A DNA stretch of 64,000 nucleotides, taken from Bifidobacterium aerophilum. Its GTDB lineage: Bacteria; Actinomycetota; Actinomycetes; Actinomycetales; Bifidobacteriaceae. The stretch covers positions 1-64,000 of the forward strand of contig NZ_WHZW01000017.1 of assembly GCF_010667685.1 (NCBI RefSeq), written 5' to 3'. Positions 1-64,000 of the stretch are shown here, piece by piece (position 1 is the first letter of the stretch; the number at the start of each line of letters is the position of its first letter). The position numbers and the translations under genes are program-made. The notes below the pieces were generated by a model. The model ran no database searches and was not told the DNA's origin. It worked only from the letters and a program-made list of their open reading frames with translations.

Positions 1-181
1 CCCTCGTGATGTCATACCTCGGCGTACACATACCACCATCATGTCACCAAAGCACCATAGAGTAAACACACCCTAGTAACCAATGCAAATGATTCCAATA
101 TGAATGAGTTTGCAGGAGGCACGACGGAGTGCTTACGCCGCCGTCGAGGAGAACAGAAACAGAAGTCGTAAGGAGCACCCG

Positions 182-1543
182 ATGAAGTCGGCTCAGAAAA
201 TCATCGCGACCACTGCCGTGCTGGCCATGAGCGTCACCGCGCTGTCCGCATGCGGCAGCAGCACCGCTGACAGCAGCAAGGGAAAGGTCTACTTCCTCAA
301 CACCAAGCCTGAGATCGTTGATCAGCTGCAGGAGCTGGCCGACGCCTACACGGATGAGACCGGCGTCTCGGTCGACATCCAGACCGCCGCCTCCGGCACC
401 AACAACCAGACCCTGACCTCCGAGCTGTCCAAGTCCGACGGCCCGACCATGTTCAACCTGTCCGGCTTCGACCAGTACGCCAAGTTCAAGGACTACCTCG
501 AGCCGGTCCAGGACTCCGACGCCTACAAGCTGCTGACCGACGAAGGCAAGAGCTACGCCTTCAAGGACGGCGACACCGCGTACACCATCCCGTACGCCGC
601 CGAATGGTACGGCATCATCTACAACAAGAAGATCGTCAACGAGTACGCCAAGAAGAGCTACGCCGTCATCAAGTCCGCCGACGACATCACCAGCTGGGAC
701 GTCCTCAAGAAGGTCATGGACTCCATGCAGGAGCACAAGGACGACCTCGGCCTCGAAGGCGCCGTGTCGACTCCGGGCCTGGACGCCTCCGACAACTACC
801 GCTTCTCCTCGCACATGGCCCGCATCCCGCTGTTCTACGAGCTCAAGGATCTCGGCGTGACCTTCTCGCTCGACATCACCGGCAAGTACATGAACCACTA
901 CAAGGACCTGTGGGACACCATGGTCAAGGACAGCCTGACCGAGCCGTCGCTGATCGGTTCCGGCACCTATGAGGACTCCACCGCCGAGTTCTCCACCGGC
1001 GCCGTCGCGTTCTACCCGAACGGCGTGTGGGCCTACTCGCAGATCAAGGACAACGACGTGGCCGACGAGGACCTCGGCATGCTCCCGTACTACATGGGCA
1101 ACCCGGGTGAAGAGGACTACGGTCCGGCCGCCGTCTACGACGCCAACTGGGCGATCAACAAGAACGCCTCCGCGGAGGACAAGAAGGCCTCCCTCGACTT
1201 CATCAAGTGGATGGTGAGCTCCGACACCGGCAAGAAGGCCCTCGCCAAGGAGATGGGCTTCGCGGTTCCGTTCACCACCTTCGGTGAGAACGACCAGCCG
1301 GCCAACCCGCTCGTCTCCGCCGCCAAGGAGTGGAGCGAATCCAAGGGCAAGAAGACCGTCTACACCGCCAACATCCCCGGCCAGCAGTGGATGGACAACA
1401 TTGCCAACCCGCTCGTCGAATACACGCAGGGCACCGGCAAGTGGGACGCGGTCGTCGAAGGCTTCGCCGGCAGCTGGAAGACGCTGTGGGACGCCTACAA
1501 GGACTCCACCGGCATGCTGCCGCCGGCCGACCCGCTGTCCTGA
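182..1543 (+). CDS. ABC transporter sugar-binding lipoprotein (orphan)
   Basis: Extracellular solute-binding protein of a carbohydrate ABC importer, 453 aa. The N-terminus MKSAQKIIATTAVLAMS is a lipoprotein signal peptide ending in a lipobox (LSAC) followed by GSSTADSSKG, so the mature protein should be lipid-anchored. The start at 182 is chosen over an in-frame ATG at 104 because AAGGAG lies just upstream and the signal peptide begins there. The body has the family-1 extracellular binding pattern (VYFLNTKPE, ITGKYMNHYKDLW, FIKWMVSSDTGKKA). It is a clear paralogue of the binding proteins at 7679-9043 and 19741-21171. No permease or ATPase gene adjoins it, so it must use components encoded elsewhere. 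The ligand is unknown; the nearby GH13 enzyme makes an alpha-glucoside plausible (inference). Confidence 0.9.
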   Translation: MKSAQKIIATTAVLAMSVTALSACGSSTADSSKGKVYFLNTKPEIVDQLQELADAYTDETGVSVDIQTAASGTNNQTLTSELSKSDGPTMFNLSGFDQYAKFKDYLEPVQDSDAYKLLTDEGKSYAFKDGDTAYTIPYAAEWYGIIYNKKIVNEYAKKSYAVIKSADDITSWDVLKKVMDSMQEHKDDLGLEGAVSTPGLDASDNYRFSSHMARIPLFYELKDLGVTFSLDITGKYMNHYKDLWDTMVKDSLTEPSLIGSGTYEDSTAEFSTGAVAFYPNGVWAYSQIKDNDVADEDLGMLPYYMGNPGEEDYGPAAVYDANWAINKNASAEDKKASLDFIKWMVSSDTGKKALAKEMGFAVPFTTFGENDQPANPLVSAAKEWSESKGKKTVYTANIPGQQWMDNIANPLVEYTQGTGKWDAVVEGFAGSWKTLWDAYKDSTGMLPPADPLS

Positions 1544-1750
1544 CTTGGGGAGTGACGGTCGCCGAACGGCAATCGTGTGAACGCCGGGCCGGAACGATCC
1601 TCTGATTCCGGCCCGTGCGACACCCCAAGCGACTGCCGGTGCGACCGCAAACCCGCAAGAACCGCAAGCGTACAACTGAATACTTGATAACTGAAGATCA
1701 ATAACTGAATATCGACATCGTTCGAATCAATTCCTTTCCTTTCCCTTCCT

Positions 1751-1808
1751 CAAACGGCTGCCGGCCGGACCTTCCCCATCGAAGCGTCCGGCCGACAGCC
1801 GTTTTCGT
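1751..1808 (+). terminator. Rho-independent terminator after the first binding-protein gene
   Basis: A long GC-rich inverted repeat (AAACGGCTGCCGGCCGGAC pairing with GTCCGGCCGACAGCCGTTT, one mismatch) is followed by a short T run. It lies about 210 bases after the stop of the binding-protein gene. The bases between (1544-1750) hold nothing else recognisable. Confidence 0.75.
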
Positions 1809-1842
1809 GTTGTGAACCTGCTGCGCAAGAGGCATGCCGTCA

Positions 1843-3132
1843 TCACGCGCCGAGGAGTGTGATCGGCACGACGTATGCGCCTTCCGGAGTCGTCCGGGCG
1901 TACATGCCGTTGCCGACGATGACCATGAGGAAAGAAGGTTCTCGCTGTTGGGAGTAAGGATTGCTCATGACCTTGTTCCTGACACGAAGCAGCGAATCGA
2001 CGCCCTCCTGTACCTTATTCTCTCCGAGCTTGACTTCGATCGCGGCCCAGCGTCCGTCCGTCAGTTCGATGATCGCGTCGGCTTCCAGGCCCTTGTCGTC
2101 TCGATAGAAATATACGGTGGGTTGTTCCGTGCCAACCCAAGCGGATGTGTATACAAGCAGGTCCCGTATGACGAGATTTTCGAACATGTCTCCGAATATC
2201 TGACCGTTTTCCAGCAGTCGGGTCGGGTTGATGCCCAATGCGGATACCGCAAGCGACGGATCCACGAAATATCGCTTCGGCTTGACCCGCATGCGGTTCC
2301 GGGCCTTGATCGGCGCATCCCAGCAGGGAAGTTCCTCGATGAGATATTCGCGTATCAGCATGTCCACGTAGCTGGTCGTGGTAGCCCGGGCCGGCTCCGT
2401 ATCGGCCTTCTCGTCATCCGCATACATGTCTCGGCTCAATGTCTTGATCGTGGCGGCCTTGGCGTTGTTCCGGGCGAGCGACATGATGATCCGTCTCGTC
2501 ATGGCGGGGTTCTTGCCTAGGCGTGGAGCGTTGTCCTGCGCGACCGCTTCCAAATACTGTTGCGGCACGTACAGCGCGCTGTCGATGGGCCGGCCGAGCG
2601 AGGCGGGCCATCCGCCGCGGCATATCCATTCGGCGATATCCACGAGCGATGTCTGCGTCACGGATGGCGCGAATTCGCCGTCGAATAGCCGACGGATGGA
2701 AACGGCCCCGGTGGATAGGCCCTGTTCGTACAGGCTCATGGGCCGCATGCGCAAATGCGCGATGCGGCCGGCGCCACTGTGCTCATACCGCGCCAGTGGT
2801 GGGGCGCTGGAGCCGGTGAGCAGGTATTGCCCTGGCCGGTTGGCGTTCTGATCGATGGCATGGCGAACGGCATCTCGTACCGCGGGAACGGTCTGCCATT
2901 CGTCGATTAGGTGCGGTTGGCTTCCCAACAAAGGCATGGTCGGATCGGCTTCCGCCAGAGAGCGCACGCGATAATCATCAAGACTGGTCGTACTGTCGGC
3001 GTGGGCAAGCGCGCACCATGTCTTGCCGCACCATTTTGCGCCATCTATCTGTACGGCGCCGAATGCCTCGAGTAGTGCGGAAACCCGCGTGTCCAATAAC
3101 CGGGGGCGATACGTTTCAGGGCGAAGCGTCAT
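1843..3132 (-). CDS. AAA-family ATPase with DUF4143 C-terminal domain
   Basis: A 429-aa protein of the large, poorly characterised ATP-binding family with an N-terminal AAA domain and a C-terminal DUF4143 domain. A Walker A motif (GAKWCGKTWCA, about residues 31-41) and a Walker B-like HLIDEWQTVP (about 75-84) are visible. The C-terminal half contains the nuclease-like pattern EADAIIELTDGRWAAIEVKLG typical of DUF4143 proteins. It is preceded by AGAGG. Function is not established for the family; some members are suspected to belong to mobile or defence-related gene sets. It stands alone, unrelated to the sugar genes on either side. Confidence 0.85.
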   Translation of the reverse strand: MTLRPETYRPRLLDTRVSALLEAFGAVQIDGAKWCGKTWCALAHADSTTSLDDYRVRSLAEADPTMPLLGSQPHLIDEWQTVPAVRDAVRHAIDQNANRPGQYLLTGSSAPPLARYEHSGAGRIAHLRMRPMSLYEQGLSTGAVSIRRLFDGEFAPSVTQTSLVDIAEWICRGGWPASLGRPIDSALYVPQQYLEAVAQDNAPRLGKNPAMTRRIIMSLARNNAKAATIKTLSRDMYADDEKADTEPARATTTSYVDMLIREYLIEELPCWDAPIKARNRMRVKPKRYFVDPSLAVSALGINPTRLLENGQIFGDMFENLVIRDLLVYTSAWVGTEQPTVYFYRDDKGLEADAIIELTDGRWAAIEVKLGENKVQEGVDSLLRVRNKVMSNPYSQQREPSFLMVIVGNGMYARTTPEGAYVVPITLLGA

Positions 3133-3383
3133 CGGATACCTCTGTCTGTCATTTTACGCTATGCTGATTTAGCATTTTACGCCATTGGGGTTATACAGAT
3201 TACACCTTTCTGGTAGATCGTTTGCGGGTCGGCGAGACATGAGAGTCGGGGGCGAGGTGGGTGTTCACGTTATGCACGTATGTTTCACGTGGAACCGGTA
3301 TGAGCAAGAAGACGAAAAATGCGGTTGCGCCGCGACGAAATGCGGGGAACCTCGCATGGCAGGGTCCCTCCACCGTCGGAAAA

Positions 3384-4400
3384 TCAATCCTCCTGCGCGA
3401 GCGGGGCGGTGGAGGAGCGCAGCACCAGGCTCGGCATCACGACCTCGTGCGGGCGGTCCAAAGTCTTGCCTTCGATCAGTGCGAGCGTCTTGGTCGCCGC
3501 GACCCGGCCCAGCGCAGTCGGATCCTGTCGGATCGTCGTCAGTCCGCTTTCCTTGGCGTACGTCGAATCGTCGAATCCGGTGAGCGACAGGTCGCGCGGC
3601 ACGCGCAGGCCGTACCGGATCATCGTGAAATACAGCGGGATCGCCATGAGGTCCATGATGCAGCAGACCGCGGTGGGGCGCTCGCCGAGCGCGAGGATCT
3701 GCGACAGCAGGTCGTTGGCGGGGGAGTCCACCGTCTCGTCGTAGTAGATCGTTTCGGCGTGGACGGTGCCGGCCGCGCGGCAGGCGTCCTCGAATCCCTG
3801 GATGCGCAGGTCGGCGCTGTGCGGGATCGACGGCGACGTGCGGTGCCGCACGAACGCGATCCGCTCGTGGCCGAGCGTGATGAGATGCTCGGCCATCAGG
3901 CGCATGCCGTTGCGGTCGTCGATGCTCACCGTCGCGTCGTAGCCGTCCAGCGACGGCGTGTTCACGCCGACGATCGGGATGTGGACGCTCTGCAGGCGCG
4001 ACACCTCGTCGGGGTTGACGTTGAACGAAGAGACGATCACGGCGTCGGCGTTGCGACGCACCGGCAGCTCGGTGAAGAAGCTGTGGCGCTCCTCGGGGGT
4101 GACGACCGGGTACAGCGAGATGTCGTAGCCCTCGTCGTGCAGCACGGAGTTCAGTCCGGCGAGCAGGCGGGAGTTGAACCAGGTCGAGATGTCCTCGCTG
4201 ATGAGCAGCGCGACGCGGTAGGCGAGGCCGGTTTTCATGGAGGTGGCCGAACGGGAGATCGAGTAGTTCAGCTCGTCGGCCGCCGCAAACACGCGGTTGC
4301 GGGTTTTCTCGGACACCATGTCCGGTTTCGCGAACGCCCGTGACACCGTCGCGATGGATACGCCCGCTTTTGCCGCGACTTCCGAGATGCTCGCTTCCAT
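3384..4400 (-). CDS. LacI-family transcriptional regulator
   Basis: A 338-aa DNA-binding repressor. The LacI helix-turn-helix and hinge are at the N-terminus (ISEVAAKAGVSIATVSRAF, residues 5-23), followed by the periplasmic-binding-like effector domain ending in the usual TTIRQDPTALGRVAATKTLALIEG. GGAGGG precedes the start. It is divergent from the GH13 alpha-glucosidase gene, and the space between holds two copies of TGAAAACACTTTCACT, so it very probably represses that gene and perhaps itself, with a sugar as inducer. It is strongly similar to the regulator at 9086-10108 (shared blocks such as LPVRRNADAVIV), so the two may see related ligands. Confidence 0.93.
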   Translation of the reverse strand: MEASISEVAAKAGVSIATVSRAFAKPDMVSEKTRNRVFAAADELNYSISRSATSMKTGLAYRVALLISEDISTWFNSRLLAGLNSVLHDEGYDISLYPVVTPEERHSFFTELPVRRNADAVIVSSFNVNPDEVSRLQSVHIPIVGVNTPSLDGYDATVSIDDRNGMRLMAEHLITLGHERIAFVRHRTSPSIPHSADLRIQGFEDACRAAGTVHAETIYYDETVDSPANDLLSQILALGERPTAVCCIMDLMAIPLYFTMIRYGLRVPRDLSLTGFDDSTYAKESGLTTIRQDPTALGRVAATKTLALIEGKTLDRPHEVVMPSLVLRSSTAPLAQED

Positions 4401-4554
4401 GACTCCCTCCGTTATGCGGTCCGGTCCGTCGCCGTCGGCCGTCGTGGCCGTCCGGCGATCAGTGTATAGGTTTACATCTTGATTTACTTAGTGTAACTCG
4501 CCTTGCCGCTGTCGGTGATGAAAACACGTCATTGTATGCAGGAATGTAAAATAC

Positions 4555-4570
4555 TGAAAACACTTTCACT
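4555..4570 (+). promoter_or_regulatory. LacI-type operator, copy 1 (alpha-glucosidase)
   Basis: TGAAAACACTTTCACT. The inner 14 bases are a near-perfect palindrome of the LacI/CcpA type (TGAAA-N-C/G-N-TTTCA). An identical copy lies 58 bases downstream. A further weak half-site (TGATGAAAACACGTCA) starts at 4516. Confidence 0.75.
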
Positions 4571-4612
4571 GTGTGTTGATTTGTGAAGCAGCTGTCTTGA
4601 AGCTATAATGAA

Positions 4613-4628
4613 TGAAAACACTTTCACT
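4613..4628 (+). promoter_or_regulatory. LacI-type operator, copy 2 (alpha-glucosidase)
   Basis: An exact repeat of the 16-base operator at 4555, placed just after a TATAAT sequence (about 4604-4609). Binding here should block transcription of the alpha-glucosidase gene that begins about 95 bases further on. Confidence 0.75.
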
Positions 4629-4723
4629 GCCGTGTCGAACTGCCTCGTCGGGCCTCCGCATCGGTTCGTCGCGGCGACTCGCGTAGTGCGCACATCAGCC
4701 CCGAGCTTTAAAGGAGAAGCATC

Positions 4724-6625
4724 ATGGCCGCATCTGCCAACGACCACTCCGCCCAGCAGTCTTCCGAGCAGTCCGCCGAACTGTGGTGGAAACAGGCCGT
4801 CGTCTATCAGGTCTACCCGCGCAGCTTCAAGGACACCACCGGCTCCGGTCTCGGCGACATCGCCGGCATCGCCAGCAAGGTCCCGTATCTCAAGCGGCTC
4901 GGCGTCGACGCGATCTGGCTGAGCCCGTTCTATCCGTCCGAACTCGCGGACGGCGGCTACGACGTCGCCGACTACCGCAACGTCGACCCGCGTCTGGGCA
5001 CCATGGACGACTTCGATGCGATGGCCGAGGCCGCGCACGAGGCCGGGCTCAGGGTCGTCGTCGACATCGTGCCGAACCACTGCTCGCGCATGCACCCGTG
5101 GTTCCAGGCCGCGCTCAAGGCAGCGCCCGGCTCGCCCGAACGCGAACGGTTCATCTTCCGCGAAGGCCGTGGGCCGAACGGCGAACTGCCGCCGACCAAC
5201 TGGATCGACAACTTCGGCGGCGTCGCCTGGACGCGCGTGCCCGACGGCCAGTGGTACCTGCACATGTTCACCGAGCAGCAGCCCGACTGGAACTGGGACA
5301 ACCCCGAAGTGCGCGAGGACTTCCTCACGACCCTGCGCTTCTGGTGCGACCACGGCGCCGACGGCTTCCGCGTGGACGTCGCGCACGCGCTCGTCAAGGA
5401 CCTCGACCGCGACGACCTCGACGCGTGGAGCATCGACGCCTGCCACTTCCTGCCGTCCGACGGCAGCCACCCGGTGTACGACCGCGACGGCGTGCACGAG
5501 ATCTACCGCTCGTGGCGCAAGGTCTTCAACGAGTACGATCCGCCGCGCTTCGCCGTGGCCGAGGCGTGGGTCAACCCCGACCGCCAGTACCTGTACTCCA
5601 GCCCCGACGAGCTCGGTCAGACCTTCAACTTCGAGTTCGCCAAGCAGGTGTGGGCGCGCGGCCCGCTGCACGACGCCATCGCCGGCGGCTTGGAACAGGC
5701 CGAACGCGCGAAGTCCACGTCGACGTGGGTGCTCAACAACCACGACCTGATCCGAAGCGCCTCGCGGTTCGCGCTGGCGCAGGTGCCCGCCGAACACGGC
5801 CTGTACCACGCGTTCGCCAAGGACTGGGTGCTGCACGACGGCGTCCCGTACCGCGAGGATCGCGACAAGGGCACGCGCCGCTCGCGCGCCGCGCTCATGC
5901 TCGAAATGGGCCTGCCCGGTTCCGCCTACGTGTACCAAGGCGAGGAGCTCGGCCTGTTTGAAGTGCCCGACATCCCGTGGGATCGTCTGGAGGATCCGTG
6001 GGCGGTGCACACGTCCGGCGCGGCCTCGACGAAGGGACGTGACGGCTGCCGCGTGCCGCTGCCGTGGGTCGCCGGCGACGAGCCGATCCCGGACGAGGTG
6101 CCGGACGATGCGGCCGGCGCGGTCGCCGTGTTCGGTCACGCCGACGAGGCCGCGCGGCGCGGCACGTTCGGATTCTCGCCGATCGGCGGTGTTGATGGAC
6201 TCGATGACGGTGCTGACGGTGACGCCGACGCGACCGGTTTCGGTTCCTCGGTCCCGTTCTCGCAGCCGCATCTGCCGCAGCCGCTGTGGTACAAGGATTT
6301 CGCGGTCGACGTGGAGGACGCCGACGACGCGTCGATGCTCAACTTCTACCGTCGCGTGCTCGCGCTGCGTCACGAACTGCTCGGCGCCGACAAGTCGTTC
6401 TCCTGGCTCGACGGATATGATCGCGCGTCCGGACGTCCGGACGGCGCGGACGGCAACGAAGGCGGCGTGATCGCGTACGAGCGGCCCGGCAGGTGGGCGA
6501 GCATCACCAACTTCTCGTACGATCCGGTCGCGCTGCCCGACGGCGAGATCCTGCTCGCGTCCGGCGATCTGACCGCCGACGGCCTGCTGCCGCAGGACAC
6601 CACCGTGTGGATGCGGCTGGCGTAA
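4724..6625 (+). CDS. GH13 alpha-glucosidase (oligo-1,6-glucosidase type)
   Basis: A cytoplasmic exo-acting alpha-glucosidase of GH13, 633 aa, no signal peptide. The family regions are all present: YQVYPRSFKDTTGSGLGDI near the N-terminus, DIVPNH, GFRVDVAHALV with the nucleophile near D218, AVAEAWV with the acid/base near E280, and NNHD. It resembles bifidobacterial alpha-glucosidases acting on maltose, isomaltose, sucrose or turanose-like substrates; specificity cannot be read from sequence. AAAGGAG sits before the start. An odd D/G-rich low-complexity insertion (DGLDDGADGDADATGFG) interrupts the C-terminal part. It is probably repressed by the divergent LacI protein through the two operators upstream. 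Confidence 0.95.
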   Translation: MAASANDHSAQQSSEQSAELWWKQAVVYQVYPRSFKDTTGSGLGDIAGIASKVPYLKRLGVDAIWLSPFYPSELADGGYDVADYRNVDPRLGTMDDFDAMAEAAHEAGLRVVVDIVPNHCSRMHPWFQAALKAAPGSPERERFIFREGRGPNGELPPTNWIDNFGGVAWTRVPDGQWYLHMFTEQQPDWNWDNPEVREDFLTTLRFWCDHGADGFRVDVAHALVKDLDRDDLDAWSIDACHFLPSDGSHPVYDRDGVHEIYRSWRKVFNEYDPPRFAVAEAWVNPDRQYLYSSPDELGQTFNFEFAKQVWARGPLHDAIAGGLEQAERAKSTSTWVLNNHDLIRSASRFALAQVPAEHGLYHAFAKDWVLHDGVPYREDRDKGTRRSRAALMLEMGLPGSAYVYQGEELGLFEVPDIPWDRLEDPWAVHTSGAASTKGRDGCRVPLPWVAGDEPIPDEVPDDAAGAVAVFGHADEAARRGTFGFSPIGGVDGLDDGADGDADATGFGSSVPFSQPHLPQPLWYKDFAVDVEDADDASMLNFYRRVLALRHELLGADKSFSWLDGYDRASGRPDGADGNEGGVIAYERPGRWASITNFSYDPVALPDGEILLASGDLTADGLLPQDTTVWMRLA

Positions 6626-6642
6626 GGCGAAACGGTTGGCAT

Positions 6643-6686
6643 ACGGCTGTGGGCGCGCATGACGAGTGCGCGGCCACAGCCGTTTT
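6643..6686 (+). terminator. Terminator after alpha-glucosidase
   Basis: Inverted repeat CGGCTGTGG...CCACAGCCG with an inner GCGCGCA/TGCGCGG stem extension, followed by TTTTG. Confidence 0.75.
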
Positions 6687-6787
6687 GTGTAGGTGCGACA
6701 GAATGATCATGTTATGCCGAAAAATACATCGTTCTGATATGATTTCCACATCAGCTTGATGTAAAATAGATGTTGCCGGGAGGTTTG

Positions 6788-7060
6788 ATGGAGTTTGAAT
6801 ATGATCCGGCGAAGAGTGCGAAGAACCTCGCTAAGCATGGCATCGACTTCGAGGAGGCTCAGCGTATGTGGGACGGCTCGAAGACGGTGACGCTGACTGC
6901 GTCCAATCCAGGTAATGACGATGTGCGTTACGTTGTACTCGGAATGATCGCTGGTAAGCATTGGACGGCGATCACCACTAAGCGAGGCAAACGCATCCGA
7001 ATCATATCTGTGCGCAGATCGCGCAAGAACGAGGAGGCATACTATGACAGTCAAGATTAA
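6788..7060 (+). CDS. brnT: BrnT-family toxin
   Basis: A 90-aa type II toxin of the BrnT family (RelE-like ribonuclease fold). The hallmark pattern is present: FEYDPAKSAKNLAKHGIDFEEAQRMWDG, then VRYVVLGMIAGKHWTAITT, then KRIRIISVRRSRKNEEAYY. The start at 6788 is preferred to an ATG 18 bases earlier because GGGAGG lies in front of it and the family begins with this sequence. The next gene overlaps its 3' end by 17 bases and should be its antitoxin. Base composition is lower in GC than the neighbours, which suits a mobile module. Confidence 0.9.
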   Translation: MEFEYDPAKSAKNLAKHGIDFEEAQRMWDGSKTVTLTASNPGNDDVRYVVLGMIAGKHWTAITTKRGKRIRIISVRRSRKNEEAYYDSQD

Positions 7061-7328
7061 GCCCGATGCCAAGTCAATTACTAGTGGGCAGCTTGAGGAG
7101 ATGTTCGATGATGGCGAGGATATCCTCGACTACGTCGATCTAAACAATCCTGTGGTGGAACATCATCCGCCGTTGGAGAAACGGATTACGCTGACGATGC
7201 CTGCGTGGATGGTCAGCGAGCTGGACGAGGAAGCTGCCGATCTAGCAATTAGTCGTAATGCGGTTGTCAATACGTGGATTGCGGATCGTCTTCGAGCGGT
7301 GCATCGCCACGGGACTGCTCTCGTCTGA
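7044..7328 (+). CDS. BrnA-like antitoxin (ribbon-helix-helix)
   Basis: A 94-aa protein overlapping the BrnT gene and read in the same direction, the standard toxin-first order of brnTA. The C-terminal part KRITLTMPAWMVSELDEEAADLAISRNAVVNTWIADRL is a ribbon-helix-helix segment, so it should bind DNA and autoregulate. The acidic N-terminal half would wrap the toxin. GAGGAGG precedes the ATG. Confidence 0.85.
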   Translation: MTVKIKPDAKSITSGQLEEMFDDGEDILDYVDLNNPVVEHHPPLEKRITLTMPAWMVSELDEEAADLAISRNAVVNTWIADRLRAVHRHGTALV

Positions 7329-7344
7329 AAAGAGATGAAAGTCT

Positions 7345-7386
7345 TCCCGGGTCTGCCGTATTAGTACGGCGGCCCGGGTTTTGTTA
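7345..7386 (+). terminator. Terminator after the BrnT/BrnA pair
   Basis: Stem CCCGGGTCTGCCGTA / TACGGCGGCCCGGG with a TTAG loop and a TTTTGTT tail. The rest of the 350-base gap (7387-7678) holds the operator and promoter of the next gene. Confidence 0.85.
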
Positions 7387-7523
7387 TTTCGGGGCTCTGC
7401 CTCGGGTGTTTTGAGTTCGTATGGTGCGTTCAGGGGAGTGGTGTCGGCTGTTGCTCGTGTGGCTTAGGTGATGTGATTGTGGGAGCGATTATGTCGTTGT
7501 ATTTCACAAGTACGCGTGTTTTC

Positions 7524-7537
7524 TGAAAACGCTTTCA
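7524..7537 (+). promoter_or_regulatory. LacI-type operator upstream of the second binding protein
   Basis: TGAAAACGCTTTCA differs by one base from the operator core at 4555 and 4613 (A to G in the centre). It lies about 50 bases before the -35 of the binding-protein promoter. It could be bound by either of the paralogous LacI regulators or by a global CcpA-like protein. Confidence 0.65.
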
Positions 7538-7583
7538 TTAATGAATACCCTTGATATTGCAAGGAATTATTAGTAAAAATACG

Positions 7584-7618
7584 ATGATTTGACAAATCAT
7601 TATGAATATGCTTACATA
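7584..7618 (+). promoter_or_regulatory. Promoter with a 17-base palindrome over the -35
   Basis: TTGACA (7589-7594) is followed 17-18 bases later by a TTACATA-type -10. The -35 lies inside a perfect palindrome, ATGATTTGACAAATCAT (7584-7600), which looks like a repressor site. It should drive the binding-protein gene starting at 7679. Confidence 0.6.
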
Positions 7619-7678
7619 TAAGTAGCGAGGCGATGATCGGAAGCCAAGCTCATTAAAGCCATTATTCAAGGAGGAAGC

Positions 7679-9043
7679 ATGGCAAGGAAAGGTAATTGGA
7701 AACGAACGGTCGCTATCGTAGCGGTTGCGGCTAGCGTTACGAGCATCGCGGCGTGTGGTGAAACATCTGCTGACGGGGAAAAGGGTCAAGTATATTATCT
7801 GAACAGCAAGCCGGAAGTCGTGGAACAGTTCGAGGAACTGGCGCAGGCGTACACTGCTGAAACCGGCGTGAAGGTAGATGTTCAGACGGCCACCTCAGAT
7901 AAATACGAGTCATCGCTTACTTCAGAGCTAGGAAAATCCAATGCTCCGACGATGTTCAATGTTTCCGGATATCCGAGTTTTGCGAAAGTCAAGCAATATC
8001 TGGAGCCAATGCAGGATACGGAAATATATGGTCTGCTGACCGATGAAGGCAAAAGCGTGGTGATGAGTGAAGGGGACAATGCATACACGGTCCCGTTCGT
8101 TGCGGAATATGACGGCATTATCTATAACAAGAAGCTAGTTGGCGAATACGCGCAGAAGGATTATGCAGTCATCGATTCGATTGATGACATCGTGAACTAC
8201 GATGTTCTCAAGCAGGTTGTAGAGGACATGAATGCCCATAAAGACGATCTGGGCATTGTGGCGTCTTTCGCATCTCCTGGCTTGGATACATCGGGTTCTT
8301 GGAGATTTGACGATCATATGGCCAGGATCCCGGTAGCTGCGGAGCTGAGAGACGAAGGAAAGACCTTTGCTCCTGAAATTACGGGAAAGTATTTGCCTCA
8401 GTATAAGGATTTCTTTGATTTGCAGGCGAACAACAGTCCTACGGATCCTAAAATGCTGGGGTCCAAAATCAATGATGATGTGGTTGCCGAATTTGCACTA
8501 GGACAGGTGGCATTCCTCACGAACGGTAGTTGGACGTACACGCAGATCAAAGATAGCGAAGTCGCCGATGAGGATATCGGCATGCTTCCTTTCTGGATGG
8601 GCATTCCGGGAGAGGAAAAATATAGTGTTGTCGCTTTCTATGAAAACCAATGGGGCGTGAATAAGAAAGCAAGTGCAAAAGACAAGCAAGCTACCTTGGA
8701 TTTCATGAAGTGGATGATCTCTTCCGATAAGGGCAAGGAGGTCATGGCGAAAGAAATGGGCTTCGCCGTCCCCTACTCCACTTTCGGAGCCAACGATAAA
8801 CCAGATAATCCGTTGATCATCGACGCTCAGTCGTATGAGACCAAGGGTAAGAAGATGATCTACAACATTCTTGTCCCCGATCAGGAATGGAAGAACGGTA
8901 TTTGTGGCGCTTTGACGAATTACGTTCAGGGAACCGGGGACTGGGAAGCTGTTCGATCAGCTTTTGTCGATGGCTGGAAGACCGAATGGGCGAATAATGA
9001 AGCCGTATTGGGAGGCCTGCCAGAATCGAAAACCCTTGAATAA
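7679..9043 (+). CDS. ABC transporter sugar-binding lipoprotein (orphan, AT-rich)
   Basis: A 454-aa solute-binding lipoprotein. The signal peptide ends in the lipobox IAAC (about residues 22-25) followed by GETSADGEKG. The mature part is alignable by eye over its whole length with the protein at 182-1543 (VYYLNSKPEVVEQFEELAQAYTAETGV; FMKWMISSDKGKEVMAKEMGFAVPYSTFG). AAGGAGG precedes the start. Codons are visibly AT-richer than in the two paralogues, and the convergent LacI gene and following GH31 gene share this, suggesting the three arrived together. No permease is encoded nearby. The ligand may be an alpha-glucoside or alpha-xyloside because of the GH31 gene (inference). Confidence 0.9.
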   Translation: MARKGNWKRTVAIVAVAASVTSIAACGETSADGEKGQVYYLNSKPEVVEQFEELAQAYTAETGVKVDVQTATSDKYESSLTSELGKSNAPTMFNVSGYPSFAKVKQYLEPMQDTEIYGLLTDEGKSVVMSEGDNAYTVPFVAEYDGIIYNKKLVGEYAQKDYAVIDSIDDIVNYDVLKQVVEDMNAHKDDLGIVASFASPGLDTSGSWRFDDHMARIPVAAELRDEGKTFAPEITGKYLPQYKDFFDLQANNSPTDPKMLGSKINDDVVAEFALGQVAFLTNGSWTYTQIKDSEVADEDIGMLPFWMGIPGEEKYSVVAFYENQWGVNKKASAKDKQATLDFMKWMISSDKGKEVMAKEMGFAVPYSTFGANDKPDNPLIIDAQSYETKGKKMIYNILVPDQEWKNGICGALTNYVQGTGDWEAVRSAFVDGWKTEWANNEAVLGGLPESKTLE

Positions 9044-9064
9044 GTGATTAAGCATGGTTGATGT

Positions 9065-9106
9065 GATTGGCAGGCGACATGAACATTAGTCGTCTGCCAA
9101 TCTTCG
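9065..9106. terminator. Bidirectional terminator between convergent genes
   Basis: GATTGGCAGGCGAC pairs with GTCGTCTGCCAATC around a 10-base loop (one G-T pair). It lies between the binding-protein stop and the LacI stop, and in fact contains the LacI stop codon. T runs are weak. Confidence 0.55.
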
Positions 9107-10108
9107 CGCCGGTGCGGTAGTCGTACGGAACATAAGTTGGACAGGTAAGACCTCATGCTTTGTCTCGACATCATTGCCCTCAAGCAACGAGATGATTCGT
9201 TTGGCGGCGATTGCACCCATTGTGCGCGGTTGTTGACGAACGGTCGTGAGGCCTATTTGGCGGGCGTAATAGGTGTCATCGAATCCCGTGACCGATATAT
9301 CACGCGGAACCTCATAGCCGTATTGTTGCAGCTTGAAGATGAGAGGAACGGCCAGAGAATCTTGCTGACAGCATATGGCAGTGGGCATATCGGGAAGCGT
9401 GAGCAGTTGCGTCAGGGCTTGGTCGACTCGACTGTCGTCTTCTACCACATCGAGCACCAAAGGCGCAATGCCATTGTCGCGGCATTCGTCAAGGAATCCC
9501 TGGGCTCTTTGGCTGGCGCTGAATTTTAAGGAGGAGTCACTGTCGTGCTTCACTCTGAAGAAGGTTATTCTCCGGTGACCAAGCGATATGAGATGCCGTA
9601 CCACCAACCTCATTGCCTGCTTGTCATCGATGGCTATCGACAGCGTAAAAGCGTCTGCCGGGAGTGCGTTGATACCGATCAGTGGAATGCCAGTGCTGCG
9701 CAGACGTTCTGCCTCGCCGAGATCTATGTTGAAAGACGGCACGATAACCGCATCGGCATTGCGTCTGACCGGCAAGGTGGAAAAGAAACTACGCCGATCA
9801 TTTTGCGACGCAATGGGATACACCGACAGGTCGTATCCAGCGGGATGGAATACGGAATCGAGGCCCTCGAATATCCGTGAATTAAACCAGGAGGCAAACT
9901 GATCATTCAACAACAAGGCAATGCGAAAAGATTGTCCGGTTTGAAAAATGGTCGCTGAACGTGATATGGAAAAATTCAGTTCTTCGGCAACGGCAAGTAC
10001 TTTGTCTCGAGTTTTCTTGGCGACAAGTTCGGGATGCCGGAAAGTGCGGGATACGGTGGCTATGGAGACATTCGCCTGCTGAGCGACATCGTTGATGTTG
10101 GTCTGCAC
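9086..10108 (-). CDS. LacI-family transcriptional regulator
   Basis: A 340-aa repressor with an N-terminal helix-turn-helix (INDVAQQANVSIATVSRTF) and a sugar-binding-like effector domain. I place the start at a GTG at 10108 because AGGAGG lies four bases before it on the minus strand; an in-frame ATG 36 bases upstream has no ribosome binding site. It is divergent from the GH31 gene and convergent with the binding-protein gene, so it is the likely local regulator of both. It is paralogous to the regulator at 3384-4400. Its own upstream region contains two palindromes (10144-10163 and 10183-10198). Confidence 0.9.
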   Translation of the reverse strand: MQTNINDVAQQANVSIATVSRTFRHPELVAKKTRDKVLAVAEELNFSISRSATIFQTGQSFRIALLLNDQFASWFNSRIFEGLDSVFHPAGYDLSVYPIASQNDRRSFFSTLPVRRNADAVIVPSFNIDLGEAERLRSTGIPLIGINALPADAFTLSIAIDDKQAMRLVVRHLISLGHRRITFFRVKHDSDSSLKFSASQRAQGFLDECRDNGIAPLVLDVVEDDSRVDQALTQLLTLPDMPTAICCQQDSLAVPLIFKLQQYGYEVPRDISVTGFDDTYYARQIGLTTVRQQPRTMGAIAAKRIISLLEGNDVETKHEVLPVQLMFRTTTAPARRLADD

Positions 10109-10143
10109 ATGTCCTCCTGTGGTCGTATGCCGCAACATTTTCA

Positions 10144-10163
10144 TAAAAACATATGTGTTTTCA
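10144..10163. promoter_or_regulatory. Candidate operator between LacI and GH31 genes
   Basis: The near-palindrome AAAACATATGTGTTTT (10146-10161) sits between two TTTTCAT words. The half-sites resemble those of the TGAAAAC...TTTCA operators. Confidence 0.45.
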
Positions 10164-10182
10164 TATTTGTCGAGACCTTGGA

Positions 10183-10198
10183 CGTATCGCTCGATACG
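10183..10198. promoter_or_regulatory. Palindrome upstream of GH31
   Basis: CGTATCG-CT-CGATACG, a perfect 7-base inverted repeat with a 2-base spacer, 64 bases before the GH31 start. It could be a second operator; no factor is assigned. Confidence 0.4.
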
Positions 10199-10261
10199 AC
10201 GAAAATGCCGTCGTAGCAGGCGATACCATTGGATGAGGTCGGATCGTCAAAGGAGATGATA

Positions 10262-12364
10262 ATGGTTCTTTCATCATTTTCAGTGGATGGCAGCGCGCTG
10301 ATCTGGAATGGCGATGGTGAGATACTGCGTCTCGATCCTTGGGGAGTGAATTCCGTAAGAGTGAGGGCTTCGAAGAACAACTCTGTCGAGGACGTTCAAT
10401 GGGGACTGTTGCCTCTTGCGAAGATTCCTAGCGAAGCCAGCGCGACGATCACGATAGCTGCAGATGGAGCAAGCGCCGAAATGATTGTCGGTGAACTTAC
10501 TGTGAAGTGCGAGGCCACCGAGTACGAGAATAGCTGCGCCGGATGTGTGGACTCCCGTTGCTCGTTGAGTTTTTGGAATGCGCGAGGAAAACTGCTTTTG
10601 AAGGAGATCTCTGCTGGTGGATCGTTGAAACTCCATGCTCGTTCATATTTGCCGATCAGCGGGAATTCATTCGGCATCACAGCTTCGTTTAAGTCCCCTT
10701 CCGAGGAACATCTCTATGGTATGGGCGAATACCAGCAGGATTGCATAGATCTTAAAGGCTGTACGTTCGAACTTGCTCACCGTAATTCTCAGGCATCCAT
10801 CCCATTCGTTGTATCCTCTGCCGGGTACGGGTTCTTATGGAATAATCCGGCAGTCGGATCGGCGTGCTTTGCAAAGAACCGAACTGAATGGCGCGCCCAA
10901 TCTGCAACTCAACTTGACTATTGGGTTACCGCGGGGAATACGCCGCGACAGATTGAAAGTCAGTATGCCAACGTGACCGGTTATGCTCCGGTTATGCCTG
11001 AATGGGGACTGGGATTCTGGCAGTGCAAGCTGAGGTATTGGAATCAGGAACAACTGCTTGAGGTTGCAAGAGGATTCCGACAGCGGAGTATCCCTCTTGA
11101 CGTGATCGTCGTAGACTTCTTCCATTGGCCGCATCTTGGCGATTTTTGCTTCGATAAGGAATTCTGGCCTGATCCTAAAGCAATGTGTGATGAATTGCAT
11201 GAGATGGGGATCAAGGTGATGGTGTCCGTATGGCCGCAGGTTGCCCTGAAGTCCTCCAATTATGCATATATGCGTGCCAATAATTTGCTGGTCCGAGCTG
11301 AACAGGGCATAGACGTTAATGTCATGTTTGAAGAGCCCAGCCAGTCATTCGATGCAACCAATCCGGATGCCCGAAAATTCGTATGGGACCAGTGCCGGCG
11401 CAATTATACGGATTATGGTGTGGATGCTTTTTGGCTGGATGAAGCCGAACCTGAATATGGAACATACGATTTTTCCAATTACAGATATTGGGCTGGGGCC
11501 AATCAGCAAATTGGGAACATATACCCGGTTGAATATAACAAAGCATTTTATGAGGGGCAACTGGAGATAGGTCGCCACGATAATATAGTCAACCTTACTC
11601 GCTGCGCATGGGTGGGAGCGCAGCGTTACGGTGCCTTGGTGTGGTCAGGCGATGTCGCTTCCACGTTTGAAGCGTTTAAGGCGCAGATCACCTGTGCGAT
11701 CCATATGGGCATGTCTGGAATACCTTGGTTCACGACTGATTTGGGTGGTTTCCATGATGGAGAGATCAATGATCCTTCATTCCGAGAATTGCTGATGAGA
11801 TGGTGTGCTTTCTCTTGTTTCTCTCCTGTCATGCGTAATCATGGAAATCGTAGTTTGTCACAGCCTGATGGTGCTGAGAAAGAAATTATTCGTTCGCGGG
11901 ATGGGCGAGTGATGTCTCCCTCAGGTGCTGATAACGAACCATGGAGTTATGGGACGGAAGTGGAGAAGGTATTCAGAAAGTATATAAGCATCAGGGAGTC
12001 ATTGCGTCCGTATTTGCGAGAAATTTTTAATGAGGCGCATCATGACGGGCATCCTTTGATGAGAGGACTGTTCTACGAATTCCCGAATGATGCCAAGGCT
12101 TTCTGTATCAGCGACGAATATATGTTCGGGCCGGATTTCCTCGTTGCGCCGATAGTCAAGGAGGGCGCGACTGCCCGTACCGTATATCTTCCCGGAGATG
12201 ACAGTACTCAATGGGTTGATGTCAATAGTGGTGAAAGCTATTCGGGTGGACGTACGGTAGCTGTAGACGCACCTGTTGATGTAATCCCGCTATTCGCTAG
12301 GAATGGTAAAGACCATGGGTTGCGGAATGTGATTAGCGCGTTTGCCGATTCCCGCCGTCATTAA
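10262..12364 (+). CDS. GH31 alpha-glucosidase/alpha-xylosidase
   Basis: A 700-aa cytoplasmic family-31 glycoside hydrolase with no signal peptide. Order: N-terminal beta-sandwich (galactose-mutarotase-like), then a TIM barrel starting near YAPVMPEWGLGFWQCKLRYW, with the nucleophile motif GVDAFWLDEAEPEYG (D393), then C-terminal beta domains. The WLDEAEPE form is closer to alpha-xylosidases than to classical alpha-glucosidases, so xyloside specificity is a real option. The start at 10262 is chosen because AAAGGAG lies six bases upstream; two earlier in-frame ATGs are less well placed. It is AT-rich like the binding-protein and LacI genes beside it, forming one acquired-looking sugar module. Confidence 0.92.
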   Translation: MVLSSFSVDGSALIWNGDGEILRLDPWGVNSVRVRASKNNSVEDVQWGLLPLAKIPSEASATITIAADGASAEMIVGELTVKCEATEYENSCAGCVDSRCSLSFWNARGKLLLKEISAGGSLKLHARSYLPISGNSFGITASFKSPSEEHLYGMGEYQQDCIDLKGCTFELAHRNSQASIPFVVSSAGYGFLWNNPAVGSACFAKNRTEWRAQSATQLDYWVTAGNTPRQIESQYANVTGYAPVMPEWGLGFWQCKLRYWNQEQLLEVARGFRQRSIPLDVIVVDFFHWPHLGDFCFDKEFWPDPKAMCDELHEMGIKVMVSVWPQVALKSSNYAYMRANNLLVRAEQGIDVNVMFEEPSQSFDATNPDARKFVWDQCRRNYTDYGVDAFWLDEAEPEYGTYDFSNYRYWAGANQQIGNIYPVEYNKAFYEGQLEIGRHDNIVNLTRCAWVGAQRYGALVWSGDVASTFEAFKAQITCAIHMGMSGIPWFTTDLGGFHDGEINDPSFRELLMRWCAFSCFSPVMRNHGNRSLSQPDGAEKEIIRSRDGRVMSPSGADNEPWSYGTEVEKVFRKYISIRESLRPYLREIFNEAHHDGHPLMRGLFYEFPNDAKAFCISDEYMFGPDFLVAPIVKEGATARTVYLPGDDSTQWVDVNSGESYSGGRTVAVDAPVDVIPLFARNGKDHGLRNVISAFADSRRH

Positions 12365-12365
12365 T

Positions 12366-12403
12366 CAAACGCTTGGGGCGGCATGCGTTGCCCCAAGCGT
12401 TTG
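12366..12403 (+). terminator. Hairpin after GH31
   Basis: A perfect 14-base inverted repeat, CAAACGCTTGGGGC / GCCCCAAGCGTTTG, with a 10-base loop directly after the GH31 stop. There is no T run, so it may stabilise the mRNA end rather than terminate. Confidence 0.6.
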
Positions 12404-12433
12404 CTCCGTTGTGCTGACTCTGGCGTGCAGAAC

Positions 12434-12494
12434 GGTGTGGCTACCCCCTCTCAGTCGGCTTTGCCGGCAGCTCTCCCCGACAAGGGGGAGAGGG
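12434..12494. repeat. Dispersed intergenic repeat (CCCCCTCAGTC family), copy 1
   Basis: GTGTGGCTACCCCCTCTCAGTCGGCTTTGCCGGCAGCTCTCCCCGA followed by CAAGGGGGAGAGGG. It folds as nested hairpins (CGGC-TTT-GCCG within CCCCCT...AGGGGG). Similar copies occur at 13277, 38621 and 44931. Confidence 0.8.
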
Positions 12495-12534
12495 ATGGCG
12501 AGAACAGTGGGGTGGCGTCGGCCCCGTGGCGCGG

Positions 12535-12852
12535 TTACTGGATTCGTCGTGCGGCTTCCTTGTATACGGCGTTGTCGTCGCGTATGGAAACGACGACAAC
12601 GATCATCGCGTGTTCCGTGCGTTCCAGACGGTAGACGGCGCGCAGGCCGTCGCCCTTGAGCTTGACCTTCAGGTATCCGGTGAGATTGCCGTCCCTCTTG
12701 TGGCCGAGCGGCTTGCCGTACCCGCCTTCGGTGAAAGGCAGCGGGTTCTCCGCAACCTTCTTCAGTATGGAGTAGACGTGGCTTTTCGCGGGTTCTCGCA
12801 AACGGCTCACGTCCTTGGCTGCTTCCTTGGTGAATTCGATGCGCCACGCCAT
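12535..12852 (-). CDS. RelE/ParE-family toxin
   Basis: A 105-aa type II toxin. The RelE pattern is clear: WRIEFTKEAAKDVSRLREP at the N-terminus, GYGKPLGHKRDGNLTGYLKVKLKGDGLRAVYRLE in the middle, and a basic C-terminus (YKEAARRIQ). Such toxins cleave mRNA on the ribosome. Its ATG follows directly on the stop codon of the upstream antitoxin gene, so the two are translated together. Confidence 0.9.
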   Translation of the reverse strand: MAWRIEFTKEAAKDVSRLREPAKSHVYSILKKVAENPLPFTEGGYGKPLGHKRDGNLTGYLKVKLKGDGLRAVYRLERTEHAMIVVVVSIRDDNAVYKEAARRIQ

Positions 12853-13161
12853 TTATTCGAACTCCGGCTCGAACCCGTCGTCAACCGGCTGATAGTCCTT
12901 GCCGAACACGTCGTCCATGTTCTTGCGCTCGCCGTCGTCATGCTTCATGCGTTCGACGGCTTCGAGATAGAGAGCGAAGTTTTCCTCGGCCTCCGTGTAT
13001 CGCCTGTAGTCGTCCGGTGTGATGACCACGGCCGCGGGCTTGTTGTTGCGCATGACCACGACCGGATTGCCGTCGGTCACGCGGCCAAGCGTGCGGCTTA
13101 CGCCACCGTGACTCAGTTCGGATACGGACACGAGGTTATCCAATGATATGGTTCCCGGCAT
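12853..13161 (-). CDS. Phd/YefM-family antitoxin
   Basis: A 102-aa antitoxin with the Phd/YefM fold (SLDNLVSVSELSHGGVSRTLGRVTDGNPVVVMRNNKPAAVVITPDDYRRY) and an acidic C-terminal tail that should neutralise the adjacent RelE-like toxin. The start at 13161 is taken because AAAGGA precedes it; an upstream in-frame ATG (13248) would translate through the operator region. Confidence 0.88.
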   Translation of the reverse strand: MPGTISLDNLVSVSELSHGGVSRTLGRVTDGNPVVVMRNNKPAAVVITPDDYRRYTEAEENFALYLEAVERMKHDDGERKNMDDVFGKDYQPVDDGFEPEFE

Positions 13162-13194
13162 GATGTCGCCCGTCCTTTCTCGATCAATGTGATT

Positions 13195-13234
13195 CATATT
13201 ATGATCACGATTATCATCACGATAATAATACGAC
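13195..13234. promoter_or_regulatory. Autoregulatory operator of the RelE/Phd pair
   Basis: An AT-rich island in GC-rich DNA with two direct repeats ATCACGAT(T/A)AT and outer inverted arms TATTAT/ATAATA, placed at the promoter of the antitoxin gene. This is what Phd/YefM dimers bind in other systems. Confidence 0.6.
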
Positions 13235-13276
13235 ATGCCGTTGGCCAAGGATTCCTCCGCTATGTGCGTGAGCGGC

Positions 13277-13335
13277 GTGTGGCTACCCCCTCAGTCGGCT
13301 TCGCCGACAGCTCCCCCTGACAAGGGGGAGCGGGG
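13277..13335. repeat. Dispersed intergenic repeat (CCCCCTCAGTC family), copy 2
   Basis: GTGTGGCTACCCCCTCAGTCGGCTTCGCCGACAGCTCCCCCTGA followed by CAAGGGGGAGCGGGG: the cleanest copy in the window, about 840 bases from copy 1. The stem GTCGGC-TTC-GCCGAC sits inside GGGGGAGCTG-type complementary arms. Confidence 0.85.
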
Positions 13336-13420
13336 AAGGAGGCGGAGCTGGGAAGGAGGCGAGAGGGGAGCGGGGGAGATGGAGCAGGGAAAGGAGTCCG
13401 GCGACAAAACGACATCGCGA

Positions 13421-13442
13421 GTTCAGCTGGGGTTCGTTTCGT
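13421..13442 (+). promoter_or_regulatory. Candidate PHO box upstream of alkaline phosphatase
   Basis: Two adjacent 11-base units, GTTCAGCTGGG and GTTCGTTTCGT, match the tandem GTTCA-type layout of actinobacterial PhoP sites. They lie about 170 bases before the phosphatase start. No PhoPR genes are in the window. Confidence 0.45.
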
Positions 13443-13608
13443 CGTCGACGCGGCGTTGGATTGCGGGGCTAGCGTCGAGCGTGGAACTACCGGTATGGGG
13501 GTTCTCCAACGGAACCGGATGGGGCATGTTCGATTTCGGGGGAAGGTCCAGGGGAGCGCGGTGCGTAGCGAGAACGCGGGCGTCGCGCCATGAATGGAAG
13601 AAGAAACA

Positions 13609-15753
13609 ATGGATACCAAGAAGGTCCTCAAGGGCGCGATCGCCGCGCTGACTTCCGTGGCCGCGCTCGGCGCACTGACCGCGCCGGCGTTCGCGACCGA
13701 AGGCAAGGGCGTCGAAGAGCTGTCCCGGCACGGCGGCGCGCAGCGCATCGCCGGCGTGTACGGCAACACCAAGGCCACTAACGTCATCCTGTTCATCGGC
13801 GATGGCATGGGCGACTCCGAAATCACCGTCGCCCGCAACTACCTGCACGGCGTCAACGGCACGTTCGACGGCCTCGACAAGATCGGTCAGGCCGGTTCGG
13901 CCCCCGAAACCGGCGTCGGCCAGTACACCACCTTCTCGCTGGGCAACAACTCCGGCGACTCCCTGATGGCCAAGGACAAGAACGGCCAACTCACCGGCAA
14001 CAAGACCGCCGGCGTGATCACCCCCGTCACCGACTCCTCCGCCTCCGGCTCCGGCTGGGCGACCGGCACCAAGACCTACAACAACGCGGTCGACGTCGAC
14101 GTCAAGGGCAACCCGCAGCTCAACCTCATCGAGCTCGCCAAGGCCGCCGGCAAGGCCACCGGCAACGTGACCACCGCCGAAATCCAGGACGCCACCCCGG
14201 CCGTCCTCGAATCGCACTCCACCGAGCGCGCCTGCTACGGCCCGCAGGGCAAGTGGGACGGCTCCGACAAGAACGGCGACGGCAAGGTCGACCTCGAGGA
14301 CGCCAAGCTCGCCGGCATCGGCAGCTGCCTCGCCGACCAGCTCAAGGCCAACGGAGGCATCGGCTCCATCTCCGAGCAGCTGCTCGACACCCGCGCCGAC
14401 GTGACCATCGGCGGCGGCTCCAAGTACTTCAACCAGCTCGACCAGAACGGCAAGACCCTGTGGGACGACGCGGCCGCCCGCGGCTTCCAGACCGTCAAGT
14501 CCGGTGACATCGACGGCTTCAAGGCCCTGAGCGAAGCCAACCAGGACAAGCCGGTGCTCGCCCTGCTCGGCGACGGCAACCTGCCGACCCAGTACAACCC
14601 GTCCGTCGCCTCCAAGTACAGCGCGGACAAGGACGCGAACCCGACCGTGTGCAGCCCGAACGACAACTGGCTCGGCAAGCGGGGCGCCTCGCTCGCCGAC
14701 TTCACCACCAAGGCCATCGACCTGCTGTCCGCCAACCCGAACGGCGCCAAGAACGGCTACTTCCTGCAGGTCGAAGGCGCGTCCATCGACAAGCAGGACC
14801 ACAACGCCAACGCCTGCGGCCAGATCGGCGAGACCGACGACCTCGACAAGGCCATTTCCGCCGCGCTCGCCAAGGTCGACCTGAACAACACGCTCGTCAT
14901 CGTGACCGCCGACCATGCGCACACCTCGCAGATCGTCGAAGCCCAGCCGTACTACGCGCTGAGCACCGTGCTCAAGAACCGTGACGGCTCCAAGACCGTC
15001 ATCTCCTACGGCACCTCCGACGCCCCGGTCTACCAGGACGCCAACGGCGACCCGATCGACGGCGACGAGTACAAGCAGGGCGACAACGGCGACGCCAACA
15101 CCGCCGAGAAGTTCGCCGGCGCGCAGGGCAACATGAGCCACACCGGCACGCAGCTGCGCATCGCGGCCTCCGGCCCGGGCGCCTCCCGCGTTGACGGCCT
15201 GACCGACCAGACCGACAACTTCTACACCATCGCCAACGCGCTCGGCCTCGCGACCGACACCGACGCCCAGAACCGTCTTTCCGACGGCGCCAAGGTCGAG
15301 GTCAAGAAGGCCGACGACGGCAAGTACTACGCCGAAGCCAACGGCTTCAACGGTGACGCGGTGCTCTCCTACACGCTGACCGACAAGGCCTCCGGCAAGA
15401 CCGTGGCCGAGTCCAACTCCGCTACCCCGGTTTCCGGCGTGCGCGTCGCCACCACGCAGACCACCACGATCGACCTGCCGGCCGACTTCACCCCGGCCGA
15501 AGGCGCGAACTACACGCTGACCGTCACCGGCCGCCAGTCCGGCAAGGCCGTGAACGTCGACTTCGCGGGCGCCAAGGGCACCTCGGACAAGACCCCGGGC
15601 AAGCCCGGCAAGGGCGACCAGACCGTGGCCCAGGGCGAGGTGAAGAAGCCGGCAGCGCCGCTTGGCCAGACCGGTTCCGCCGTGCTCGGCGTGGCGCTGC
15701 TGGTGCTGGCGCTCGGCGCCGGCGCGCTGTGCGTCAAGTTCGCCCGCCGCTGA
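13609..15753 (+). CDS. phoA: Alkaline phosphatase, secreted, cell-wall or membrane anchored
   Basis: A 714-aa PhoA-type alkaline phosphatase that would release phosphate from organic phosphoesters outside the cell. A signal peptide ends at TAPAFATEG. The catalytic features are present: NVILFIGDGMGDSEITVARNY (metal-binding Asp) and VTDSSASGSGWATGTKTYNNAV with the nucleophile Ser at about residue 143, HSTERACYG, ADHAHTSQ and GNMSHTGTQ. Compared with the roughly 450-residue E. coli enzyme it has an extra C-terminal beta domain and a tail of PLGQTG, hydrophobic segment and FARR. This has the layout of a sortase signal but with Gly instead of Pro (LGQTG), so anchoring may be by the membrane segment alone. 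The ATG at 13609 fits the signal peptide; one 15 bases upstream is possible. Confidence 0.93.
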   Translation: MDTKKVLKGAIAALTSVAALGALTAPAFATEGKGVEELSRHGGAQRIAGVYGNTKATNVILFIGDGMGDSEITVARNYLHGVNGTFDGLDKIGQAGSAPETGVGQYTTFSLGNNSGDSLMAKDKNGQLTGNKTAGVITPVTDSSASGSGWATGTKTYNNAVDVDVKGNPQLNLIELAKAAGKATGNVTTAEIQDATPAVLESHSTERACYGPQGKWDGSDKNGDGKVDLEDAKLAGIGSCLADQLKANGGIGSISEQLLDTRADVTIGGGSKYFNQLDQNGKTLWDDAAARGFQTVKSGDIDGFKALSEANQDKPVLALLGDGNLPTQYNPSVASKYSADKDANPTVCSPNDNWLGKRGASLADFTTKAIDLLSANPNGAKNGYFLQVEGASIDKQDHNANACGQIGETDDLDKAISAALAKVDLNNTLVIVTADHAHTSQIVEAQPYYALSTVLKNRDGSKTVISYGTSDAPVYQDANGDPIDGDEYKQGDNGDANTAEKFAGAQGNMSHTGTQLRIAASGPGASRVDGLTDQTDNFYTIANALGLATDTDAQNRLSDGAKVEVKKADDGKYYAEANGFNGDAVLSYTLTDKASGKTVAESNSATPVSGVRVATTQTTTIDLPADFTPAEGANYTLTVTGRQSGKAVNVDFAGAKGTSDKTPGKPGKGDQTVAQGEVKKPAAPLGQTGSAVLGVALLVLALGAGALCVKFARR

Positions 15754-15807
15754 CCATCGTCGGTCCGGCGGTGGCGGTTCCGCCGCTGACGTACCGACAG
15801 CCTGACA

Positions 15808-15859
15808 AACGAAGATTCCCGGGATGGTGCCGTGACCATCCCGGGAATCTTCGTTTTTT
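15808..15859. terminator. Strong bidirectional terminator
   Basis: A perfect 20-base inverted repeat (AACGAAGATTCCCGGGATGG with its complement), a short loop and T/A runs on both sides. It separates the phosphatase from the convergent GntR gene. Confidence 0.93.
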
Positions 15860-15940
15860 CGTATTGTGATGGTGTGGCGTCGGCGTTGCGGCGGTGGTGC
15901 CGATGCGGCGTCGCTGATGTGGTGGTGCCCGTCGGTGCGG

Positions 15941-16804
15941 CTACAGGCTCACGTGCCGCTGGAACGCCATCGGCTTCCTCGCCTTGGCCGTGTTGCTGTA
16001 CAGTTCCAGCTGGAACTCGCACTTCTCGGCGTTCGTGACCGACGACGTGAACTCGTAGATGAGCCCGCTGTCGAGGTTCGAGACGCGCGTGATCCGGTAT
16101 CCCGGCGTCTTCGGCGCGCATTCCAGCAGCTGCGCCTCCGCCTTGTCGATCGCGATGGCCGCGATCGTTTCCGTCGCATGGTACAGGTTCAGCGCGTAGC
16201 GCGTGGACAGTGCCTGGTACAGCGAATCATGCGCGAAATCGCCCTGCTCGACCCCGGCGCACAGGTAATACGGGATGTACGTGTCCTCCAGCAGCACAGG
16301 ATTGCCGTCGGCGCAGCGCAGGCGCTTCAAATGGAAGACCTGCCGCTGGCTGGCCGGCAGCCGCAGGCGCTCGCGAATGACGGCCGGAGCGGGGGAGGGA
16401 ACGTTGCCGGCGGCGCCCGAGCTCGCGTCCGCTTCCGCGTCGAGATCGACGACTTCGTTGACCAGCACGACCGAGCTCGGCTCGGCTCCCAGCTCGCGCA
16501 TGTTCTCGGTGAAGTTGTACAGGCCGCCGATCGTGCGCTTCATTTTCGGACTGGCGACGAACGATCCGCGTCCGCGATGGCGGATCACCAGGCCTTCGTC
16601 GACCAGCTGGTCCATCGCCTGCCGCACGGTGGTGCGGCTGACGTGCAACGCGTCGACCAGCGCGTTTTCGGTGGGCAGCTTGTCTCCCGGCGCGAGCGCG
16701 CCGGAGCGGATCTGCTGGCGCAGCGCCGACGTCATCTGTTCGTACAGCGGCAGCGCGGCGTCCATCGACAATTGCAGACGTTCCACGATCTCGTTCGGTT
16801 CCAT
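15941..16804 (-). CDS. GntR/HutC-family transcriptional regulator
   Basis: A 287-aa regulator. The winged helix is at residues about 20-85 (PLYEQMTSALRQQIRSGALAPGDKLPTENALVDALHVSRTTVRQAMDQLVDEGLVIRHRGRGSFV), followed by a UTRA ligand-binding domain (ETIAAIAIDKAEAQLLECAPKTPGYRITRVS). The start at 16804 follows AAAGGGG. It is divergent from the ROK kinase gene, with a symmetrical AT-rich site between; a closely similar site lies between deoC and the YdcF gene 5.3 kb away. It probably senses a sugar phosphate made by the ROK kinase, as NagR-type members do (inference). Confidence 0.92.
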   Translation of the reverse strand: MEPNEIVERLQLSMDAALPLYEQMTSALRQQIRSGALAPGDKLPTENALVDALHVSRTTVRQAMDQLVDEGLVIRHRGRGSFVASPKMKRTIGGLYNFTENMRELGAEPSSVVLVNEVVDLDAEADASSGAAGNVPSPAPAVIRERLRLPASQRQVFHLKRLRCADGNPVLLEDTYIPYYLCAGVEQGDFAHDSLYQALSTRYALNLYHATETIAAIAIDKAEAQLLECAPKTPGYRITRVSNLDSGLIYEFTSSVTNAEKCEFQLELYSNTAKARKPMAFQRHVSL

Positions 16805-16975
16805 GTCGCCCCTTTCCGTGCGGTCGCCCATACGGCGCGCCCAGTTCGGGCCATGCCGGCGGCGTGCTCGCGATGTCCCATTCCTTCCGCACCTTCCATA
16901 GGTACGAAACGACCCATACAACTACGCGTCGTCCTCCAGTGTAGCGATGCGTGACGCCGGCGTGGTCGAGTTGTT

Positions 16976-17014
16976 TTATTTGCATCAATAGTTATAATCA
17001 TATCATACAAATAA
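16976..17014. promoter_or_regulatory. Likely GntR operator and divergent promoter region
   Basis: Inverted arms TTATTTGCATCA (16976-16987) and TCATACAAATAA (17003-17014) flank TATAAT. The TTTGTATGATA word recurs at 22325. It is the only AT-rich patch in this intergenic region. Confidence 0.6.
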
Positions 17015-17099
17015 CGGAGCGGCATGAAGACGTCGGCGAACATGTGCCGGCCCATTCCGTTTCGTGACATCACGGCAACCATGCAAAGGAGCAGCCATC

Positions 17100-18113
17100 A
17101 TGCACGCACTGGCATTCGACGTGGGCGGCACGAAAATCGCCGCAGGATTGTGCGACGACGAGGACCGCATCATCCACCGCTGGCGCATACCCACGCCGCA
17201 CGATCCCGCGGACATCGACGCGGCCATCGCCGGCATCTACCGCGAAGCGAAGGGCCTGTGCGAATCCGGCGGAACGGTCGGGGCATCCGGCGGAACGGCC
17301 GATTCGGCCGATCGGTCCGGCATCGGCTCGATCGGCATCTCGGCCTGCGGCAACGTCACCTCCGACCGCCGTACCATGAGCTTCGCGCCCAACATCGCCG
17401 CATGGCACGACTATCCGCTGGCTGACACCGTCGAAGCGGCGATCGGCCACGAATGCCCGGTGATGGTCGAAAACGACGCCAACTGCGCCGGATGGGGCGA
17501 ATACGTGCACGGTGCCGGCCGTGGCAGCGCATACATGGTGCTGCTCACCGTAGGCACCGGTCTGGGCGGCGCGATCATCGCCGACGGAAAACTGTACCGG
17601 GGCGCGTTCGGCATGGCCGGCGAACTCGGGCACGTCGCGATGGTCCCGGACGGGGATTTCTGCGGATGCGGCCTGCGCGGCTGCGCGGAACGCTACATTT
17701 CCGGCAACGCGCTCGAACGGTTCGCGCGATCCGCCGTGCGGCGCTATCCGGACCGTGCCGGACGGCTCATGGAACTGTGCGGCGGGAACGTCGACCACCT
17801 GCGCGGCGCGATGATCGCCCAGGCGGTGAAGGAGGGCGACTCGCTGGCGCAATACGCATTCGACAAGATCGGCGAATGGCTCGGACGCGTGATGGCGCAG
17901 GCCAGCGCGGTGCTCGACCCCGAACTGTACGTGATCGGCGGAGGCGTGGTCGAAGTGGGGGATGTCCTGCTTGGCCCGGCGCGCCGCAACTTCGACCGCT
18001 TCCTGGAGGCGGGCGCGCACCGTCCGCACGCGCGGATCGTGGCCGCCGAAGCCGGGCAGGACGCCGGCCTGATCGGGGCCGCGAACCTTTCGCGTCAGGT
18101 GACGGCCGGCTGA
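17100..18113 (+). CDS. ROK-family sugar kinase
   Basis: A 337-aa ATP-dependent hexose kinase of the ROK family. It starts with the phosphate-binding AFDVGGTKIAAGL, has the catalytic VENDANCAGWGEY, the TVGTGLGGAII glycine motif, and the zinc motif CGCGLRGCAE preceded by GHVAM. AAAGGAG precedes the ATG. It has no helix-turn-helix, so it is an enzyme, not a NagC-type repressor. Beside a GH125 mannosidase and a GntR regulator, a mannose or N-acetylhexosamine kinase is most plausible, but glucose or fructose cannot be excluded. Confidence 0.92.
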   Translation: MHALAFDVGGTKIAAGLCDDEDRIIHRWRIPTPHDPADIDAAIAGIYREAKGLCESGGTVGASGGTADSADRSGIGSIGISACGNVTSDRRTMSFAPNIAAWHDYPLADTVEAAIGHECPVMVENDANCAGWGEYVHGAGRGSAYMVLLTVGTGLGGAIIADGKLYRGAFGMAGELGHVAMVPDGDFCGCGLRGCAERYISGNALERFARSAVRRYPDRAGRLMELCGGNVDHLRGAMIAQAVKEGDSLAQYAFDKIGEWLGRVMAQASAVLDPELYVIGGGVVEVGDVLLGPARRNFDRFLEAGAHRPHARIVAAEAGQDAGLIGAANLSRQVTAG

Positions 18114-18157
18114 GTCCGTCCGAGCCGTGGCGTTCCGTTGCCCGGACGCACGCATCG

Positions 18158-18209
18158 AAACGGCCGTAACCCGGCGGGAGCGAGACGTTCCCGTCAGGTT
18201 ACGGCCTTT
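18158..18209 (+). terminator. Terminator after ROK kinase
   Basis: AACGGCCGTAACC pairs with GGTTACGGCC followed by TTTG. Confidence 0.75.
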
Positions 18210-18238
18210 GCGTGATGCGTGCAGATGCGTGCGCATCG

Positions 18239-18296
18239 AAAAACGGCCGTAACCCCGCAGGAATATCAATCCCCGCAGGGGCTGCGGCCGTTCTCT
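18239..18296 (-). terminator. Terminator after GH125
   Basis: Inverted arms AACGGCCG...CGGCCGTT with inner CCCCGCAGG/CCCCGCAGGGG repeats and a T run on the minus strand, directly after the GH125 stop. Confidence 0.65.
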
Positions 18297-19592
18297 TCAG
18301 CGCTTGACGCGGATGCCGTAGTAGTCCATCACGAGCTCGCAGAACATCATGTTCGCCCAGGAGAACCACGGGCGCGTGTACCGCGACGGATCGTCGACGT
18401 CGACGCCTTCGTGCATGAGGTCCGTTCCGTCGTCGATCGCAACCAGATCGTCGAGAATGCGGCGCTTGACGTCCGCGTCGTCGCTGGTCAGGCCCTCCAA
18501 CGCCATCGCGATCGGCCATACGTATCCTTCCGGCGTGTGCGGCGAACCGATGCCGGACGCGAACCGGCCCGTGTAGTAATACGGGTTCTCGTCGCTGAGC
18601 ACCGTGCGCCGGGTAGCCGCATACCGCGGCGTGCTGGTGGACGCGTAGCCGAGATAGGCCGCGGACAGCAGGCTGGGCACGTTCGCGTCGTCCATCACGT
18701 TGAAGTGGCCCATGCCGTCGGTCTCGTACGCGTAGATCTCCTCGCCGTCGCGGTTCGTCGTGATCGCGTCCTTCTCGATCGCGCAACGGATCTCGTCGCC
18801 GATCCTGCGCGCGCGGCGCACGATGGCCGGATCGTCGAGGATCTTGGAGAAGATGCGTTCGACGTAACTGAGGATCACCACCGCGAACATGTTCGCGGGC
18901 ACGAGATAGCCGTACGTGCAGGCGTCGTCGGCCGGGCGGAACCCGGACCACGTCATGCCGTCGGCCGCGACGGGCGTGCCCTTGCCGCCGTCGGGCAGCG
19001 TGTCGATATCCCGAGCATCGAGCCGCTGGAACGTGTACGGCGAACGGTTGCGGTGATCCTGTTCGGTTTCGATGACCTGCAGCACGCGCTTGACGCCGGC
19101 GACGAACGTGGCGTCGAACTGGTCGGTGCGGCCGGTATTGCGGTACAGCAGCCACGCGAGCTGCACCGGATAGCACAGCGAATCCAGCTCGTACTTGCGT
19201 TCCCAGACCCACGGGCTCTGCTCCTCGGTGATGTCGTCCGGCCAGTTCGTGCCGGTCGCATGCCGGTTGAACGCGTTCGCGTACGGGTCGATGGTGATGT
19301 ACATGAACTGGCGCTTGACCAGTCCGGCGATCATGTCGGCGAGTTCGGGATCGTCGGCGGCGAGCGGCAGGTACGGGCGGACCTGCGCGGTCGAATCACG
19401 CAGCCACATCGCCGGGATATCGCCGGTGATGACGTACGTGGTGCCGTCCTCAAGCCGGTCGACGGTGGTGAGCAGCGTATCCGCGAACGTGTTGGCGAAC
19501 ACGCGCGACCAGTCGGCGTGCTCGGCGCCGCACAGTTTCGTGATGCGGTTGATGAAGTCCTGGACGGATTCGGGGATTGCGGCGTATGGCAT
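18297..19592 (-). CDS. GH125 exo-alpha-1,6-mannosidase
   Basis: A 431-aa (alpha/alpha)6-barrel glycoside hydrolase of family 125, formerly DUF1237. The family signature VITGDIPAMWLRDSTAQVRPYL is near the N-terminus, followed by TNWPDDITEEQSPWVWERKYELDSLCYP and GMGHFNVMDDANVPSLLSAAYLGY. Known GH125 enzymes remove non-reducing alpha-1,6-mannose. There is no signal peptide, so it should act on imported manno-oligosaccharides, for example from host or yeast N-glycans. The start at 19592 has AAAGGA upstream. The binding-protein gene 149 bases upstream on the same strand probably supplies the substrate. Confidence 0.93.
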   Translation of the reverse strand: MPYAAIPESVQDFINRITKLCGAEHADWSRVFANTFADTLLTTVDRLEDGTTYVITGDIPAMWLRDSTAQVRPYLPLAADDPELADMIAGLVKRQFMYITIDPYANAFNRHATGTNWPDDITEEQSPWVWERKYELDSLCYPVQLAWLLYRNTGRTDQFDATFVAGVKRVLQVIETEQDHRNRSPYTFQRLDARDIDTLPDGGKGTPVAADGMTWSGFRPADDACTYGYLVPANMFAVVILSYVERIFSKILDDPAIVRRARRIGDEIRCAIEKDAITTNRDGEEIYAYETDGMGHFNVMDDANVPSLLSAAYLGYASTSTPRYAATRRTVLSDENPYYYTGRFASGIGSPHTPEGYVWPIAMALEGLTSDDADVKRRILDDLVAIDDGTDLMHEGVDVDDPSRYTRPWFSWANMMFCELVMDYYGIRVKR

Positions 19593-19740
19593 GGGTTGTC
19601 CTTTCGATGGTCGTGATGATTCGATGGTCATGATGATGCCGTCGGGACTCATGCCCCGACGGCGGATGGATTGTGCGGGATGCGAATCGGCGGACCCGGT
19701 CCGTGCGGTCAGGTTCCGCCGATTCGAAGGCGGACGAACG

Positions 19741-21171
19741 TTATTCGAGCGGTTTCGCGTCGGGCAGCATGCCCTGCGTCTCCTTGACGTGTCCCCATTC
19801 GGTCTTCCAACCGTCGACGAACGCGGATTCGACGCCGCTCCAGTCGCCGGTGCCCTGCACGTATTCGACGAGTGCGTTGACGATGTTGTCCTTGAACTGC
19901 TGGTTGGGCAGGCCGACGTTGTAGATGTACTTCTTGCCCTGCTTGGCGAGGGCCTCGGCGCCGATGGCCACTTCGTTGGTGGGCTGGTCGTCGGCGCCGA
20001 ACGTGGTGAACGGCGCGGAATAGTCCATCTCCTTGGATATGACCTCCTTGCCCTTGTCGGAGGAGATCATCCACTTCATGAACTTGAGCGCGGCCTGCCG
20101 GTCCTTTTCGCTCGCGTTCTTGTTCAGACCCCACTGCGCGTCGTACACGGCCATCGCGCCGTAGTCCTCCTCGCCGGGCACGCCGATCCAGTACGGCAGC
20201 ACGCCGATGTCGCCCGGCGCGATCTCGTTGTCCTTGAGCTGCGAGTAGATCCAGGTGCCGTTGTTGTAGAACGCGACCCTGCCGAGCGCGAACTGCGAGG
20301 TCGAATCGTCGAGCGGGAACGAGCTGATCATCATCTTGCTTTCGGGATTGTTGTTCGCCTGCAGGTCGAACATCTCCTTGAACTGCGCCACGTACTTGCC
20401 GGTGATTTCCGGCTTGAACGTGATGTTGTCGTCGCGCAGTTCGGCGGAGATCGGCAGTCGCGCCATGTGATCGCCGTACCGGTACGAGCCGGACGAGTCG
20501 AGATTCGGCGTGGTCCAGGCTCCGTCGAGTCCGAGGTCGTCCTTGTGCTGCTGAATGCTTTCGACCACGGATTTCAACGTGTCGAAATCGGTGATGTCGT
20601 CGGCCGAGCCGATCACGGCGTAATCCTTGGCGCAGTAGTCGGCGATGATCTTCTTGTTGTACAGGATGCCGTTGTATTCGGTGACGTACGGTATCGAATA
20701 CACGTTGTCTCCGTCGCCCATGGCCGCGCTCTTGCCGTCTTCGGTCAGCAGGCCGTACAGTTCGGTGTCCTGCAGCGGGGCGAGATAGTCCTTGACCTTG
20801 AAGTAGGTCGCGTAGCCGACGACGCTAAACATGGTCGGCGGGTTCGATTTGGCGAGTTCGGACGGCAACGCCGTATCGTAGCTGACCGCGCCACCGGTGG
20901 AGACGGTGACGGGGATGCCGGTCTCGTCGGTGAACGCTTCGGCGAGCTCCTGGAATTCCGTGATGTTCTCCGATTTGCTGTTGAGGAAATAGACCTGGCC
21001 GTTGGCCGAGTTCGCGGCGGTGCCCGAGCCGCAGGCGGCGAGCGGGGCGACGAGCAGTAGGGATGCAGTGGTCGCGGCGAATGCGGCTCGGACGGTGGCC
21101 TTGGTGCGCCGGGCCGTGCGCTCGGACGGGATGTACTGGAACGTGCGCCGGGACGGGATGATTCGTGCCAT
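19741..21171 (-). CDS. ABC transporter sugar-binding lipoprotein (orphan)
   Basis: A 476-aa solute-binding lipoprotein, paralogous to those at 182 and 7679 (GQVYFLNSKSENITEFQELAEAFTDETG; FMKWMISSDKGKEVISKEMDYSAPFTTFG). The N-terminus is longer and basic (ARIIPSRRTFQYIPSERTARRTK) before the hydrophobic stretch and lipobox LAAC. AAGGAGG precedes the ATG. It sits upstream of the GH125 gene on the same strand, so an alpha-mannoside ligand is likely (inference). As with the other two there are no permease genes nearby. Confidence 0.9.
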   Translation of the reverse strand: MARIIPSRRTFQYIPSERTARRTKATVRAAFAATTASLLLVAPLAACGSGTAANSANGQVYFLNSKSENITEFQELAEAFTDETGIPVTVSTGGAVSYDTALPSELAKSNPPTMFSVVGYATYFKVKDYLAPLQDTELYGLLTEDGKSAAMGDGDNVYSIPYVTEYNGILYNKKIIADYCAKDYAVIGSADDITDFDTLKSVVESIQQHKDDLGLDGAWTTPNLDSSGSYRYGDHMARLPISAELRDDNITFKPEITGKYVAQFKEMFDLQANNNPESKMMISSFPLDDSTSQFALGRVAFYNNGTWIYSQLKDNEIAPGDIGVLPYWIGVPGEEDYGAMAVYDAQWGLNKNASEKDRQAALKFMKWMISSDKGKEVISKEMDYSAPFTTFGADDQPTNEVAIGAEALAKQGKKYIYNVGLPNQQFKDNIVNALVEYVQGTGDWSGVESAFVDGWKTEWGHVKETQGMLPDAKPLE

Positions 21172-21410
21172 GGGTTCCTCCTTGAATCGATGGCGGTGGG
21201 AGTTGCGCGCTGGATGCTGGGGCGCGATGCGCCGGTGGATGCTTGCCGGACGCGGCAATGCTGCGGTGTCGGTATGCGACAGGCCGGGTCGTGCGTGTGG
21301 TAGCGGTGGCGCGCGATCCGGCCTGATGCGGAAGGTGGGTGGGGAGGTAGGGAAAACGGCTGCTGCCGGACGAGTCGGCGTCTAGCAGCAGCCGAAGGAT
21401 GATGCCGTCG

Positions 21411-21482
21411 ATGCGTGGGAATGATGCCGTCGCGCCGGGCGGAGAGCCGTCCAAACCCGGCGGCGGCATCATTCCCACGCAT
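21411..21482. other. Very stable intergenic hairpin between deoC and binding-protein gene
   Basis: A perfect 19-base inverted repeat (ATGCGTGGGAATGATGCCG and its complement) with an inner GCCGGG/CCCGGC stem. A third partial copy (GGATGATGCCGTCG) lies at 21397. It has no T run. It lies in the 343-base gap on the presumed transcript and could act as an mRNA-processing or partial-termination element that uncouples the expression of the two genes. Confidence 0.6.
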
Positions 21483-21514
21483 TCGCTGTGCGGTGTGGGG
21501 ACGCCGCCGACGGC

Positions 21515-22225
21515 TCAGCGCTTGAGGTCGAGCACGACCGGGACGGAGCGGTAGCCGACGCCCATGCGGTCGATGCCCATGTCGATGAGCTTGAGGAAGT
21601 GCTCGCGGGTGCGGATGCAGCCGGAGCCCTTGATCTTGACGCGGCCCTTGATCTGGTCCATCATGATCGCGATGACCTCCGGGGTGGCGCCGTGCGCCTC
21701 GTAGCCGGTGAGGAAGCCGGTGCTGGTCTTGGCGAAGTCGATGCCGGCGTTGACGATGCACTCGCAGCCCTGGCGGATCTGCTCCTCGTTGAGGGCGTCG
21801 GTCTCCAGGATGGCCTTGATCTGGCGGCCGTACTTGTGCGCGGCCTTGGCGCAGGCTTCGAGGTCGGCGGTCACCTTGTCGTACTGGCCGCCGCGCAGCC
21901 AGCCGAAGTTGGCGACGATGTCCACCTCGCGAACGGAATCGTACTTGGCGACCTGTTCGATCTGTGCGACCTTGGATTCGGTGGAGCTGGTGCCGAACGG
22001 GAAGTCGGTGACCGGGCACAGCATGGTGTCGCTGCCCTTGACGTACGGCTCGCACAGGTCCATGTAGCCGGGGTTGATGCAGATGGTCGCACAGCCGAGT
22101 TCGACGCCGTCCTTGGTCAGGTCGATGATCTGCTGTTCGGTGAACTCCGGCTTGAGGACGGAGTAGTCGATGTAGGCGGCGAGTTCGCGCTGGGACATTT
22201 CGGCGGCCGGCTTGGTGGGCTTCAT
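21515..22225 (-). CDS. deoC: Deoxyribose-phosphate aldolase
   Basis: A 236-aa class I aldolase converting 2-deoxyribose 5-phosphate to glyceraldehyde 3-phosphate and acetaldehyde. The Schiff-base lysine is in FAKTSTGF (K166), the catalytic Asp is in REVDIV (D102), and the C-terminal IKGSGCIRT matches the usual (V/I)K(A/G)SGGIRT region with Cys for Gly. Length is near the family norm. GAAAGGA precedes the start. Its promoter region carries the same TTTGTATGATA word as the GntR/ROK promoter, suggesting common control, although the metabolic link to mannosides is not obvious. Confidence 0.92.
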   Translation of the reverse strand: MKPTKPAAEMSQRELAAYIDYSVLKPEFTEQQIIDLTKDGVELGCATICINPGYMDLCEPYVKGSDTMLCPVTDFPFGTSSTESKVAQIEQVAKYDSVREVDIVANFGWLRGGQYDKVTADLEACAKAAHKYGRQIKAILETDALNEEQIRQGCECIVNAGIDFAKTSTGFLTGYEAHGATPEVIAIMMDQIKGRVKIKGSGCIRTREHFLKLIDMGIDRMGVGYRSVPVVLDLKR

Positions 22226-22311
22226 GGTGATCGTTTCCTTTCTTGCTCAATCGGTGCGTGATGTTGCGGTTGTGGTGGTTTTGCCGTTGCCGTACATCCC
22301 GAGGGATTGAT

Positions 22312-22345
22312 TTATTTGTTTAATTTGTATGATACATTTAGTATG
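22312..22345. promoter_or_regulatory. Likely second GntR operator (deoC / YdcF promoters)
   Basis: TTATTTG (22312-22318) is followed by the palindrome TGTATGATACA (22326-22336) within AATTTGTATGATACATTTAG. The TTTGTATGATA word matches the right arm of the site at 16976-17014. Confidence 0.6.
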
Positions 22346-22446
22346 AACGTGAGGTTTGATATTGTCAATCGGGCGGGTCCGGACGGCGTGTCGCAAGGAA
22401 TGACGCGGCATGCGGCGGATTTCGGCTGATGGAAAGGACGCTGACA

Positions 22447-23295
22447 ATGACATATGGATATGCCGATATCGCGCGGGATATCAATGTTCTGGCCGATTTC
22501 TGCGGTCCGCGCGACATCGCACGGCCGGACCGGGACTCATTGCGCGCGGCGTTCGGCATTGAACGGGCCGACGTGATGGTGCTGTTCGGCGGAAGCATCG
22601 TCGCGGGCGGCGACGTGCTGGCCGAAGGCATGCGGGCCGGCGTCGCGCGGCGATACATGATCGTCGGCGGGGCCGGGCACACCACACAGACCCTGCGCGA
22701 CATGATGCATGGCCTGCATCCGGACATCGACGTCGACGGACGGTGCGAAGCGGACATCTTCGCCGACTACTTGGCCGCGCGGTACGGGCTGCGGCCCGAC
22801 CTGCTCGAACGCGAGTCGACCAACTGCGGCAACAACATCACCAACATGCTCGACGTGCTGTGTGGCGCGGGCGTGCCATGCGGCAGCGCGATCCTCGTGC
22901 AGGACGCCTCGATGCAGCGGCGTATGTCCGCCGGGCTGTCCAAGTACGCGCCGAAGACGACCGTGGTGAACTACGCGGCGTACCGCACACGGGTGCGGGT
23001 CACGGCCGGTGACGGCGCGGCGACTGTCACCGGGGTGGGAGGCGCCGCCGTTTGCGGAATGATGGAATACGACAACCCGCAGACGGGCATGTGGCGCATG
23101 GAACGGTACGTCAACCTGCTGATGGGCGAGATCCCGAGACTGCGCGACGATGCGAACGGGTACGGGCCGGCCGGGCGTGGATACATCACCCATGTGGACG
23201 TGCCCGATACCGTGCTGGCCGCGCACGCGCGACTGTGCACGGTGTTCGGAACGGCTGGACGCGCGGCCAACCCGGCCTTCGCGAGCAAAGAATAA
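22447..23295 (+). CDS. YdcF-like DUF218 family protein
   Basis: A 282-aa cytoplasmic protein of the YdcF/DUF218 family. The family core is visible: DVMVLFGGSIVAGGDVLAEGMRAGVARRYMIVGGAGHTT, then LERESTNCGNNITNM and SAILVQDASMQRRM. The GGS/GGAGHT and E-S-TNCGNN motifs form the presumed active site. E. coli YdcF binds S-adenosylmethionine, but its role is unknown. The start at 22447 has GGAAAGGA upstream. It is divergent from deoC and may share the operator between them. Confidence 0.85.
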   Translation: MTYGYADIARDINVLADFCGPRDIARPDRDSLRAAFGIERADVMVLFGGSIVAGGDVLAEGMRAGVARRYMIVGGAGHTTQTLRDMMHGLHPDIDVDGRCEADIFADYLAARYGLRPDLLERESTNCGNNITNMLDVLCGAGVPCGSAILVQDASMQRRMSAGLSKYAPKTTVVNYAAYRTRVRVTAGDGAATVTGVGGAAVCGMMEYDNPQTGMWRMERYVNLLMGEIPRLRDDANGYGPAGRGYITHVDVPDTVLAAHARLCTVFGTAGRAANPAFASKE

Positions 23296-23469
23296 GCGCC
23301 GAACCGTGAAAGCGCCTGTCGGCGCAAAGGCCGCTCGCAGCGGCAAAAAATGGAGCCCGGGGCTATGCACGGCCCGACGCGAATACTCAGTATAGCGGGT
23401 GGGCCGCTTCCGCGGTGCCGGTGTGTTGATTCGTTTTGCTGGTCCGCGTTGAGGCTGTGGATTTCGCAG

Positions 23470-23646
23470 ACTTTGAGGCAGATTTCCGGCGCGGCAACGG
23501 TCTTTCTCCAAATCCTGAGGCAGGTGGCGGAGCCGTATCGCATGATTACACCCCCGAAATTGTCCACTGCGGCTCCGGTACGGATGACGACCGCCTCACA
23601 GTTTGGAGAAAGACCTTTGAACGGTACAGAATCTGCCTCAGGGTTT
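23470..23646. repeat. Large imperfect inverted repeat
   Basis: Two arms of about 68 bases (near 23470-23539 and 23579-23646) are imperfect complements, with conserved blocks TCTTTCTCCAAA/TTTGGAGAAAGA, CTGAGGCAG/CTGCCTCAG and GAGGCGG/CCGCCTC. Each arm also contains internal repeats of the GAGGCAG word. No ORF spans it convincingly. It could form a long RNA hairpin after the YdcF gene or be a MITE-like remnant. Nothing else is visible in 23296-23469. Confidence 0.6.
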
Positions 23647-23672
23647 GAGGAAAGATGCGCACCCCTGGAGAA

Positions 23673-24371
23673 CTACTCCAGCTTGCCGCGGCGCCACAGA
23701 TTCGCGCCGTGCCGGAAATCGTGAGCAGTGACCTGCAGGTTGCCGGCGGTGTGCAGGATCCGCGCGGCCTTGTCGCGCTTCTCGGAAGCGCTCAGATGCT
23801 TCGCCTCGACGCGCAGTCCCAGCACCACTACGTCCACGAACGCCGCCGCGCGGTCCAACGCCACGGCGAAATCCCCGGTGAACGCGCCGGCCAGAATCGA
23901 ATCGGCCGTCCGCTCGATGTCTGCCTCGGTCGGCGCATCGTCCACGCCGGCGATTGCCGACGCCGCCGTCGCGACCGGCTCCCCGATCCGCCACAGCCGC
24001 GCGATCGACGCGTCATGTGCGCGCATCCACGAACGCAGCAGATACAGCCGCCACAGGATTCCCGGCAGCGAGTCCGGTTCCGCATGGCTCCACAGTTCGG
24101 CGATCACGTCCACGCCTTCGCGGTCGACCAGCGTCAGCACGCGTGTCACGACCTCGGGGTCGGCCGTATGATGCACACGATCCAGCAGTGCGGCGGCCGA
24201 CGCGTGGCTGATCTCGCTGATCACGCTGGGATCGGCGCCGCCCGCGATGCCGTCGACGATCGCCGGGTCGAGCTGTCCGGGCCTGTTCGGGCGCGGCGAA
24301 CCGGTGGGCGTAAAGGCGGTGCGGCTCGCGACGACCGAACCGGAACCGTGATGCAGGGCGTTAGTAGACAA
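23673..24371 (-). CDS. Hypothetical conserved-looking protein
   Basis: A 232-aa protein rich in Ala and helix-forming residues, with no signal peptide or membrane segment and no catalytic motif I recognise. Sequence such as [49 protein letters not shown] and the C-terminal [18 protein letters not shown] looks like genuine all-alpha protein. I place the start at a TTG at 24371 because AGAAGG lies nine bases before it, which overlaps the end of the Nudix gene by 11 bases; the start remains uncertain. It forms a likely operon with the Nudix/phosphatase gene. Confidence 0.65.
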
Positions 24372-25425
24372 GTGGCGAAACCTTCTGAATATCGATGATG
24401 CGCGGCCCCTCGGGCGAGGAGACGACGAACAACGATACCGCAGTGCCGGTCGGCATGTACGGCGATTTCGCAATCAGCCGTTTGGTGAGCGACTTCGAGG
24501 CGCACAACTCGCGCAGATGATCGAAGATGCCGCCGATCACCGGGCGGTGCATGCAGACGGCCACCGTCTCGCGGTGCTCCAGCGCATAATCGATCTCCTC
24601 AAGGAAGCAGTCCCACGCACGGTTCGGGTTTTCGGCGAACGCGTCCTCGGTGAGCGCGTCGAGATGCGTCATCGGACGGTTCGTCTGCCACGAGAACACG
24701 TGCAGCGTCTCCTGGCAGCGCATCCACGGCGACGTGGCGAGCCTGGTCGGGTTGTAGCAGGCGAGCTCGCGGTTGAGCGCGTACGCGGCGGCGGCCCCGC
24801 GCGGCGTGATCGGACGGTTTTCGTCCGTTCCGTTCCACGTCTTGCGCGCCTCGGCCTTCGCGTGGCGCACGATGATGACGTTCTGCGCGTCGGCCGCGCC
24901 CTCCTGCAGGCGGTCCACGAACAGCGCGAGCACGTCCTTGTCGGTCGAATGGGAGAGGATCTTGCGCGCCTCGGTGACCGTCACCCAGATGATGTCGTCG
25001 ATCTCGCCGATATCGGCGCGATGCACCGGACCGAACGCGTCGATGAGCTGTTCGGCCTCGACGGCGTCGATCGGCGTGGCCATCCAGTACAGGATGTGCT
25101 TCGTGTCGACCGTGCGGTCCTTGGAACGGCGGGTTTTGCTGCCTTCCTCGGCCAGTGGGTATTCGATCTCGCCCAGATACGGGCCGAGCTCGACCGAAAC
25201 GCCGGTCTCCTCGCTCATCTCGCGCACTGCGGCGTGACGGTGGGACTCGTTGAGCTCGAGCTTGCCCTTCGGCCAGCTCCAGTCGTCGTATTTCGGACGA
25301 TGGACGATGCAGACCTCGATGCGGTCGAGCAGGTCGTCGGCGGCGTCCGTATGCGGATCGGACTGCGCCTCCTCGGGGGCGATGCGGTAGAGGATGCCCC
25401 CGGCCGCTTCCACGATACGTCTCAT
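24361..25425 (-). CDS. Nudix hydrolase fused to histidine phosphatase
   Basis: A 354-aa two-domain protein. The N-terminal Nudix domain has the box [23 protein letters not shown]; the C-terminal histidine-phosphatase domain begins with [13 protein letters not shown]. The same fusion is known for mycobacterial MutT1, which hydrolyses 8-oxo-GTP species and diadenosine polyphosphates. It probably has a nucleotide-cleaning role. The start at 25425 is preferred because GGGAGG lies nine bases before it; an ATG nine bases upstream abuts the GGGAGG. It sits downstream of polyphosphate kinase on the same strand, a pairing that suggests a link to phosphate or nucleotide metabolism. Confidence 0.92.
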
Positions 25426-25586
25426 CTTGCCCATCCTCCCATTGTATGGCGGTCGCGACGGGAACCGCTACGTAGTCGCCCCCGAAACGACGATGGCCGA
25501 CCCCATCTCGGGATCGGCCATCGGACTTCATCGAATTGTTAGCGTGAACAATCCTAGCACGTCAGCTGACGGTCATCGGCAGACGA

Positions 25587-27824
25587 TCAGTTGTTCGTGC
25601 GCGGGCGACGCGTGTGCTTCTTGATCAGCAACTCCTGGCTGTCGGTCAGCAGGCTGCCGTCGTCGGCGTGGGAGACGTGCAGATACGTGCCGTCCGGCTG
25701 CATGTGCCAGGAGGCGACCGTATCGGACATCTGCATGTCGACGTACTTGATCAGCTCGTCCACCTGCTCGGGCGCTGTGATGCGCACCAGCGCCTCGACG
25801 CGGCGGTCGAGGTTGCGGTGCATCAGATCGGCCGAACCGATCCACACCTCCGGGCCGGACATCGGGCCCTCGCCGATCTGCGGGCCGTCCGAGTTGGCGA
25901 ACGCGTAGATGCGGCTGTGCTCGAGGAAGCGGCCAAGGATCGAACGCACGCGGATATTGTCGGACAGTCCCGGAACGCCGGGCTTGAGCGAGCAGATGCC
26001 GCGTTCGACGATGTCGATCTTCACGCCGGCCTGGCTGGCTCGATACAGGGCGTCGATGGTCTTCTCGTCGACGATCGAGTTGACCTTGATCTTGATCCAC
26101 GCCTCCTTGCCGGCGCGGGCGGCGTCCTCCTCGCGGCGGATGCGCTGGATCAGGCCGGAGCGGATCGTGCGCGGCGCGACCAGCAGACGGTGGAAGCTGG
26201 ACTTCGGCGCGTATCCGGACAGCTGGTTGAACAGGCGGGTCAGATCCTGGCCGACGACCGGATCGCAGGTCAGCAGGCCCAGATCGGTGTACAGACGCGC
26301 GGTCTTCGGGTTGTAGTTGCCCGTGCCGACGTGGCAGTAACGCTTGAGGCCGTCCTGCTCCTGGCGCACGACAAGGCTCAGCTTGCAGTGCGTCTTCAGG
26401 CCGACGATGCCGTAGACGACGTGCACGCCGGCGCGTTCGAGCTTGCGCGCCCACATGATGTTCGCGTCCTCGTCGAAACGGGCCTTGATCTCGACCAGCG
26501 CCAGCACCTGCTTGCCGGCGTGCGCGGCGTCGACCAGCGCGTCGATGATCGGCGAGTTCGAGCTCGTGCGGTACAGCGTCTGCTTGATGGCTAGAACCTT
26601 AGGATCCGCAGCAGCCTGTGCCAGAAAGGCCTGAACAGACGTCGAAAACGAGTCGTACGGGTGGTGCAGCAGGATGTCGCGCTCGCGGATGGCGGCGAAG
26701 ATGTCCTGCGCACGGCTCGACTCGACCTCGGCGATCTGACGGTTCGTGGTCGGGATGAACGGCGAGTACTTGAGATCCGGACGATCCAGGCTCTGCAGCT
26801 CGAACAGCAGCTTCATGTCGAGCGGCGCGGGCAGGCGATAGACCTCGTCCGCGCTCACGCCGAGCTGGTCGGCGAGCAGCTGGGAGAGGAACGGGCTGGT
26901 CGCGTCGGAGATCTCGAGACGGATCGGCGGTCCGAAGCGGCGGCGCAGCAGCTCCTTCTCCATCGCGTTGAGCAGGTTCTCGGCGTCGTCTTCCTCGACG
27001 TCGATGTCCTCGTTGCGGGTGACGCGGAACGAGCGCGCCTCCTTGATGATCATGCCCGGGAACAGGGATTCCAGATGGGCGATGATGAGGTTCTCCATCG
27101 TGATGAAGCCGTAGCGGACGTCGCCGGAATCGTCCTCGGTCATGTCGTCGACGGGGACCAGACGGTTCAGGTTGCCCGGGATCTTGACGCGGGCGAAGTG
27201 CGACTTGCCGGAGGTCGGGTTCTCGACGAGCACCGCGAGGTTGATCGAATTGCCGGAGATGTACGGGAACGGGTGGGCCGGGTCCACCGCGAGCGGCGTG
27301 AGGACCGGGAAGACCTGCTGGCGGTAGTAGCGCGACAGGCGCTCCTGCTCGGCCGCGGTGAGCTTGTCCCAGCTCAGCAGGACGATGCGCTCCTTGGCGA
27401 GGGCGGGCAGGATGTGGTCGATCGCGTAGTGCGCGTGCTCGTCCTGCAGACGGTGCGCCTGGTCGCTGATCGCGCGCAGCTGCTGGCGCGGGCTCAGGCC
27501 GCTTGCCGACGGGACGGCGATGCCCGAGTTGATGCGGCGCTTGAGGCCGGCGACGCGGACCATGAAGAACTCGTCGAGGTTGGAGGCGAAGATCGCGGCG
27601 AAGTTGGCGCGTTCGAGGATCGGCTGGTCCTCGTCTTCGGCCAGCTCGAGGACGCGCTTGTTGAACTTGAGCCAGCTCAGCTCGCGGTCGAAGAAGCGAT
27701 CCGGCGGCAACGGCTGCTCGTCGGGACGCGTCTCACGGCGATCGTTTTTGTCCGTTTCGGCGATGTGTTCCGCGATCTGGCTGCGGAGAATCGCCTTTGA
27801 GGGTGCGTCAAATATCTGTGCCAT
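25587..27824 (-). CDS. ppk: Polyphosphate kinase 1
   Basis: A 745-aa PPK1, which makes inorganic polyphosphate from ATP reversibly. The N-terminal domain starts with [26 protein letters not shown]; the phospholipase-D-like catalytic domains contain LLHHPYDSF, the autophosphorylated His in [11 protein letters not shown], and [23 protein letters not shown], followed by the C-terminal [21 protein letters not shown] block. Full length for the family. No clear ribosome binding site precedes the ATG at 27824. A possible PHO box lies 53-75 bases upstream, which would fit phosphate control. Confidence 0.96.
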
Positions 27825-27876
27825 ACTGCACTACTTTATGCGGTGGAATGTGCGCAACGCGAGAACATGTCTCATA

Positions 27877-27898
27877 ATTCAACGGCAGTTCACGTTCG
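27877..27898. promoter_or_regulatory. Candidate PHO box upstream of ppk
   Basis: Adjacent 11-base units ATTCAACGGCA and GTTCACGTTCG, reading away from ppk on the plus strand, resemble tandem PhoP sites. A similar pair lies upstream of the alkaline phosphatase gene. Confidence 0.45.
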
Positions 27899-28188
27899 GC
27901 GGGGAGCGGGGCGGGCGGGGGCGTGGCGCTGGTGCGGTGTGCGTGTGGCGTGGGTGGGGCGCGGGTGCATCGTGCGCGGAGCGACACGCCGTGCGGGCGG
28001 CCGAAACGCACAGGATCTCACATGTATCCCGTTCGATTCGAACGTGACCGCGCACGACGGCGTGCGACGCGTGATCGAACGCACAGTTACGCAAAAAATC
28101 TCACATGGGTATGGGCCAAGTTGCGGGTCGCGGGAGGTGCAACTAGATTATGGAAGTACCAAAACAACCGAATAGAGCAGAGCCCACA

Positions 28189-28257
28189 ATGAGTGTATGG
28201 TCACGAAAGACTGTTACGTTGAACGGGCATTGGAAAGACTTACCGTTACGACGATGA
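28189..28257 (+). CDS. Possible 22-residue small ORF with its own terminator
   Basis: An ATG opens a 22-codon frame (MSVWSRKTVTLNGHWKDLP, ending LRR), basic and compact, followed 35 bases later by a strong terminator. No other gene lies in this 1.4-kb gap, so the terminator implies a short transcript. The product could be a small protein, or the transcript a small RNA. Evidence is limited to this arrangement. Confidence 0.3.
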   Translation: MSVWSRKTVTLNGHWKDLPLRR

Positions 28258-28291
28258 TGTTGTGCAGAGATTCTGCTCCGGCTGCTTTGGA

Positions 28292-28325
28292 GAAAAGACC
28301 CGCTTCGGCGGGTCTTTTCGTTTGT
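28292..28325 (+). terminator. Orphan Rho-independent terminator
   Basis: A perfect stem GAAAAGACCCGC / GCGGGTCTTTTC with a TTCG tetraloop and a GTTTGTT tail. No annotated gene precedes it on this strand, so it points to a short transcript ending here. Confidence 0.85.
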
Positions 28326-28357
28326 TCGGAGGTCGTTTGGGGTATTAGGGGTTGGGT

Positions 28358-28645
28358 TATAGGAACTAAACGTGGTGTTTTAGACTCCGGTTTCTAGTTG
28401 GTTTGGTCCCATTCGACGTGGGTGTGGAAGTCGTTCCGGTCGATGCTGTTGCCGTATTCGGGCTCGCCCGTATTGTCGCGTCGTTGCCTGACGGCGCGGC
28501 CGGCCTCGTCGCTTTCCGATGCTCTGGACGTATCGGTGATTCGGGTTTCGGATTCCGGCTTTTCATGTAGCACACCCATTCGCAGGCGCGTTTCATATGC
28601 TCCTCGGGGCTATAGGAACAAAAGTGTTGTTTTAGATTCGGGTTA
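28358..28645. repeat. Degenerate direct repeat pair in intergenic DNA
   Basis: Copies at 28358-28392 and 28611-28645 share TATAGGAAC(T/A)AAA, GTGTT-type words and TTTTAGA(C/T)TC. The stretch between is composed of ordinary-looking sequence without a convincing ORF and may be decayed coding DNA. Confidence 0.45.
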
Positions 28646-28762
28646 TAGGTCAAATTGTGTGTTTGGTGGTCTGGTCGTTCGGCGGCCATTGTGCTCGGGT
28701 GTGGGAGTCGGTCGAGCCGATGCTTATGCGGGCTCTATCAGGCACTATGCCTGTCGTTGGCG

Positions 28763-28972
28763 TGCCACGGTAGCGGATTTAAGGCGATTTGGGGCTACCG
28801 TGGCAAGCGTCGTGATGGTGGGGAAATCCCGTCATTTCGAAAATGGCGGAATTCCGCGGTTTTGCGAGGGCGCATGTTGTCCCGGTTCGCGCAGTAACCG
28901 TTTACCCTCCCTACCGTGGCAAAAGTGTGTGCCACGGTAGCGGTTTTTCGTCGATTTTCCTCTACCGTGGCA
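28763..28972. repeat. TGCCACGGTAG / CTACCGTGGCA inverted-repeat elements
   Basis: Two hairpin units share arms TGCCACGGTAG and CTACCGTGGCA: 28763-28805 and 28930-28972, each about 43 bases with GCGG after the left arm and an AT-rich centre. An extra solitary CTACCGTGGCA lies at 28911-28921, which can pair with the 28930 arm instead. They look like members of a REP-type family. Confidence 0.7.
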
Positions 28973-29086
28973 CAAAAGAAGCATGACGGCCCCGCGAAGC
29001 CTCGGGTGTGTGTATGCCATGCGTTCGAGTTCTCCGCGGGGTGGGGCGCGGATTGGCTGCGCTTCCCTGTGGGCCGTGCGTGCGGG

Positions 29087-29185
29087 TTATCCACACCCCC
29101 GTATTGTTATCCACAAAAAATGTGGACAGACACGCCGAGTGTGGATAACTCGGTACCTTTCGACCACACACCCTGTTTTCTTCGA
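29087..29185. promoter_or_regulatory. DnaA-box-like cluster upstream of tadZ
   Basis: TTATCCACA at 29087-29095 and 29107-29115 and TGTGGATAA at 29140-29148, with an internal hairpin TCCACA-AAAAA-TGTGGA, then TTCGACCACA. The unit from 29106 on is nearly repeated at 32869-32948, upstream of flp. It lies just before the first gene of the Tad locus. Confidence 0.7.
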
Positions 29186-29217
29186 TCCAGGCGGCGCGAA
29201 TGCGGTTCAATCAGCGC

Positions 29218-30171
29218 ATGGATATTGCAACCACCTCAACCGCGCCCCAGCGCTACTACACTCCGCCGGCGGAAGACCGTACATCGCCGCCGAGGACGGC
29301 CGTCTCCGGCGCATACGCGCAGCCGGCCCGTCAGGCCTCATACGGCCGAGGCCAGCCTCCCGGCCTCGCCGCCGGCATCGCCATCGAAACCGTCTGCCAC
29401 AACATCGTCGTCTGCTCCGCCGCCAGTGGCGGCATCGGATTAAGCACGTTCGCTGCCGGCGTCGCCAGGCGGATGGCGGAACGGGACCTGTCCTGCGCGC
29501 TGATCGACGTCGATTTTGCGGCGGGCGGGCTCGACGTGTTGCTCGGCGTGGAAAGCGAGCCCGGCATGCGTTTCAATACGATCGACGCGCCGCTCGGACG
29601 GTTGGACGGCGAAGCGCTCAACCGCGAACTGCCGGTCTGGGACGACGTGCGTGTCCTGCCCGGCAACCCATGGAACGGCGGGATGCCGGACTGGTGGCAG
29701 ACGCAGGCCGCCGTTCGCGCGCTTGCCGAAGCGAACCGCGTGGTCGTCGTGGATGCCGGTCGGGGCGAACTGCTCGACACCATGCAGGACCTGGGATCCG
29801 CGGCGCATATCGTCCTCGTCGAGCTGTCCGTGCTCGGACTGGCGAGGGCGAAACGGCACATCGGCGATCTGGAACGGCTGTCGGGCGTGGCGGCTCGATC
29901 GTCGGAACGCGTCGCGGACGGCGCGTTTCCGTTGCTGCTGGTCGGCGCGGAGCCTCGCGGCACGGTACGGCGTATCGGCATCGTGTCCGAAGACGAAGCA
30001 TCCGAATATCTTTCCCGGCCGATCAGCGGACGAATCCGCGCGCATCCGCGACTGTGCGCCGACATCCTGTCCGGACTGGGAATACGGACGATGACGCGGG
30101 CGAACCTGCGCGTGATCGACGACGTCTGCGATTGGATCGACCGGCGGCTCGACGGAACGGGCGCGTCATGA
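29218..30171 (+). CDS. tadZ: TadZ/CpaE-like localisation ATPase of the Tad pilus
   Basis: A 317-aa MinD/ParA-superfamily protein. After a disordered Pro/Ala-rich N-terminus, a deviant Walker A appears in VVCSAASGGIGLSTFAAGVARRMAERDLSCALIDVDFAAGGLDVLLG, with the usual Lys replaced, followed by VVVDAGRG. TadZ proteins place the pilus machine at the pole and need not hydrolyse ATP efficiently, which suits the degenerate P-loop. The start is uncertain: no clear ribosome binding site precedes the ATGs at 29200 or 29218. Its stop overlaps the next start in ATGA, the sign of a translationally coupled operon. Confidence 0.82.
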   Translation: MDIATTSTAPQRYYTPPAEDRTSPPRTAVSGAYAQPARQASYGRGQPPGLAAGIAIETVCHNIVVCSAASGGIGLSTFAAGVARRMAERDLSCALIDVDFAAGGLDVLLGVESEPGMRFNTIDAPLGRLDGEALNRELPVWDDVRVLPGNPWNGGMPDWWQTQAAVRALAEANRVVVVDAGRGELLDTMQDLGSAAHIVLVELSVLGLARAKRHIGDLERLSGVAARSSERVADGAFPLLLVGAEPRGTVRRIGIVSEDEASEYLSRPISGRIRAHPRLCADILSGLGIRTMTRANLRVIDDVCDWIDRRLDGTGAS

Positions 30172-31328
30172 ACGCCGTCGCCGGATCGGTGGCCTTCGGA
30201 CCGCTGGAGCCGATCATGGCGGATCCGCAGGTGACGGACGTGACCGTCACCTGCGAAGGCCGTGTGTGGGCTGACCTCGGAGCCGGCATGCGGGAATGTC
30301 GTCTGCCGATTCCGTTCCGGTCCCCGCAGGCCGTACGCGACTATGCGGTGCAGCTGTGCGCGCAGCTCGGACGGAGATTGGACGACGCATGCCCGATCGC
30401 CGATGCTTCGACGGTGAACGGGCTGCGCGTGCATGCGGTGATCGCGCCGCTCGTGCCGCAAGGCGCGGCCCTGTCGATACGGCTGCCGCCGCGTTCGCCG
30501 CCTACCTTGGAATCGCTCTGCGCGGGCGGAATGATGCCGTCGATCTGGCTGCCGGTATTGCGTACTCTCGTGATGCGACGGGCGACGATGCTCATCACCG
30601 GCGGCACCGGTGCGGGCAAGACCACATTGCTCAAGGCGCTGCTCGGATTGTGCCCCGCCGACGAACGGATCATCGCCGTGGAAGAAGTTCGCGAACTGGG
30701 CATGATCGGGTCGGGCAACCGCGTTTCGCTGGTCACGCGCGAAGCCAATGTGGAAGGGGCCGGCGCGATCGGACTGCCGGAACTGGTCAAGGCCACGCTG
30801 CGCATGCGACCGGACCGCGTGGTGCTCGGCGAGTGCCGTGGCGAGGAGATCGCCGACCTGCTGCGTGCATTCAACTCCGGGCATCGCGGCGGCATGGTCA
30901 CGTTGCATGCCGACGATGTGACGCGCGTGCCGGTACGTCTGTCCGCGCTTGGTCTGCTGGCCGGTCTGCCGGTCGAGGCTACGGCGATGCTGGTCCGGGA
31001 CGCGTTCGACGCGGTGATCCATGTGGAACGCGAAGCCGACGGGCGGCGTCATATCAGCCAGATCGGGCGATTGAACGCGGCGGGCGCCGACACGGGCTTG
31101 GACGGTACGGCATTGCACGGCGAGGTGATCGCCGTCTGGGATGGGATCGGCGCGCCTCTGGCCGGCCCCGGGTGGGCCGATTTCGCCGCCCGATGGCTGT
31201 GGGAGCCCGCCCGTGTGGCGTCTTCGTCGACTTCTCCGGCGGCTTCCGGCAATGGGGCGAGGCCTCTTGGGTGGATAGCGGCGGATCTTCCTGACGGGCC
31301 CGGCGCGGGCGGGCGGAAGGCGAGATGA
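30168..31328 (+). CDS. tadA: TadA/CpaF pilus assembly ATPase
   Basis: A 386-aa secretion ATPase of the VirB11/PulE family that powers pilus assembly. The N-terminal domain (LEPIMADPQVTDVTVTCEGRVWADLG) is followed by Walker A GGTGAGKTTLLKALLG, the Asp box, Walker B-like RVVLGECRGEEIADLLRAFNSGHRGGMVTLHADD and the His box. Only the region from the ATGA overlap with tadZ is taken as the gene; the open frame runs further upstream without coding character. Confidence 0.94.
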   Translation: MNAVAGSVAFGPLEPIMADPQVTDVTVTCEGRVWADLGAGMRECRLPIPFRSPQAVRDYAVQLCAQLGRRLDDACPIADASTVNGLRVHAVIAPLVPQGAALSIRLPPRSPPTLESLCAGGMMPSIWLPVLRTLVMRRATMLITGGTGAGKTTLLKALLGLCPADERIIAVEEVRELGMIGSGNRVSLVTREANVEGAGAIGLPELVKATLRMRPDRVVLGECRGEEIADLLRAFNSGHRGGMVTLHADDVTRVPVRLSALGLLAGLPVEATAMLVRDAFDAVIHVEREADGRRHISQIGRLNAAGADTGLDGTALHGEVIAVWDGIGAPLAGPGWADFAARWLWEPARVASSSTSPAASGNGARPLGWIAADLPDGPGAGGRKAR

Positions 31329-31362
31329 AAACGAGCGAACCATGGAGTGACGGGAGACGATC

Positions 31363-32178
31363 ATGATCGGTGATGTCGGCATGGCGGCGGTGGCGGCCTG
31401 CGCGGCAGGGGCGGCCTCATTGACGTGGCCCTGTCGAGTCGCGTCATGTGACCGGCGGCTTGCCCTGTTGCGCCGGCACAACGGCATAGGGGGAGAGCGG
31501 CATATGACCGGGCGGGACGGGCGGCCTCGCATCGGCGTCGCCGCGGTGATCGCCGCCGCGTGCGCGGCGATGCGCGCCGGCGCGACTTTGGCCGAAGCTT
31601 TCGAGCATCAGGCCGATGGCGATTGGGCGGACGGCCGTATGACATCCGGCGCATCGGTCATCGCAGGCTCGTTTGCGACCATGTCGGAGAGCACGCCGGA
31701 TTCGGTGACATCGAATGAGGTTGTGGCGGACTGCATTCCGAGATGGTCCGCGTCTGCGGGAATCGGTCGCATCACCGTCACTCGGCTGCGCGGCATACTG
31801 GCTGGACGTGCACTGCCGAAGGAGCGCGGTCAGCAGATCGAGTCGGTCGCGACGGAACTCGCTGCGGCCGTGCGTCTCAGCGAATCGTCCGGTTGCCCGG
31901 CCGTGCGATGCCTGGAGGTTGTGGCGGATTCCTACCGTCGCGCCCGGTTGTTGGACGATCTGCGCGCGCAGGCGTTCGCCGTGCCGCAGGCCACCGTGAA
32001 ACTGTTGTCCGCATTGCCGCTCATTACCGTGATGCTTGGGGAGTTGCTTGGCGCGAAGCCGCTGTCGTTTCTGTTCGGGTCGACGCAGGGGGCGACCTGT
32101 CTCGGTTTGGGAATGTGCTGCTACGCGGCCGGAGTGGCGTGGATGCGCGCGATGCTACGCGATATGGATGGCGGGTGA
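31363..32178 (+). CDS. tadB: TadB-like pilus platform protein
   Basis: A 271-aa protein with a type II secretion F-type domain in its C-terminal half (QIESVATELAAAVRLSESSGCPAVRCLEVVADSYRRARLLDDLRAQAF) and membrane segments at the N-terminus and near LSALPLITVMLGELLGA and LGLGMCCYAAGVAWM. TadB and TadC form the inner-membrane platform on which the pilus is built. It is shorter than Gram-negative TadB, as is normal in actinobacteria. Confidence 0.85.
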   Translation: MIGDVGMAAVAACAAGAASLTWPCRVASCDRRLALLRRHNGIGGERHMTGRDGRPRIGVAAVIAAACAAMRAGATLAEAFEHQADGDWADGRMTSGASVIAGSFATMSESTPDSVTSNEVVADCIPRWSASAGIGRITVTRLRGILAGRALPKERGQQIESVATELAAAVRLSESSGCPAVRCLEVVADSYRRARLLDDLRAQAFAVPQATVKLLSALPLITVMLGELLGAKPLSFLFGSTQGATCLGLGMCCYAAGVAWMRAMLRDMDGG

Positions 32179-32184
32179 TCGAGA

Positions 32185-32832
32185 ATGCCGGCGATGGTGT
32201 CCGTGACGTTGTCCGGGACGGGCTGGGCGGCGGTCGCCGCATGTCTTGCCGGCCTGGCCGCATGGCTGGCTGGCGCGGAGATCGTCGTCTCGCGGCGTAT
32301 GGACGCTATGCGTGTCCGCACGACGCAGGCTCATGACGATGTGCCGGGGCTGGATGGTGGCGAGGTGTCCGCAGCGACGGTTCTGGCCTTGACGGCCGCC
32401 GTGGTAAGGCAGGGCGCCTCGATTCCGCGTGCCGTGGAGACGGTGGGCTCGTCGATCGGAGGGCGTGTGGGGCGTGGGCTGTGCCGGGTCTGCGACGCGT
32501 TGCTGCGCGGTGACGACTGGCATGACGCATGGGGCGCGGCCGAAGGCGGTCTGGACGCGGAAACGGCACGCGGCTTCGGTGCGGCGGCTGGTGGGCGCGA
32601 ACCGGTGTTCGCCATGCTTGAGGAAGCGCTGGAACCGGCATGGCGTCATGGGACCTCGCCGGTGTCCCGATTGGAAACGGCGTTGGAGCAGCTCGACCGC
32701 GACGAGCGTTCGCGAATCGAAGAGGCATCGGGCCGACTGACCGTGCGGCTGCTCATGCCGACCGGATTGTGCTTTCTGCCGGCGTTCGTATTCGTCGGCG
32801 TGATTCCGTCGATCGTGTCGTTCGTGACATGA
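32185..32832 (+). CDS. tadC: TadC-like pilus platform protein
   Basis: A 215-aa partner of TadB with an N-terminal membrane segment (GWAAVAACLAGLAAWLAGAEI), a weak F-type domain, and a C-terminal membrane segment (LLMPTGLCFLPAFVFVGVIPSIVSFV) that is characteristic of TadC. It starts seven bases after the TadB stop. Confidence 0.82.
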   Translation: MPAMVSVTLSGTGWAAVAACLAGLAAWLAGAEIVVSRRMDAMRVRTTQAHDDVPGLDGGEVSAATVLALTAAVVRQGASIPRAVETVGSSIGGRVGRGLCRVCDALLRGDDWHDAWGAAEGGLDAETARGFGAAAGGREPVFAMLEEALEPAWRHGTSPVSRLETALEQLDRDERSRIEEASGRLTVRLLMPTGLCFLPAFVFVGVIPSIVSFVT

Positions 32833-32838
32833 CGAAAG

Positions 32839-32948
32839 TTATCCACATCGCCGGTCGGGCCGGGTGTGGTTATCCACAAAAAATGTGGAGGACACGCCGG
32901 CCTGTGGATAACCCGGGACCGTTCGACCACATGACTCGTTTTTCGTCC
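32839..32948. promoter_or_regulatory. DnaA-box-like cluster upstream of flp
   Basis: TTATCCACA at 32839-32847 and 32870-32878 and TGTGGATAA at 32903-32911, with the same TCCACA-AAAAA-TGTGGA hairpin, GACACGCCG and TTCGACCACA as the element at 29106-29185. It lies in the gap between tadC and the pilin gene and splits the locus into two promoter-bearing blocks. Confidence 0.7.
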
Positions 32949-33023
32949 GGTGGACTCGTCGTTTCGTGCATAGTGGCATGCACCGCGGCCATGGTGGCCG
33001 GGGACTCAAGTGAAAGGAACGCT

Positions 33024-33311
33024 ATGAGTGACGTGATACCCATCAATGTGGACGGGCAGGCCGGGCTGCTGCTGCATGCCAGGCAGTCCGTCTCCGATCT
33101 GCTGGAGCAAGGGCGGCGCGAACTGTGCCGCATCGATGCCCGGATACGCACGCTGGCCGCCGAACCGGAGGAGGGGGCCGCCACGGCCGAATACGCGGTG
33201 GTGTTGGTCGCCGCTACCGGATTCGCCGCCGTGCTGGTCGCCATCCTCAAATCCGACGCCATCAAGACGTTGCTGACGAACATCATCAAAAAAGCGTTGA
33301 ACGTCGGGTGA
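33024..33311 (+). CDS. flp: Flp-type pilin (DUF4244-like)
   Basis: A 95-aa prepilin, the likely major subunit of the Tad pilus. The N-terminal 50 residues form a soluble segment longer than a usual Flp leader; the processing and assembly region is EEGAATAEYAVVLVAATGFAAVLVAIL, with the G/E-x-E-Y arrangement of Flp pilins (cleavage probably before ATAEYAV). A short helical tail ends the protein. GAAAGGA precedes the ATG. Its stop overlaps the next start (TGATG). Confidence 0.85.
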   Translation: MSDVIPINVDGQAGLLLHARQSVSDLLEQGRRELCRIDARIRTLAAEPEEGAATAEYAVVLVAATGFAAVLVAILKSDAIKTLLTNIIKKALNVG

Positions 33312-33712
33312 TGGTCATGGCACGACGGGTAGCGGGAGCGCTGTCGGACATCCTGCGCCGTGCTGACAGGGGAGCGGCCACCGCGGAATTCGCGGTGGTG
33401 CTTCCCGCCGTCGTGGCGGTGGCGGCGTTGCTGTTCGGACTGTCGCGTGCGGTCATCGTGACCATGGGGTGCCAGGATGCCGCCGCGGCCGTAGCCCGGG
33501 AACTGATCGTCGCCGGGAAAGACGGCGGGTTCGACGCCCAGGCGACGGCGCGTGCGGTGGCGGGCGACGGCGTGGCGGTGGCGGTGTCCTACGGTGACGG
33601 CGGTTCCGGCGGCACGACGGTGACGGTCGTGGCGCAATGCCCGGTCGTGCCGGATCCGTTGGGCGTCCTGCCGACGCGCGTCACTGGTCGGGCGACCGGG
33701 GTCATGCCATGA
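33311..33712 (+). CDS. tadE: TadE-like pseudopilin
   Basis: A 133-aa minor pilin. The N-terminal membrane segment is of TadE type (ADRGAATAEFAVVLPAVVAVAALLFGLSRAVIVTMGCQDAAAAVAREL), with a small beta-rich tail. It is coupled to both neighbours by overlapping start and stop codons. A second ATG six bases in is an alternative start. Confidence 0.85.
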   Translation: MVMARRVAGALSDILRRADRGAATAEFAVVLPAVVAVAALLFGLSRAVIVTMGCQDAAAAVARELIVAGKDGGFDAQATARAVAGDGVAVAVSYGDGGSGGTTVTVVAQCPVVPDPLGVLPTRVTGRATGVMP

Positions 33713-34203
33713 ACGTGGAGCGACGGAGTGATGGGCGGTGGCGCTGCGCCGCCCGGTGGCGATGTGATTCTCGGCGGTGTTGTGATTCCCGATGGTGTTG
33801 TGGTGTCCGGCGACGAGATTCCGCGTCTCGCGTCGGTGTGCTGTGCCATGACGTGTGGCATGGCGCCGACCGCGGATCCGGCACGGTCGCCGGCGTGATG
33901 CTGATCCTGCTGGTCGGCGTGCTACTCGGTGCCGTCGCGTCGGCCGGGAATCTGCTGATCTGCCAAGGCCGTGCGCGTGCGTCAGCCGATCTTGCGGTCG
34001 TCTCCGCCGCAAGCGCGCTGCGTGCCGGCAACGCGGATCCATGCGCGGTCGCTGGTTCCGTCGCGCAGGCCAACGATGCCCGGATCGACGCGTGCATGGT
34101 CGACGGGGACGATGTGCAGGCGACGTTGTCGGTGCCGACGCGGGTGCCGTTCATGCCATGGATGTCGCGCGCATCGCGTGCTGGGCCCGTGGCATGCGGA
34201 TGA
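33709..34203 (+). CDS. TadE-like protein of the helicase/secretion neighbourhood type
   Basis: A 164-aa protein whose core DRGSGTVAGVMLILLVGVLLGAVASAGNLLICQGRARASADLAVVSAASALRAG matches the Rv3654c-type TadE-like family of actinobacterial Tad loci. The ATGA overlap with tadE supports the start at 33709. The first 50 residues are peculiar: Cys/Arg/Trp-rich (RWRCAARWRCDSRRCCDSRW), encoded by short imperfect DNA repeats around 33735-33815, and not expected for the family. They may be an expansion or mean translation really starts nearer the membrane segment. Confidence 0.75.
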   Translation: MNVERRSDGRWRCAARWRCDSRRCCDSRWCCGVRRRDSASRVGVLCHDVWHGADRGSGTVAGVMLILLVGVLLGAVASAGNLLICQGRARASADLAVVSAASALRAGNADPCAVAGSVAQANDARIDACMVDGDDVQATLSVPTRVPFMPWMSRASRAGPVACG

Positions 34204-34248
34204 TCGACGGCCGTGTGACCGTGAGCTCTACTCCGGGGAAGGAGATTT

Positions 34249-34527
34249 ATGTATTACAATAATCGTATACGTGTGGTTGATGCCGCCGGCAAGCATGGTA
34301 TTGATCCGGACGACGCAACGTATGTCGCCGAACATTGCCTGGATATCAGAGTGCTATGCGAAGAGCCGTACAAAGAGCTGAGATTAGGCGTTACGTCAAC
34401 GGGCATGCCTCTGGAGATCGTCCTCGTTCCGGCATGGGATGGGGACGGATGGGTGATCATCCACGCGATGAAAATGCGATTGAAATACCGCATGATGCTG
34501 AACAGGAGGGCACTATGGCTGAGATGA
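34249..34527 (+). CDS. Putative small toxin of a toxin-antitoxin pair
   Basis: A 92-aa protein (MYYNNRIRVVDAAGKHGIDP...) with a compact alpha/beta look and a C-terminal IIHAMKMRLKYRM stretch, reminiscent of BrnT/DUF4258-type RelE-fold toxins though the match is loose. AAGGAG precedes the start. The following gene overlaps its end by 13 bases and encodes a ribbon-helix-helix protein, the usual toxin-antitoxin layout. The gene is AT-richer than its neighbours. Confidence 0.65.
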   Translation: MYYNNRIRVVDAAGKHGIDPDDATYVAEHCLDIRVLCEEPYKELRLGVTSTGMPLEIVLVPAWDGDGWVIIHAMKMRLKYRMMLNRRALWLR

Positions 34528-34853
34528 TCCATCTGGCCGATTTGCCGCCGGAGGTGCGGGAACGGGTCCGGCGCGACCAGGCCGAAGCCGAACGGGGATA
34601 CAGTATTCGCTTTCTGGATAAACAGCTTCGCGAAGACAAAGGGTGGAGCCGCGAGCCGACGCCGCAGGAACGCAAGTGGCTGCGGCGTGGGCGACCGTTG
34701 AAGATCGGCCGCGTTCGCGCCGACAGGATCATGCAGTTCCGTATCGATCCCGATGGGGAGCGACGCGTGCGGCAATACGCGTCGGACCATGGCATGAAGG
34801 TCTCCGAGGCGATTCGCACGCTGATCGACAAGGGGTTGGCGTCGGCGCAGTGA
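34515..34853 (+). CDS. Ribbon-helix-helix antitoxin
   Basis: A 112-aa protein with a C-terminal ribbon-helix-helix segment, DRIMQFRIDPDGERRVRQYASDHGMKVSEAIRTLIDKGL, and a charged N-terminal part. AGGAGG precedes the ATG at 34515. It should neutralise the product of the overlapping upstream gene and repress the pair. Confidence 0.72.
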   Translation: MAEMIHLADLPPEVRERVRRDQAEAERGYSIRFLDKQLREDKGWSREPTPQERKWLRRGRPLKIGRVRADRIMQFRIDPDGERRVRQYASDHGMKVSEAIRTLIDKGLASAQ

Positions 34854-35081
34854 CGGATATGTCGGGGTGATCGAGACGGTCTGTGTCGATACGTGCAGGT
34901 CGCTTGAAACGGGTCATGTCGATGCGCATGAGATGCCGTCTCGGTGCTTGCTCCGTGACGCGCCTTCATGGATATGTGATTGTGAGTGTACGGAACGGGG
35001 GGCTTCGCTTCGCGGCAAACCAGACGGATAATTCCCCGATGATGCTGGCGCACGTGACGGAGCATGGTTTATCGTGGCGGT

Positions 35082-36299
35082 ATGAGTGAAGCGAGCAGTG
35101 CGCGCCCGGTCGTGGCGATGATCGGCAACCCGGTGTCCGACAAGGGCAAGGGCGCCAAAATCGACGCGCGGGTCATGGAGTTGCTGACCGAGGCCGGCCG
35201 TCGTCATGGATTCGACGTCATCGATCTGACCGGCACCAGTTTTGACGATTCGCTGACCAATGCACGTTCCCATGCCGACGAGTACACGCATCTCGTGGTG
35301 GTCGGCGGCGACGGCATGATCGCGCTCGGCGCGAACGCGGTCGGATGCAGCGGCAAGCCGCTCGGCATCGTCGCCACCGGATCCGGCAACGACTTCGCGC
35401 GTGGGCTCGGGCTGCCGGTCAACCGCATCGACACGGCGGTCGAAGGCATCGTGGGCGCGATCGTGCGCGGCAGTCATCTCGACGTGGACATGGGCCGCGT
35501 GACCTCGCTGCCCGGAGGGTACGCGGTGGACGCGGCCACCGGAAACCTGCTGTCGGACGATGGTTCGGACGATGTTCCGGACGGCGGTGATCGCGCGGAC
35601 GACGATGAAAGCCTGGGCCGTGACGGAGTCGCGGGTAACGGCGGCACGGCCGGCGGCGGTCGACTGTCTCCGATCAACCGGTATTACGGCGGCATGCTCA
35701 ACTGCGGACTGGACGCGACCATCAACGACCGGGCCAATCATTCGCGGCTGCCGGGCGGATCGCTGCGCTACTTCGTGGCCGTGCTCGTCGAGGTCACGCA
35801 TCTGAAACGCTACGGCTACCACATCAAGGCCACGCTGTCGGACGGCAGCGTGGAGGAGCGCGACCTCATCACGCCGATGATCACCGTTGCCAATTCGCGG
35901 CATATCGGCGGCGGGCTGGAAGTGTCGCCGTACTCGCGGTTCGCGGACGGACTGCTCGACCTCGTGTGGATCGATCACATGCCGAACCCGCTGGAGATCG
36001 CCGACGCCATTTCGAAGGGATACAACGGCCGCCTGCTCGCCTCGCATGTGTTCGGATGGAAGCGCGTGCGCGAGGTGGAGATCACGCGCGCCGCGGAAGG
36101 AGCCGAACCGCCCGTCATGATGGCGGACGGCGAATACATCGGACACCTGCCGGTCAGGGTCGTGGCGGAGGATCGCGCGCTGCGGGTGCTCGTGCCGCCG
36201 GCGGTCGCGCACGCCCATCGTGCCGACGACGGCAGCCGCACGCTCGCGGCGATCGAACGCGACCGTCGCGATCCGGTCACCGGGGAATTCGTCGACTGA
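35082..36299 (+). CDS. Diacylglycerol kinase-family lipid kinase
   Basis: A 405-aa soluble lipid kinase of the DagK/YegS family. The ATP-binding pattern VVVGGDGMIALGANAV followed by LGIVATGSGNDFARGLGLP is unmistakable; the C-terminal domain has ITVANSRHIGGGLEVSPYSRFADGLLDLVWID and MMADGEYIGHLPV. It phosphorylates diacylglycerol or a related lipid at the membrane. A low-complexity Asp/Gly-rich insertion (DDGSDDVPDGGDRADDDE) in the middle is unusual. The start at 35082 has only a weak ribosome binding site (GTGGCGG). It seems unrelated to the pilus locus before it. Confidence 0.92.
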   Translation: MSEASSARPVVAMIGNPVSDKGKGAKIDARVMELLTEAGRRHGFDVIDLTGTSFDDSLTNARSHADEYTHLVVVGGDGMIALGANAVGCSGKPLGIVATGSGNDFARGLGLPVNRIDTAVEGIVGAIVRGSHLDVDMGRVTSLPGGYAVDAATGNLLSDDGSDDVPDGGDRADDDESLGRDGVAGNGGTAGGGRLSPINRYYGGMLNCGLDATINDRANHSRLPGGSLRYFVAVLVEVTHLKRYGYHIKATLSDGSVEERDLITPMITVANSRHIGGGLEVSPYSRFADGLLDLVWIDHMPNPLEIADAISKGYNGRLLASHVFGWKRVREVEITRAAEGAEPPVMMADGEYIGHLPVRVVAEDRALRVLVPPAVAHAHRADDGSRTLAAIERDRRDPVTGEFVD

Positions 36300-36372
36300 C
36301 CTGTGCGGGCGCCCGGCATCCGGCTACCGGCTACCGCAGAAGGCCTCCGGGACGGCCCCGGATATCGCGAAA

Positions 36373-36420
36373 GGCCGCGTTCCGGCCGGTCGTAAGACCT
36401 GCCGGAACGCGGCCCTGAAG
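36373..36420. terminator. Hairpin between convergent genes
   Basis: A perfect 14-base inverted repeat GGCCGCGTTCCGGC / GCCGGAACGCGGCC. On the minus strand it is followed by TTTCG, so it may terminate the DUF5692 transcript. Confidence 0.6.
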
Positions 36421-36455
36421 TCACGCGACGCCGAATGACGGCAGTCGTGAGGAAA

Positions 36456-37430
36456 TCACGCAGCGCGGGCGATAGCCTGCTCGTAATCCTTCGTGCCCTT
36501 GAACACTTCCTGGATCCACGGGTTGACGCCCTGCTTCTTCGCGCGGACCAGGATGTAGCCGAGCGCGAGCACGTTCGCCACGAGCGCGATCAGGGACACC
36601 GTCAAGTTCACGTTCGGGTTGTTCACCGACTGCGTGGAGAACACCGAGTAGTCCTGGAACATCGGGAACACCTGGGCGAACATGCACCAGATCGCCAGCG
36701 TGTTCGCGCGGTTCTGGATCCAGCCGCCCTTGTTCCAGAAGAAGTTCGCGACGGTCGGGGCGAGCAGCAGCGCAAGGCCGCAGTACCACGAGTGCGTGGG
36801 CAGGCAGTTGTACGTGTAGCAGAAGTTCCACAGGTCGTACGCGACGATGAACACCCACGTCATGTCCGGCCAGAGCATGTCGTCCTTCTTCTTGGACACG
36901 TAGATGCCGAACCAGCCGGTCATGCAGGCGATGTTGATGATGCCGGCCACGCCGTTGAACACGTTGTGCCAGCCGCCCATGAGCGTCACGCCTTCGGTGG
37001 AGACCCAGGTGGTGCCCCACGCGCGGAACGCGGACTCGAAGTCGGAGACGACGGCGATGAGGATGTTGATCGCGACGATCACGAACGGGAAGCACTTGAA
37101 CCAGTCGGACTTGCCGATCTTGCCCCAGCGGTACTTGAGCGCCATGAAGCCGATGCAGCCGGCGGTGGCGGCGTACAGCTTCGCGTAGTGGAACCACGAC
37201 GTCATGTGCACGTAGGTCGGGTTGTTGAGCGCCCAGTCGGCGCCGGCCGCGGCCGCGACGTAGATGGTGACGAAGTAGACGGTCAGGATCGCGGGAACGA
37301 CGAGGAACGCGATGATGCCGCCGGTTTTGGTGCGTCGGGCGAGTTCGTTCGCGCCAATCAGGCAGCAGAACACGAGTATCCAGCCGATCCACTGCCACAC
37401 GGCGTTGTCACCATAGACCTGAAACAGCAT
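36456..37430 (-). CDS. DUF5692-family integral membrane protein
   Basis: A 324-aa multi-pass membrane protein with roughly nine hydrophobic segments (for example WIGWILVFCCLIGANEL, IIAFLVVPAILTVYFVTIYVA, TVSLIALVANVLALGYILV) and a short basic cytoplasmic tail. Aromatic-rich conserved-looking blocks such as WVFIVAYDLWNFCYTYNCLPTHSWYCGLALLLAP suggest a ligand path. I believe it belongs to the uncharacterised DUF5692 family. It is encoded directly after the lactonase and dehydrogenase genes of the rhamnose pathway, and has its own consensus promoter. A role in rhamnose or rhamnonate transport is a reasonable guess only. Confidence 0.8.
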   Translation of the reverse strand: MLFQVYGDNAVWQWIGWILVFCCLIGANELARRTKTGGIIAFLVVPAILTVYFVTIYVAAAAGADWALNNPTYVHMTSWFHYAKLYAATAGCIGFMALKYRWGKIGKSDWFKCFPFVIVAINILIAVVSDFESAFRAWGTTWVSTEGVTLMGGWHNVFNGVAGIINIACMTGWFGIYVSKKKDDMLWPDMTWVFIVAYDLWNFCYTYNCLPTHSWYCGLALLLAPTVANFFWNKGGWIQNRANTLAIWCMFAQVFPMFQDYSVFSTQSVNNPNVNLTVSLIALVANVLALGYILVRAKKQGVNPWIQEVFKGTKDYEQAIARAA

Positions 37431-37525
37431 GAGGGTCCTTTCCTTCTTCTCGATGCGCGCGGCGGGGCGCGGCCGGAAACGGCGCAGGACGGCCGTGGAA
37501 CGCTCCCCGTTGGGCGTGTTGACGA

Positions 37526-37578
37526 GATGTCAAATTTCTTGCGACATCGAGTATAGAAGGCGGTTGACAGTGTGTCAA
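37526..37578 (-). promoter_or_regulatory. Consensus promoter and two inverted repeats before the DUF5692 gene
   Basis: On the minus strand TTGACA (37573-37578), 17 bases, TATACT (37550-37555). The -35 lies in the perfect inverted repeat TTGACAGTGTGTCAA (37564-37578); a second repeat GATGTC...GACATC (37526-37548) lies just downstream of the -10. Both share a TGTC/GACA core, so one regulator may bind both. Confidence 0.65.
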
Positions 37579-37634
37579 TTCGTGTGGCGCGCTGACGGAA
37601 AGCGGGGGCGCGCGAAGGCGACGCGCCACCGCGA

Positions 37635-38588
37635 TCAGAACCGGTAGAACCGCCGCGCGTTGCCGACGAACATCGCGTCGCGCTCGCTTGAGGACATCGT
37701 CTCGACGCAGCGCGCGAACCCGTGGACGATGTCGGCGTACGTGCCGTGCAGCTTGTCGACGGGGAAGTTCGACGCGAACATCACACGGTCTGTGCCGAAC
37801 GCGTCCAGCACGGTGTACACGGCCGGCTTGATGCTTTCCAACGTCCAGCGATGGTCCATCGACGCGAGTCCGGAGATCTTGATCGCGCAGTTGTCGCGCC
37901 GGCCCAGCTCGCGCAGTCCGTCGTGCCACAGCTTCCAGCCGGCGAAGTCGCGGTCGGCCCACATGCCGGCGTGGTTGATCACGAACAGCGTGTCCGGGTG
38001 CGCGTCGATCACCTCGCAGGCGCGCCCGAACTGCGTCGGGTACAGCTGCATGTCGAAGCTCAGCCCGTACTTGCCGAGCAGTCCCAGCCCGGCCAGCCAC
38101 TGCGGATCGTCCATGTACGGCTTGTCGACGTAGTGGTACAGCGGATGGTCGTGCATGTTGAGGTTCTGCCTGAAGCCGCGCACGTCGCGGTACGACGCCT
38201 CGCGTTCGAGCAGCGGCTCGATGTCCGGCGCGCTCAGGTCGCCGCCGGCGACGATCCTGATCGGCCATCCGGACGTCTCGCCCATGCGCTGCACGGCCTC
38301 GATCTCGGCGATCGGGTCGTCGGCGTTGGCCTGCACGTGCACCGCGCCGAGCAGCTCGATCGGCGTGCCGTCCGTCTCGGCGGCGAGGTCGGCGGCCACG
38401 TAGTCGCCCGCGTCGAACAACGGATCCCACGGTCCTTCGAACGTGGGCGGCTTCGACCGGTTGAACCACGAGTACAGGCCGACCTCCATGAGATGCACGT
38501 GCGTGTCGATGAACGGCCGGGGCGCGGCAGCCTGCTCGGCCGTTTCCGGGATGATCGTGGCCAGTCGGTCGATGACGATTTCGCTCAT
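37635..38588 (-). CDS. Amidohydrolase-2 family lactonase (likely L-rhamnono-lactonase)
   Basis: A 317-aa TIM-barrel metal-dependent hydrolase with the N-terminal PFIDTHVHLMEVGLYSWFN metal motif, FVINHAGMWADRDFAGWKLWHDGLREL and VMFASNFPVDKLHGTY near the C-terminus. Members of this family open sugar lactones such as L-fucono- and L-rhamnono-lactone. The gene is flanked by an SDR dehydrogenase and lies 1.2 kb from L-rhamnonate dehydratase, so hydrolysis of L-rhamnono-lactone is the likely reaction. AGGAAC precedes the start. Confidence 0.85.
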   Translation of the reverse strand: MSEIVIDRLATIIPETAEQAAAPRPFIDTHVHLMEVGLYSWFNRSKPPTFEGPWDPLFDAGDYVAADLAAETDGTPIELLGAVHVQANADDPIAEIEAVQRMGETSGWPIRIVAGGDLSAPDIEPLLEREASYRDVRGFRQNLNMHDHPLYHYVDKPYMDDPQWLAGLGLLGKYGLSFDMQLYPTQFGRACEVIDAHPDTLFVINHAGMWADRDFAGWKLWHDGLRELGRRDNCAIKISGLASMDHRWTLESIKPAVYTVLDAFGTDRVMFASNFPVDKLHGTYADIVHGFARCVETMSSSERDAMFVGNARRFYRF

Positions 38589-38620
38589 ATGTGGGTTCCT
38601 GTCTGGCGGTGGAATGATGG

Positions 38621-38780
38621 GTGTTTCACCCCCTCAGTCAGCTACGCTGACAGCTCGTCCCGCAATTAAGGACGAGCTACGCTCGCGTTTCATTGGCTCG
38701 CCTGTCGGCTCGCACATTGCCTACAAACAGCTCTGCTGTTTGCTTGACGGCAATGTCCCTTCAGGGGGAGCTGGGGAGGG
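38621..38780. repeat. Dispersed intergenic repeat (CCCCCTCAGTC family), interrupted copy
   Basis: The left half CACCCCCTCAGTCAGCTACG with TGACAGCT (38628-38655) and the right half TTCAGGGGGAGCTGGGGAGG (from 38760) match the repeat copies at 13277 and 44931, but about 100 bases are inserted between them (38656-38757). The insert has its own small hairpins (AACAGCTCTGCTGTT; GACGAGCTACGCTCGC). It fills most of the gap between the lactonase and dehydrogenase genes. Confidence 0.75.
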
Positions 38781-38782
38781 GT

Positions 38783-39580
38783 CTACAGCACGGAACGGGT
38801 GTCGTTCTCGTACGAGTTGCGGCCCTGCCCGGTGGCGGCGGTCGTGCCGCCGTCGACCGGCACCACGAGTCCGGTCAGGTACGCGGCGTCGTCGGAGGCG
38901 AGGAACAGCGCGATGCCGGCGCAGTCCTCAGGCCGCCCGGTGCGGCCGAGCGCCACGCGGTCGAGATACGGCTGCACGCGCGCCGGGTCGGTCCACACCT
39001 CGCGGTTGATGTCGGTTTCGATGAAGCCGGGCGCGAACGCGTTGATGCGCACGCCCTTGGCGCCGTAGTCGAGCGCGACGCAGCGCACGAAGCCGTTCAT
39101 CGCGTGCTTGGTGGAGTTGTACGCGGTCTGGCCCCAGTCGCCGTACAGGCCGGAGACGGACGTGTCGACGACGATGTTGCCGTGCGACTTGATCAGGTGC
39201 GGCAACGCCTCCTTGGTCAGGTAGAACAGGCCGTCCATGTTGACGGCGAACAGCTTGTGCCACACCTCGTCGGAGACGTGCTCGATCTCGCCTCCCTCGA
39301 AGATGCCGGCGTTGGAGACGACCACGTCGAGCCGGCCGAATTCGTCGACGACGGAGCTGACGAGCTCGGCGACCTGCGCGTGGTCGGAGACGTCGGTGAT
39401 GTGCATGTGACCGCGTTCGTACCCGGCGATCGTCTCCTCGAGCGGGGCGGTGCGCTTGCCGACGGCGACGACGGTGGCGCCGTTGTCGAGGAACGCCCGC
39501 GTGATCGCGCGGCCGATGCCGGTGCCGCCGCCGGTGACGATGACGACCTTGCCTTCGAAACGGTACGTGTTGCTGGTCAT
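38783..39580 (-). CDS. SDR-family sugar dehydrogenase (likely L-rhamnose 1-dehydrogenase)
   Basis: A 265-aa short-chain dehydrogenase. The NAD(P)-binding motif VIVTGGGTGIGRAI is near the N-terminus, followed by VVVSNAGI, the catalytic Ser region DTSVSGLYGDWGQ and YNSTKHAM (Tyr and Lys), then PGFIETDIN. AAGGAG precedes the ATG at 39580. In this context it should oxidise L-rhamnose to L-rhamnono-lactone, the first step of the non-phosphorylating pathway; L-fucose is also possible. It is transcribed divergently from the dehydratase gene. Confidence 0.87.
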   Translation of the reverse strand: MTSNTYRFEGKVVIVTGGGTGIGRAITRAFLDNGATVVAVGKRTAPLEETIAGYERGHMHITDVSDHAQVAELVSSVVDEFGRLDVVVSNAGIFEGGEIEHVSDEVWHKLFAVNMDGLFYLTKEALPHLIKSHGNIVVDTSVSGLYGDWGQTAYNSTKHAMNGFVRCVALDYGAKGVRINAFAPGFIETDINREVWTDPARVQPYLDRVALGRTGRPEDCAGIALFLASDDAAYLTGLVVPVDGGTTAATGQGRNSYENDTRSVL

Positions 39581-39714
39581 GGGTGAAGCTCCTTCGGTTC
39601 GTGCGCGGGCGGTTGGCGGCGTTGCCGGTCGCGGCGCGGTGCGTTCGTGGCGGGCGGGCCGGCGCGGGGCGCGACGGTCCGTGCTACGCACCAGTTCACC
39701 ACAGTTGAAACACC

Positions 39715-39740
39715 GTCCCACATATAGGGATACCATCCCG
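39715..39740. promoter_or_regulatory. Candidate IclR operator in the divergent dehydrogenase/dehydratase promoter
   Basis: TCCC-ACATATA-GGGA overlaps GGGAT-ACC-ATCCC (39727-39739), two interlocked inverted repeats. A TTGAAA word 20 bases before is a possible -35 for the dehydratase gene. Confidence 0.45.
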
Positions 39741-39792
39741 CACGCTGTAGCGTAGGCGATATCCACACATTCCGCGACGGAGAGGAATCACC

Positions 39793-41019
39793 ATGACGTT
39801 GGCGCCATCACTGAAGCTGCCCACGATCACCGCGATCCGCGCCTACTCGATGGGCGGCGCGGCCGCCACCATCCACGGGCAGGGCGGCGGCGACTACCAC
39901 GACCAGGGCAAGGACCACTGGATCGACGACCACATCGCCACGCCGATGAGCAAGTACAAGGAATACGAGCAGTCCCGCCAGTCGTTCGGCATCAACGTGC
40001 TCGGCACGCTCGTCGTCGAGGTCGAGGCGTCCGACGGCACCACCGGCTTCGCGATCTCCACCGCCGGCACCGTCGGCTGCTTCATCGTCGAACACCACCT
40101 GTCCCGCTTCGTCGAAGGCAAGCGCGTCGACCAGATCAAGCTCATCCACGACCAGATGCTCAACGCCACGCTGTACTACTCCGGCGGAGGCGGCGTGGTC
40201 ATCAACACGATCTCGTGCGTCGACCTCGCGCTGTGGGACCTGTACGGCAAGGTGCTGAACCTGCCCGTCTACAAGCTGCTCGGCGGCGCGGTGCGCGACG
40301 AGATCCACTTCTACGCGACCGGCGCACGCCCCGACCTCGCCCAGAAGATGGGCTTCATCGGCGGCAAGCTGCCGACCCACTGGGGTCCGGCCGCCGGCGA
40401 CGAAGGCATCGCCAGGGACATCGCGACGCTCGCCGACATGCGCGAGAAGGTCGGCGACGACTTCTGGCTGATGTTCGACTGCTGGATGAGCCAGGACGTC
40501 AATTATGCGACCAAGCTCGCGCACGCCGCCGCGCCGTACAAGCTCAAGTGGATGGAGGAATGCTTCCCGCCGAACCAGATCGAGTCGTACCGCGAACTCA
40601 AGAAGCACATGCCGGCCGGTATGCTCATGACCACCGGCGAGCACACCGGCACGCTTGAGGCGTTCAAGGAACTGTCCGACGCGGGCGTCGACATCATCCA
40701 GCCCGACGTCGGCTGGTGCGGCGGCGTGACCTCGCTGTGCGAGATCGCGGCGATCGCCAAGGCGCGTGGACAGCTCGTCGTGCCGCACGGCTCGTCCGTC
40801 TACTCGCATCACGCGGTGATCACGTTCACGAACACGCCGTTCAGCGAGTTCCTCATGACCTCGCCGCACGCCGACAGCCTGCGCCCGCAGTTCGACCCGA
40901 TCCTGATCGGCGAGCCGGTGCCCGAAGGCGGCGTGATGACCGCCGAGCAGCTCGACAAGCCCGGCTTCGGCGTCGAGCTCAACCGCGACTGTCCGCTTGA
41001 GCGGCCGTTCACGCACTGA
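39793..41019 (+). CDS. rhmD: L-rhamnonate dehydratase
   Basis: A 408-aa enolase-superfamily enzyme that removes water from L-rhamnonate to give 2-keto-3-deoxy-L-rhamnonate. I recognise close similarity to E. coli YfaW/RhmD along the whole length: [25 protein letters not shown] at the N-terminus, [49 protein letters not shown], the metal-binding Asp/Glu residues, and [31 protein letters not shown] with the catalytic His. GAGAGGA precedes the start. Its function makes the identity of the neighbouring dehydrogenase, lactonase and aldolase much firmer. Confidence 0.96.
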
Positions 41020-41032
41020 TTCGTCATTGTCT

Positions 41033-41059
41033 GGGCTCCCTCGCCAAGAGAGGGAGCCC
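41033..41059 (+). other. Hairpin between rhmD and the aldolase gene
   Basis: Perfect 10-base inverted repeat GGGCTCCCTC / GAGGGAGCCC with a 7-base loop and no T run, in the 66-base gap within the operon. It could reduce readthrough or stabilise the upstream message. Confidence 0.6.
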
Positions 41060-41085
41060 GGCATCGTCGCAAAGGAGCTTCATCC

Positions 41086-41880
41086 ATGACTTCCGTACCG
41101 CTGCCGCACAACCCGTTCAAGGCGGCGCTCAAGGCCGCCGCGACCGCGACCGATCCCGCCGCCCGACCGCAGCTCAAGGGCCTGTGGATCGCGATGGGAT
41201 CGTCCACCTCTATCGAGATCGCCGCCGAAATCGGCTACGACTGGCTGCTCATCGACGGCGAGCACGGCCCGAACGACCTCACCGGCATCCTCGCCCAGCT
41301 GCGCGCCTGTCACGGTTACCCGACCACGCCGATCGTGCGCCCGGCTGCGGCCGATCCGGTGCTCATCAAGCAGGTGCTCGACCTCGGCGCGCAGACGCTG
41401 CTCGTCCCGATGGTCAACACGCGCGAGGAGGCCGAGCTCATGGTCCGCGCGGTCGAATACGCGCCCTCGGGCATTCGCGGCGTCGGCGGCGTGATCGCCC
41501 GATCCGGCCGCTGGGGCCTCATCCCGGACTACATGGCCACCGCCCGCGACGAGATCTGCCTGATCGTGCAGGTCGAATCGCGCGAGGCGCTCGACAACAT
41601 CGACGAGATCGCCGCCGTGGACGGCATCGACGGCGTCTTCATCGGGCCCGCCGACCTGTCCGCCTCGCTCGGGCACCCGGACGACGCCGGCGCGATCCAG
41701 GACGAGATCCACCGCGCGTTCGACATGATCGCCTCCCACGGCAAGGCGATCGGCTCGCTCGCCTTCGACCCGGCCACCGCCCGCAAGTACTTCGAGTGGG
41801 GCGCGTCGTTCGTCGCCGTCGCCGGCGACACCGACGTGTACGTGCGCGGACTGGCCGCCGAACTCGAACAGTACCGGTGA
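41086..41880 (+). CDS. rhmA: 2-keto-3-deoxy-L-rhamnonate aldolase
   Basis: A 264-aa class II aldolase of the HpcH/HpaI family (E. coli YfaU/RhmA type) that splits 2-keto-3-deoxy-L-rhamnonate into pyruvate and L-lactaldehyde. Family blocks are clear: GLWIAMGSSTSIEIAAEIGYDWLLIDGEHGPND, GAQTLLVPMVNTREEAELMVRAVEYAPSGIRGVGG and metal-binding VQVESREALDNIDEIAAVDGIDGVFIGPADLSASLGHP. AAAGGAG precedes the ATG. L-lactaldehyde would be reduced to 1,2-propanediol by an enzyme not in this window. Confidence 0.94.
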   Translation: MTSVPLPHNPFKAALKAAATATDPAARPQLKGLWIAMGSSTSIEIAAEIGYDWLLIDGEHGPNDLTGILAQLRACHGYPTTPIVRPAAADPVLIKQVLDLGAQTLLVPMVNTREEAELMVRAVEYAPSGIRGVGGVIARSGRWGLIPDYMATARDEICLIVQVESREALDNIDEIAAVDGIDGVFIGPADLSASLGHPDDAGAIQDEIHRAFDMIASHGKAIGSLAFDPATARKYFEWGASFVAVAGDTDVYVRGLAAELEQYR

Positions 41881-41908
41881 CCGTCCGAGCGGCGTATCGT
41901 GAGAAACC

Positions 41909-42697
41909 ATGACCCGAACCGATGAGCCCGCCATCCCCGGTGCGCAGACCCTGATCAATGGCATCGCCGTGCTCAAGGCCGTCGCCGCCGGGGCGCGCAC
42001 GCTCGCCGACCTCACCGAGACGACCGGCCTGAGCCGCAGCACCACGCACCGGCTCGTGCAGGCGCTGCGCGCCGAACGCATGCTGCGCGACACCGTCGAA
42101 GGCGCACTCGCCCTCGGCCCGGCGCTCATCGAACTCGGATTCCAGGCGCGCGAGGACATCTCCATCCCCGCCATCGCGCGCCCCTACCTGCTCGACCTGT
42201 CCGACCTCACCCGGGACACCATCCACCTCGCCGCCGAAGATGCCGGCGAAACGCTGTACCTCGACAAGATCCGCGGCAGCCGCACCATCGAGATCCGCTC
42301 GTGGCCGGGATGCCGCATGCCGCTGACCTACACCGGCATCGGCAAGGCGCTGCTGCTCGACCGGCCCGACCGCTGGGAAAGCCAGTACCTCGCCGACCGC
42401 GAACGCATGGAACGCCAGCCCGAACACGACTATTCCGGCGCGGCCGCGTTCGCGCGCGCCATGGAACGCTACGCCGCACAGGGATACGCCTACGACCTGG
42501 AGGAGAACGAGGCCGGCGTGCGCTGCATCGCCGCACCCGTGCGCGACGCGGCCGGCACGATCGCCTGCGCGATCTCCGTCTCCAGTTTCAAGACCTTCAT
42601 GCCCACCGACCGCATGCACCGGCTCGGGCCCGTCGTGCGCGACGCGGCCGACGCCATTTCGCGCGAACTCGGATGGAACGGGCAGCCGACGCGTTAA
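41909..42697 (+). CDS. IclR-family regulator of rhamnose catabolism
   Basis: A 262-aa IclR regulator. The winged helix (LINGIAVLKAVAAGARTLADLTETTGLSRSTTHRLVQALRAERML) is followed by a GAF-like effector domain (ETLYLDKIRGSRTIEIRSWPGCRMPLTYTGIGKALLLD; GVRCIAAPVRDAAGTIACAISVS). It starts 28 bases after the aldolase stop, in the position of E. coli YfaX. It is the likely local regulator, sensing a pathway intermediate. Confidence 0.92.
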   Translation: MTRTDEPAIPGAQTLINGIAVLKAVAAGARTLADLTETTGLSRSTTHRLVQALRAERMLRDTVEGALALGPALIELGFQAREDISIPAIARPYLLDLSDLTRDTIHLAAEDAGETLYLDKIRGSRTIEIRSWPGCRMPLTYTGIGKALLLDRPDRWESQYLADRERMERQPEHDYSGAAAFARAMERYAAQGYAYDLEENEAGVRCIAAPVRDAAGTIACAISVSSFKTFMPTDRMHRLGPVVRDAADAISRELGWNGQPTR

Positions 42698-42782
42698 GGT
42701 GCGTTAAGGTAAAGGCGAGCGGGGATGCGCCCGCGTGGCCGCACGAGGACGGGTGCGGCGGACCGAGGGAGGAGGACCGGAC

Positions 42783-43499
42783 ATGTTCACCGTGGCGGTG
42801 GTCGAGGACGACGAGAACGCGGCGGCGCGCCTGCGCGCGTGCCTGAAGCAATACGAGAACGACCATACCGGCGTGCGGTTCGACGTGACCGAATTCCGCG
42901 AGCCGACGAGCTTCCTCGAACCGTACAGCGCCAACTGGGACATCGTGTTCATGGACATCGAAATGCCGAACATGGACGGGCTGGAAGCAGCGCACCGCCT
43001 GCGCGAACTCGACTCCAAGACGATCCTCATGTTCGTGACGAACATGGCGCAGTTCGCCGCCAAAGGCTACGAGGTGGACGCGCTCGACTACATCATCAAA
43101 CCGTTCGCCTATCCCGACTTCGAACGCAAGCTCGCCCGCGCGCTGCGGCTGGCGCAGGCCGACGGCGAATCCCTGCTGGTCAGCCAGCGCGGCAGCTCGC
43201 GACGCATCGCGCTGCGCGACATCAGCTACATCGAAATCCGCGCGCACAACCTCGAATACCACACCGATTCCGGCACGATCAGCGCGTACGGCTCGCTGCA
43301 GGACATCGAGGACCGTCTGTCGGGCAGCGGGTTCATGCGCTGCGGCAAGCCGTACCTGGTCAGCAGCCGTCACGTCGCGCAGGTCGCGGGGGACACGGTC
43401 ACGCTGACGGACGGCACGCAGCTGCCAATCGGACGCGCCTACCGCAAGTCGTTCATGCTCGCGCTCGCCGAGAACCTGGGGAACGACCGTGTTCGCTGA
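42783..43499 (+). CDS. LytTR-family response regulator (system 1)
   Basis: A 238-aa regulator of the AgrA/LytR type. The receiver domain contains FTVAVVEDDENAAARLRAC, the phospho-Asp in DIVFMDIEMPNMDG and the conserved Lys in DYIIKPF; the C-terminal LytTR DNA-binding domain has RIALRDISYIEIRAHNLEYHT and FMRCGKPYLVSSRHV. GGGAGGAGG precedes the ATG. It overlaps the kinase gene by 11 bases. The receiver domain is nearly the same as that of the regulator at 54921. LytTR proteins bind direct repeats about 11 bases apart, not tested here. Confidence 0.93.
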   Translation: MFTVAVVEDDENAAARLRACLKQYENDHTGVRFDVTEFREPTSFLEPYSANWDIVFMDIEMPNMDGLEAAHRLRELDSKTILMFVTNMAQFAAKGYEVDALDYIIKPFAYPDFERKLARALRLAQADGESLLVSQRGSSRRIALRDISYIEIRAHNLEYHTDSGTISAYGSLQDIEDRLSGSGFMRCGKPYLVSSRHVAQVAGDTVTLTDGTQLPIGRAYRKSFMLALAENLGNDRVR

Positions 43500-44928
43500 G
43501 ATCGCGTCCGCCGCGGTGTCGGCCGCCGTTGCGGCGATGACGATGATTCCGACGATGACGTCCGGCGCGGCCATCGCGTCCATCTCGGCCTTCGAGACGG
43601 TGCTGGTCGGTGGGTTCCGCACGTTCGGCGAGATGCTGCTCTGGTTCTTCTCCGCCAACGGCTACGTGATCGAGATCCTCGTCACCGCGGAAATGTTCAC
43701 TTGGTGGATCGAACGGCGGACGCGCTGGCGGCTGCGGCTGGCCGTGTGCGTGCTCGCGATGATCGCCGTGGCGACGACGATGGCCGCGTTCAACCAGCCG
43801 CAGGACGCGCTCGGCCAGATCGCGCGGCTCGTGCTGCTGGACGCGCTGTGCTTCGTCGCGCTGACCGTGTGCCGCAGGCTCGACGTGACGCAGGGGCTGT
43901 TCTACACGGCGGCCGTCGTCGGACTGCAGCACCTGGCCTACGGCGGCTCGCAGATCGTGATGGGCGTGGTCCATGTCGTGACGCATATCCGCGACGATGC
44001 GATGGACCTGTGGCTGTACCCGGTCTCGTTCGCGGCGCTGCTGGCCGCATGGTACTGGCTGTTCTCCCGGCCCATGCAGGGCCATGTGCCGCAGGGGCTC
44101 GCCGACAGCCACGTCGTGCCGCTGCTCATCGGCGTGGTGCTCAGCGTGGACGTGTTCTCCTGCCTGTTCGACTATTTCACGGCCGACGCCGGCATCGGCA
44201 TCAACATCTACGCGTACATGATGTTCATCCTCACCCGCACCGTGCTGTGCGCGTTTCTGCTGCTCATGCAGCGCGAGATCGTCATGCGCGAGGCCGCGCA
44301 GCGCGACGGCGAGGTGCTCAAGCAGCTGCTGTACCAGCAGAAGTCGCAGCTGGCCGCCGACAAGCAGACCATCGACCTGATCAACGTGAAGACGCACGAC
44401 CTCAAGAAGCAGCTGAACATGCTCGGCGGACGCATCCCGGCCGAGGAGATCGAGGAGCTGCGCGGGCTGGTCGGCATCTACGATTCGTCGGTGCGCACCG
44501 GCAACGAGGCGCTCGACGTGCTGCTGGCGAACAAGTCGCTGGTGTGCGAGCAGAAGCACATCCAGTTCGACCGGATGATCGACGGCGCCAGCCTGAAGTT
44601 CATGAAGCCGGCCGACATCTACTCGCTGTTCGGTAACGCCGTCGACAACGCGATCGAGGCGGCGGGCGCGGTGGCCGACCCGTCGCGGCGGTACATCCGC
44701 ATGAAGGTGCGCGCCGAGGCCGGGATGCTCGTGGCGCACGTGGAGAACCCGTACGACGGCGAGCGGCGCTTCGAGAACGGCCTGCCGGTCACCACGAAGG
44801 ACGACAAGCGCTACCACGGCTTCGGCGTGCGGTCGATGCGCATGATCGTGGAGCAGTACGACGGCGTGCTGTCCGCGAAGGCCGAGGACGGCGTGTTCAC
44901 GGTGAACATTCTTATTCCCGTGCCGTAG
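43489..44928 (+). CDS. GHKL sensor histidine kinase (system 1)
   Basis: A 479-aa membrane sensor. The N-terminal half has about six membrane segments; the C-terminal half has a coiled linker, the likely phospho-acceptor region INVKTHDLKKQLNML, and a GHKL ATPase domain (SLFGNAVDNAIEAAGAV; FGVRSMRMIVEQYDG). It resembles AgrC-type kinases that sense small ligands or peptides. GTG start at 43489 inside the end of the regulator gene, with CTGGGGA upstream. Placed between rhamnose catabolism and the rhamnosidase, it may control the glycosidase block. Confidence 0.9.
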   Translation: MFAEIASAAVSAAVAAMTMIPTMTSGAAIASISAFETVLVGGFRTFGEMLLWFFSANGYVIEILVTAEMFTWWIERRTRWRLRLAVCVLAMIAVATTMAAFNQPQDALGQIARLVLLDALCFVALTVCRRLDVTQGLFYTAAVVGLQHLAYGGSQIVMGVVHVVTHIRDDAMDLWLYPVSFAALLAAWYWLFSRPMQGHVPQGLADSHVVPLLIGVVLSVDVFSCLFDYFTADAGIGINIYAYMMFILTRTVLCAFLLLMQREIVMREAAQRDGEVLKQLLYQQKSQLAADKQTIDLINVKTHDLKKQLNMLGGRIPAEEIEELRGLVGIYDSSVRTGNEALDVLLANKSLVCEQKHIQFDRMIDGASLKFMKPADIYSLFGNAVDNAIEAAGAVADPSRRYIRMKVRAEAGMLVAHVENPYDGERRFENGLPVTTKDDKRYHGFGVRSMRMIVEQYDGVLSAKAEDGVFTVNILIPVP

Positions 44929-44930
44929 CG

Positions 44931-44998
44931 GGTGTGACCCCCTCAGTCGCCTGCGGCGACAGCTCCCCCTGGTAGGGGGCGCAGCAATAAAGGGGAGC
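44931..44998. repeat. Dispersed intergenic repeat (CCCCCTCAGTC family), copy 4
   Basis: GTGTGACCCCCTCAGTCGCCTGCGGCGACAGCTCCCCCTGG followed by TAGGGGGCGCAG. It lies directly after the kinase stop and its hairpins could also act as the transcript end. 44999-45218 shows nothing further beyond the ribosome binding site of the next gene. Confidence 0.8.
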
Positions 44999-45218
44999 GT
45001 CACCGCCGATGTCGTTTGTGGGGTGAAAAACGCATCTTGTGATGGCCGCGTGGCGGATGCGCCCGGCGTGCGCTTGACTGAATATCACAAGGTTTCCAAC
45101 GACCGGAAATCGGTGAGGACGAGACGACGCGGACCATGACGGTCCGGTTCGCCACAGTCGAAAGAGACACAGTCGAGAGAGACACGAGTCGCGAGACACG
45201 ACAAGGAAGGGTGACGTC

Positions 45219-47807
45219 ATGCTGACGATTGATCGTTTGACCGTGGAAAACCTGGAACACGGTTGCGTGACCGACAATCCGAAGCCGCGGTTTTCCTACA
45301 CGCTGAGCGGCACCGCCGACGCGGCCGTGCGCGACGTGACCCTGACCGTCGGCGAATGGTCCTGCCATCCGGACACGCAGATCGCGTATCCCTACGACGG
45401 TCCCGCACTCAAGCCGTTCGCCACGTACCCGGTCGAGCTGTCCGTCACCGACGAGCAGGGCGTCACCGTAAGCGCGACGACCTCGTTCGAAACCGGACGT
45501 TTCGGCGAGGCATGGGCCGGCTCGTGGATCACGGACGGCGACTACCGCTTCACCGACAAGAAGATCTCCCCGAAGCCGATGAGCTTCCGCCGCACGGTCG
45601 CTCCCGCGGACGGCAAGACCGTCGTCCGCGCGCGCCTGATCGCCACCGCGATGGGCGTCTATGAGTTCGCGCTCGACGGACGCAAGGTCGGCGACCGCTA
45701 CTTCGCCCCCGGTTTCACGTCGTACAAGACGAACCTGCAGTACCAGACCTACGACGTCACCGAGCAGCTTGCGGACGGCGGCGAGCACACGCTGATCGCC
45801 ACCGTGGCCGGCGGCTGGGCCGTCGGATCGTTCGTGTTCACGCGCGTCAACCGCGTCACCGCGGACCGCCAGGCCCTGCTCGCCGAACTGCGCATCGACT
45901 ACGCCGACGGCACGAGCGAGGTCATCGGCACCGACGCCGACTGGGACGTCACCATGGACGGTCCGGTCGAAATGGCCGACCTGTACGACGGCGAGACCTA
46001 CGACGCGACCAAGGCGTTCGGCGCGGACGGCAACGCGGGCGGCACACGCTGGCGCAAGGCCGCGATCGAACGTCCGAAGACCGAACCGAAGCGCATCGAG
46101 GCCGACTACGGCGCGCCCGTGCGCGAACACGAGACGTTCGAGCCGGTCAGCTGCAAGCGCCGCGCCGACGGCGAGCTCATCTATGACTTCGGCCAGAACT
46201 TCGCCGGCGTCGTCCGCCTCGAGATCGCCGGCGCATCCGCCGGCCAGGTCGTCACCGTGCGCCACGCCGAGATCCTCAACCCCGACGGCACGCTCAACAC
46301 CACGTTCCTGCGCACCGCCAAGGCCACCGCCACCTACACCTGCACGGCCGGCGACCAGACGTACGCCCCGCGCTTCACCTACATGGGCTTCCGCTACATC
46401 GCCGTGCGCGGCATCGAGGCGAAGCAGCTCAAGGTCACGGGCGTCGCGCTCTACTCCGAACTGACCCGCACCGGCGACTTCGCCTGCTCCGACGAGCGCC
46501 TCAACCAGCTGCAGAGCAACATCGTGTGGGGCGCGAAGTCGAATCTGTTCGACATTCCCACCGACTGCCCACAGCGCGACGAACGCATGGGCTGGACCGG
46601 CGACATCGCCGTGTTCGCGCCCACCGCCTGCTACGACTTCGACATGAGCCGCTTCCTCGACAAGTGGCTGCGCGACGTGAAGGCCGAGCAGCTGCCCACC
46701 GGCGGCATCCCGAACACCGTGCCCGTGCAGGGCTACGGATTCCCGGCCACCATGCCCGAAATGGCGATCGCCTGGTGGGGCGACGCGGTCGTGCTCGTGC
46801 CGTGGGCCGAATACCGGGCGCGCGGCGACAGGTCCGTGCTCGAGCGCATGTACGAGCCGATGAAGAAGTACGTGAACGCCTGCCGCTTCTGGGCCGGCCT
46901 GTTCGGCTTCGGCAAGCACCGCTACATCTGGTGGATGCCCACCCCGTTCCAGTTCGGCGACTGGGTCGCGCCCGACGTGCCGAAGATGCAGCAGTGGCAG
47001 GCCCGCGGCAAGTGGACCGGCACCGCCAGCCTCAACAACACCGCCCGCACGCTCGCCCAGGTGGCCCGTGTGCTCGGCCATGACGACGACGCCCGCGAAT
47101 ACGACGAGCTCGCCGACCGCGTGGCCGACGCGTACGTCTCCGTGTTCACCGACGGCAACGGCAAGCTCAACGACGAATTCCAGACCGCGTACGTGCTGCC
47201 GCTGCACCTGGGCATGTTCCCGGACGCCGCCACGCGCGACAAGGCCGTGAACAACCTCGCCGCGCTCGTCGAATCGAACGGATATAAAATCGGCACCGGC
47301 TTCCCGGGAACGCCGTACATCCTGTTCGCGCTCGCCGACAACGGACGGCCGGACGTCGCGTTCCGCATGCTCGCCAACGAGCAGTGCCCGAGCTGGCTGT
47401 ACGAGGTCAAGATGGGCGCGACGACGATCTGGGAGCGCTGGGACGGCCTCGACGAGCACGGCGAATGCCCGATCGGCGACGACGGCACGGACCTCATGAT
47501 CTCGTACAACCACTACGCCTCCGGCGCGGTCGGCGCGTTTCTCTACCAGCGCGTGGCCGGCATCGAGCCGATCGAGGCCGGATATCGAAAGTTTCACGTG
47601 AAACCGCTGCTCGGCGGCGGGATCACCTGGGCGAACGGACACGTCGATACGCCGTACGGCCGCGTCGGATCGGCCTGGTCGATCACCGGCAAGCGGTTCG
47701 ACATCACCGTGGACGTGCCGTTCGGCACCGTCTGCGAGCTGACGCTGCCGGACGGACGCACGCAGGAACTCACCCACGGCAGCCACACGGTGACGTGCGA
47801 GCTGTAG
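45219..47807 (+). CDS. GH78 alpha-L-rhamnosidase
   Basis: An 862-aa family-78 rhamnosidase without a signal peptide, so cytoplasmic. Order: N-terminal beta domains (LTIDRLTVENLEHGCVTDNPKPRFSYTL), a carbohydrate-binding-like region (GVYEFALDGRKVGDRYFAPGFTSYKTNLQYQTYDVT), then the (alpha/alpha)6 barrel with DCPQRDERMGWTGDIAVFAPTACYDFD and ATTIWERWDGL (general-base Glu about residue 739), and a C-terminal beta domain. AAGGAAGG precedes the start. It should release L-rhamnose from imported rhamnosides and feed the adjacent catabolic genes. Confidence 0.95.
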   Translation: MLTIDRLTVENLEHGCVTDNPKPRFSYTLSGTADAAVRDVTLTVGEWSCHPDTQIAYPYDGPALKPFATYPVELSVTDEQGVTVSATTSFETGRFGEAWAGSWITDGDYRFTDKKISPKPMSFRRTVAPADGKTVVRARLIATAMGVYEFALDGRKVGDRYFAPGFTSYKTNLQYQTYDVTEQLADGGEHTLIATVAGGWAVGSFVFTRVNRVTADRQALLAELRIDYADGTSEVIGTDADWDVTMDGPVEMADLYDGETYDATKAFGADGNAGGTRWRKAAIERPKTEPKRIEADYGAPVREHETFEPVSCKRRADGELIYDFGQNFAGVVRLEIAGASAGQVVTVRHAEILNPDGTLNTTFLRTAKATATYTCTAGDQTYAPRFTYMGFRYIAVRGIEAKQLKVTGVALYSELTRTGDFACSDERLNQLQSNIVWGAKSNLFDIPTDCPQRDERMGWTGDIAVFAPTACYDFDMSRFLDKWLRDVKAEQLPTGGIPNTVPVQGYGFPATMPEMAIAWWGDAVVLVPWAEYRARGDRSVLERMYEPMKKYVNACRFWAGLFGFGKHRYIWWMPTPFQFGDWVAPDVPKMQQWQARGKWTGTASLNNTARTLAQVARVLGHDDDAREYDELADRVADAYVSVFTDGNGKLNDEFQTAYVLPLHLGMFPDAATRDKAVNNLAALVESNGYKIGTGFPGTPYILFALADNGRPDVAFRMLANEQCPSWLYEVKMGATTIWERWDGLDEHGECPIGDDGTDLMISYNHYASGAVGAFLYQRVAGIEPIEAGYRKFHVKPLLGGGITWANGHVDTPYGRVGSAWSITGKRFDITVDVPFGTVCELTLPDGRTQELTHGSHTVTCEL

Positions 47808-47841
47808 GACGGGAACGAACAGAAAGGATCAGGGACAAGCA

Positions 47842-49536
47842 ATGACAACCGCAACGACGCGCACGAACGGAGGGTTCTTCGACAACCCTCTGGTGCGCAC
47901 ACGCATCACCTCGGCGAACGTGAAACCGCCGGAGATGCTGCTCGGCTACTTCGTCGGACCGTTCTGCGCGTTCATCTCCAACGCGATCTTCGGCTCGTAC
48001 CTCAACCGCTACTACTCCGACGTGCTCGGCTGGACCGACACCACGAAATTCGGCATCTTCTCCGCCGTGCTGCCGATGGCCTCGGTCATCCTCGTGATCA
48101 TCGGCAACCTCGCCGTCGGCCGTCTCATCGACAACACGCGCACCTCGCAGGGCAAGGCCCGCCCGTACATGCTGCTGTCGGTGCCGTTCGTCGTCGTCGC
48201 GATCGCGCTGCTGTTCATGACCCCGACCGGCTCCGCACCGGTCGTGCAGATGATCTGGATCGCGGTCTCGTACAACCTGTACTACGCGCTCGCGTACCCG
48301 CTGTTCTACACCGCGCACAGCTCGATGGTCGGCCTGTCGACGCGCAACAGCAACCAGCGCGGCCTGCTGGCCACCCTGTCGAACGCGTCCGGCGTGGCCG
48401 CGGTGGGCGTGGGCGCGAGCATCCTCGTGCCGATCCTGCTGCAGAGCTTCCTGTTCGTCGACCATGACGGCGTGATCGACGCGGCAGCCAGCTACGCCAA
48501 CTGGCGCATCGTGATGATCGTGCTGTGCGTCGTCACCGCGATCGGTATCCTCATCGAGTACTTCTTCACCCGTGAGCGCATCACGGAAGAGAACATGAAG
48601 CTCAACATCAAGGAAGAGAAACTGCCGATGGCCAAGCAGGCCCGCGCCTGCATGTCGAACGGCTACTGGTGGATCATCATCGGCTACTTCCTGCTGTTCC
48701 AGCTGTCCGGCCTCATCAAGAACGGCTCGATGAGCTACTACTCGCGCTGGATGTTCGACGGCGTGAACTCCGAGGCATCGGCCGGCGCCGCGATGAGCAT
48801 GCTCGGCATGATCGGCGGCATCCCGACCGCCGTCGGCATGCTGCTCGCCTGGCCGATCGCCAACAAGCTCGGCAAGCGCAACGCGGTGCTGTTCGGCATG
48901 ATCGTCGCCGTGCTCGGCGGCTCGGTCAGCCTGCTCGACATCCACAGCTTCGTGATCGTGTGCGTCGGCGTGGTGCTCAAGGGCATCGGCTCGATCCCGG
49001 CCATGTACGTGACGCTGGCGATCCTGTCCGACGTGCTCGACCACCTCGAGGCGAAGAACGGCTTCCGTTCCGACGGCTTCACCATGTCGGTCTACGGCGC
49101 CATCATGGTCGGCATGACCGGCCTGGGCAACGGCATCATCAACCTGCTGCTCACCGCCACCGGCTACGACGCCACCGCCGCCTCGCAGAACGAGGGCGTG
49201 CAGACCGTGCTCGCCGGCTGCTACATCGGCGCCGAGCTCGTGTGCTACGCGGCCATCGTGATCCTCATGGTGTTCCTCAACGTCGAGAAGTACGTGAAGG
49301 AGGACCAGGCGACGATCCTCGAACACCAGAAGGCCGCGGTGCTGGCCGCCGGCGGCGAATGGATCGAACCGGCCGAACGCCTGCGCCGCGAACAGGAGGC
49401 CGCCGACCGCGAGGCCGAGGCCGCCCGCATCGAGGAGCTGCGCGCCCGCTGCGCCAAGAAGGGGCTCGACTTCGAGGCCGAAGAGGCCAAGTATCAGGCC
49501 AAGCTCGCCGCCAAGGCGGCCAAGGCCAAGAAATAA
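47842..49536 (+). CDS. GPH-family glycoside/sugar symporter
   Basis: A 564-aa transporter with twelve predicted membrane segments of the glycoside-pentoside-hexuronide type (MelB-like): LLGYFVGPFCAFISNAIFGSYLNRYYSDVLG, GNLAVGRLIDNTRTSQGKARPYMLLSVPFV, and SDVLDHLEAKNGFRSDGFTMSVYGA. The C-terminal 80 residues form a long charged coiled-coil-like tail (EQEAADREAEAARIEELRARCAKKG...AAKAAKAKK). GAAAGGA precedes the start, 34 bases after the rhamnosidase stop, so the two are one operon. Likely substrate: a rhamnosyl-disaccharide or rhamnoside (inference). Confidence 0.92.
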   Translation: MTTATTRTNGGFFDNPLVRTRITSANVKPPEMLLGYFVGPFCAFISNAIFGSYLNRYYSDVLGWTDTTKFGIFSAVLPMASVILVIIGNLAVGRLIDNTRTSQGKARPYMLLSVPFVVVAIALLFMTPTGSAPVVQMIWIAVSYNLYYALAYPLFYTAHSSMVGLSTRNSNQRGLLATLSNASGVAAVGVGASILVPILLQSFLFVDHDGVIDAAASYANWRIVMIVLCVVTAIGILIEYFFTRERITEENMKLNIKEEKLPMAKQARACMSNGYWWIIIGYFLLFQLSGLIKNGSMSYYSRWMFDGVNSEASAGAAMSMLGMIGGIPTAVGMLLAWPIANKLGKRNAVLFGMIVAVLGGSVSLLDIHSFVIVCVGVVLKGIGSIPAMYVTLAILSDVLDHLEAKNGFRSDGFTMSVYGAIMVGMTGLGNGIINLLLTATGYDATAASQNEGVQTVLAGCYIGAELVCYAAIVILMVFLNVEKYVKEDQATILEHQKAAVLAAGGEWIEPAERLRREQEAADREAEAARIEELRARCAKKGLDFEAEEAKYQAKLAAKAAKAKK

Positions 49537-49674
49537 CCGCAGATTTCCCGGTCCGCCGCCGCCGATGAAGCCGGCGGGCCGGGGCCACCAACAGATTTCA
49601 GGATTTTGCCGTTCAGAGCCGGCGCCACAAGCGTTCGGCTTAGGGCGACGACACCCAAAACAGGAGGAAAAACC

Positions 49675-52600
49675 ATGAAGACAAGCCCGAAAACCCGGGT
49701 GTGGAGAGGCGTGACGACGACGTTCGCATCGATGCTCGCGCTGTCGCTGGTCGCCACCAGCGCAGTGCAGGGCTTCCGCACCGATATCGACAAGTTCCTC
49801 GGCACCACCAGCTCGGCGTTCTCCACCGAGAACGCCAGCGCCGCGGACTACACCTACAAGTCCGACTATTCGAGCACCAAGGAGCTCGTCACCGCGATCC
49901 GCGACTTCGGCGAGAAGGTCAGCGAGGAAGGCTCCGTCCTGCTCAAGAACGACGGCGCGCTGCCGCTGTCCCAGGCCGAAACCCAGAAGATCAGCCTGCT
50001 CGGCTTCTCCAGCTACTACCCTGTGCAGGGCGGCGACATGGGTTCCTCGCTGTCCTCGTTCGAAGGCACCGACGCCGATCCGGTCGACATGGTCACCGCG
50101 TTCACCGAAAAGGGCTTCAAGATCAACACGGCCCTGCAGGACCTGTACAAGTCCATGGAATCCTCGTTCGTCTCCGAGGTCGTGAACCCGTGGGGCACCG
50201 ACACCTTCACCCGCATCACCTCGCCGGCCACCGACGGCACGTTCTCCAGCAAGGAGCCGTCGCAGGACACGATGACCGAGGCGAACGCCGACTGGAAGTC
50301 GACGCTCAACGACAACAACGTCATGATCGTCACCCTCGCCCGAGGCTCCGGCGAAAACCGCTCGTACACGCCCGGCAAGGACGGCGTCGATCCGAACCAG
50401 AACCTCAACCAGTCCGACCCGCTCGGCCTGTCCGATGACGAGCGCGACCTGATCAACGCGGCCGTCGATGCGAAGAAGGCCAACGGCGGCAAGGTGATCG
50501 TGCTGCTCAACAGCGCGCAGCAGATGGAGATCAACGAGATCGCCGACAACGCCGGCGTCGACGCGATCATGCAGATCGGCCTGCCCGGCGCCTACGGCTT
50601 CTACGGCGTCGCCGACCTGCTGTCCGGCGCGGCCAACCCGTCCGGCCACCTCGCCGACACCTGGGCCGTCGACAACTCCTCCGCTCCGTCCGCGCAGAAC
50701 TACGGCGATTACGCGTGGACCAACGCCGACGACTCGAAGTACATCAACTCCGAAATCGTCGAGGCCGAGGGCATCTACACCGGCTACAAGTACTACGAGA
50801 CGCGCTACGCCGACTCCGTGCTGAACCAGGGCGACGCGAAGTCGTCCACCGGCAGCTCCAACGGCGGCGCGTGGAACTACGACGACGAGGTGACGTATAC
50901 CTTCGGTTACGGCCTGAGCTACACCGACTTCGACCAGAAGCTCGACTCCGTGTCCGTCGACCTCAAGGACAAGACCGTCACCGCCAAGGTCACCGTGACC
51001 AACACCGGCAAGGTGGCCGGCAAGGACGTCGTCCAGCTGTACGCCAGCACGCCGTACACCGACTACGACAAGCAGCACAACGTCGAGAAGTCGGCCGTGC
51101 AGCTGCTCGACTACGCGAAGACCGACGAGCTCCAGCCGGGCGAGTCGACCACCGTCGAGATCAAGGCCGACGCGCAGTACATGGCCAGCTGGGACTCCAC
51201 CGCGTCCAACCAGGCCGGCAGCAAGGGCAACTACATCCTTGACGACGGCGACTACTACTTCGCCATCGGCAACGGCGCGCATGAGGCCGTGAACAACGTC
51301 CTCGCCGCGCAGGGCGCCGACGTCGACGGCAACAAGGCCGACGCCGCCAAGTGGACGCTCGACGAGTTCGACGACACGACCTTCGCGACCACCAAGAACG
51401 GCACGAACGTCGAGAACCAGCTCGCCGACGCCGACCTCAACAGCTACATGCCCGACACCGTGACCTACCTGTCCCGTTCCGACTGGTCCGGCACGTTCCC
51501 GAAGACCTACAAGGACCTGACCGCGACCGACGAGATGCTCAAGGGCGGCCTGTCGAACGACACGTACAAGATCGGCGAGCACAACGACGCCGAGGCGACG
51601 ACGTGGGGTGCGAAGAACGACCTGACCCTCGCCGACTTCAAGGGCAACGAGGACTTCACCGACTCCAAGTGGGGCGACCTGATGGACCAGATGACCCTTG
51701 AGGAGGCCATGATCCGCAACGCCTTCGGCGGCACCTCCACCAAGTCCGTCGCGACGATCAGCTCCCCGGAGGCCGTGCAGAACGACGGTCCGAACGGCTT
51801 CAACTCCTACACGCTCGGCCAGTACGCGAACACCGATCCGAACTCCGCCGACCCGTACAAGATCGACGCGAACGACCCGAACCTCAACTTCAAGATGGGC
51901 GTCATGGCCAACGAGTCCGTGCTCGGCCAGACGTTCAGCAAGCAGATCTCCGAGGAATGGGGCAAGCTGCTCGGCAACTACTCCATCTGGGCCAACCTGC
52001 CGATCCTGTGGGGCGTGGGCACCAACCTGCACCGTTCGCCGTACAACGCGCGTAACCACGAGTACTACTCCGAGGATCCGATTCTGACCGCCTTCCAGGG
52101 CGCGGCGTCCGTCACCGCGGCCAAGGCGTACGGCCTGATCCTCGCCCCGAAGCACTACGCGTTCAACGACACCGAGATCAACCGCACCGGCCTGTCCGTG
52201 TTCATGACCGAACAGAAGGCCCGCGAAGGCGAGCTGCGTGCCAACCAGTCCATCGTCGAGGACGCCGGCACCATGGGCATGATGAGCGCCTACAACCGCA
52301 TCGGCGTGACCGCGACCAACGCGCACACCGGCCTCATGCTCGGCATCCTGCGCGGCGAGTGGGGCTTCAAGGGCCTCATGAGCGAGGACTTCATCCAGGA
52401 TCCCACCTACGCGCAGCTGGCCGCCGCCGTCCACAACGGCATCACGATGCTGTGCCTGACCGGCGACAACAGCATCGCCGCGGTCTCCAAGGTCTGGCCG
52501 TACTGGACCGTGAAGAACGTGAGCACCGACAGCCAGCTCGTGAGCGACCTCAAGCGCAACATGACCTGGCAGTTCCAGGCCATCGCGAACTCCAACGCGA

Positions 52601-52755
52601 TGGACGGCCTGAACTCCAGCTCCCGCGTGGTCACCCTGCGCACCTGGTACGACAACGTGCTGACCGGCGTCAGCATCGTCACCGGCCTGTTCGCCCTGCT
52701 CGGCGCCGCGATGTACGTGGTGTCCCTGCGCGGCAAGGGTTCCAAGAAGGCCTGA
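49675..52755 (+). CDS. GH3 beta-glucosidase-like enzyme, reversed domain order, two membrane anchors
   Basis: A 1026-aa family-3 glycoside hydrolase. An N-terminal hydrophobic segment (FASMLALSLVATSAV) is followed by the GH3 C-type domain first (SEEGSVLLKNDGALPL), a fibronectin-III-like domain (VTVTNTGKVAGKDVVQLYAS), then the GH3 TIM barrel (WGVGTNLHRSPYNARNHEYYSEDP; APKHYAFND; GFKGLMSEDF with the nucleophile at about D905). This order is reversed relative to most GH3 enzymes, as in the Ruminococcus albus and Butyrivibrio fibrisolvens enzymes. The C-terminus is a membrane segment (GVSIVTGLFALLGAAMYVVSL) with a basic tail, so the catalytic part should sit outside, tethered at both ends. AGGAGG precedes the ATG at 49675. 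Confidence 0.92.
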   Translation: MKTSPKTRVWRGVTTTFASMLALSLVATSAVQGFRTDIDKFLGTTSSAFSTENASAADYTYKSDYSSTKELVTAIRDFGEKVSEEGSVLLKNDGALPLSQAETQKISLLGFSSYYPVQGGDMGSSLSSFEGTDADPVDMVTAFTEKGFKINTALQDLYKSMESSFVSEVVNPWGTDTFTRITSPATDGTFSSKEPSQDTMTEANADWKSTLNDNNVMIVTLARGSGENRSYTPGKDGVDPNQNLNQSDPLGLSDDERDLINAAVDAKKANGGKVIVLLNSAQQMEINEIADNAGVDAIMQIGLPGAYGFYGVADLLSGAANPSGHLADTWAVDNSSAPSAQNYGDYAWTNADDSKYINSEIVEAEGIYTGYKYYETRYADSVLNQGDAKSSTGSSNGGAWNYDDEVTYTFGYGLSYTDFDQKLDSVSVDLKDKTVTAKVTVTNTGKVAGKDVVQLYASTPYTDYDKQHNVEKSAVQLLDYAKTDELQPGESTTVEIKADAQYMASWDSTASNQAGSKGNYILDDGDYYFAIGNGAHEAVNNVLAAQGADVDGNKADAAKWTLDEFDDTTFATTKNGTNVENQLADADLNSYMPDTVTYLSRSDWSGTFPKTYKDLTATDEMLKGGLSNDTYKIGEHNDAEATTWGAKNDLTLADFKGNEDFTDSKWGDLMDQMTLEEAMIRNAFGGTSTKSVATISSPEAVQNDGPNGFNSYTLGQYANTDPNSADPYKIDANDPNLNFKMGVMANESVLGQTFSKQISEEWGKLLGNYSIWANLPILWGVGTNLHRSPYNARNHEYYSEDPILTAFQGAASVTAAKAYGLILAPKHYAFNDTEINRTGLSVFMTEQKAREGELRANQSIVEDAGTMGMMSAYNRIGVTATNAHTGLMLGILRGEWGFKGLMSEDFIQDPTYAQLAAAVHNGITMLCLTGDNSIAAVSKVWPYWTVKNVSTDSQLVSDLKRNMTWQFQAIANSNAMDGLNSSSRVVTLRTWYDNVLTGVSIVTGLFALLGAAMYVVSLRGKGSKKA

Positions 52756-52842
52756 GTCCTTCCGGTCCGGGCGGTGGGCCGGCCGATACGGCCCACCGCC
52801 CATCCCGAAACGTCAAGCTCAACGGTTCAAAGTGAGATCATC

Positions 52843-53301
52843 ATGAACTTCATCAAACAGCAATCCATCGGATTCTATGTCAACGTCCTGGCGCTGGTGG
52901 CCGCGGTCGTCGCGCTCGTCTACTACTTCATCAACTGCCACACGAGCTACTTCCTGAGCTCGGGCATGAACCCGGCCGTGCTTGCCTGCTCGTTCGGCGT
53001 GGTCGTGCTGGAACTGGTCGTGCTGGGCGGCAGCCAGGCCGCCGCCTCGGCCGGATCCCCGAAGTGGCTGCCGATCGTGCTCGACGTGTGCGTCGTCGCC
53101 GTGTCGGTGCTGCTGATGTGCGCGTTCGCGTTCTTCTTGTCCGACCGCGTCAACGCCATCGCGTCCATCGCCACGTTCAACCAGAACGCGCAGAACATGG
53201 CCGACCTGATGAGCGCGGTCTACGGCATGATCGCCTACGTGATCGCCGCGCTGCTGTCGATCATCGCCTCGTACATGAAGGTGAACAAGCGCAACGCGTG
53301 A
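52843..53301 (+). CDS. Small four-segment membrane protein of unknown function
   Basis: A 152-aa hydrophobic protein with four predicted membrane helices (FYVNVLALVAAVVALVYYF; PAVLACSFGVVVLELVVLGGS; LPIVLDVCVVAVSVLLMCAFAFFL; MIAYVIAALLSIIASYM) and a short basic end. I do not recognise a family. It follows the GH3 gene by 87 bases on the same strand and precedes a terminator, so it is co-transcribed with it. It may help the doubly anchored GH3 enzyme fold or associate, or take part in export; this is speculation from position. Confidence 0.75.
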   Translation: MNFIKQQSIGFYVNVLALVAAVVALVYYFINCHTSYFLSSGMNPAVLACSFGVVVLELVVLGGSQAAASAGSPKWLPIVLDVCVVAVSVLLMCAFAFFLSDRVNAIASIATFNQNAQNMADLMSAVYGMIAYVIAALLSIIASYMKVNKRNA

Positions 53302-53350
53302 TCTGTGACGCGTGATTCACGACCTGTGATTCACGGCGCGTCGTGAAATG

Positions 53351-53416
53351 ACTCCCCTCGGCAGGGTCGCCGTCGGTCCCGGAACCGGCGACCGCCCCCG
53401 CCGAGGGGAGTTTTTC
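53351..53416 (+). terminator. Terminator after the rhamnosidase/GH3 operon
   Basis: ACTCCCCTCGGC pairs with GCCGAGGGGAGT, with an inner GGTCGCCG/CGGCGACC stem and a TTTTT tail. It closes the unit begun at the rhamnosidase gene. Confidence 0.9.
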
Positions 53417-53524
53417 GTGCGTGCGGAACGTCCGGCGTCCGGTCTCGATCGGATGTCCTTTGTAATGGCATGTATATTCCATGTTCTACAGTGATTATGG
53501 AATACGTATAAAGGAGTATGTGAT

Positions 53525-54841
53525 ATGGCTCGTTCGGCAGACGGCGGTTCTTCCGCGTCCACGGCCGCGTTGACCCGTCTCGGCTATTGCGGCGGACTGG
53601 GATCGTTCCTCGGATCGTCGGCCATCGTCGGCCTGTCGACCACGATCACGATGTGGCAGTCCGGTCTCGGGTTGGGTGCGGGCGAGGTCGGCGCGCTGAG
53701 CGCGGTGCTCAACTTCGCCATCGCCGCCGGCTCGCTGCTCGCCGGGCCATTGTGCGTGCGGCTCGGCATGACGAAGGTGTTCAACTGGGTGAACCTCGTC
53801 TCGGTCATCGGCTTCGTGCTGTGCGCGGCCGCGCCGGACTTCTGGGTGCTGCTGGGCGGCGTGGTGCTGGCCGGACTCGGCACCGGCCTCGACCTGCCCG
53901 TATCGATCTCCGTGATGTCGCGCGACGCGCAGGATCCGGCCGCCGGATCGAAGCTCGTCACCGTCACGCAGCTCGGATGGCAGCTCGGCATGCTCGGCTC
54001 GGCGCTCGCCGCCTTCGCCGTATCCGGGCTGGCCGGGGCGCTGGGCGGACGCGTGGTGTTCGCGCTGTTCGCCGTGATCGCGTGCGCACTGCTGCTGTGG
54101 CGCCTGCGCTCGTGCGAATTCGCCGCGCTGCACGCGGCGTCCGTGAAGACGATCAACGTGACGACGAATACGGTGGACGCGGCAAGTCGCAAGACGAGTG
54201 CCGGCGATGCGGATTCCCGCAGTGCCGCCCATGGTGCCGGGCTGCCTGCGGCCGGCCCGTTCGGCATGCCGAAGCGTCTGATCCCCGCCTTCACCGCGCT
54301 GCTCGTGTTCTACATCGGCTGGAATCTCGTGGCGAACACCTGGGGCCAGTTCCAGACCTACATGCTCGTCAACGCGGACGCCTCGCAAAGCCTCGCCACG
54401 GGCCTCGGCATCATCCTGTACATCGTGATGTTCGCCGCGAACTGGCTGGTGTCCGTCACCGTCAACACCCGCTGGCGCAACCCGCTGTTCGTCGCCGGCG
54501 GCGTGATCTCGCTCGCCGCGATGATCCTCATGGCCGCGGGCGGCGGCTCCCTGTGGGTGATCGTCGCCGCCACCGCCATCATGTACGTCGGTCTGCCGCT
54601 GGCCGGCGAGGCGATCTGCAAGGTGTGGACGCAGGAGACGTTCCCGCTGGCCTGCCGCGCCACCGTGCAGGGTTTCATCCTCGGCTTCTCCCGCCTGCTG
54701 TGCGGACTGTTCGCCTTCGTGACCCCGGCGCTCGTGATGCCCGGCACGATCGGCGTCACGCTGTGGGGATTCGTCGCGGTCGTGGCCGTGTTCGCCGCCG
54801 CCGGTTGCGCGTTCATGCGTGTGCGCCGCATGGCGGTGTGA
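53525..54841 (+). CDS. MFS transporter
   Basis: A 438-aa major-facilitator protein with about twelve membrane segments and a cytoplasmic loop at residues about 205-255 (VKTINVTTNTVDAASRKTSAGDADSRSAAHG). Visible MFS features include GPLCVRLGMTKVFNWVNLVSVIGFVLCAAAP (motif A-like loop) and GLGTGLDLPVSISVMSRD. AAAGGAG precedes the ATG. It lies alone between a terminator and the second two-component system; a released sugar or glycoside is the likely substrate, but drug-type export is not excluded. Confidence 0.88.
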   Translation: MARSADGGSSASTAALTRLGYCGGLGSFLGSSAIVGLSTTITMWQSGLGLGAGEVGALSAVLNFAIAAGSLLAGPLCVRLGMTKVFNWVNLVSVIGFVLCAAAPDFWVLLGGVVLAGLGTGLDLPVSISVMSRDAQDPAAGSKLVTVTQLGWQLGMLGSALAAFAVSGLAGALGGRVVFALFAVIACALLLWRLRSCEFAALHAASVKTINVTTNTVDAASRKTSAGDADSRSAAHGAGLPAAGPFGMPKRLIPAFTALLVFYIGWNLVANTWGQFQTYMLVNADASQSLATGLGIILYIVMFAANWLVSVTVNTRWRNPLFVAGGVISLAAMILMAAGGGSLWVIVAATAIMYVGLPLAGEAICKVWTQETFPLACRATVQGFILGFSRLLCGLFAFVTPALVMPGTIGVTLWGFVAVVAVFAAAGCAFMRVRRMAV

Positions 54842-54920
54842 CGCACGTCGCTCCCTGTCGCCGGTCCGATCGTCCGCTATGGTGGAATGCAGCGGAGAGG
54901 CTGAGGGAGTGTGATGCGGC

Positions 54921-55709
54921 ATGTTCACGGTGGCTGTGGTCGAGGACGACGAGAATGCGGCGGTGAAGCTGCGTGCGTGCTTGGGCCAGTATGAGTCGGA
55001 GCATCCTGGTGTGCGGTTCGAGGTGACGGTGTTCCGTGAGCCGACGTCGTTTTTGGAGCCGTATAGGGCGAATTGGGATATCGTGTTCATGGATATCGAG
55101 ATGCCGAACATGGACGGCATGGAGGCGGCCCGTCGCCTGCGTGACCTGGATGCGGAGACGATCCTGATTTTCGTGACGAACATGGCGCAGTTCGCCGCGA
55201 AGGGTTATGAGGTGGATGCGCTGGACTACATCATCAAGCCGTTCTCGTATCCCGACTTCCAACGCAAACTCAGCCGCGCGGTCCGCCTGTGCGAGCGCGA
55301 GTCCGACGCGATCGCCATAGCCCAGCGCGGCGTCACCCAGCGCATCCGTCTGCGCGACATCAGCCACGTCGAAGTGCGCGGCCGCAACCTCGACTATCAC
55401 ACGGAAGGCGGCGTCATCACCGCGTCCGGCAGTCTCAAGGAACTCGAGGCGACGCTCAGACCGCACGGATTCGTACGCTGCGGCAACCCGTACCTGGTCA
55501 ACCAGCGGTACATCACGGCGGTCAAAGGCCAGTCCGTCCTGCTGGAAGGCGGCGTCGAACTGCCGATCGGACGCGCCTACCGCAAGCAGTTCTTGACCGA
55601 TCTCGCCGCCGAACTCGGCCGCGGCCACGTCACGTCGGCCGGTGCGACGGACGCATCGTCCGACGCGACGAATGGCGACGGTTTCGGTGCTGGTGATACC
55701 CGACGGTGA
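54921..55709 (+). CDS. LytTR-family response regulator (system 2)
   Basis: A 262-aa paralogue of the regulator at 42783. Receiver domain: FTVAVVEDDENAAVKLRAC, DIVFMDIEMPNMDGMEAARRL, DYIIKPFSYPDF; LytTR domain: RIRLRDISHVEVRGRNLDYHTEGGVITASGSLKEL and FVRCGNPYLVNQRYI. It has a Thr/Ser/Asp-rich tail missing from its paralogue. The first 330 bases use T/G-ending codons (CGT, GAT, TTG, TAT), while the rest uses C/G-ending codons like its neighbours; the switch is near 55250. The receiver half may therefore have another origin. Confidence 0.92.
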   Translation: MFTVAVVEDDENAAVKLRACLGQYESEHPGVRFEVTVFREPTSFLEPYRANWDIVFMDIEMPNMDGMEAARRLRDLDAETILIFVTNMAQFAAKGYEVDALDYIIKPFSYPDFQRKLSRAVRLCERESDAIAIAQRGVTQRIRLRDISHVEVRGRNLDYHTEGGVITASGSLKELEATLRPHGFVRCGNPYLVNQRYITAVKGQSVLLEGGVELPIGRAYRKQFLTDLAAELGRGHVTSAGATDASSDATNGDGFGAGDTRR

Positions 55710-55719
55710 GGTGATCGAC

Positions 55720-57102
55720 ATGCCCGTCCTTCCCGACACCACGCTGATCGCCGCGCTGCTGACGCTGAATTTCGTCGCGTTGCGCGTGATCATGCCGTTC
55801 TTCAACGGCTTCATCGTCGAGCTTCTGGCATGCGCCGCCATGTTCGTGTGGTGGCTGGACCGGCGCCCGCGGTTCGGCCTGCGCGTCGCCGTGGCCCTGA
55901 CCGCCGTGCTGGTCGTGGCGGTGGTGACGTACTGGCCGATCATGAAGATGAGCGCAGGGGACACGGGCGGCATGACCTCCACCATCTGGATCGCGATCGT
56001 TCGGTTCATGCTGCTGTACGTGATGTGCTACTGGGCGATGCGGTTCTGTTACGTGATCGACCTGCGGCAGGGCGTGTTCTACCTGATCGCCGCGGTGTCG
56101 CTGCAGCATTTCGTGTATTGCGGCACGCGGATCGCCACGCTGAACCTGCCCGGTGACTGGTCGGACACGGAAACCTGGCCCGGGGCCGTCGCGTTTTTCG
56201 TGGTATCGGTATTGTTCGGCCTGCTGGGCTACCGTTTGTTCGCCAAGCCGATGGAACGGCATGTGCCCGAACGGCTCGGCCGCAACATCCTCGTACTGTT
56301 TCTCGGCCTGCTGCTGTGCGTGAACGTGTTCTCCTGCCTGTCCGGCTCGCCCGGCCAAGTCGGCGGCCCGACGCTGTACCTCTACCTGCTGATGACCGCG
56401 ACCCGGTTCGTGACCTGCGCGTTCGTGCTCGCGCTGCTCGCGGAAACCGCCAACCGCATCACCGCCGAACGCGAGGGTTTCGCGCTGCAGCGCATGCTCG
56501 GCCAGCAGCGCGCGCAGATGGCGCAGGACAAGGCCACCGTCGACCTCATCAACGTCAAGACGCACGACCTCAAGAAACAGCTCGCCCTGCTCGACGGGCG
56601 CGTCACGCGTGAGGAACTCGACGAGCTGCGTGGACTGGTCGACATCTACGACGCGTCGGTGCGCACCGGCAACGAGCCGCTCGACGTGCTGCTGGCGAAC
56701 AAGTCGCTGGTGTGCGAGCGGCAGGGCGTGCGCTTCGACCGCATGATCGACGGCTCGCTGCTCGATTTCATGAAACCGACCGACATCTATTCGCTGTTCG
56801 GCAACGCGATCGACAACGCGCTGGAGGCCGTGGCCAAGCTGCCGGCCGATGCCGACCGATACATCGCGATGAGCGTGCGCGCGAACAAAGGCATGGTGCT
56901 GGTGCATGTGGAGAATCCGTACGTCGGCGAGCTGCGGTTCGACGACGGGCTGCCGCAAACCTCGAAGGCCGACAAGCGCTACCACGGGTTCGGCACGCGT
57001 TCGATGCGGATGATCGTGGAACGCTACGACGGCGTGCTGACGATGGACGCGCGCGACGGCGTGTTCTCGGTGGACGCGCTGCTGCCGATGGGCGACGCGT
57101 GA
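55720..57102 (+). CDS. GHKL sensor histidine kinase (system 2)
   Basis: A 460-aa membrane sensor kinase paralogous to the one at 43489. About six membrane segments are followed by a coiled linker, INVKTHDLKKQLALLDGRVTREELDELRGLVDIYDASVRTGNEPLDVLLANKSLVCE and the GHKL domain (SLFGNAIDNALEAVAKL; FGTRSMRMIVERYDGVL). I choose the ATG at 55720 because GAGGTG lies seven bases upstream; in-frame ATGs at 55642 and 55672 would overlap the regulator gene. The membrane part differs more from system 1 than the kinase part, so the two may sense different ligands. Confidence 0.88.
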   Translation: MPVLPDTTLIAALLTLNFVALRVIMPFFNGFIVELLACAAMFVWWLDRRPRFGLRVAVALTAVLVVAVVTYWPIMKMSAGDTGGMTSTIWIAIVRFMLLYVMCYWAMRFCYVIDLRQGVFYLIAAVSLQHFVYCGTRIATLNLPGDWSDTETWPGAVAFFVVSVLFGLLGYRLFAKPMERHVPERLGRNILVLFLGLLLCVNVFSCLSGSPGQVGGPTLYLYLLMTATRFVTCAFVLALLAETANRITAEREGFALQRMLGQQRAQMAQDKATVDLINVKTHDLKKQLALLDGRVTREELDELRGLVDIYDASVRTGNEPLDVLLANKSLVCERQGVRFDRMIDGSLLDFMKPTDIYSLFGNAIDNALEAVAKLPADADRYIAMSVRANKGMVLVHVENPYVGELRFDDGLPQTSKADKRYHGFGTRSMRMIVERYDGVLTMDARDGVFSVDALLPMGDA

Positions 57103-57307
57103 TGGCGGCGCGTGACGCGCGGAACGTCGTCATCGCCGGCGCCCGCTGCGCCAGCCAGACCGCGCGCGCCGCGCGACATGCAGTCCGTTACGCGAAACAT
57201 GTCGATCATGCACCCGCCGTGGCACGGACCGCTTCCTTCCCCGACACTGGAATCACGCCGCCTCGATGAAGGACGGCGACATATTCCCGACGAAGAAGAA
57301 GGAACCG

Positions 57308-60300
57308 ATGACGAAGCAGAAGAACGGAGCGCTCGTGGTCCGCGTCGTCAAGACGGTGGTGTCCGTGGCCCTGGCCGCGGTGATCATCGTGGCGATGGTG
57401 CTCATCAACCCGCAGCTGAGCGCGAACAAGATCATCTCCAGCCTGATGGGCTACAACCACCAGAGCGCCGACAACAGCGGCATCAAGGCCGACGGCGCTG
57501 ACGCGAACTACTACACCGCCGACTACGACAAGGACAGCATCAAGGCCGCCGAGGACGACCTGTACAACCGCATCGCCGACGAAGGCGTCGTGCTGCTCAA
57601 GAACGACGACGACACCCTGCCGATGAAGAAGGGCACCGCGTTCAGCTTCTTCAGCGCCAACAGCGTCGACGGGACATCCACATCGATGCTGGCGATGCTC
57701 GGCGGTGGCGGCACCCCGACCACGCTGAAAACCGCATTCGAAGGAGCCGGCTTCAAGGTCAACGACACCCTGTGGAACTACTACGAGTCCGGCAACGGCA
57801 AGGACTACGGCCTGGCCTCCGGATCCGTCAGCTACGGCGACGCCGAGGACTTTCGCATCAACGAGGCCCCGCTGAGCGCGCTCGAGAAGGAATCCGGACT
57901 GCTTGACTCCGTCAAGGGCACCGTGCCGGTGTACGTGCTCAACCGCGTCGTCGGCGAAGGCCGCGACATGCCGCGCTCGATGGTCAACCACGCCGACAAG
58001 CAGGAGGACAAGGAGAAGAGCTACATCGAACTCGACTCCACCGAAACCGAGATCATCAAGTACCTCAACGACAACTACAAGGACGTTGTGCTGCTCGTCA
58101 AGTCCAGCGCCGCGATGGAACTCGACTGGCTCAAGGACTACCCGAACATCAAGGCCGTCGTCTACTCGCAGAACATCACCGACTCGCTCGCCAAGGTCTT
58201 CTCCGGCGCGGTCAACCCGTCCGGCCGCACGGTCGACACGTTCGCCGCGAACGCGCTCGCCTCGCCGGCCGCGCAGAACTTCGGCAGCTACCGCTACTAC
58301 GACGAGAACGGCGACCCGACGAAGTACTACTACGTCGACTACGCCGAGGGCATCTACGTGGGCTACAAGTACTACGAGACGCGCTACGAGGACAAGGTGC
58401 TCGGCCAGGGCAACACCGGCGACTACGACTACGCCAAGGAGGTCGTGTACCCGTTCGGCTACGGCCTGAGCTACACCGACTTCACGTGGAGCGACTTCGC
58501 CGTCAAGAACAGCGGCGACGACTTCACCGCGACCGTCACCGTGACCAACACGGGCGACGTGGCCGGCAAGGACGTCGTGGAGCTCTACGCGCAGACGCCG
58601 TACACCGACTACGACAAGAAGAACGCCGTCGAAAAGGCGTCGGTGAACCTCGTCGGCTACGCGAAGACCGGCGAACTCGAGCCGGGCGCGAGCGAGACCG
58701 TCACCGTCACGTTCGCCAAGGACCAGCTCAAGTCGTACGACTACAAGGGCGCGAAGACGTACATCCTCGACGCCGGCGAATACCGCTTCACCGCCGCCGC
58801 CAACGCGAACGACGCCGTCAACAACATCCTCGCAGACAAGGGCAAGACCGTCTCCGACGGCATGACCGCGGCCGGTGACAAGTCCATGGTCGCCAGCTGG
58901 ACGCCGGACAACACCGACGTCGACACGACCACGTTCGCCACCGACGCCGAAACCGGCAAGGCGATCTCCAACCTGTTCGACGCCGCCTCCGACCCGGACG
59001 TGACCTACCTGACCCGCGCCGACTGGACCGGCACCTTCCCGAAGCACTACGGCGAGGCGTCCGACGAGAAGAGCACCTGGGGCAACGAGATCAACTGCAC
59101 CAAGGACGGCGTGAAGTCGTCGTGCACCTGGAAGAAGACCGCGTCCGCCGACCTCATCAAGCAGCTCGACGGCACCGACTCCGGCACCGACGTCGACCGT
59201 TCGTCGATCGACGACACCCCGACCTTCGGCCAGAAGAACGGACTCAAGGTCTCCGACATGCGCGGCCTCGACTACGACGACGAGCAGTGGGACAAGATCC
59301 TCGACCAGCTCACCGAGGACGACTACAACCAGCTCATCACCTTCTCCGGCTACGGCGTGGACTACATCAAGTCCGTCCAGAAGCCGTTCCAGACCGACGC
59401 CGACGCGGCCAGCGGCTGGCTGTACGGCGGCACCGGCCGCGCGTTCCCGAGCATCATGATGCTCACCCAGACGTGGAACGCCAAGCTGGCCGAGGAACTC
59501 GGCACGATGATGGGCAACGAGGCGCTGCTCGGCGGCGCGAACGGCTGGTACGCGCCGGCCATGAACATCCACCGCACCCCGTTCTCCGGCCGCAACGGCG
59601 AGTACTACTCCGAGGACGCGTTCCTGTCCGCGGCGACGGCCTCGCTCGAGGTCAAGGGCGTGGCGACCAAGGGCGTGTACGCGTACATCAAGCACTTCGC
59701 GCTCAACGACCAAGAGAACCACCGCGGCGACCGCGTCGGCAACTTCGGCGTGGCCACCTGGTCGAACGAGCAGGCGATCCGCGAGATCTACCTCAAGCCG
59801 TTCGAGGCGTGCATGAAGCTCGGCGACATGGACATGAAGTACGTCAAGAAGAACGCCGACGGCACGTATGAGAACGCCACGACGAAGACCCCGATCTCCA
59901 AGGGCGTGATGACCTCGTTCAACCGCCTCGGCGCCACCTGGACCGGCGGCAACCACGCGCTCATCCAGCAGCTGCTGCGCGACGAGTGGGGCTTCAACGG
60001 CCTGATCATCACCGACAACGCGAACACGAGCAAGTTCATGAGCCCGTACCAGATGCTTGAGGCCGGCTCCGACATCAAGCTGCTCAACGTGAGCGAGGAC
60101 CCGACCGGCGAGAAGCTCGACCTCAACGACCCGGCCACCTACCACTACGCGCGGCAGGCCATGCACCACCTGCTGTACACGGTCGCGAACTCGAACAGCA
60201 TGCAGGGCGCGCTGCCGGGCGCAGGGTTCACGTTCTACAACCAGATGAAGGTGATCCAGATCGCGTTCAACACGGTGTGCGGCATCCTGCTCGCGCTGTT

Positions 60301-60409
60301 GGCCTTCTTCTCCGTGTGGCGCTGGCTGCCGGGCACGATCCGCCGCGTGGCCGCCCGCAAGGAGCGCAAGGCCGCGAAGAAACTCGCGAAGAAGGCCGCG
60401 AAGGCCTGA
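57308..60409 (+). CDS. GH3 beta-glucosidase-like enzyme 2, reversed domain order, two membrane anchors
   Basis: A 1033-aa family-3 enzyme built like the one at 49675: N-terminal anchor (VVKTVVSVALAAVIIVAMVLI), GH3 C-type domain (IADEGVVLLKNDDDTLPMKKG), fibronectin-III-like domain (VTVTNTGDVAGKDVVELYAQTPYTDYDKKN), GH3 barrel (GWYAPAMNIHRTPFSGRNGEYYSEDAFLS; YIKHFALNDQENHRG; WGFNGLIITDNAN with the nucleophile at about D903), then a C-terminal anchor (FNTVCGILLALLAFFSVWRW) and a strongly Lys/Arg/Ala-rich tail. The barrel has diverged considerably from the first enzyme, so specificity probably differs. AAGGA precedes the ATG at 57308; an ATG at 57266 is possible. Confidence 0.92.
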   Translation: MTKQKNGALVVRVVKTVVSVALAAVIIVAMVLINPQLSANKIISSLMGYNHQSADNSGIKADGADANYYTADYDKDSIKAAEDDLYNRIADEGVVLLKNDDDTLPMKKGTAFSFFSANSVDGTSTSMLAMLGGGGTPTTLKTAFEGAGFKVNDTLWNYYESGNGKDYGLASGSVSYGDAEDFRINEAPLSALEKESGLLDSVKGTVPVYVLNRVVGEGRDMPRSMVNHADKQEDKEKSYIELDSTETEIIKYLNDNYKDVVLLVKSSAAMELDWLKDYPNIKAVVYSQNITDSLAKVFSGAVNPSGRTVDTFAANALASPAAQNFGSYRYYDENGDPTKYYYVDYAEGIYVGYKYYETRYEDKVLGQGNTGDYDYAKEVVYPFGYGLSYTDFTWSDFAVKNSGDDFTATVTVTNTGDVAGKDVVELYAQTPYTDYDKKNAVEKASVNLVGYAKTGELEPGASETVTVTFAKDQLKSYDYKGAKTYILDAGEYRFTAAANANDAVNNILADKGKTVSDGMTAAGDKSMVASWTPDNTDVDTTTFATDAETGKAISNLFDAASDPDVTYLTRADWTGTFPKHYGEASDEKSTWGNEINCTKDGVKSSCTWKKTASADLIKQLDGTDSGTDVDRSSIDDTPTFGQKNGLKVSDMRGLDYDDEQWDKILDQLTEDDYNQLITFSGYGVDYIKSVQKPFQTDADAASGWLYGGTGRAFPSIMMLTQTWNAKLAEELGTMMGNEALLGGANGWYAPAMNIHRTPFSGRNGEYYSEDAFLSAATASLEVKGVATKGVYAYIKHFALNDQENHRGDRVGNFGVATWSNEQAIREIYLKPFEACMKLGDMDMKYVKKNADGTYENATTKTPISKGVMTSFNRLGATWTGGNHALIQQLLRDEWGFNGLIITDNANTSKFMSPYQMLEAGSDIKLLNVSEDPTGEKLDLNDPATYHYARQAMHHLLYTVANSNSMQGALPGAGFTFYNQMKVIQIAFNTVCGILLALLAFFSVWRWLPGTIRRVAARKERKAAKKLAKKAAKA

Positions 60410-60521
60410 TCCGCACAGCTGCGCGAGCCGGTTTCGCGCCGGCATCGCGCGGCAACCATCCTTGGCGGTGACGTGAAGCGTGGAATTCCCCTGCGACACG
60501 TCACCGTCACTCCTCCGCACG

Positions 60522-60555
60522 GCGGACGGCCACTGCCCATGGCCGTCCGCTTCGT
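60522..60555 (+). terminator. Hairpin after the second GH3 gene
   Basis: A perfect 11-base inverted repeat GCGGACGGCCA / TGGCCGTCCGC with a 7-base loop, followed by TTCGT. An outer repeat GGTGACGTG...ACGTCACC lies at 60467-60508. Confidence 0.6.
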
Positions 60556-60684
60556 CATGTGCGGATCATGCGATTCGTGCCGCCCCGCGCGCAGTTCGTG
60601 CCGGATAAGATGCGGCTCGTCCCCGGGAAGATACGCTGGATGCTGAATATGACGTATGCCATGCGACGAGGCGAGGAGAAACCA

Positions 60685-63288
60685 GTGAAGGCGATCGAAT
60701 TCAACCACGGATGGGCGTACCGGCATCTCGACACGGACGAGGCGTTCGTGCCGGTGACGGTGCCGCACGACGCGATGCTGGCCGAGCCGCGCACGCCGCT
60801 GGCCGCCAGCGGACTCAACTCCGGCTGGTTCGAAGGGCGTGACTACGAGTACGTGAAACGGTTCACGCCGGACGCCGCGCTCGCGGGATCGTCCATGATC
60901 CTCGAATTCGAGGGCGTGTACCACGACGCCGAGGTGTGGGTCAACGGCGAGCGGTCCGCGTACCGTCCGTACGGCTATACGAACTTCACCGTCGACGTGA
61001 CCGACCGGTTCGTCGCCGGCGCCGAGAACGAGGTGCGCGTGATCGCACGCAACGCCGACCAGCCGAACTCGCGCTGGTATTCGGGCGCCGGCATCTACCG
61101 GCCGGTGACGCTGTGGGTCGCGCCGCGCGAGCACATCGCGCTCGACGGCGTGACCGTGCAGACGCTGTCGATCGGGACCGCGCTGGACATTTCCGGCGGC
61201 GTGCCCGAGCCGGCGCGCGTGCGGTTCACGGTCGAGACGACTGCGCCGGGGTCCGTGAGCGTCGAGGTCACGGCGGTCGATCCGTCACGGAGCGCCATCC
61301 CCGGGATCGACGGCAGCGCCGTTGCCGTCGACGGCAAGGCCGTCATCGAGCTCGACGTGCCGAACCCATGTTTGTGGTCATTGGACGAGCCGGACCTGTA
61401 CTCGGCCCGCATCCGCTACACGGCGGCCGGCGAGACGGCCGACGCCGCGCCCGCCGCCGTCGACGAGACGACTGTCACCTTCGGCATCCGCGAGATCGCA
61501 TGGGGCTCCGAAGGCTTCAAGATCAACGGCGAACGCGTCCTCATCCAGGGCGCGTGCATCCACCACGACAACGGCGTGCTCGGCGCATGCGCGTACGCGG
61601 ACGCCGAGGAGCGCAAGATCGCGCTCATGAAGGCCAACGGCTACAACGCGATCCGCTCCGCCCACAACCCCTGCTCGAAGGCGCTGCTCGACGCGGCCGA
61701 CCGGCTCGGCGTGCTCGTCATGGACGAATACATCGACCACTGGTACATCCACAAGACCCAGCACGACTACGTCGACCACTTCGACGAATGGTGGCGCCGC
61801 GACCTGACGGACATGGTCGTCAAGGACCGCAACCATCCCAGCGTCGTCCTGTACTCCACCGGCAACGAGGTCGGCGAAACCGCGCAGCCGCGCGGCATCG
61901 CCCTCACCCGCGAGATGACCGACTTCCTGCACGGGCTCGACCCGACCCGACCCGTCACCTGCGGCATCAACATCTTCTTCAACTTCCTCACGACGATCGG
62001 CGTCGGCCAATACTCCGACAAGAAGGCCGCGAAGGAGGCCGAAGCCGCGGAACGCCGCCGCGAGGCCGGCGACCTCGATACGCTCGAGGACAAGCACACC
62101 GCCGTCGGCAGCGAGTTCTTCAACAATCTCGCCGGCCTGCTCGGCGCGGGCTTCATGAAGACGATGGCGACCCTGCCGCCGTGCGACTGGGCCACGCGCG
62201 GCGCGTTCGCCAACATGGACGTCGCAGGCTACAACTACGGCATCAAGCGCTACGCCCACGACCTGCGCAAGTACCCGAAGCGGCTCATCCTCGGCTCGGA
62301 GACGTTCTGCTCCGACGCGTACCGGTTCCGCGAGTTCGCCAAGCGCAATCCGCGCGTGATCGGCGACTTCGTGTGGGCCGGCATGGACTACATGGGCGAG
62401 ACCGGCATCGGTTCGTGGGAGTACGAGGATTACGCGCCGCTTCGGATCGGCTACGGCTGGCTGACGGCCGGCTCGGGGCGTCTCGACCTGAGCGGACGGC
62501 CGCTCGGCGAGGCATATTACACGCGCGTCGCGCTTGAGGCCCCGGATGCCGACGGGCGACCCGACCGTGGCCCGTACCTCGCCGTGTGCCCGGTGAACCA
62601 CACCGGCGACCGGCATTCGCCGAGCGCGTGGAAGATGAGCAACGCGATCGACTCGTGGGCGTGGAACGGTTGCGAGGGCCGGCGCGCGAACGTCGAAGTG
62701 TACGCGCGTGCGGCGTCGGTGGCGCTGCTGGTCAACGGCCGCGAGGTCGCACGCAAGGCGCTGCGCGGCGACTGCATCGTCCGGTTCTCCTGCGAGTGGG
62801 AGCCCGGCGAAGTGACCGCCGTCTCCTATGACGAGTCCGGGCGCGAAATCGGCCGGCGCTCGCTGCGCAGCGCGGGGGAGCGTACCGAACTGCGTGCCGC
62901 GGTCGAATGGCCGGTTGCGGGTGACGGTGCATTGGTCATCGGTATCGACGAGTCGGTCGCCGACGGTGGCGTTCGGTCCGGTTCCGTGGCCGTCCGTCCC
63001 GGTCATCTGGCGTTCGTGCGCGTGCGCTACACCGACGAGTCCGGCATCACCAAGCCGCTCGAACGCGGCATTGTGCACGCGACCGTTGACGGCGGCGACC
63101 TGCTCGGCTTCGGCTCGGCCGCGCCGCACAATCCCGGCAGCTTCCTCGACGCCGACAGCGACACCTACTACGGCGAGACGCTGGCGGTGATCCGCGTGCC
63201 CGAAACCGCCGTCCGCGGCGATACGGTTACGGCGACCTTCGCCGACGACGCGGGCCACCAGACCACGCTCGCCATCGCCGTCGCCTGA
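60685..63288 (+). CDS. GH2-family glycoside hydrolase (beta-galactosidase-like)
   Basis: An 867-aa cytoplasmic GH2 enzyme. Order: sugar-binding jelly roll (NHGWAYRHL...TVPHDAMLAEPR...EFEGVYHDAEVWVNGE), immunoglobulin-like domain, TIM barrel starting at ININGER-type FKINGERVLIQGACIHHDNGVLGA, acid/base Glu in VVLYSTGNEVGE, nucleophile Glu in LILGSETFCSDAY, and extra C-terminal domains of the DUF4982/GH2-C type. The start is a GTG at 60685 with GAGGAGA upstream; the open frame before it has no coding character. Galactosidase, glucuronidase or another beta-glycosidase activity are all possible. Confidence 0.88.
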   Translation: MKAIEFNHGWAYRHLDTDEAFVPVTVPHDAMLAEPRTPLAASGLNSGWFEGRDYEYVKRFTPDAALAGSSMILEFEGVYHDAEVWVNGERSAYRPYGYTNFTVDVTDRFVAGAENEVRVIARNADQPNSRWYSGAGIYRPVTLWVAPREHIALDGVTVQTLSIGTALDISGGVPEPARVRFTVETTAPGSVSVEVTAVDPSRSAIPGIDGSAVAVDGKAVIELDVPNPCLWSLDEPDLYSARIRYTAAGETADAAPAAVDETTVTFGIREIAWGSEGFKINGERVLIQGACIHHDNGVLGACAYADAEERKIALMKANGYNAIRSAHNPCSKALLDAADRLGVLVMDEYIDHWYIHKTQHDYVDHFDEWWRRDLTDMVVKDRNHPSVVLYSTGNEVGETAQPRGIALTREMTDFLHGLDPTRPVTCGINIFFNFLTTIGVGQYSDKKAAKEAEAAERRREAGDLDTLEDKHTAVGSEFFNNLAGLLGAGFMKTMATLPPCDWATRGAFANMDVAGYNYGIKRYAHDLRKYPKRLILGSETFCSDAYRFREFAKRNPRVIGDFVWAGMDYMGETGIGSWEYEDYAPLRIGYGWLTAGSGRLDLSGRPLGEAYYTRVALEAPDADGRPDRGPYLAVCPVNHTGDRHSPSAWKMSNAIDSWAWNGCEGRRANVEVYARAASVALLVNGREVARKALRGDCIVRFSCEWEPGEVTAVSYDESGREIGRRSLRSAGERTELRAAVEWPVAGDGALVIGIDESVADGGVRSGSVAVRPGHLAFVRVRYTDESGITKPLERGIVHATVDGGDLLGFGSAAPHNPGSFLDADSDTYYGETLAVIRVPETAVRGDTVTATFADDAGHQTTLAIAVA

Positions 63289-63339
63289 CCGCGTGCGTAC
63301 GGCCGACCCGGTTTGTGCCGGCACTCTCCGGCTTGCGTC

Positions 63340-63460
63340 GGTATCTTCCGTAAGTTCGCATGATCTAGACGACCGTGCGAACTTAGTGAGGAATATGCCG
63401 TCTGTATCCTCACTAAGTTCGCAGACCAGTCGTCGATTGCGCGAACTTAGCGAAGATACG
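63340..63460. repeat. Nested inverted repeat with four TAAGTTCGC words
   Basis: An outer pair (GTATCTTCCGTAAGTTCGC near 63341 and GCGAACTTAGCGAAGATAC ending about 63459) encloses an inner pair GCGAACTTAGTGAGGA (63377-63392) and TCCTCACTAAGTTCGC (63407-63422). It fills most of the gap between the GH2 gene and the TetR gene. It can form a cross-shaped or clover-like structure and has no T run. Confidence 0.75.
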
Positions 63461-63530
63461 GGCTTATCCGATGCGCTCTGCGCGGGCGAGCGCTTGGCCT
63501 GGCGGGGGCGGCCGGTCCGGCCGGTGCGCC

Positions 63531-64000
63531 TCAGCCCAGATAGCCGTCGATGTGCAGCGTCTGGGCTGCGACCTGCTTGATCACGACGTCCGGCGTCTCC
63601 GGATGCAGGCGGATCAGCGAGATCAGGCCGACGATCAGCGTGTAGAACGTCTCGTGCACGTTGCGGATCGGCAGGCCGTGCAGCTTCTCGAAATCAAGCA
63701 CGGTCGTGTCGCAGAAGTAGTCGGCGATGCGGTCGGCCGCGTGGTCGATGAACCTGATGTACAGCTCCGCGTTGCCCGCCTGCATGAGTTTCGCGCTGAA
63801 CGGGCCCTCGTCGGCGATGATCGCGCGCGTGAGCCGCACGATGTCGTCAAGCGCCTTGTCGATGTTGCCGATCTCGCGCGATGCGTTCCACTGGTCGAGC
63901 TTGGCGAGCATCGTGGCGATCGCGTCGTCGATCACCGCGTCGGCCACCTCGTTCTTGTCGGCGAAATAGTGGTAGAACAGCGAACGCGTCATGTCGGCGC
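63531..64000 (-). CDS. TetR-family regulator, truncated by the window edge
   Basis: The C-terminal 156 or so residues of a TetR regulator running off the right edge; the gene start lies outside. The end of the helix-turn-helix is visible (MTRSLFYHYFADKNEVADAVIDDAI), followed by an all-helical ligand domain (FYTLIVGLISLIRLHPETPDVVIKQVAAQTLHIDGYLG). It is convergent with the GH2 gene, and its target is unknown. Confidence 0.85.
   Translation of the reverse strand, partial: ADMTRSLFYHYFADKNEVADAVIDDAIATMLAKLDQWNASREIGNIDKALDDIVRLTRAIIADEGPFSAKLMQAGNAELYIRFIDHAADRIADYFCDTTVLDFEKLHGLPIRNVHETFYTLIVGLISLIRLHPETPDVVIKQVAAQTLHIDGYLG

Follow-up and report, generated by a model that had tools for sequence, protein, structure and literature searches.

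A compact divergent cassette was found at positions 37635-42697 of the window (the whole stretch of 64,000 nucleotides analysed), which belongs to a Bifidobacterium genome of 3.0 Mb. Based on the gene families and their distribution, it was concluded with good confidence that the five genes would convert the plant sugar L-rhamnose, with L-rhamnonate as an intermediate, to pyruvate and L-lactaldehyde, and that an IclR-family regulator probably controls them. An SDR dehydrogenase and an amidohydrolase (LAC) were encoded in one direction, and the dehydratase RhmD, an HpcH/HpaI aldolase and the IclR protein in the opposite one. Families for the dehydrogenase, lactonase, dehydratase and aldolase thus occurred together at 37635-41880. 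The SDR would oxidise L-rhamnose to its lactone, LAC would open the lactone, RhmD would dehydrate L-rhamnonate and the aldolase would split 2-keto-3-deoxy-L-rhamnonate. A lactaldehyde reductase encoded elsewhere in the genome would make 1,2-propanediol, and this reduction could offset the oxidation at the start of the pathway.

The sequence-only reading had named these five genes together with a GH78 rhamnosidase and a GPH transporter, and all of them were present as open reading frames of the claimed families. The absence of rhaA, rhaB and rhaD stated there was also borne out. RhaA (PF06134) was found in none of the 112 Bifidobacterium genomes surveyed, including the genome of the window, in which the RhaD aldolase (TIGR02624) had no match and RhaB (TIGR02627) a single one of 38.6 bits against a cut-off of 528; the classical RhaA-RhaB-RhaD pathway was not found in this genome.

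The identity of RhmD (39793-41019, plus strand), with L-rhamnonate dehydration as its predicted activity, was secure, as the protein scored 722.9 bits against the curated PRK15440 equivalog cut-off of 393; its residues 2-408 aligned with solved L-rhamnonate dehydratases. The aldolase gene (41086-41880, plus strand) followed RhmD in all 19 named Bifidobacterium loci. Its product, the predicted 2-keto-3-deoxy-L-rhamnonate aldolase, was related to YfaU (2vws, 251 bits). It had been called RhmA-type, of which the HpcH/HpaI family stood (PF03328, 172 bits), but no NCBIfam equivalog cut-off was reached: the scores were 279.8 of 441 bits with the RhmA model PRK10128 and 303 of 369 bits with the HpaI model. 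The protein was therefore filed only as a putative HpcH/HpaI aldolase.

A pointer to the substrate was provided by LAC (37635-38588, minus strand), an amidohydrolase-2 family protein (PF04909, 125.6 bits against a cut-off of 26.4) and the predicted L-rhamnono-lactonase. It was recorded in 14 of the 112 genomes, all within the 17 that carried RhmD (Fisher p 3e-15, ancestry ignored). Relatives of LAC (37-47% identity) adjoined rhmD in five of the seven proteobacterial regions opened, two of which also held rhaT and an Lra1 over the cut-off; in Niveispirillum and Rhizobium the relatives were located away from rhmD. Because LAC was confined to RhmD genomes in a set devoid of RhaA, because its relatives lay beside rhmD, Lra1 and rhaT, and because a palindrome was shared among the loci, L-rhamnose was considered most likely to be the substrate, and the non-phosphorylating rhamnose route of the sequence-only reading was supported. 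A different substrate with a shape similar to that of L-rhamnose (L-fucose, L-lyxose or L-mannose, for example) was judged very improbable. RhmD enzymes also act on certain other acid sugars, and LAC gave a weak match to the L-fucono-1,5-lactonase model NF052480 (75.1 bits against a cut-off of 400); set against this were the RhmD score, far above its curated cut-off, the company of Lra1 and rhaT kept by LAC relatives, and the four genomes in which a GH78 gene lay no more than 6 kb from RhmD. No rhamnose tests of species carrying the cassette, among them B. biavatii, B. miconis and B. avesanii, were found in the literature searched.

It was also observed that residue 274 of LAC is Asn, whereas Asp is found there in the solved relative 4dlf. 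This replacement was not taken as a sign of inactivation, since Asn was present in all 120 homologues listed (of 785) and in the Caulobacter relative, which comes from an Lra1-rhmD-rhaT locus; the Sphingobium relative has Asp.

The SDR (38783-39583, minus strand; adh_short families), whose start is probably the ATG at 39580, is the predicted L-rhamnose 1-dehydrogenase and the least certain step of the pathway, because it failed the Lra1 model and occurred without RhmD in four genomes. The score with the Lra1 model NF053807 was 172.2 bits against a cut-off of 400, whereas the Caulobacter and Sphingobium controls reached 460 and 467 bits. Hence, the protein was not classed as Lra1, although it may have an Lra1-like activity. 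The best model was BudC (NF052558, 277.6 bits against a cut-off of 270), and the solved relatives were 2,3-butanediol dehydrogenases. Of the 18 genomes with this SDR among the 112, four (G016, G054, G074 and G087) had neither RhmD nor LAC, and their SDRs were nested among those of the cassettes in the tree; in G092 the gene lay far from RhmD and LAC and had no operator. These data would fit a diol or acetoin dehydrogenase, or an enzyme acting on 2-keto-3-deoxy-L-rhamnonate in a lactate-forming route, rather than a rhamnose dehydrogenase. Such a role was nevertheless regarded as unlikely: the SDR was present in all 14 LAC genomes and was closer to Lra1 of Caulobacter and Sphingobium (36-38% identity) than to the SDR that follows FAH (29%). 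The lactate-forming route was less likely, as the cassette holds an aldolase and no FAH gene; one FAH-family gene is located elsewhere in the genome.

The palindrome (39704-39742) was found in the region that separates the SDR gene from the divergently oriented RhmD gene. It scored 34.5 bits (33.9 bits in a leave-one-out test), when the next best site in the window reached 9.9 bits, and its core, with at most one mismatch, occurred once in the whole genome. Upstream of rhmD, the palindrome was recorded in 23 of 25 Bifidobacterium loci (leave-one-out). The regulator (41909-42697, plus strand) belonged to the IclR family, with 38.7 bits for the HTH domain (cut-off 22) and 119 bits for the C-terminal domain (cut-off 24), and its gene was present in all 19 named loci. 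From the conservation of the site, it was proposed that the IclR protein binds this predicted operator and probably controls the cassette.

The RhmD, aldolase and IclR genes stood together in every one of the 19 loci; SDR and LAC were within the flanks in 14 and occurred as a pair elsewhere in three of the other five. As an alternative, it was considered that the cassette could be used, as in enteric bacteria, for L-rhamnonate from outside the cell, with SDR and LAC having other roles. The enteric loci group RhmD with an aldolase and an IclR gene, and gave no match to the LAC query. Further, G082 and G091 contained RhmD, aldolase and IclR but lacked LAC, SDR and the operator, and in these two genomes and in B. 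xylocopae RhmD adjoined a galactonate-transporter-like MFS gene (under the model cut-off), and LAC was not found in the genomes or flank searched. Nevertheless, this alternative was left with a slight chance in view of the restriction of LAC to RhmD genomes and of the operator ahead of SDR genes: it preceded eight of the nine that occurred with the cassette or LAC and were separated from rhmD by over 450 bases or lay on a different stretch, and none of the five located away from both RhmD and LAC.

With L-rhamnose as the favoured substrate, 1,2-propanediol is the likely product, in agreement with the sequence-only reading. The genome encodes a lactaldehyde reductase that narrowly exceeded the TIGR02638 cut-off and clearly exceeded that of PRK10624. 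In three Actinotignum genomes, which were outside the training set, the palindrome lay between rhmD and the neighbouring gene, and in the one genome scanned that gene was a lactaldehyde reductase by family model. Elsewhere in relatives, the palindrome preceded transporter, GH78 or lactaldehyde reductase genes.

Downstream of the cassette, a LytTR response regulator (42735-43499, plus strand) and a GHKL histidine kinase (43489-44928, plus strand; HATPase_c_5, 91 bits), both omitted from the sequence-only reading, were located between IclR and GH78. The GH78 alpha-L-rhamnosidase (45219-47807, plus strand) contained PF17389, PF08531, PF05592 and PF17390 over their cut-offs and a Rha78A-like N-terminal Ig domain, and matched the solved rhamnosidase 3w5m with 483 bits; hydropathy revealed no hydrophobic N-terminal segment, and the enzyme is probably cytoplasmic. 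It was followed by a symporter (47842-49536, plus strand), the predicted importer of a rhamnosylated saccharide. The GPH assignment made earlier held at the level of Pfam MFS_2 (PF13347, 235 bits, far above the cut-off), but the GPH model gave 156 of 231 bits; melibiose permease was a weak match among its solved relatives. A GH3-family protein (49606-52755, plus strand; PF01915, PF00933), with hydrophobic segments close to both termini, one at each, was the last enzyme of the block. In G066, genes 90%, 86% and 93% identical to the response regulator, kinase and GH3 genes were found, the first ahead of the GH78 orthologue and the last in the same place. The LytTR, kinase, GH78, GPH and GH3 genes form a module of their own, which probably imports and cleaves a rhamnosylated saccharide and may feed the cassette.

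The pathway had been described as tied to this rhamnosidase, a claim that stood in part. The block and the cassette could instead be mere neighbours, the former serving another glycoside and the latter using free rhamnose from elsewhere; this explanation, which concerns the rhamnosidase tie and not the pathway, was given not quite an even chance. The block carries its own LytTR-kinase two-component system and is separable: this GH78 was present at ≥65% identity in three other genomes, of which two (G066 and G051) had no RhmD, and in the third (G092) the module was on a different contig from RhmD. This GH78 adjoined the cassette in none of the 19 named loci, and the palindrome scan found no operator ahead of it in the window. 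On the other hand, a GH78 match was recorded in 13 of the 17 RhmD genomes versus 19 of the 95 others, and three further genomes had unrelated GH78 genes no more than 6 kb away from RhmD. Operator-like sites, near the threshold, were located between LacI and GH78 in the related genomes G086 and G090, with none ahead of GH78 in G081.

The search for a transporter linked to the cassette yielded none in this genome. The DUF5692 membrane protein (36456-37430), left unnamed in the earlier reading, was rejected as a rhamnose transporter; no match to it was found in 80 RhmD loci. It had 5332 homologues at E ≤0.001 among 7428 candidates, and those named among the 120 listed were from Collinsella, Mobiluncus and Arcanobacterium (~80% identity). 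A promoter-like site preceded the gene (37578-37550; one found in the scan versus 1.3 by chance), and in G051 DUF5692 was near the GH78 module. An MFS gene (53525-54841) was rejected as a regulon transporter, as no operator preceded it here; it shared 38-41% identity with the MFS gene found close to the cassette of eight relatives, and 67% (G051) and 82% (G066) with the MFS of the GH78 module.

It was tentatively proposed, as a possibility clearly short of even, that Bifidobacterium and Actinotignum share a mobile cassette for redox-neutral rhamnose fermentation that has an IclR operator of its own, enlists rhamnosidase, transporter and lactaldehyde reductase genes through the same operator, and employs a rhamnose 1-dehydrogenase from an SDR branch as yet unmodelled for this activity. 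If the cassette acts on L-rhamnose as predicted, the species concerned form a defined set (RhmD was present in 17 of the 112 genomes) that could ferment rhamnose without phosphorylation, with 1,2-propanediol being released. Which species should do so is predicted by the gene pairings and the operator, therefore the claim is checkable strain by strain.

The enteric loci listed, of the rhmD-rhmA cluster, had RhmD 69-77% identical to that of the window and, in most, an aldolase ~44-54% identical; their IclR was 26-32% identical and encoded on the other side of rhmD. A rhamnose version with a rhamnosidase had been thought notable, yet its outline was already known: an mBio 2021 paper (PMC8406136) describes 'rhaW' and 'rhaD', the L-rhamnonate dehydratase and aldolase genes, in the marmoset strains MARM_A1 and MARM_A3, in the latter beside a 6xH alpha-L-rhamnosidase, as here. 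Those genes were read as cross-feeding on pectin, and the words dehydrogenase, lactonase, IclR and operator are absent from the main text. The L-fucose route of Bifidobacterium (PMC5080750, PMC7732495) likewise consists of oxidation, lactone opening, dehydration and aldol cleavage, with 1,2-propanediol formed in B. infantis; in contrast, its proposed aldolase is a dihydrodipicolinate-synthase relative, whereas the cassette of the window has an HpcH/HpaI aldolase and RhmD as dehydratase. The Caulobacter and Sphingobium loci contain Lra1, rhaT, an FAH gene and a second SDR, whereas the window cassette lacks FAH and rhaT, contains an aldolase and differs in its SDR; shared with it are a LAC relative (37-39% identity), RhmD (59-60%) and an IclR gene (46%). 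The dehydrogenase, lactonase and dehydratase chemistry follows the same order as in the non-phosphorylated L-rhamnose pathway of the Sphingomonas/Azotobacter type, as outlined in PMC3870299.

Open frames were listed across the stretch, and ten proteins were scanned against Pfam and NCBIfam. Genes for a DUF5692 protein, a predicted L-rhamnono-lactonase of the amidohydrolase type (LAC, 37635-38588) and a predicted L-rhamnose 1-dehydrogenase (SDR, 38783-39583) lay on the minus strand. On the plus strand they were followed by RhmD, an HpcH/HpaI aldolase and an IclR regulator, and then by LytTR, GHKL kinase, GH78 and GPH-type symporter genes and a GH3 gene. The gene set claimed by the sequence-only reading was present as frames, and the families agreed. 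RhmD scored 722.9 bits against an NCBIfam cut-off of 393, and its residues 2-408 aligned with solved L-rhamnonate dehydratases. The supposed RhmA-type aldolase was an HpcH/HpaI aldolase related to YfaU (251 bits), but it fell below both the RhmA and HpaI cut-offs of NCBIfam. Residue 274 of LAC was Asn in 120/120 homologues among the matches listed and Asp in the solved relative 4dlf. The DUF5692 membrane protein (36456-37430), of a common and highly conserved family (5332 homologues), was encoded between a lipid-kinase-like gene and the cassette (37635-42697); in genome G051 its gene also lay near the GH78 module.

It was proposed that the sugar would be oxidized by the SDR and the lactone opened by LAC. 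Dehydration by RhmD, strongly indicated by its family, and cleavage by the aldolase would follow. The product may then be reduced to 1,2-propanediol by a lactaldehyde reductase encoded on contig C32 of the same genome, which scored 524.0 against 523.15 bits for TIGR02638 and 629.8 against 537 for PRK10624; the first and last steps would be redox-balanced. The SDR is the weakest link of this pathway.

The distribution was determined in 112 Bifidobacterium genomes, including the source genome (2,998,264 bases). RhmD at 82% identity or more was found in 17, one of them (G065, about 300 contigs) with a fragment of residues 223-408; among named genomes, every RhmD at 82-94% identity was from Bifidobacterium. 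LAC (at least 59% identity) occurred in 14 genomes, all among those 17, and SDR (at least 83%) in 18, namely the same 14 plus G016, G054, G074 and G087, in which both RhmD and LAC were absent. RhmD without LAC and SDR was recorded in G065, G082 and G091. Association with RhmD gave Fisher p values of 3e-15 for LAC and 8e-12 for SDR, shared ancestry being ignored. In line with the earlier claim that no rhaA was seen, RhaA was found in 0/112 genomes, while control matches were obtained in E. coli, B. subtilis and Bacteroides ihuae.

The loci compared were the best 80 of 263 RhmD relatives, 19 of them from Bifidobacterium. In all 19 the aldolase and IclR genes followed RhmD, and in 14 the SDR and LAC genes lay inside the flank. 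Three of the remaining five (L040, L041, L042) had the SDR-LAC pair elsewhere in the genome. In B. xylocopae (L050) and ESL0784 (L052), with no SDR or LAC in the flank, MFS genes of one cluster adjoined rhmD; for that of L050 the nearest model was a D-galactonate transporter, with a score below cut-off. At L052 and L150 (genomes G091 and G082), RhmD at 82% identity was accompanied by the aldolase, IclR and an adjacent MFS gene, and the operator, LAC and SDR were all absent; this cassette is possibly a rhamnonate-only version. In G092 and G087 (L145, L149), an SDR gene stood alone between a gene for a 738-749-aa protein and one clustering with the class Ib ribonucleotide reductase small chain; in G086 and G090 (L137, L138) the same two gene clusters enclosed an entire cassette and a GH78 gene. 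Such a pattern would fit insertion, or else decay, at a single site.

When the 210 bases upstream of rhmD were compared across loci, a recurrent palindrome around TCCCA-N-ATATA-GGGA emerged, on which a matrix was trained. The best site in the window, a predicted IclR operator between the divergent SDR and RhmD genes (39704-39742), scored 34.5 bits. The next best, 9.9 bits at 38646 ahead of LAC, was within noise (peaks of 4.5 to 17.5 bits in 20 shuffles). The palindrome core with at most one mismatch was present once in the source genome, whose stretch carrying the lactaldehyde reductase lacked any site reaching 9 bits. At least 12 bits were reached at 54 of 806,993 Bifidobacterium positions (some overlapping, training sites included), against a mean of 4.0 in block-shuffled copies. 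Upstream regions of 300 bases were then scored per gene. In leave-one-out scoring by locus, with close relatives retained, 23/25 rhmD regions carried a site of at least 12.9 bits; the two failures were G082 and G091. Each of the 12 SDR genes directly divergent from rhmD had its site in common with that rhmD. Nine SDR genes were separated from rhmD, either by over 450 bases or by lying next to LAC on a different stretch; a site (13.3 to 29.9 bits) preceded eight of these, the exception being L048 (3.9 bits). None of five SDR genes without adjoining RhmD or LAC (G092, G016, G054, G074, G087) had a site (-9.3 to -3.6 bits).

Among other upstream regions, 15/464 reached 12 bits. The 14 listed were as follows: in each of three Actinotignum genomes, rhmD and the gene divergent from it; in five Bifidobacterium species (L038, L039, L045, L046, L051), an MFS gene; in G086, both GH78 and LacI; and in G090, LacI. 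With 15.4 and 12.0 bits, the GH78 sites were close to threshold; in G081, a third genome of the G086/G090 kind, GH78 had no such site. The Actinotignum neighbour across the operator was a lactaldehyde reductase in L053, the only one scanned (631.6 against 537 bits). Besides rhmD, the Actinotignum cassettes (L053-L055) contained the aldolase, an IclR gene at 52-53% and an MFS gene resembling galactonate transporters.

The proposed tie to a rhamnosidase came out weaker. GH78 follows the cassette in the window, and GH78 matches occurred in 32/112 genomes, 13 of them among the 17 with RhmD (Fisher p 1e-5, shared ancestry ignored). However, the window's GH78 adjoined the cassette in 0/19 Bifidobacterium loci. 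The module (42735-52755; LytTR, kinase, GH78, GPH, GH3) was also grouped in G066, G051 and G092, with GH78 identities of 90, 71 and 67%; RhmD was absent from G066 and G051, and in G092 it lay on a separate contig. In G051 the two-component pair was inverted relative to the module. A looser pair of GH78 (52%) and a GPH-like gene (36%) was seen in G080, where RhmD was absent. Hydropathy-type features gave no hydrophobic N-terminal segment in GH78 and one near each end of GH3, and we suggest that GH3 may act outside, GPH import and GH78 act inside.

A different GH78 (35-38%), split into two frames, stood beside the cassette in a MAG (L049, 16394-18794). After the module, the window carried an MFS gene, a second LytTR-kinase pair (54921-57102), GH3 (57266-60409) and GH2 (60559-63288); this region (53525-63288) is a second glycoside block, built similarly. 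Elsewhere in the genome (L130, C3:108001-124000), glucuronate isomerase, fructuronate-reductase-like and mannonate dehydratase genes were grouped, with a distant GH78-like gene (L129) about 16 kb away.

According to excerpts of one study, rhamnose use in the genus is relatively rare, and rhaW and rhaD lie at a pectin island in MARM_A1 and adjoin a 6xH rhamnosidase in MARM_A3 (PMC8406136). The literature searched, mostly outside subscription journals, yielded no description of a Bifidobacterium IclR operator or of SDR plus lactonase for rhamnose. The cassette is real and conserved, and known in outline; the present analysis contributes the predicted operator, the link to the lactonase and the finding that the rhamnosidase module is separate.

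Beyond Bifidobacterium, relatives of LAC occurred in 528 plasmid records, all below 60% identity (25 of 528 listed). Six of the seven regions opened came from the LAC list, two of them (H2, H3) chosen since the same record also stood in the RhmD list; the seventh (H40) was drawn from the RhmD list. LAC and RhmD were together in five (Burkholderia cenocepacia, two Caballeronia, Sphingobium, Caulobacter). The opened Niveispirillum region had LAC alone, with no RhmD found, and in Rhizobium an ABC transporter preceded LAC; thus, lactonases of this type frequently, though not invariably, occur with rhmD. In the Caulobacter and Sphingobium loci the L-rhamnose 1-dehydrogenase Lra1 was over cut-off (460 and 467 against 400 bits), and these loci also carry an FAH gene, another SDR and a gene annotated as rhaT.
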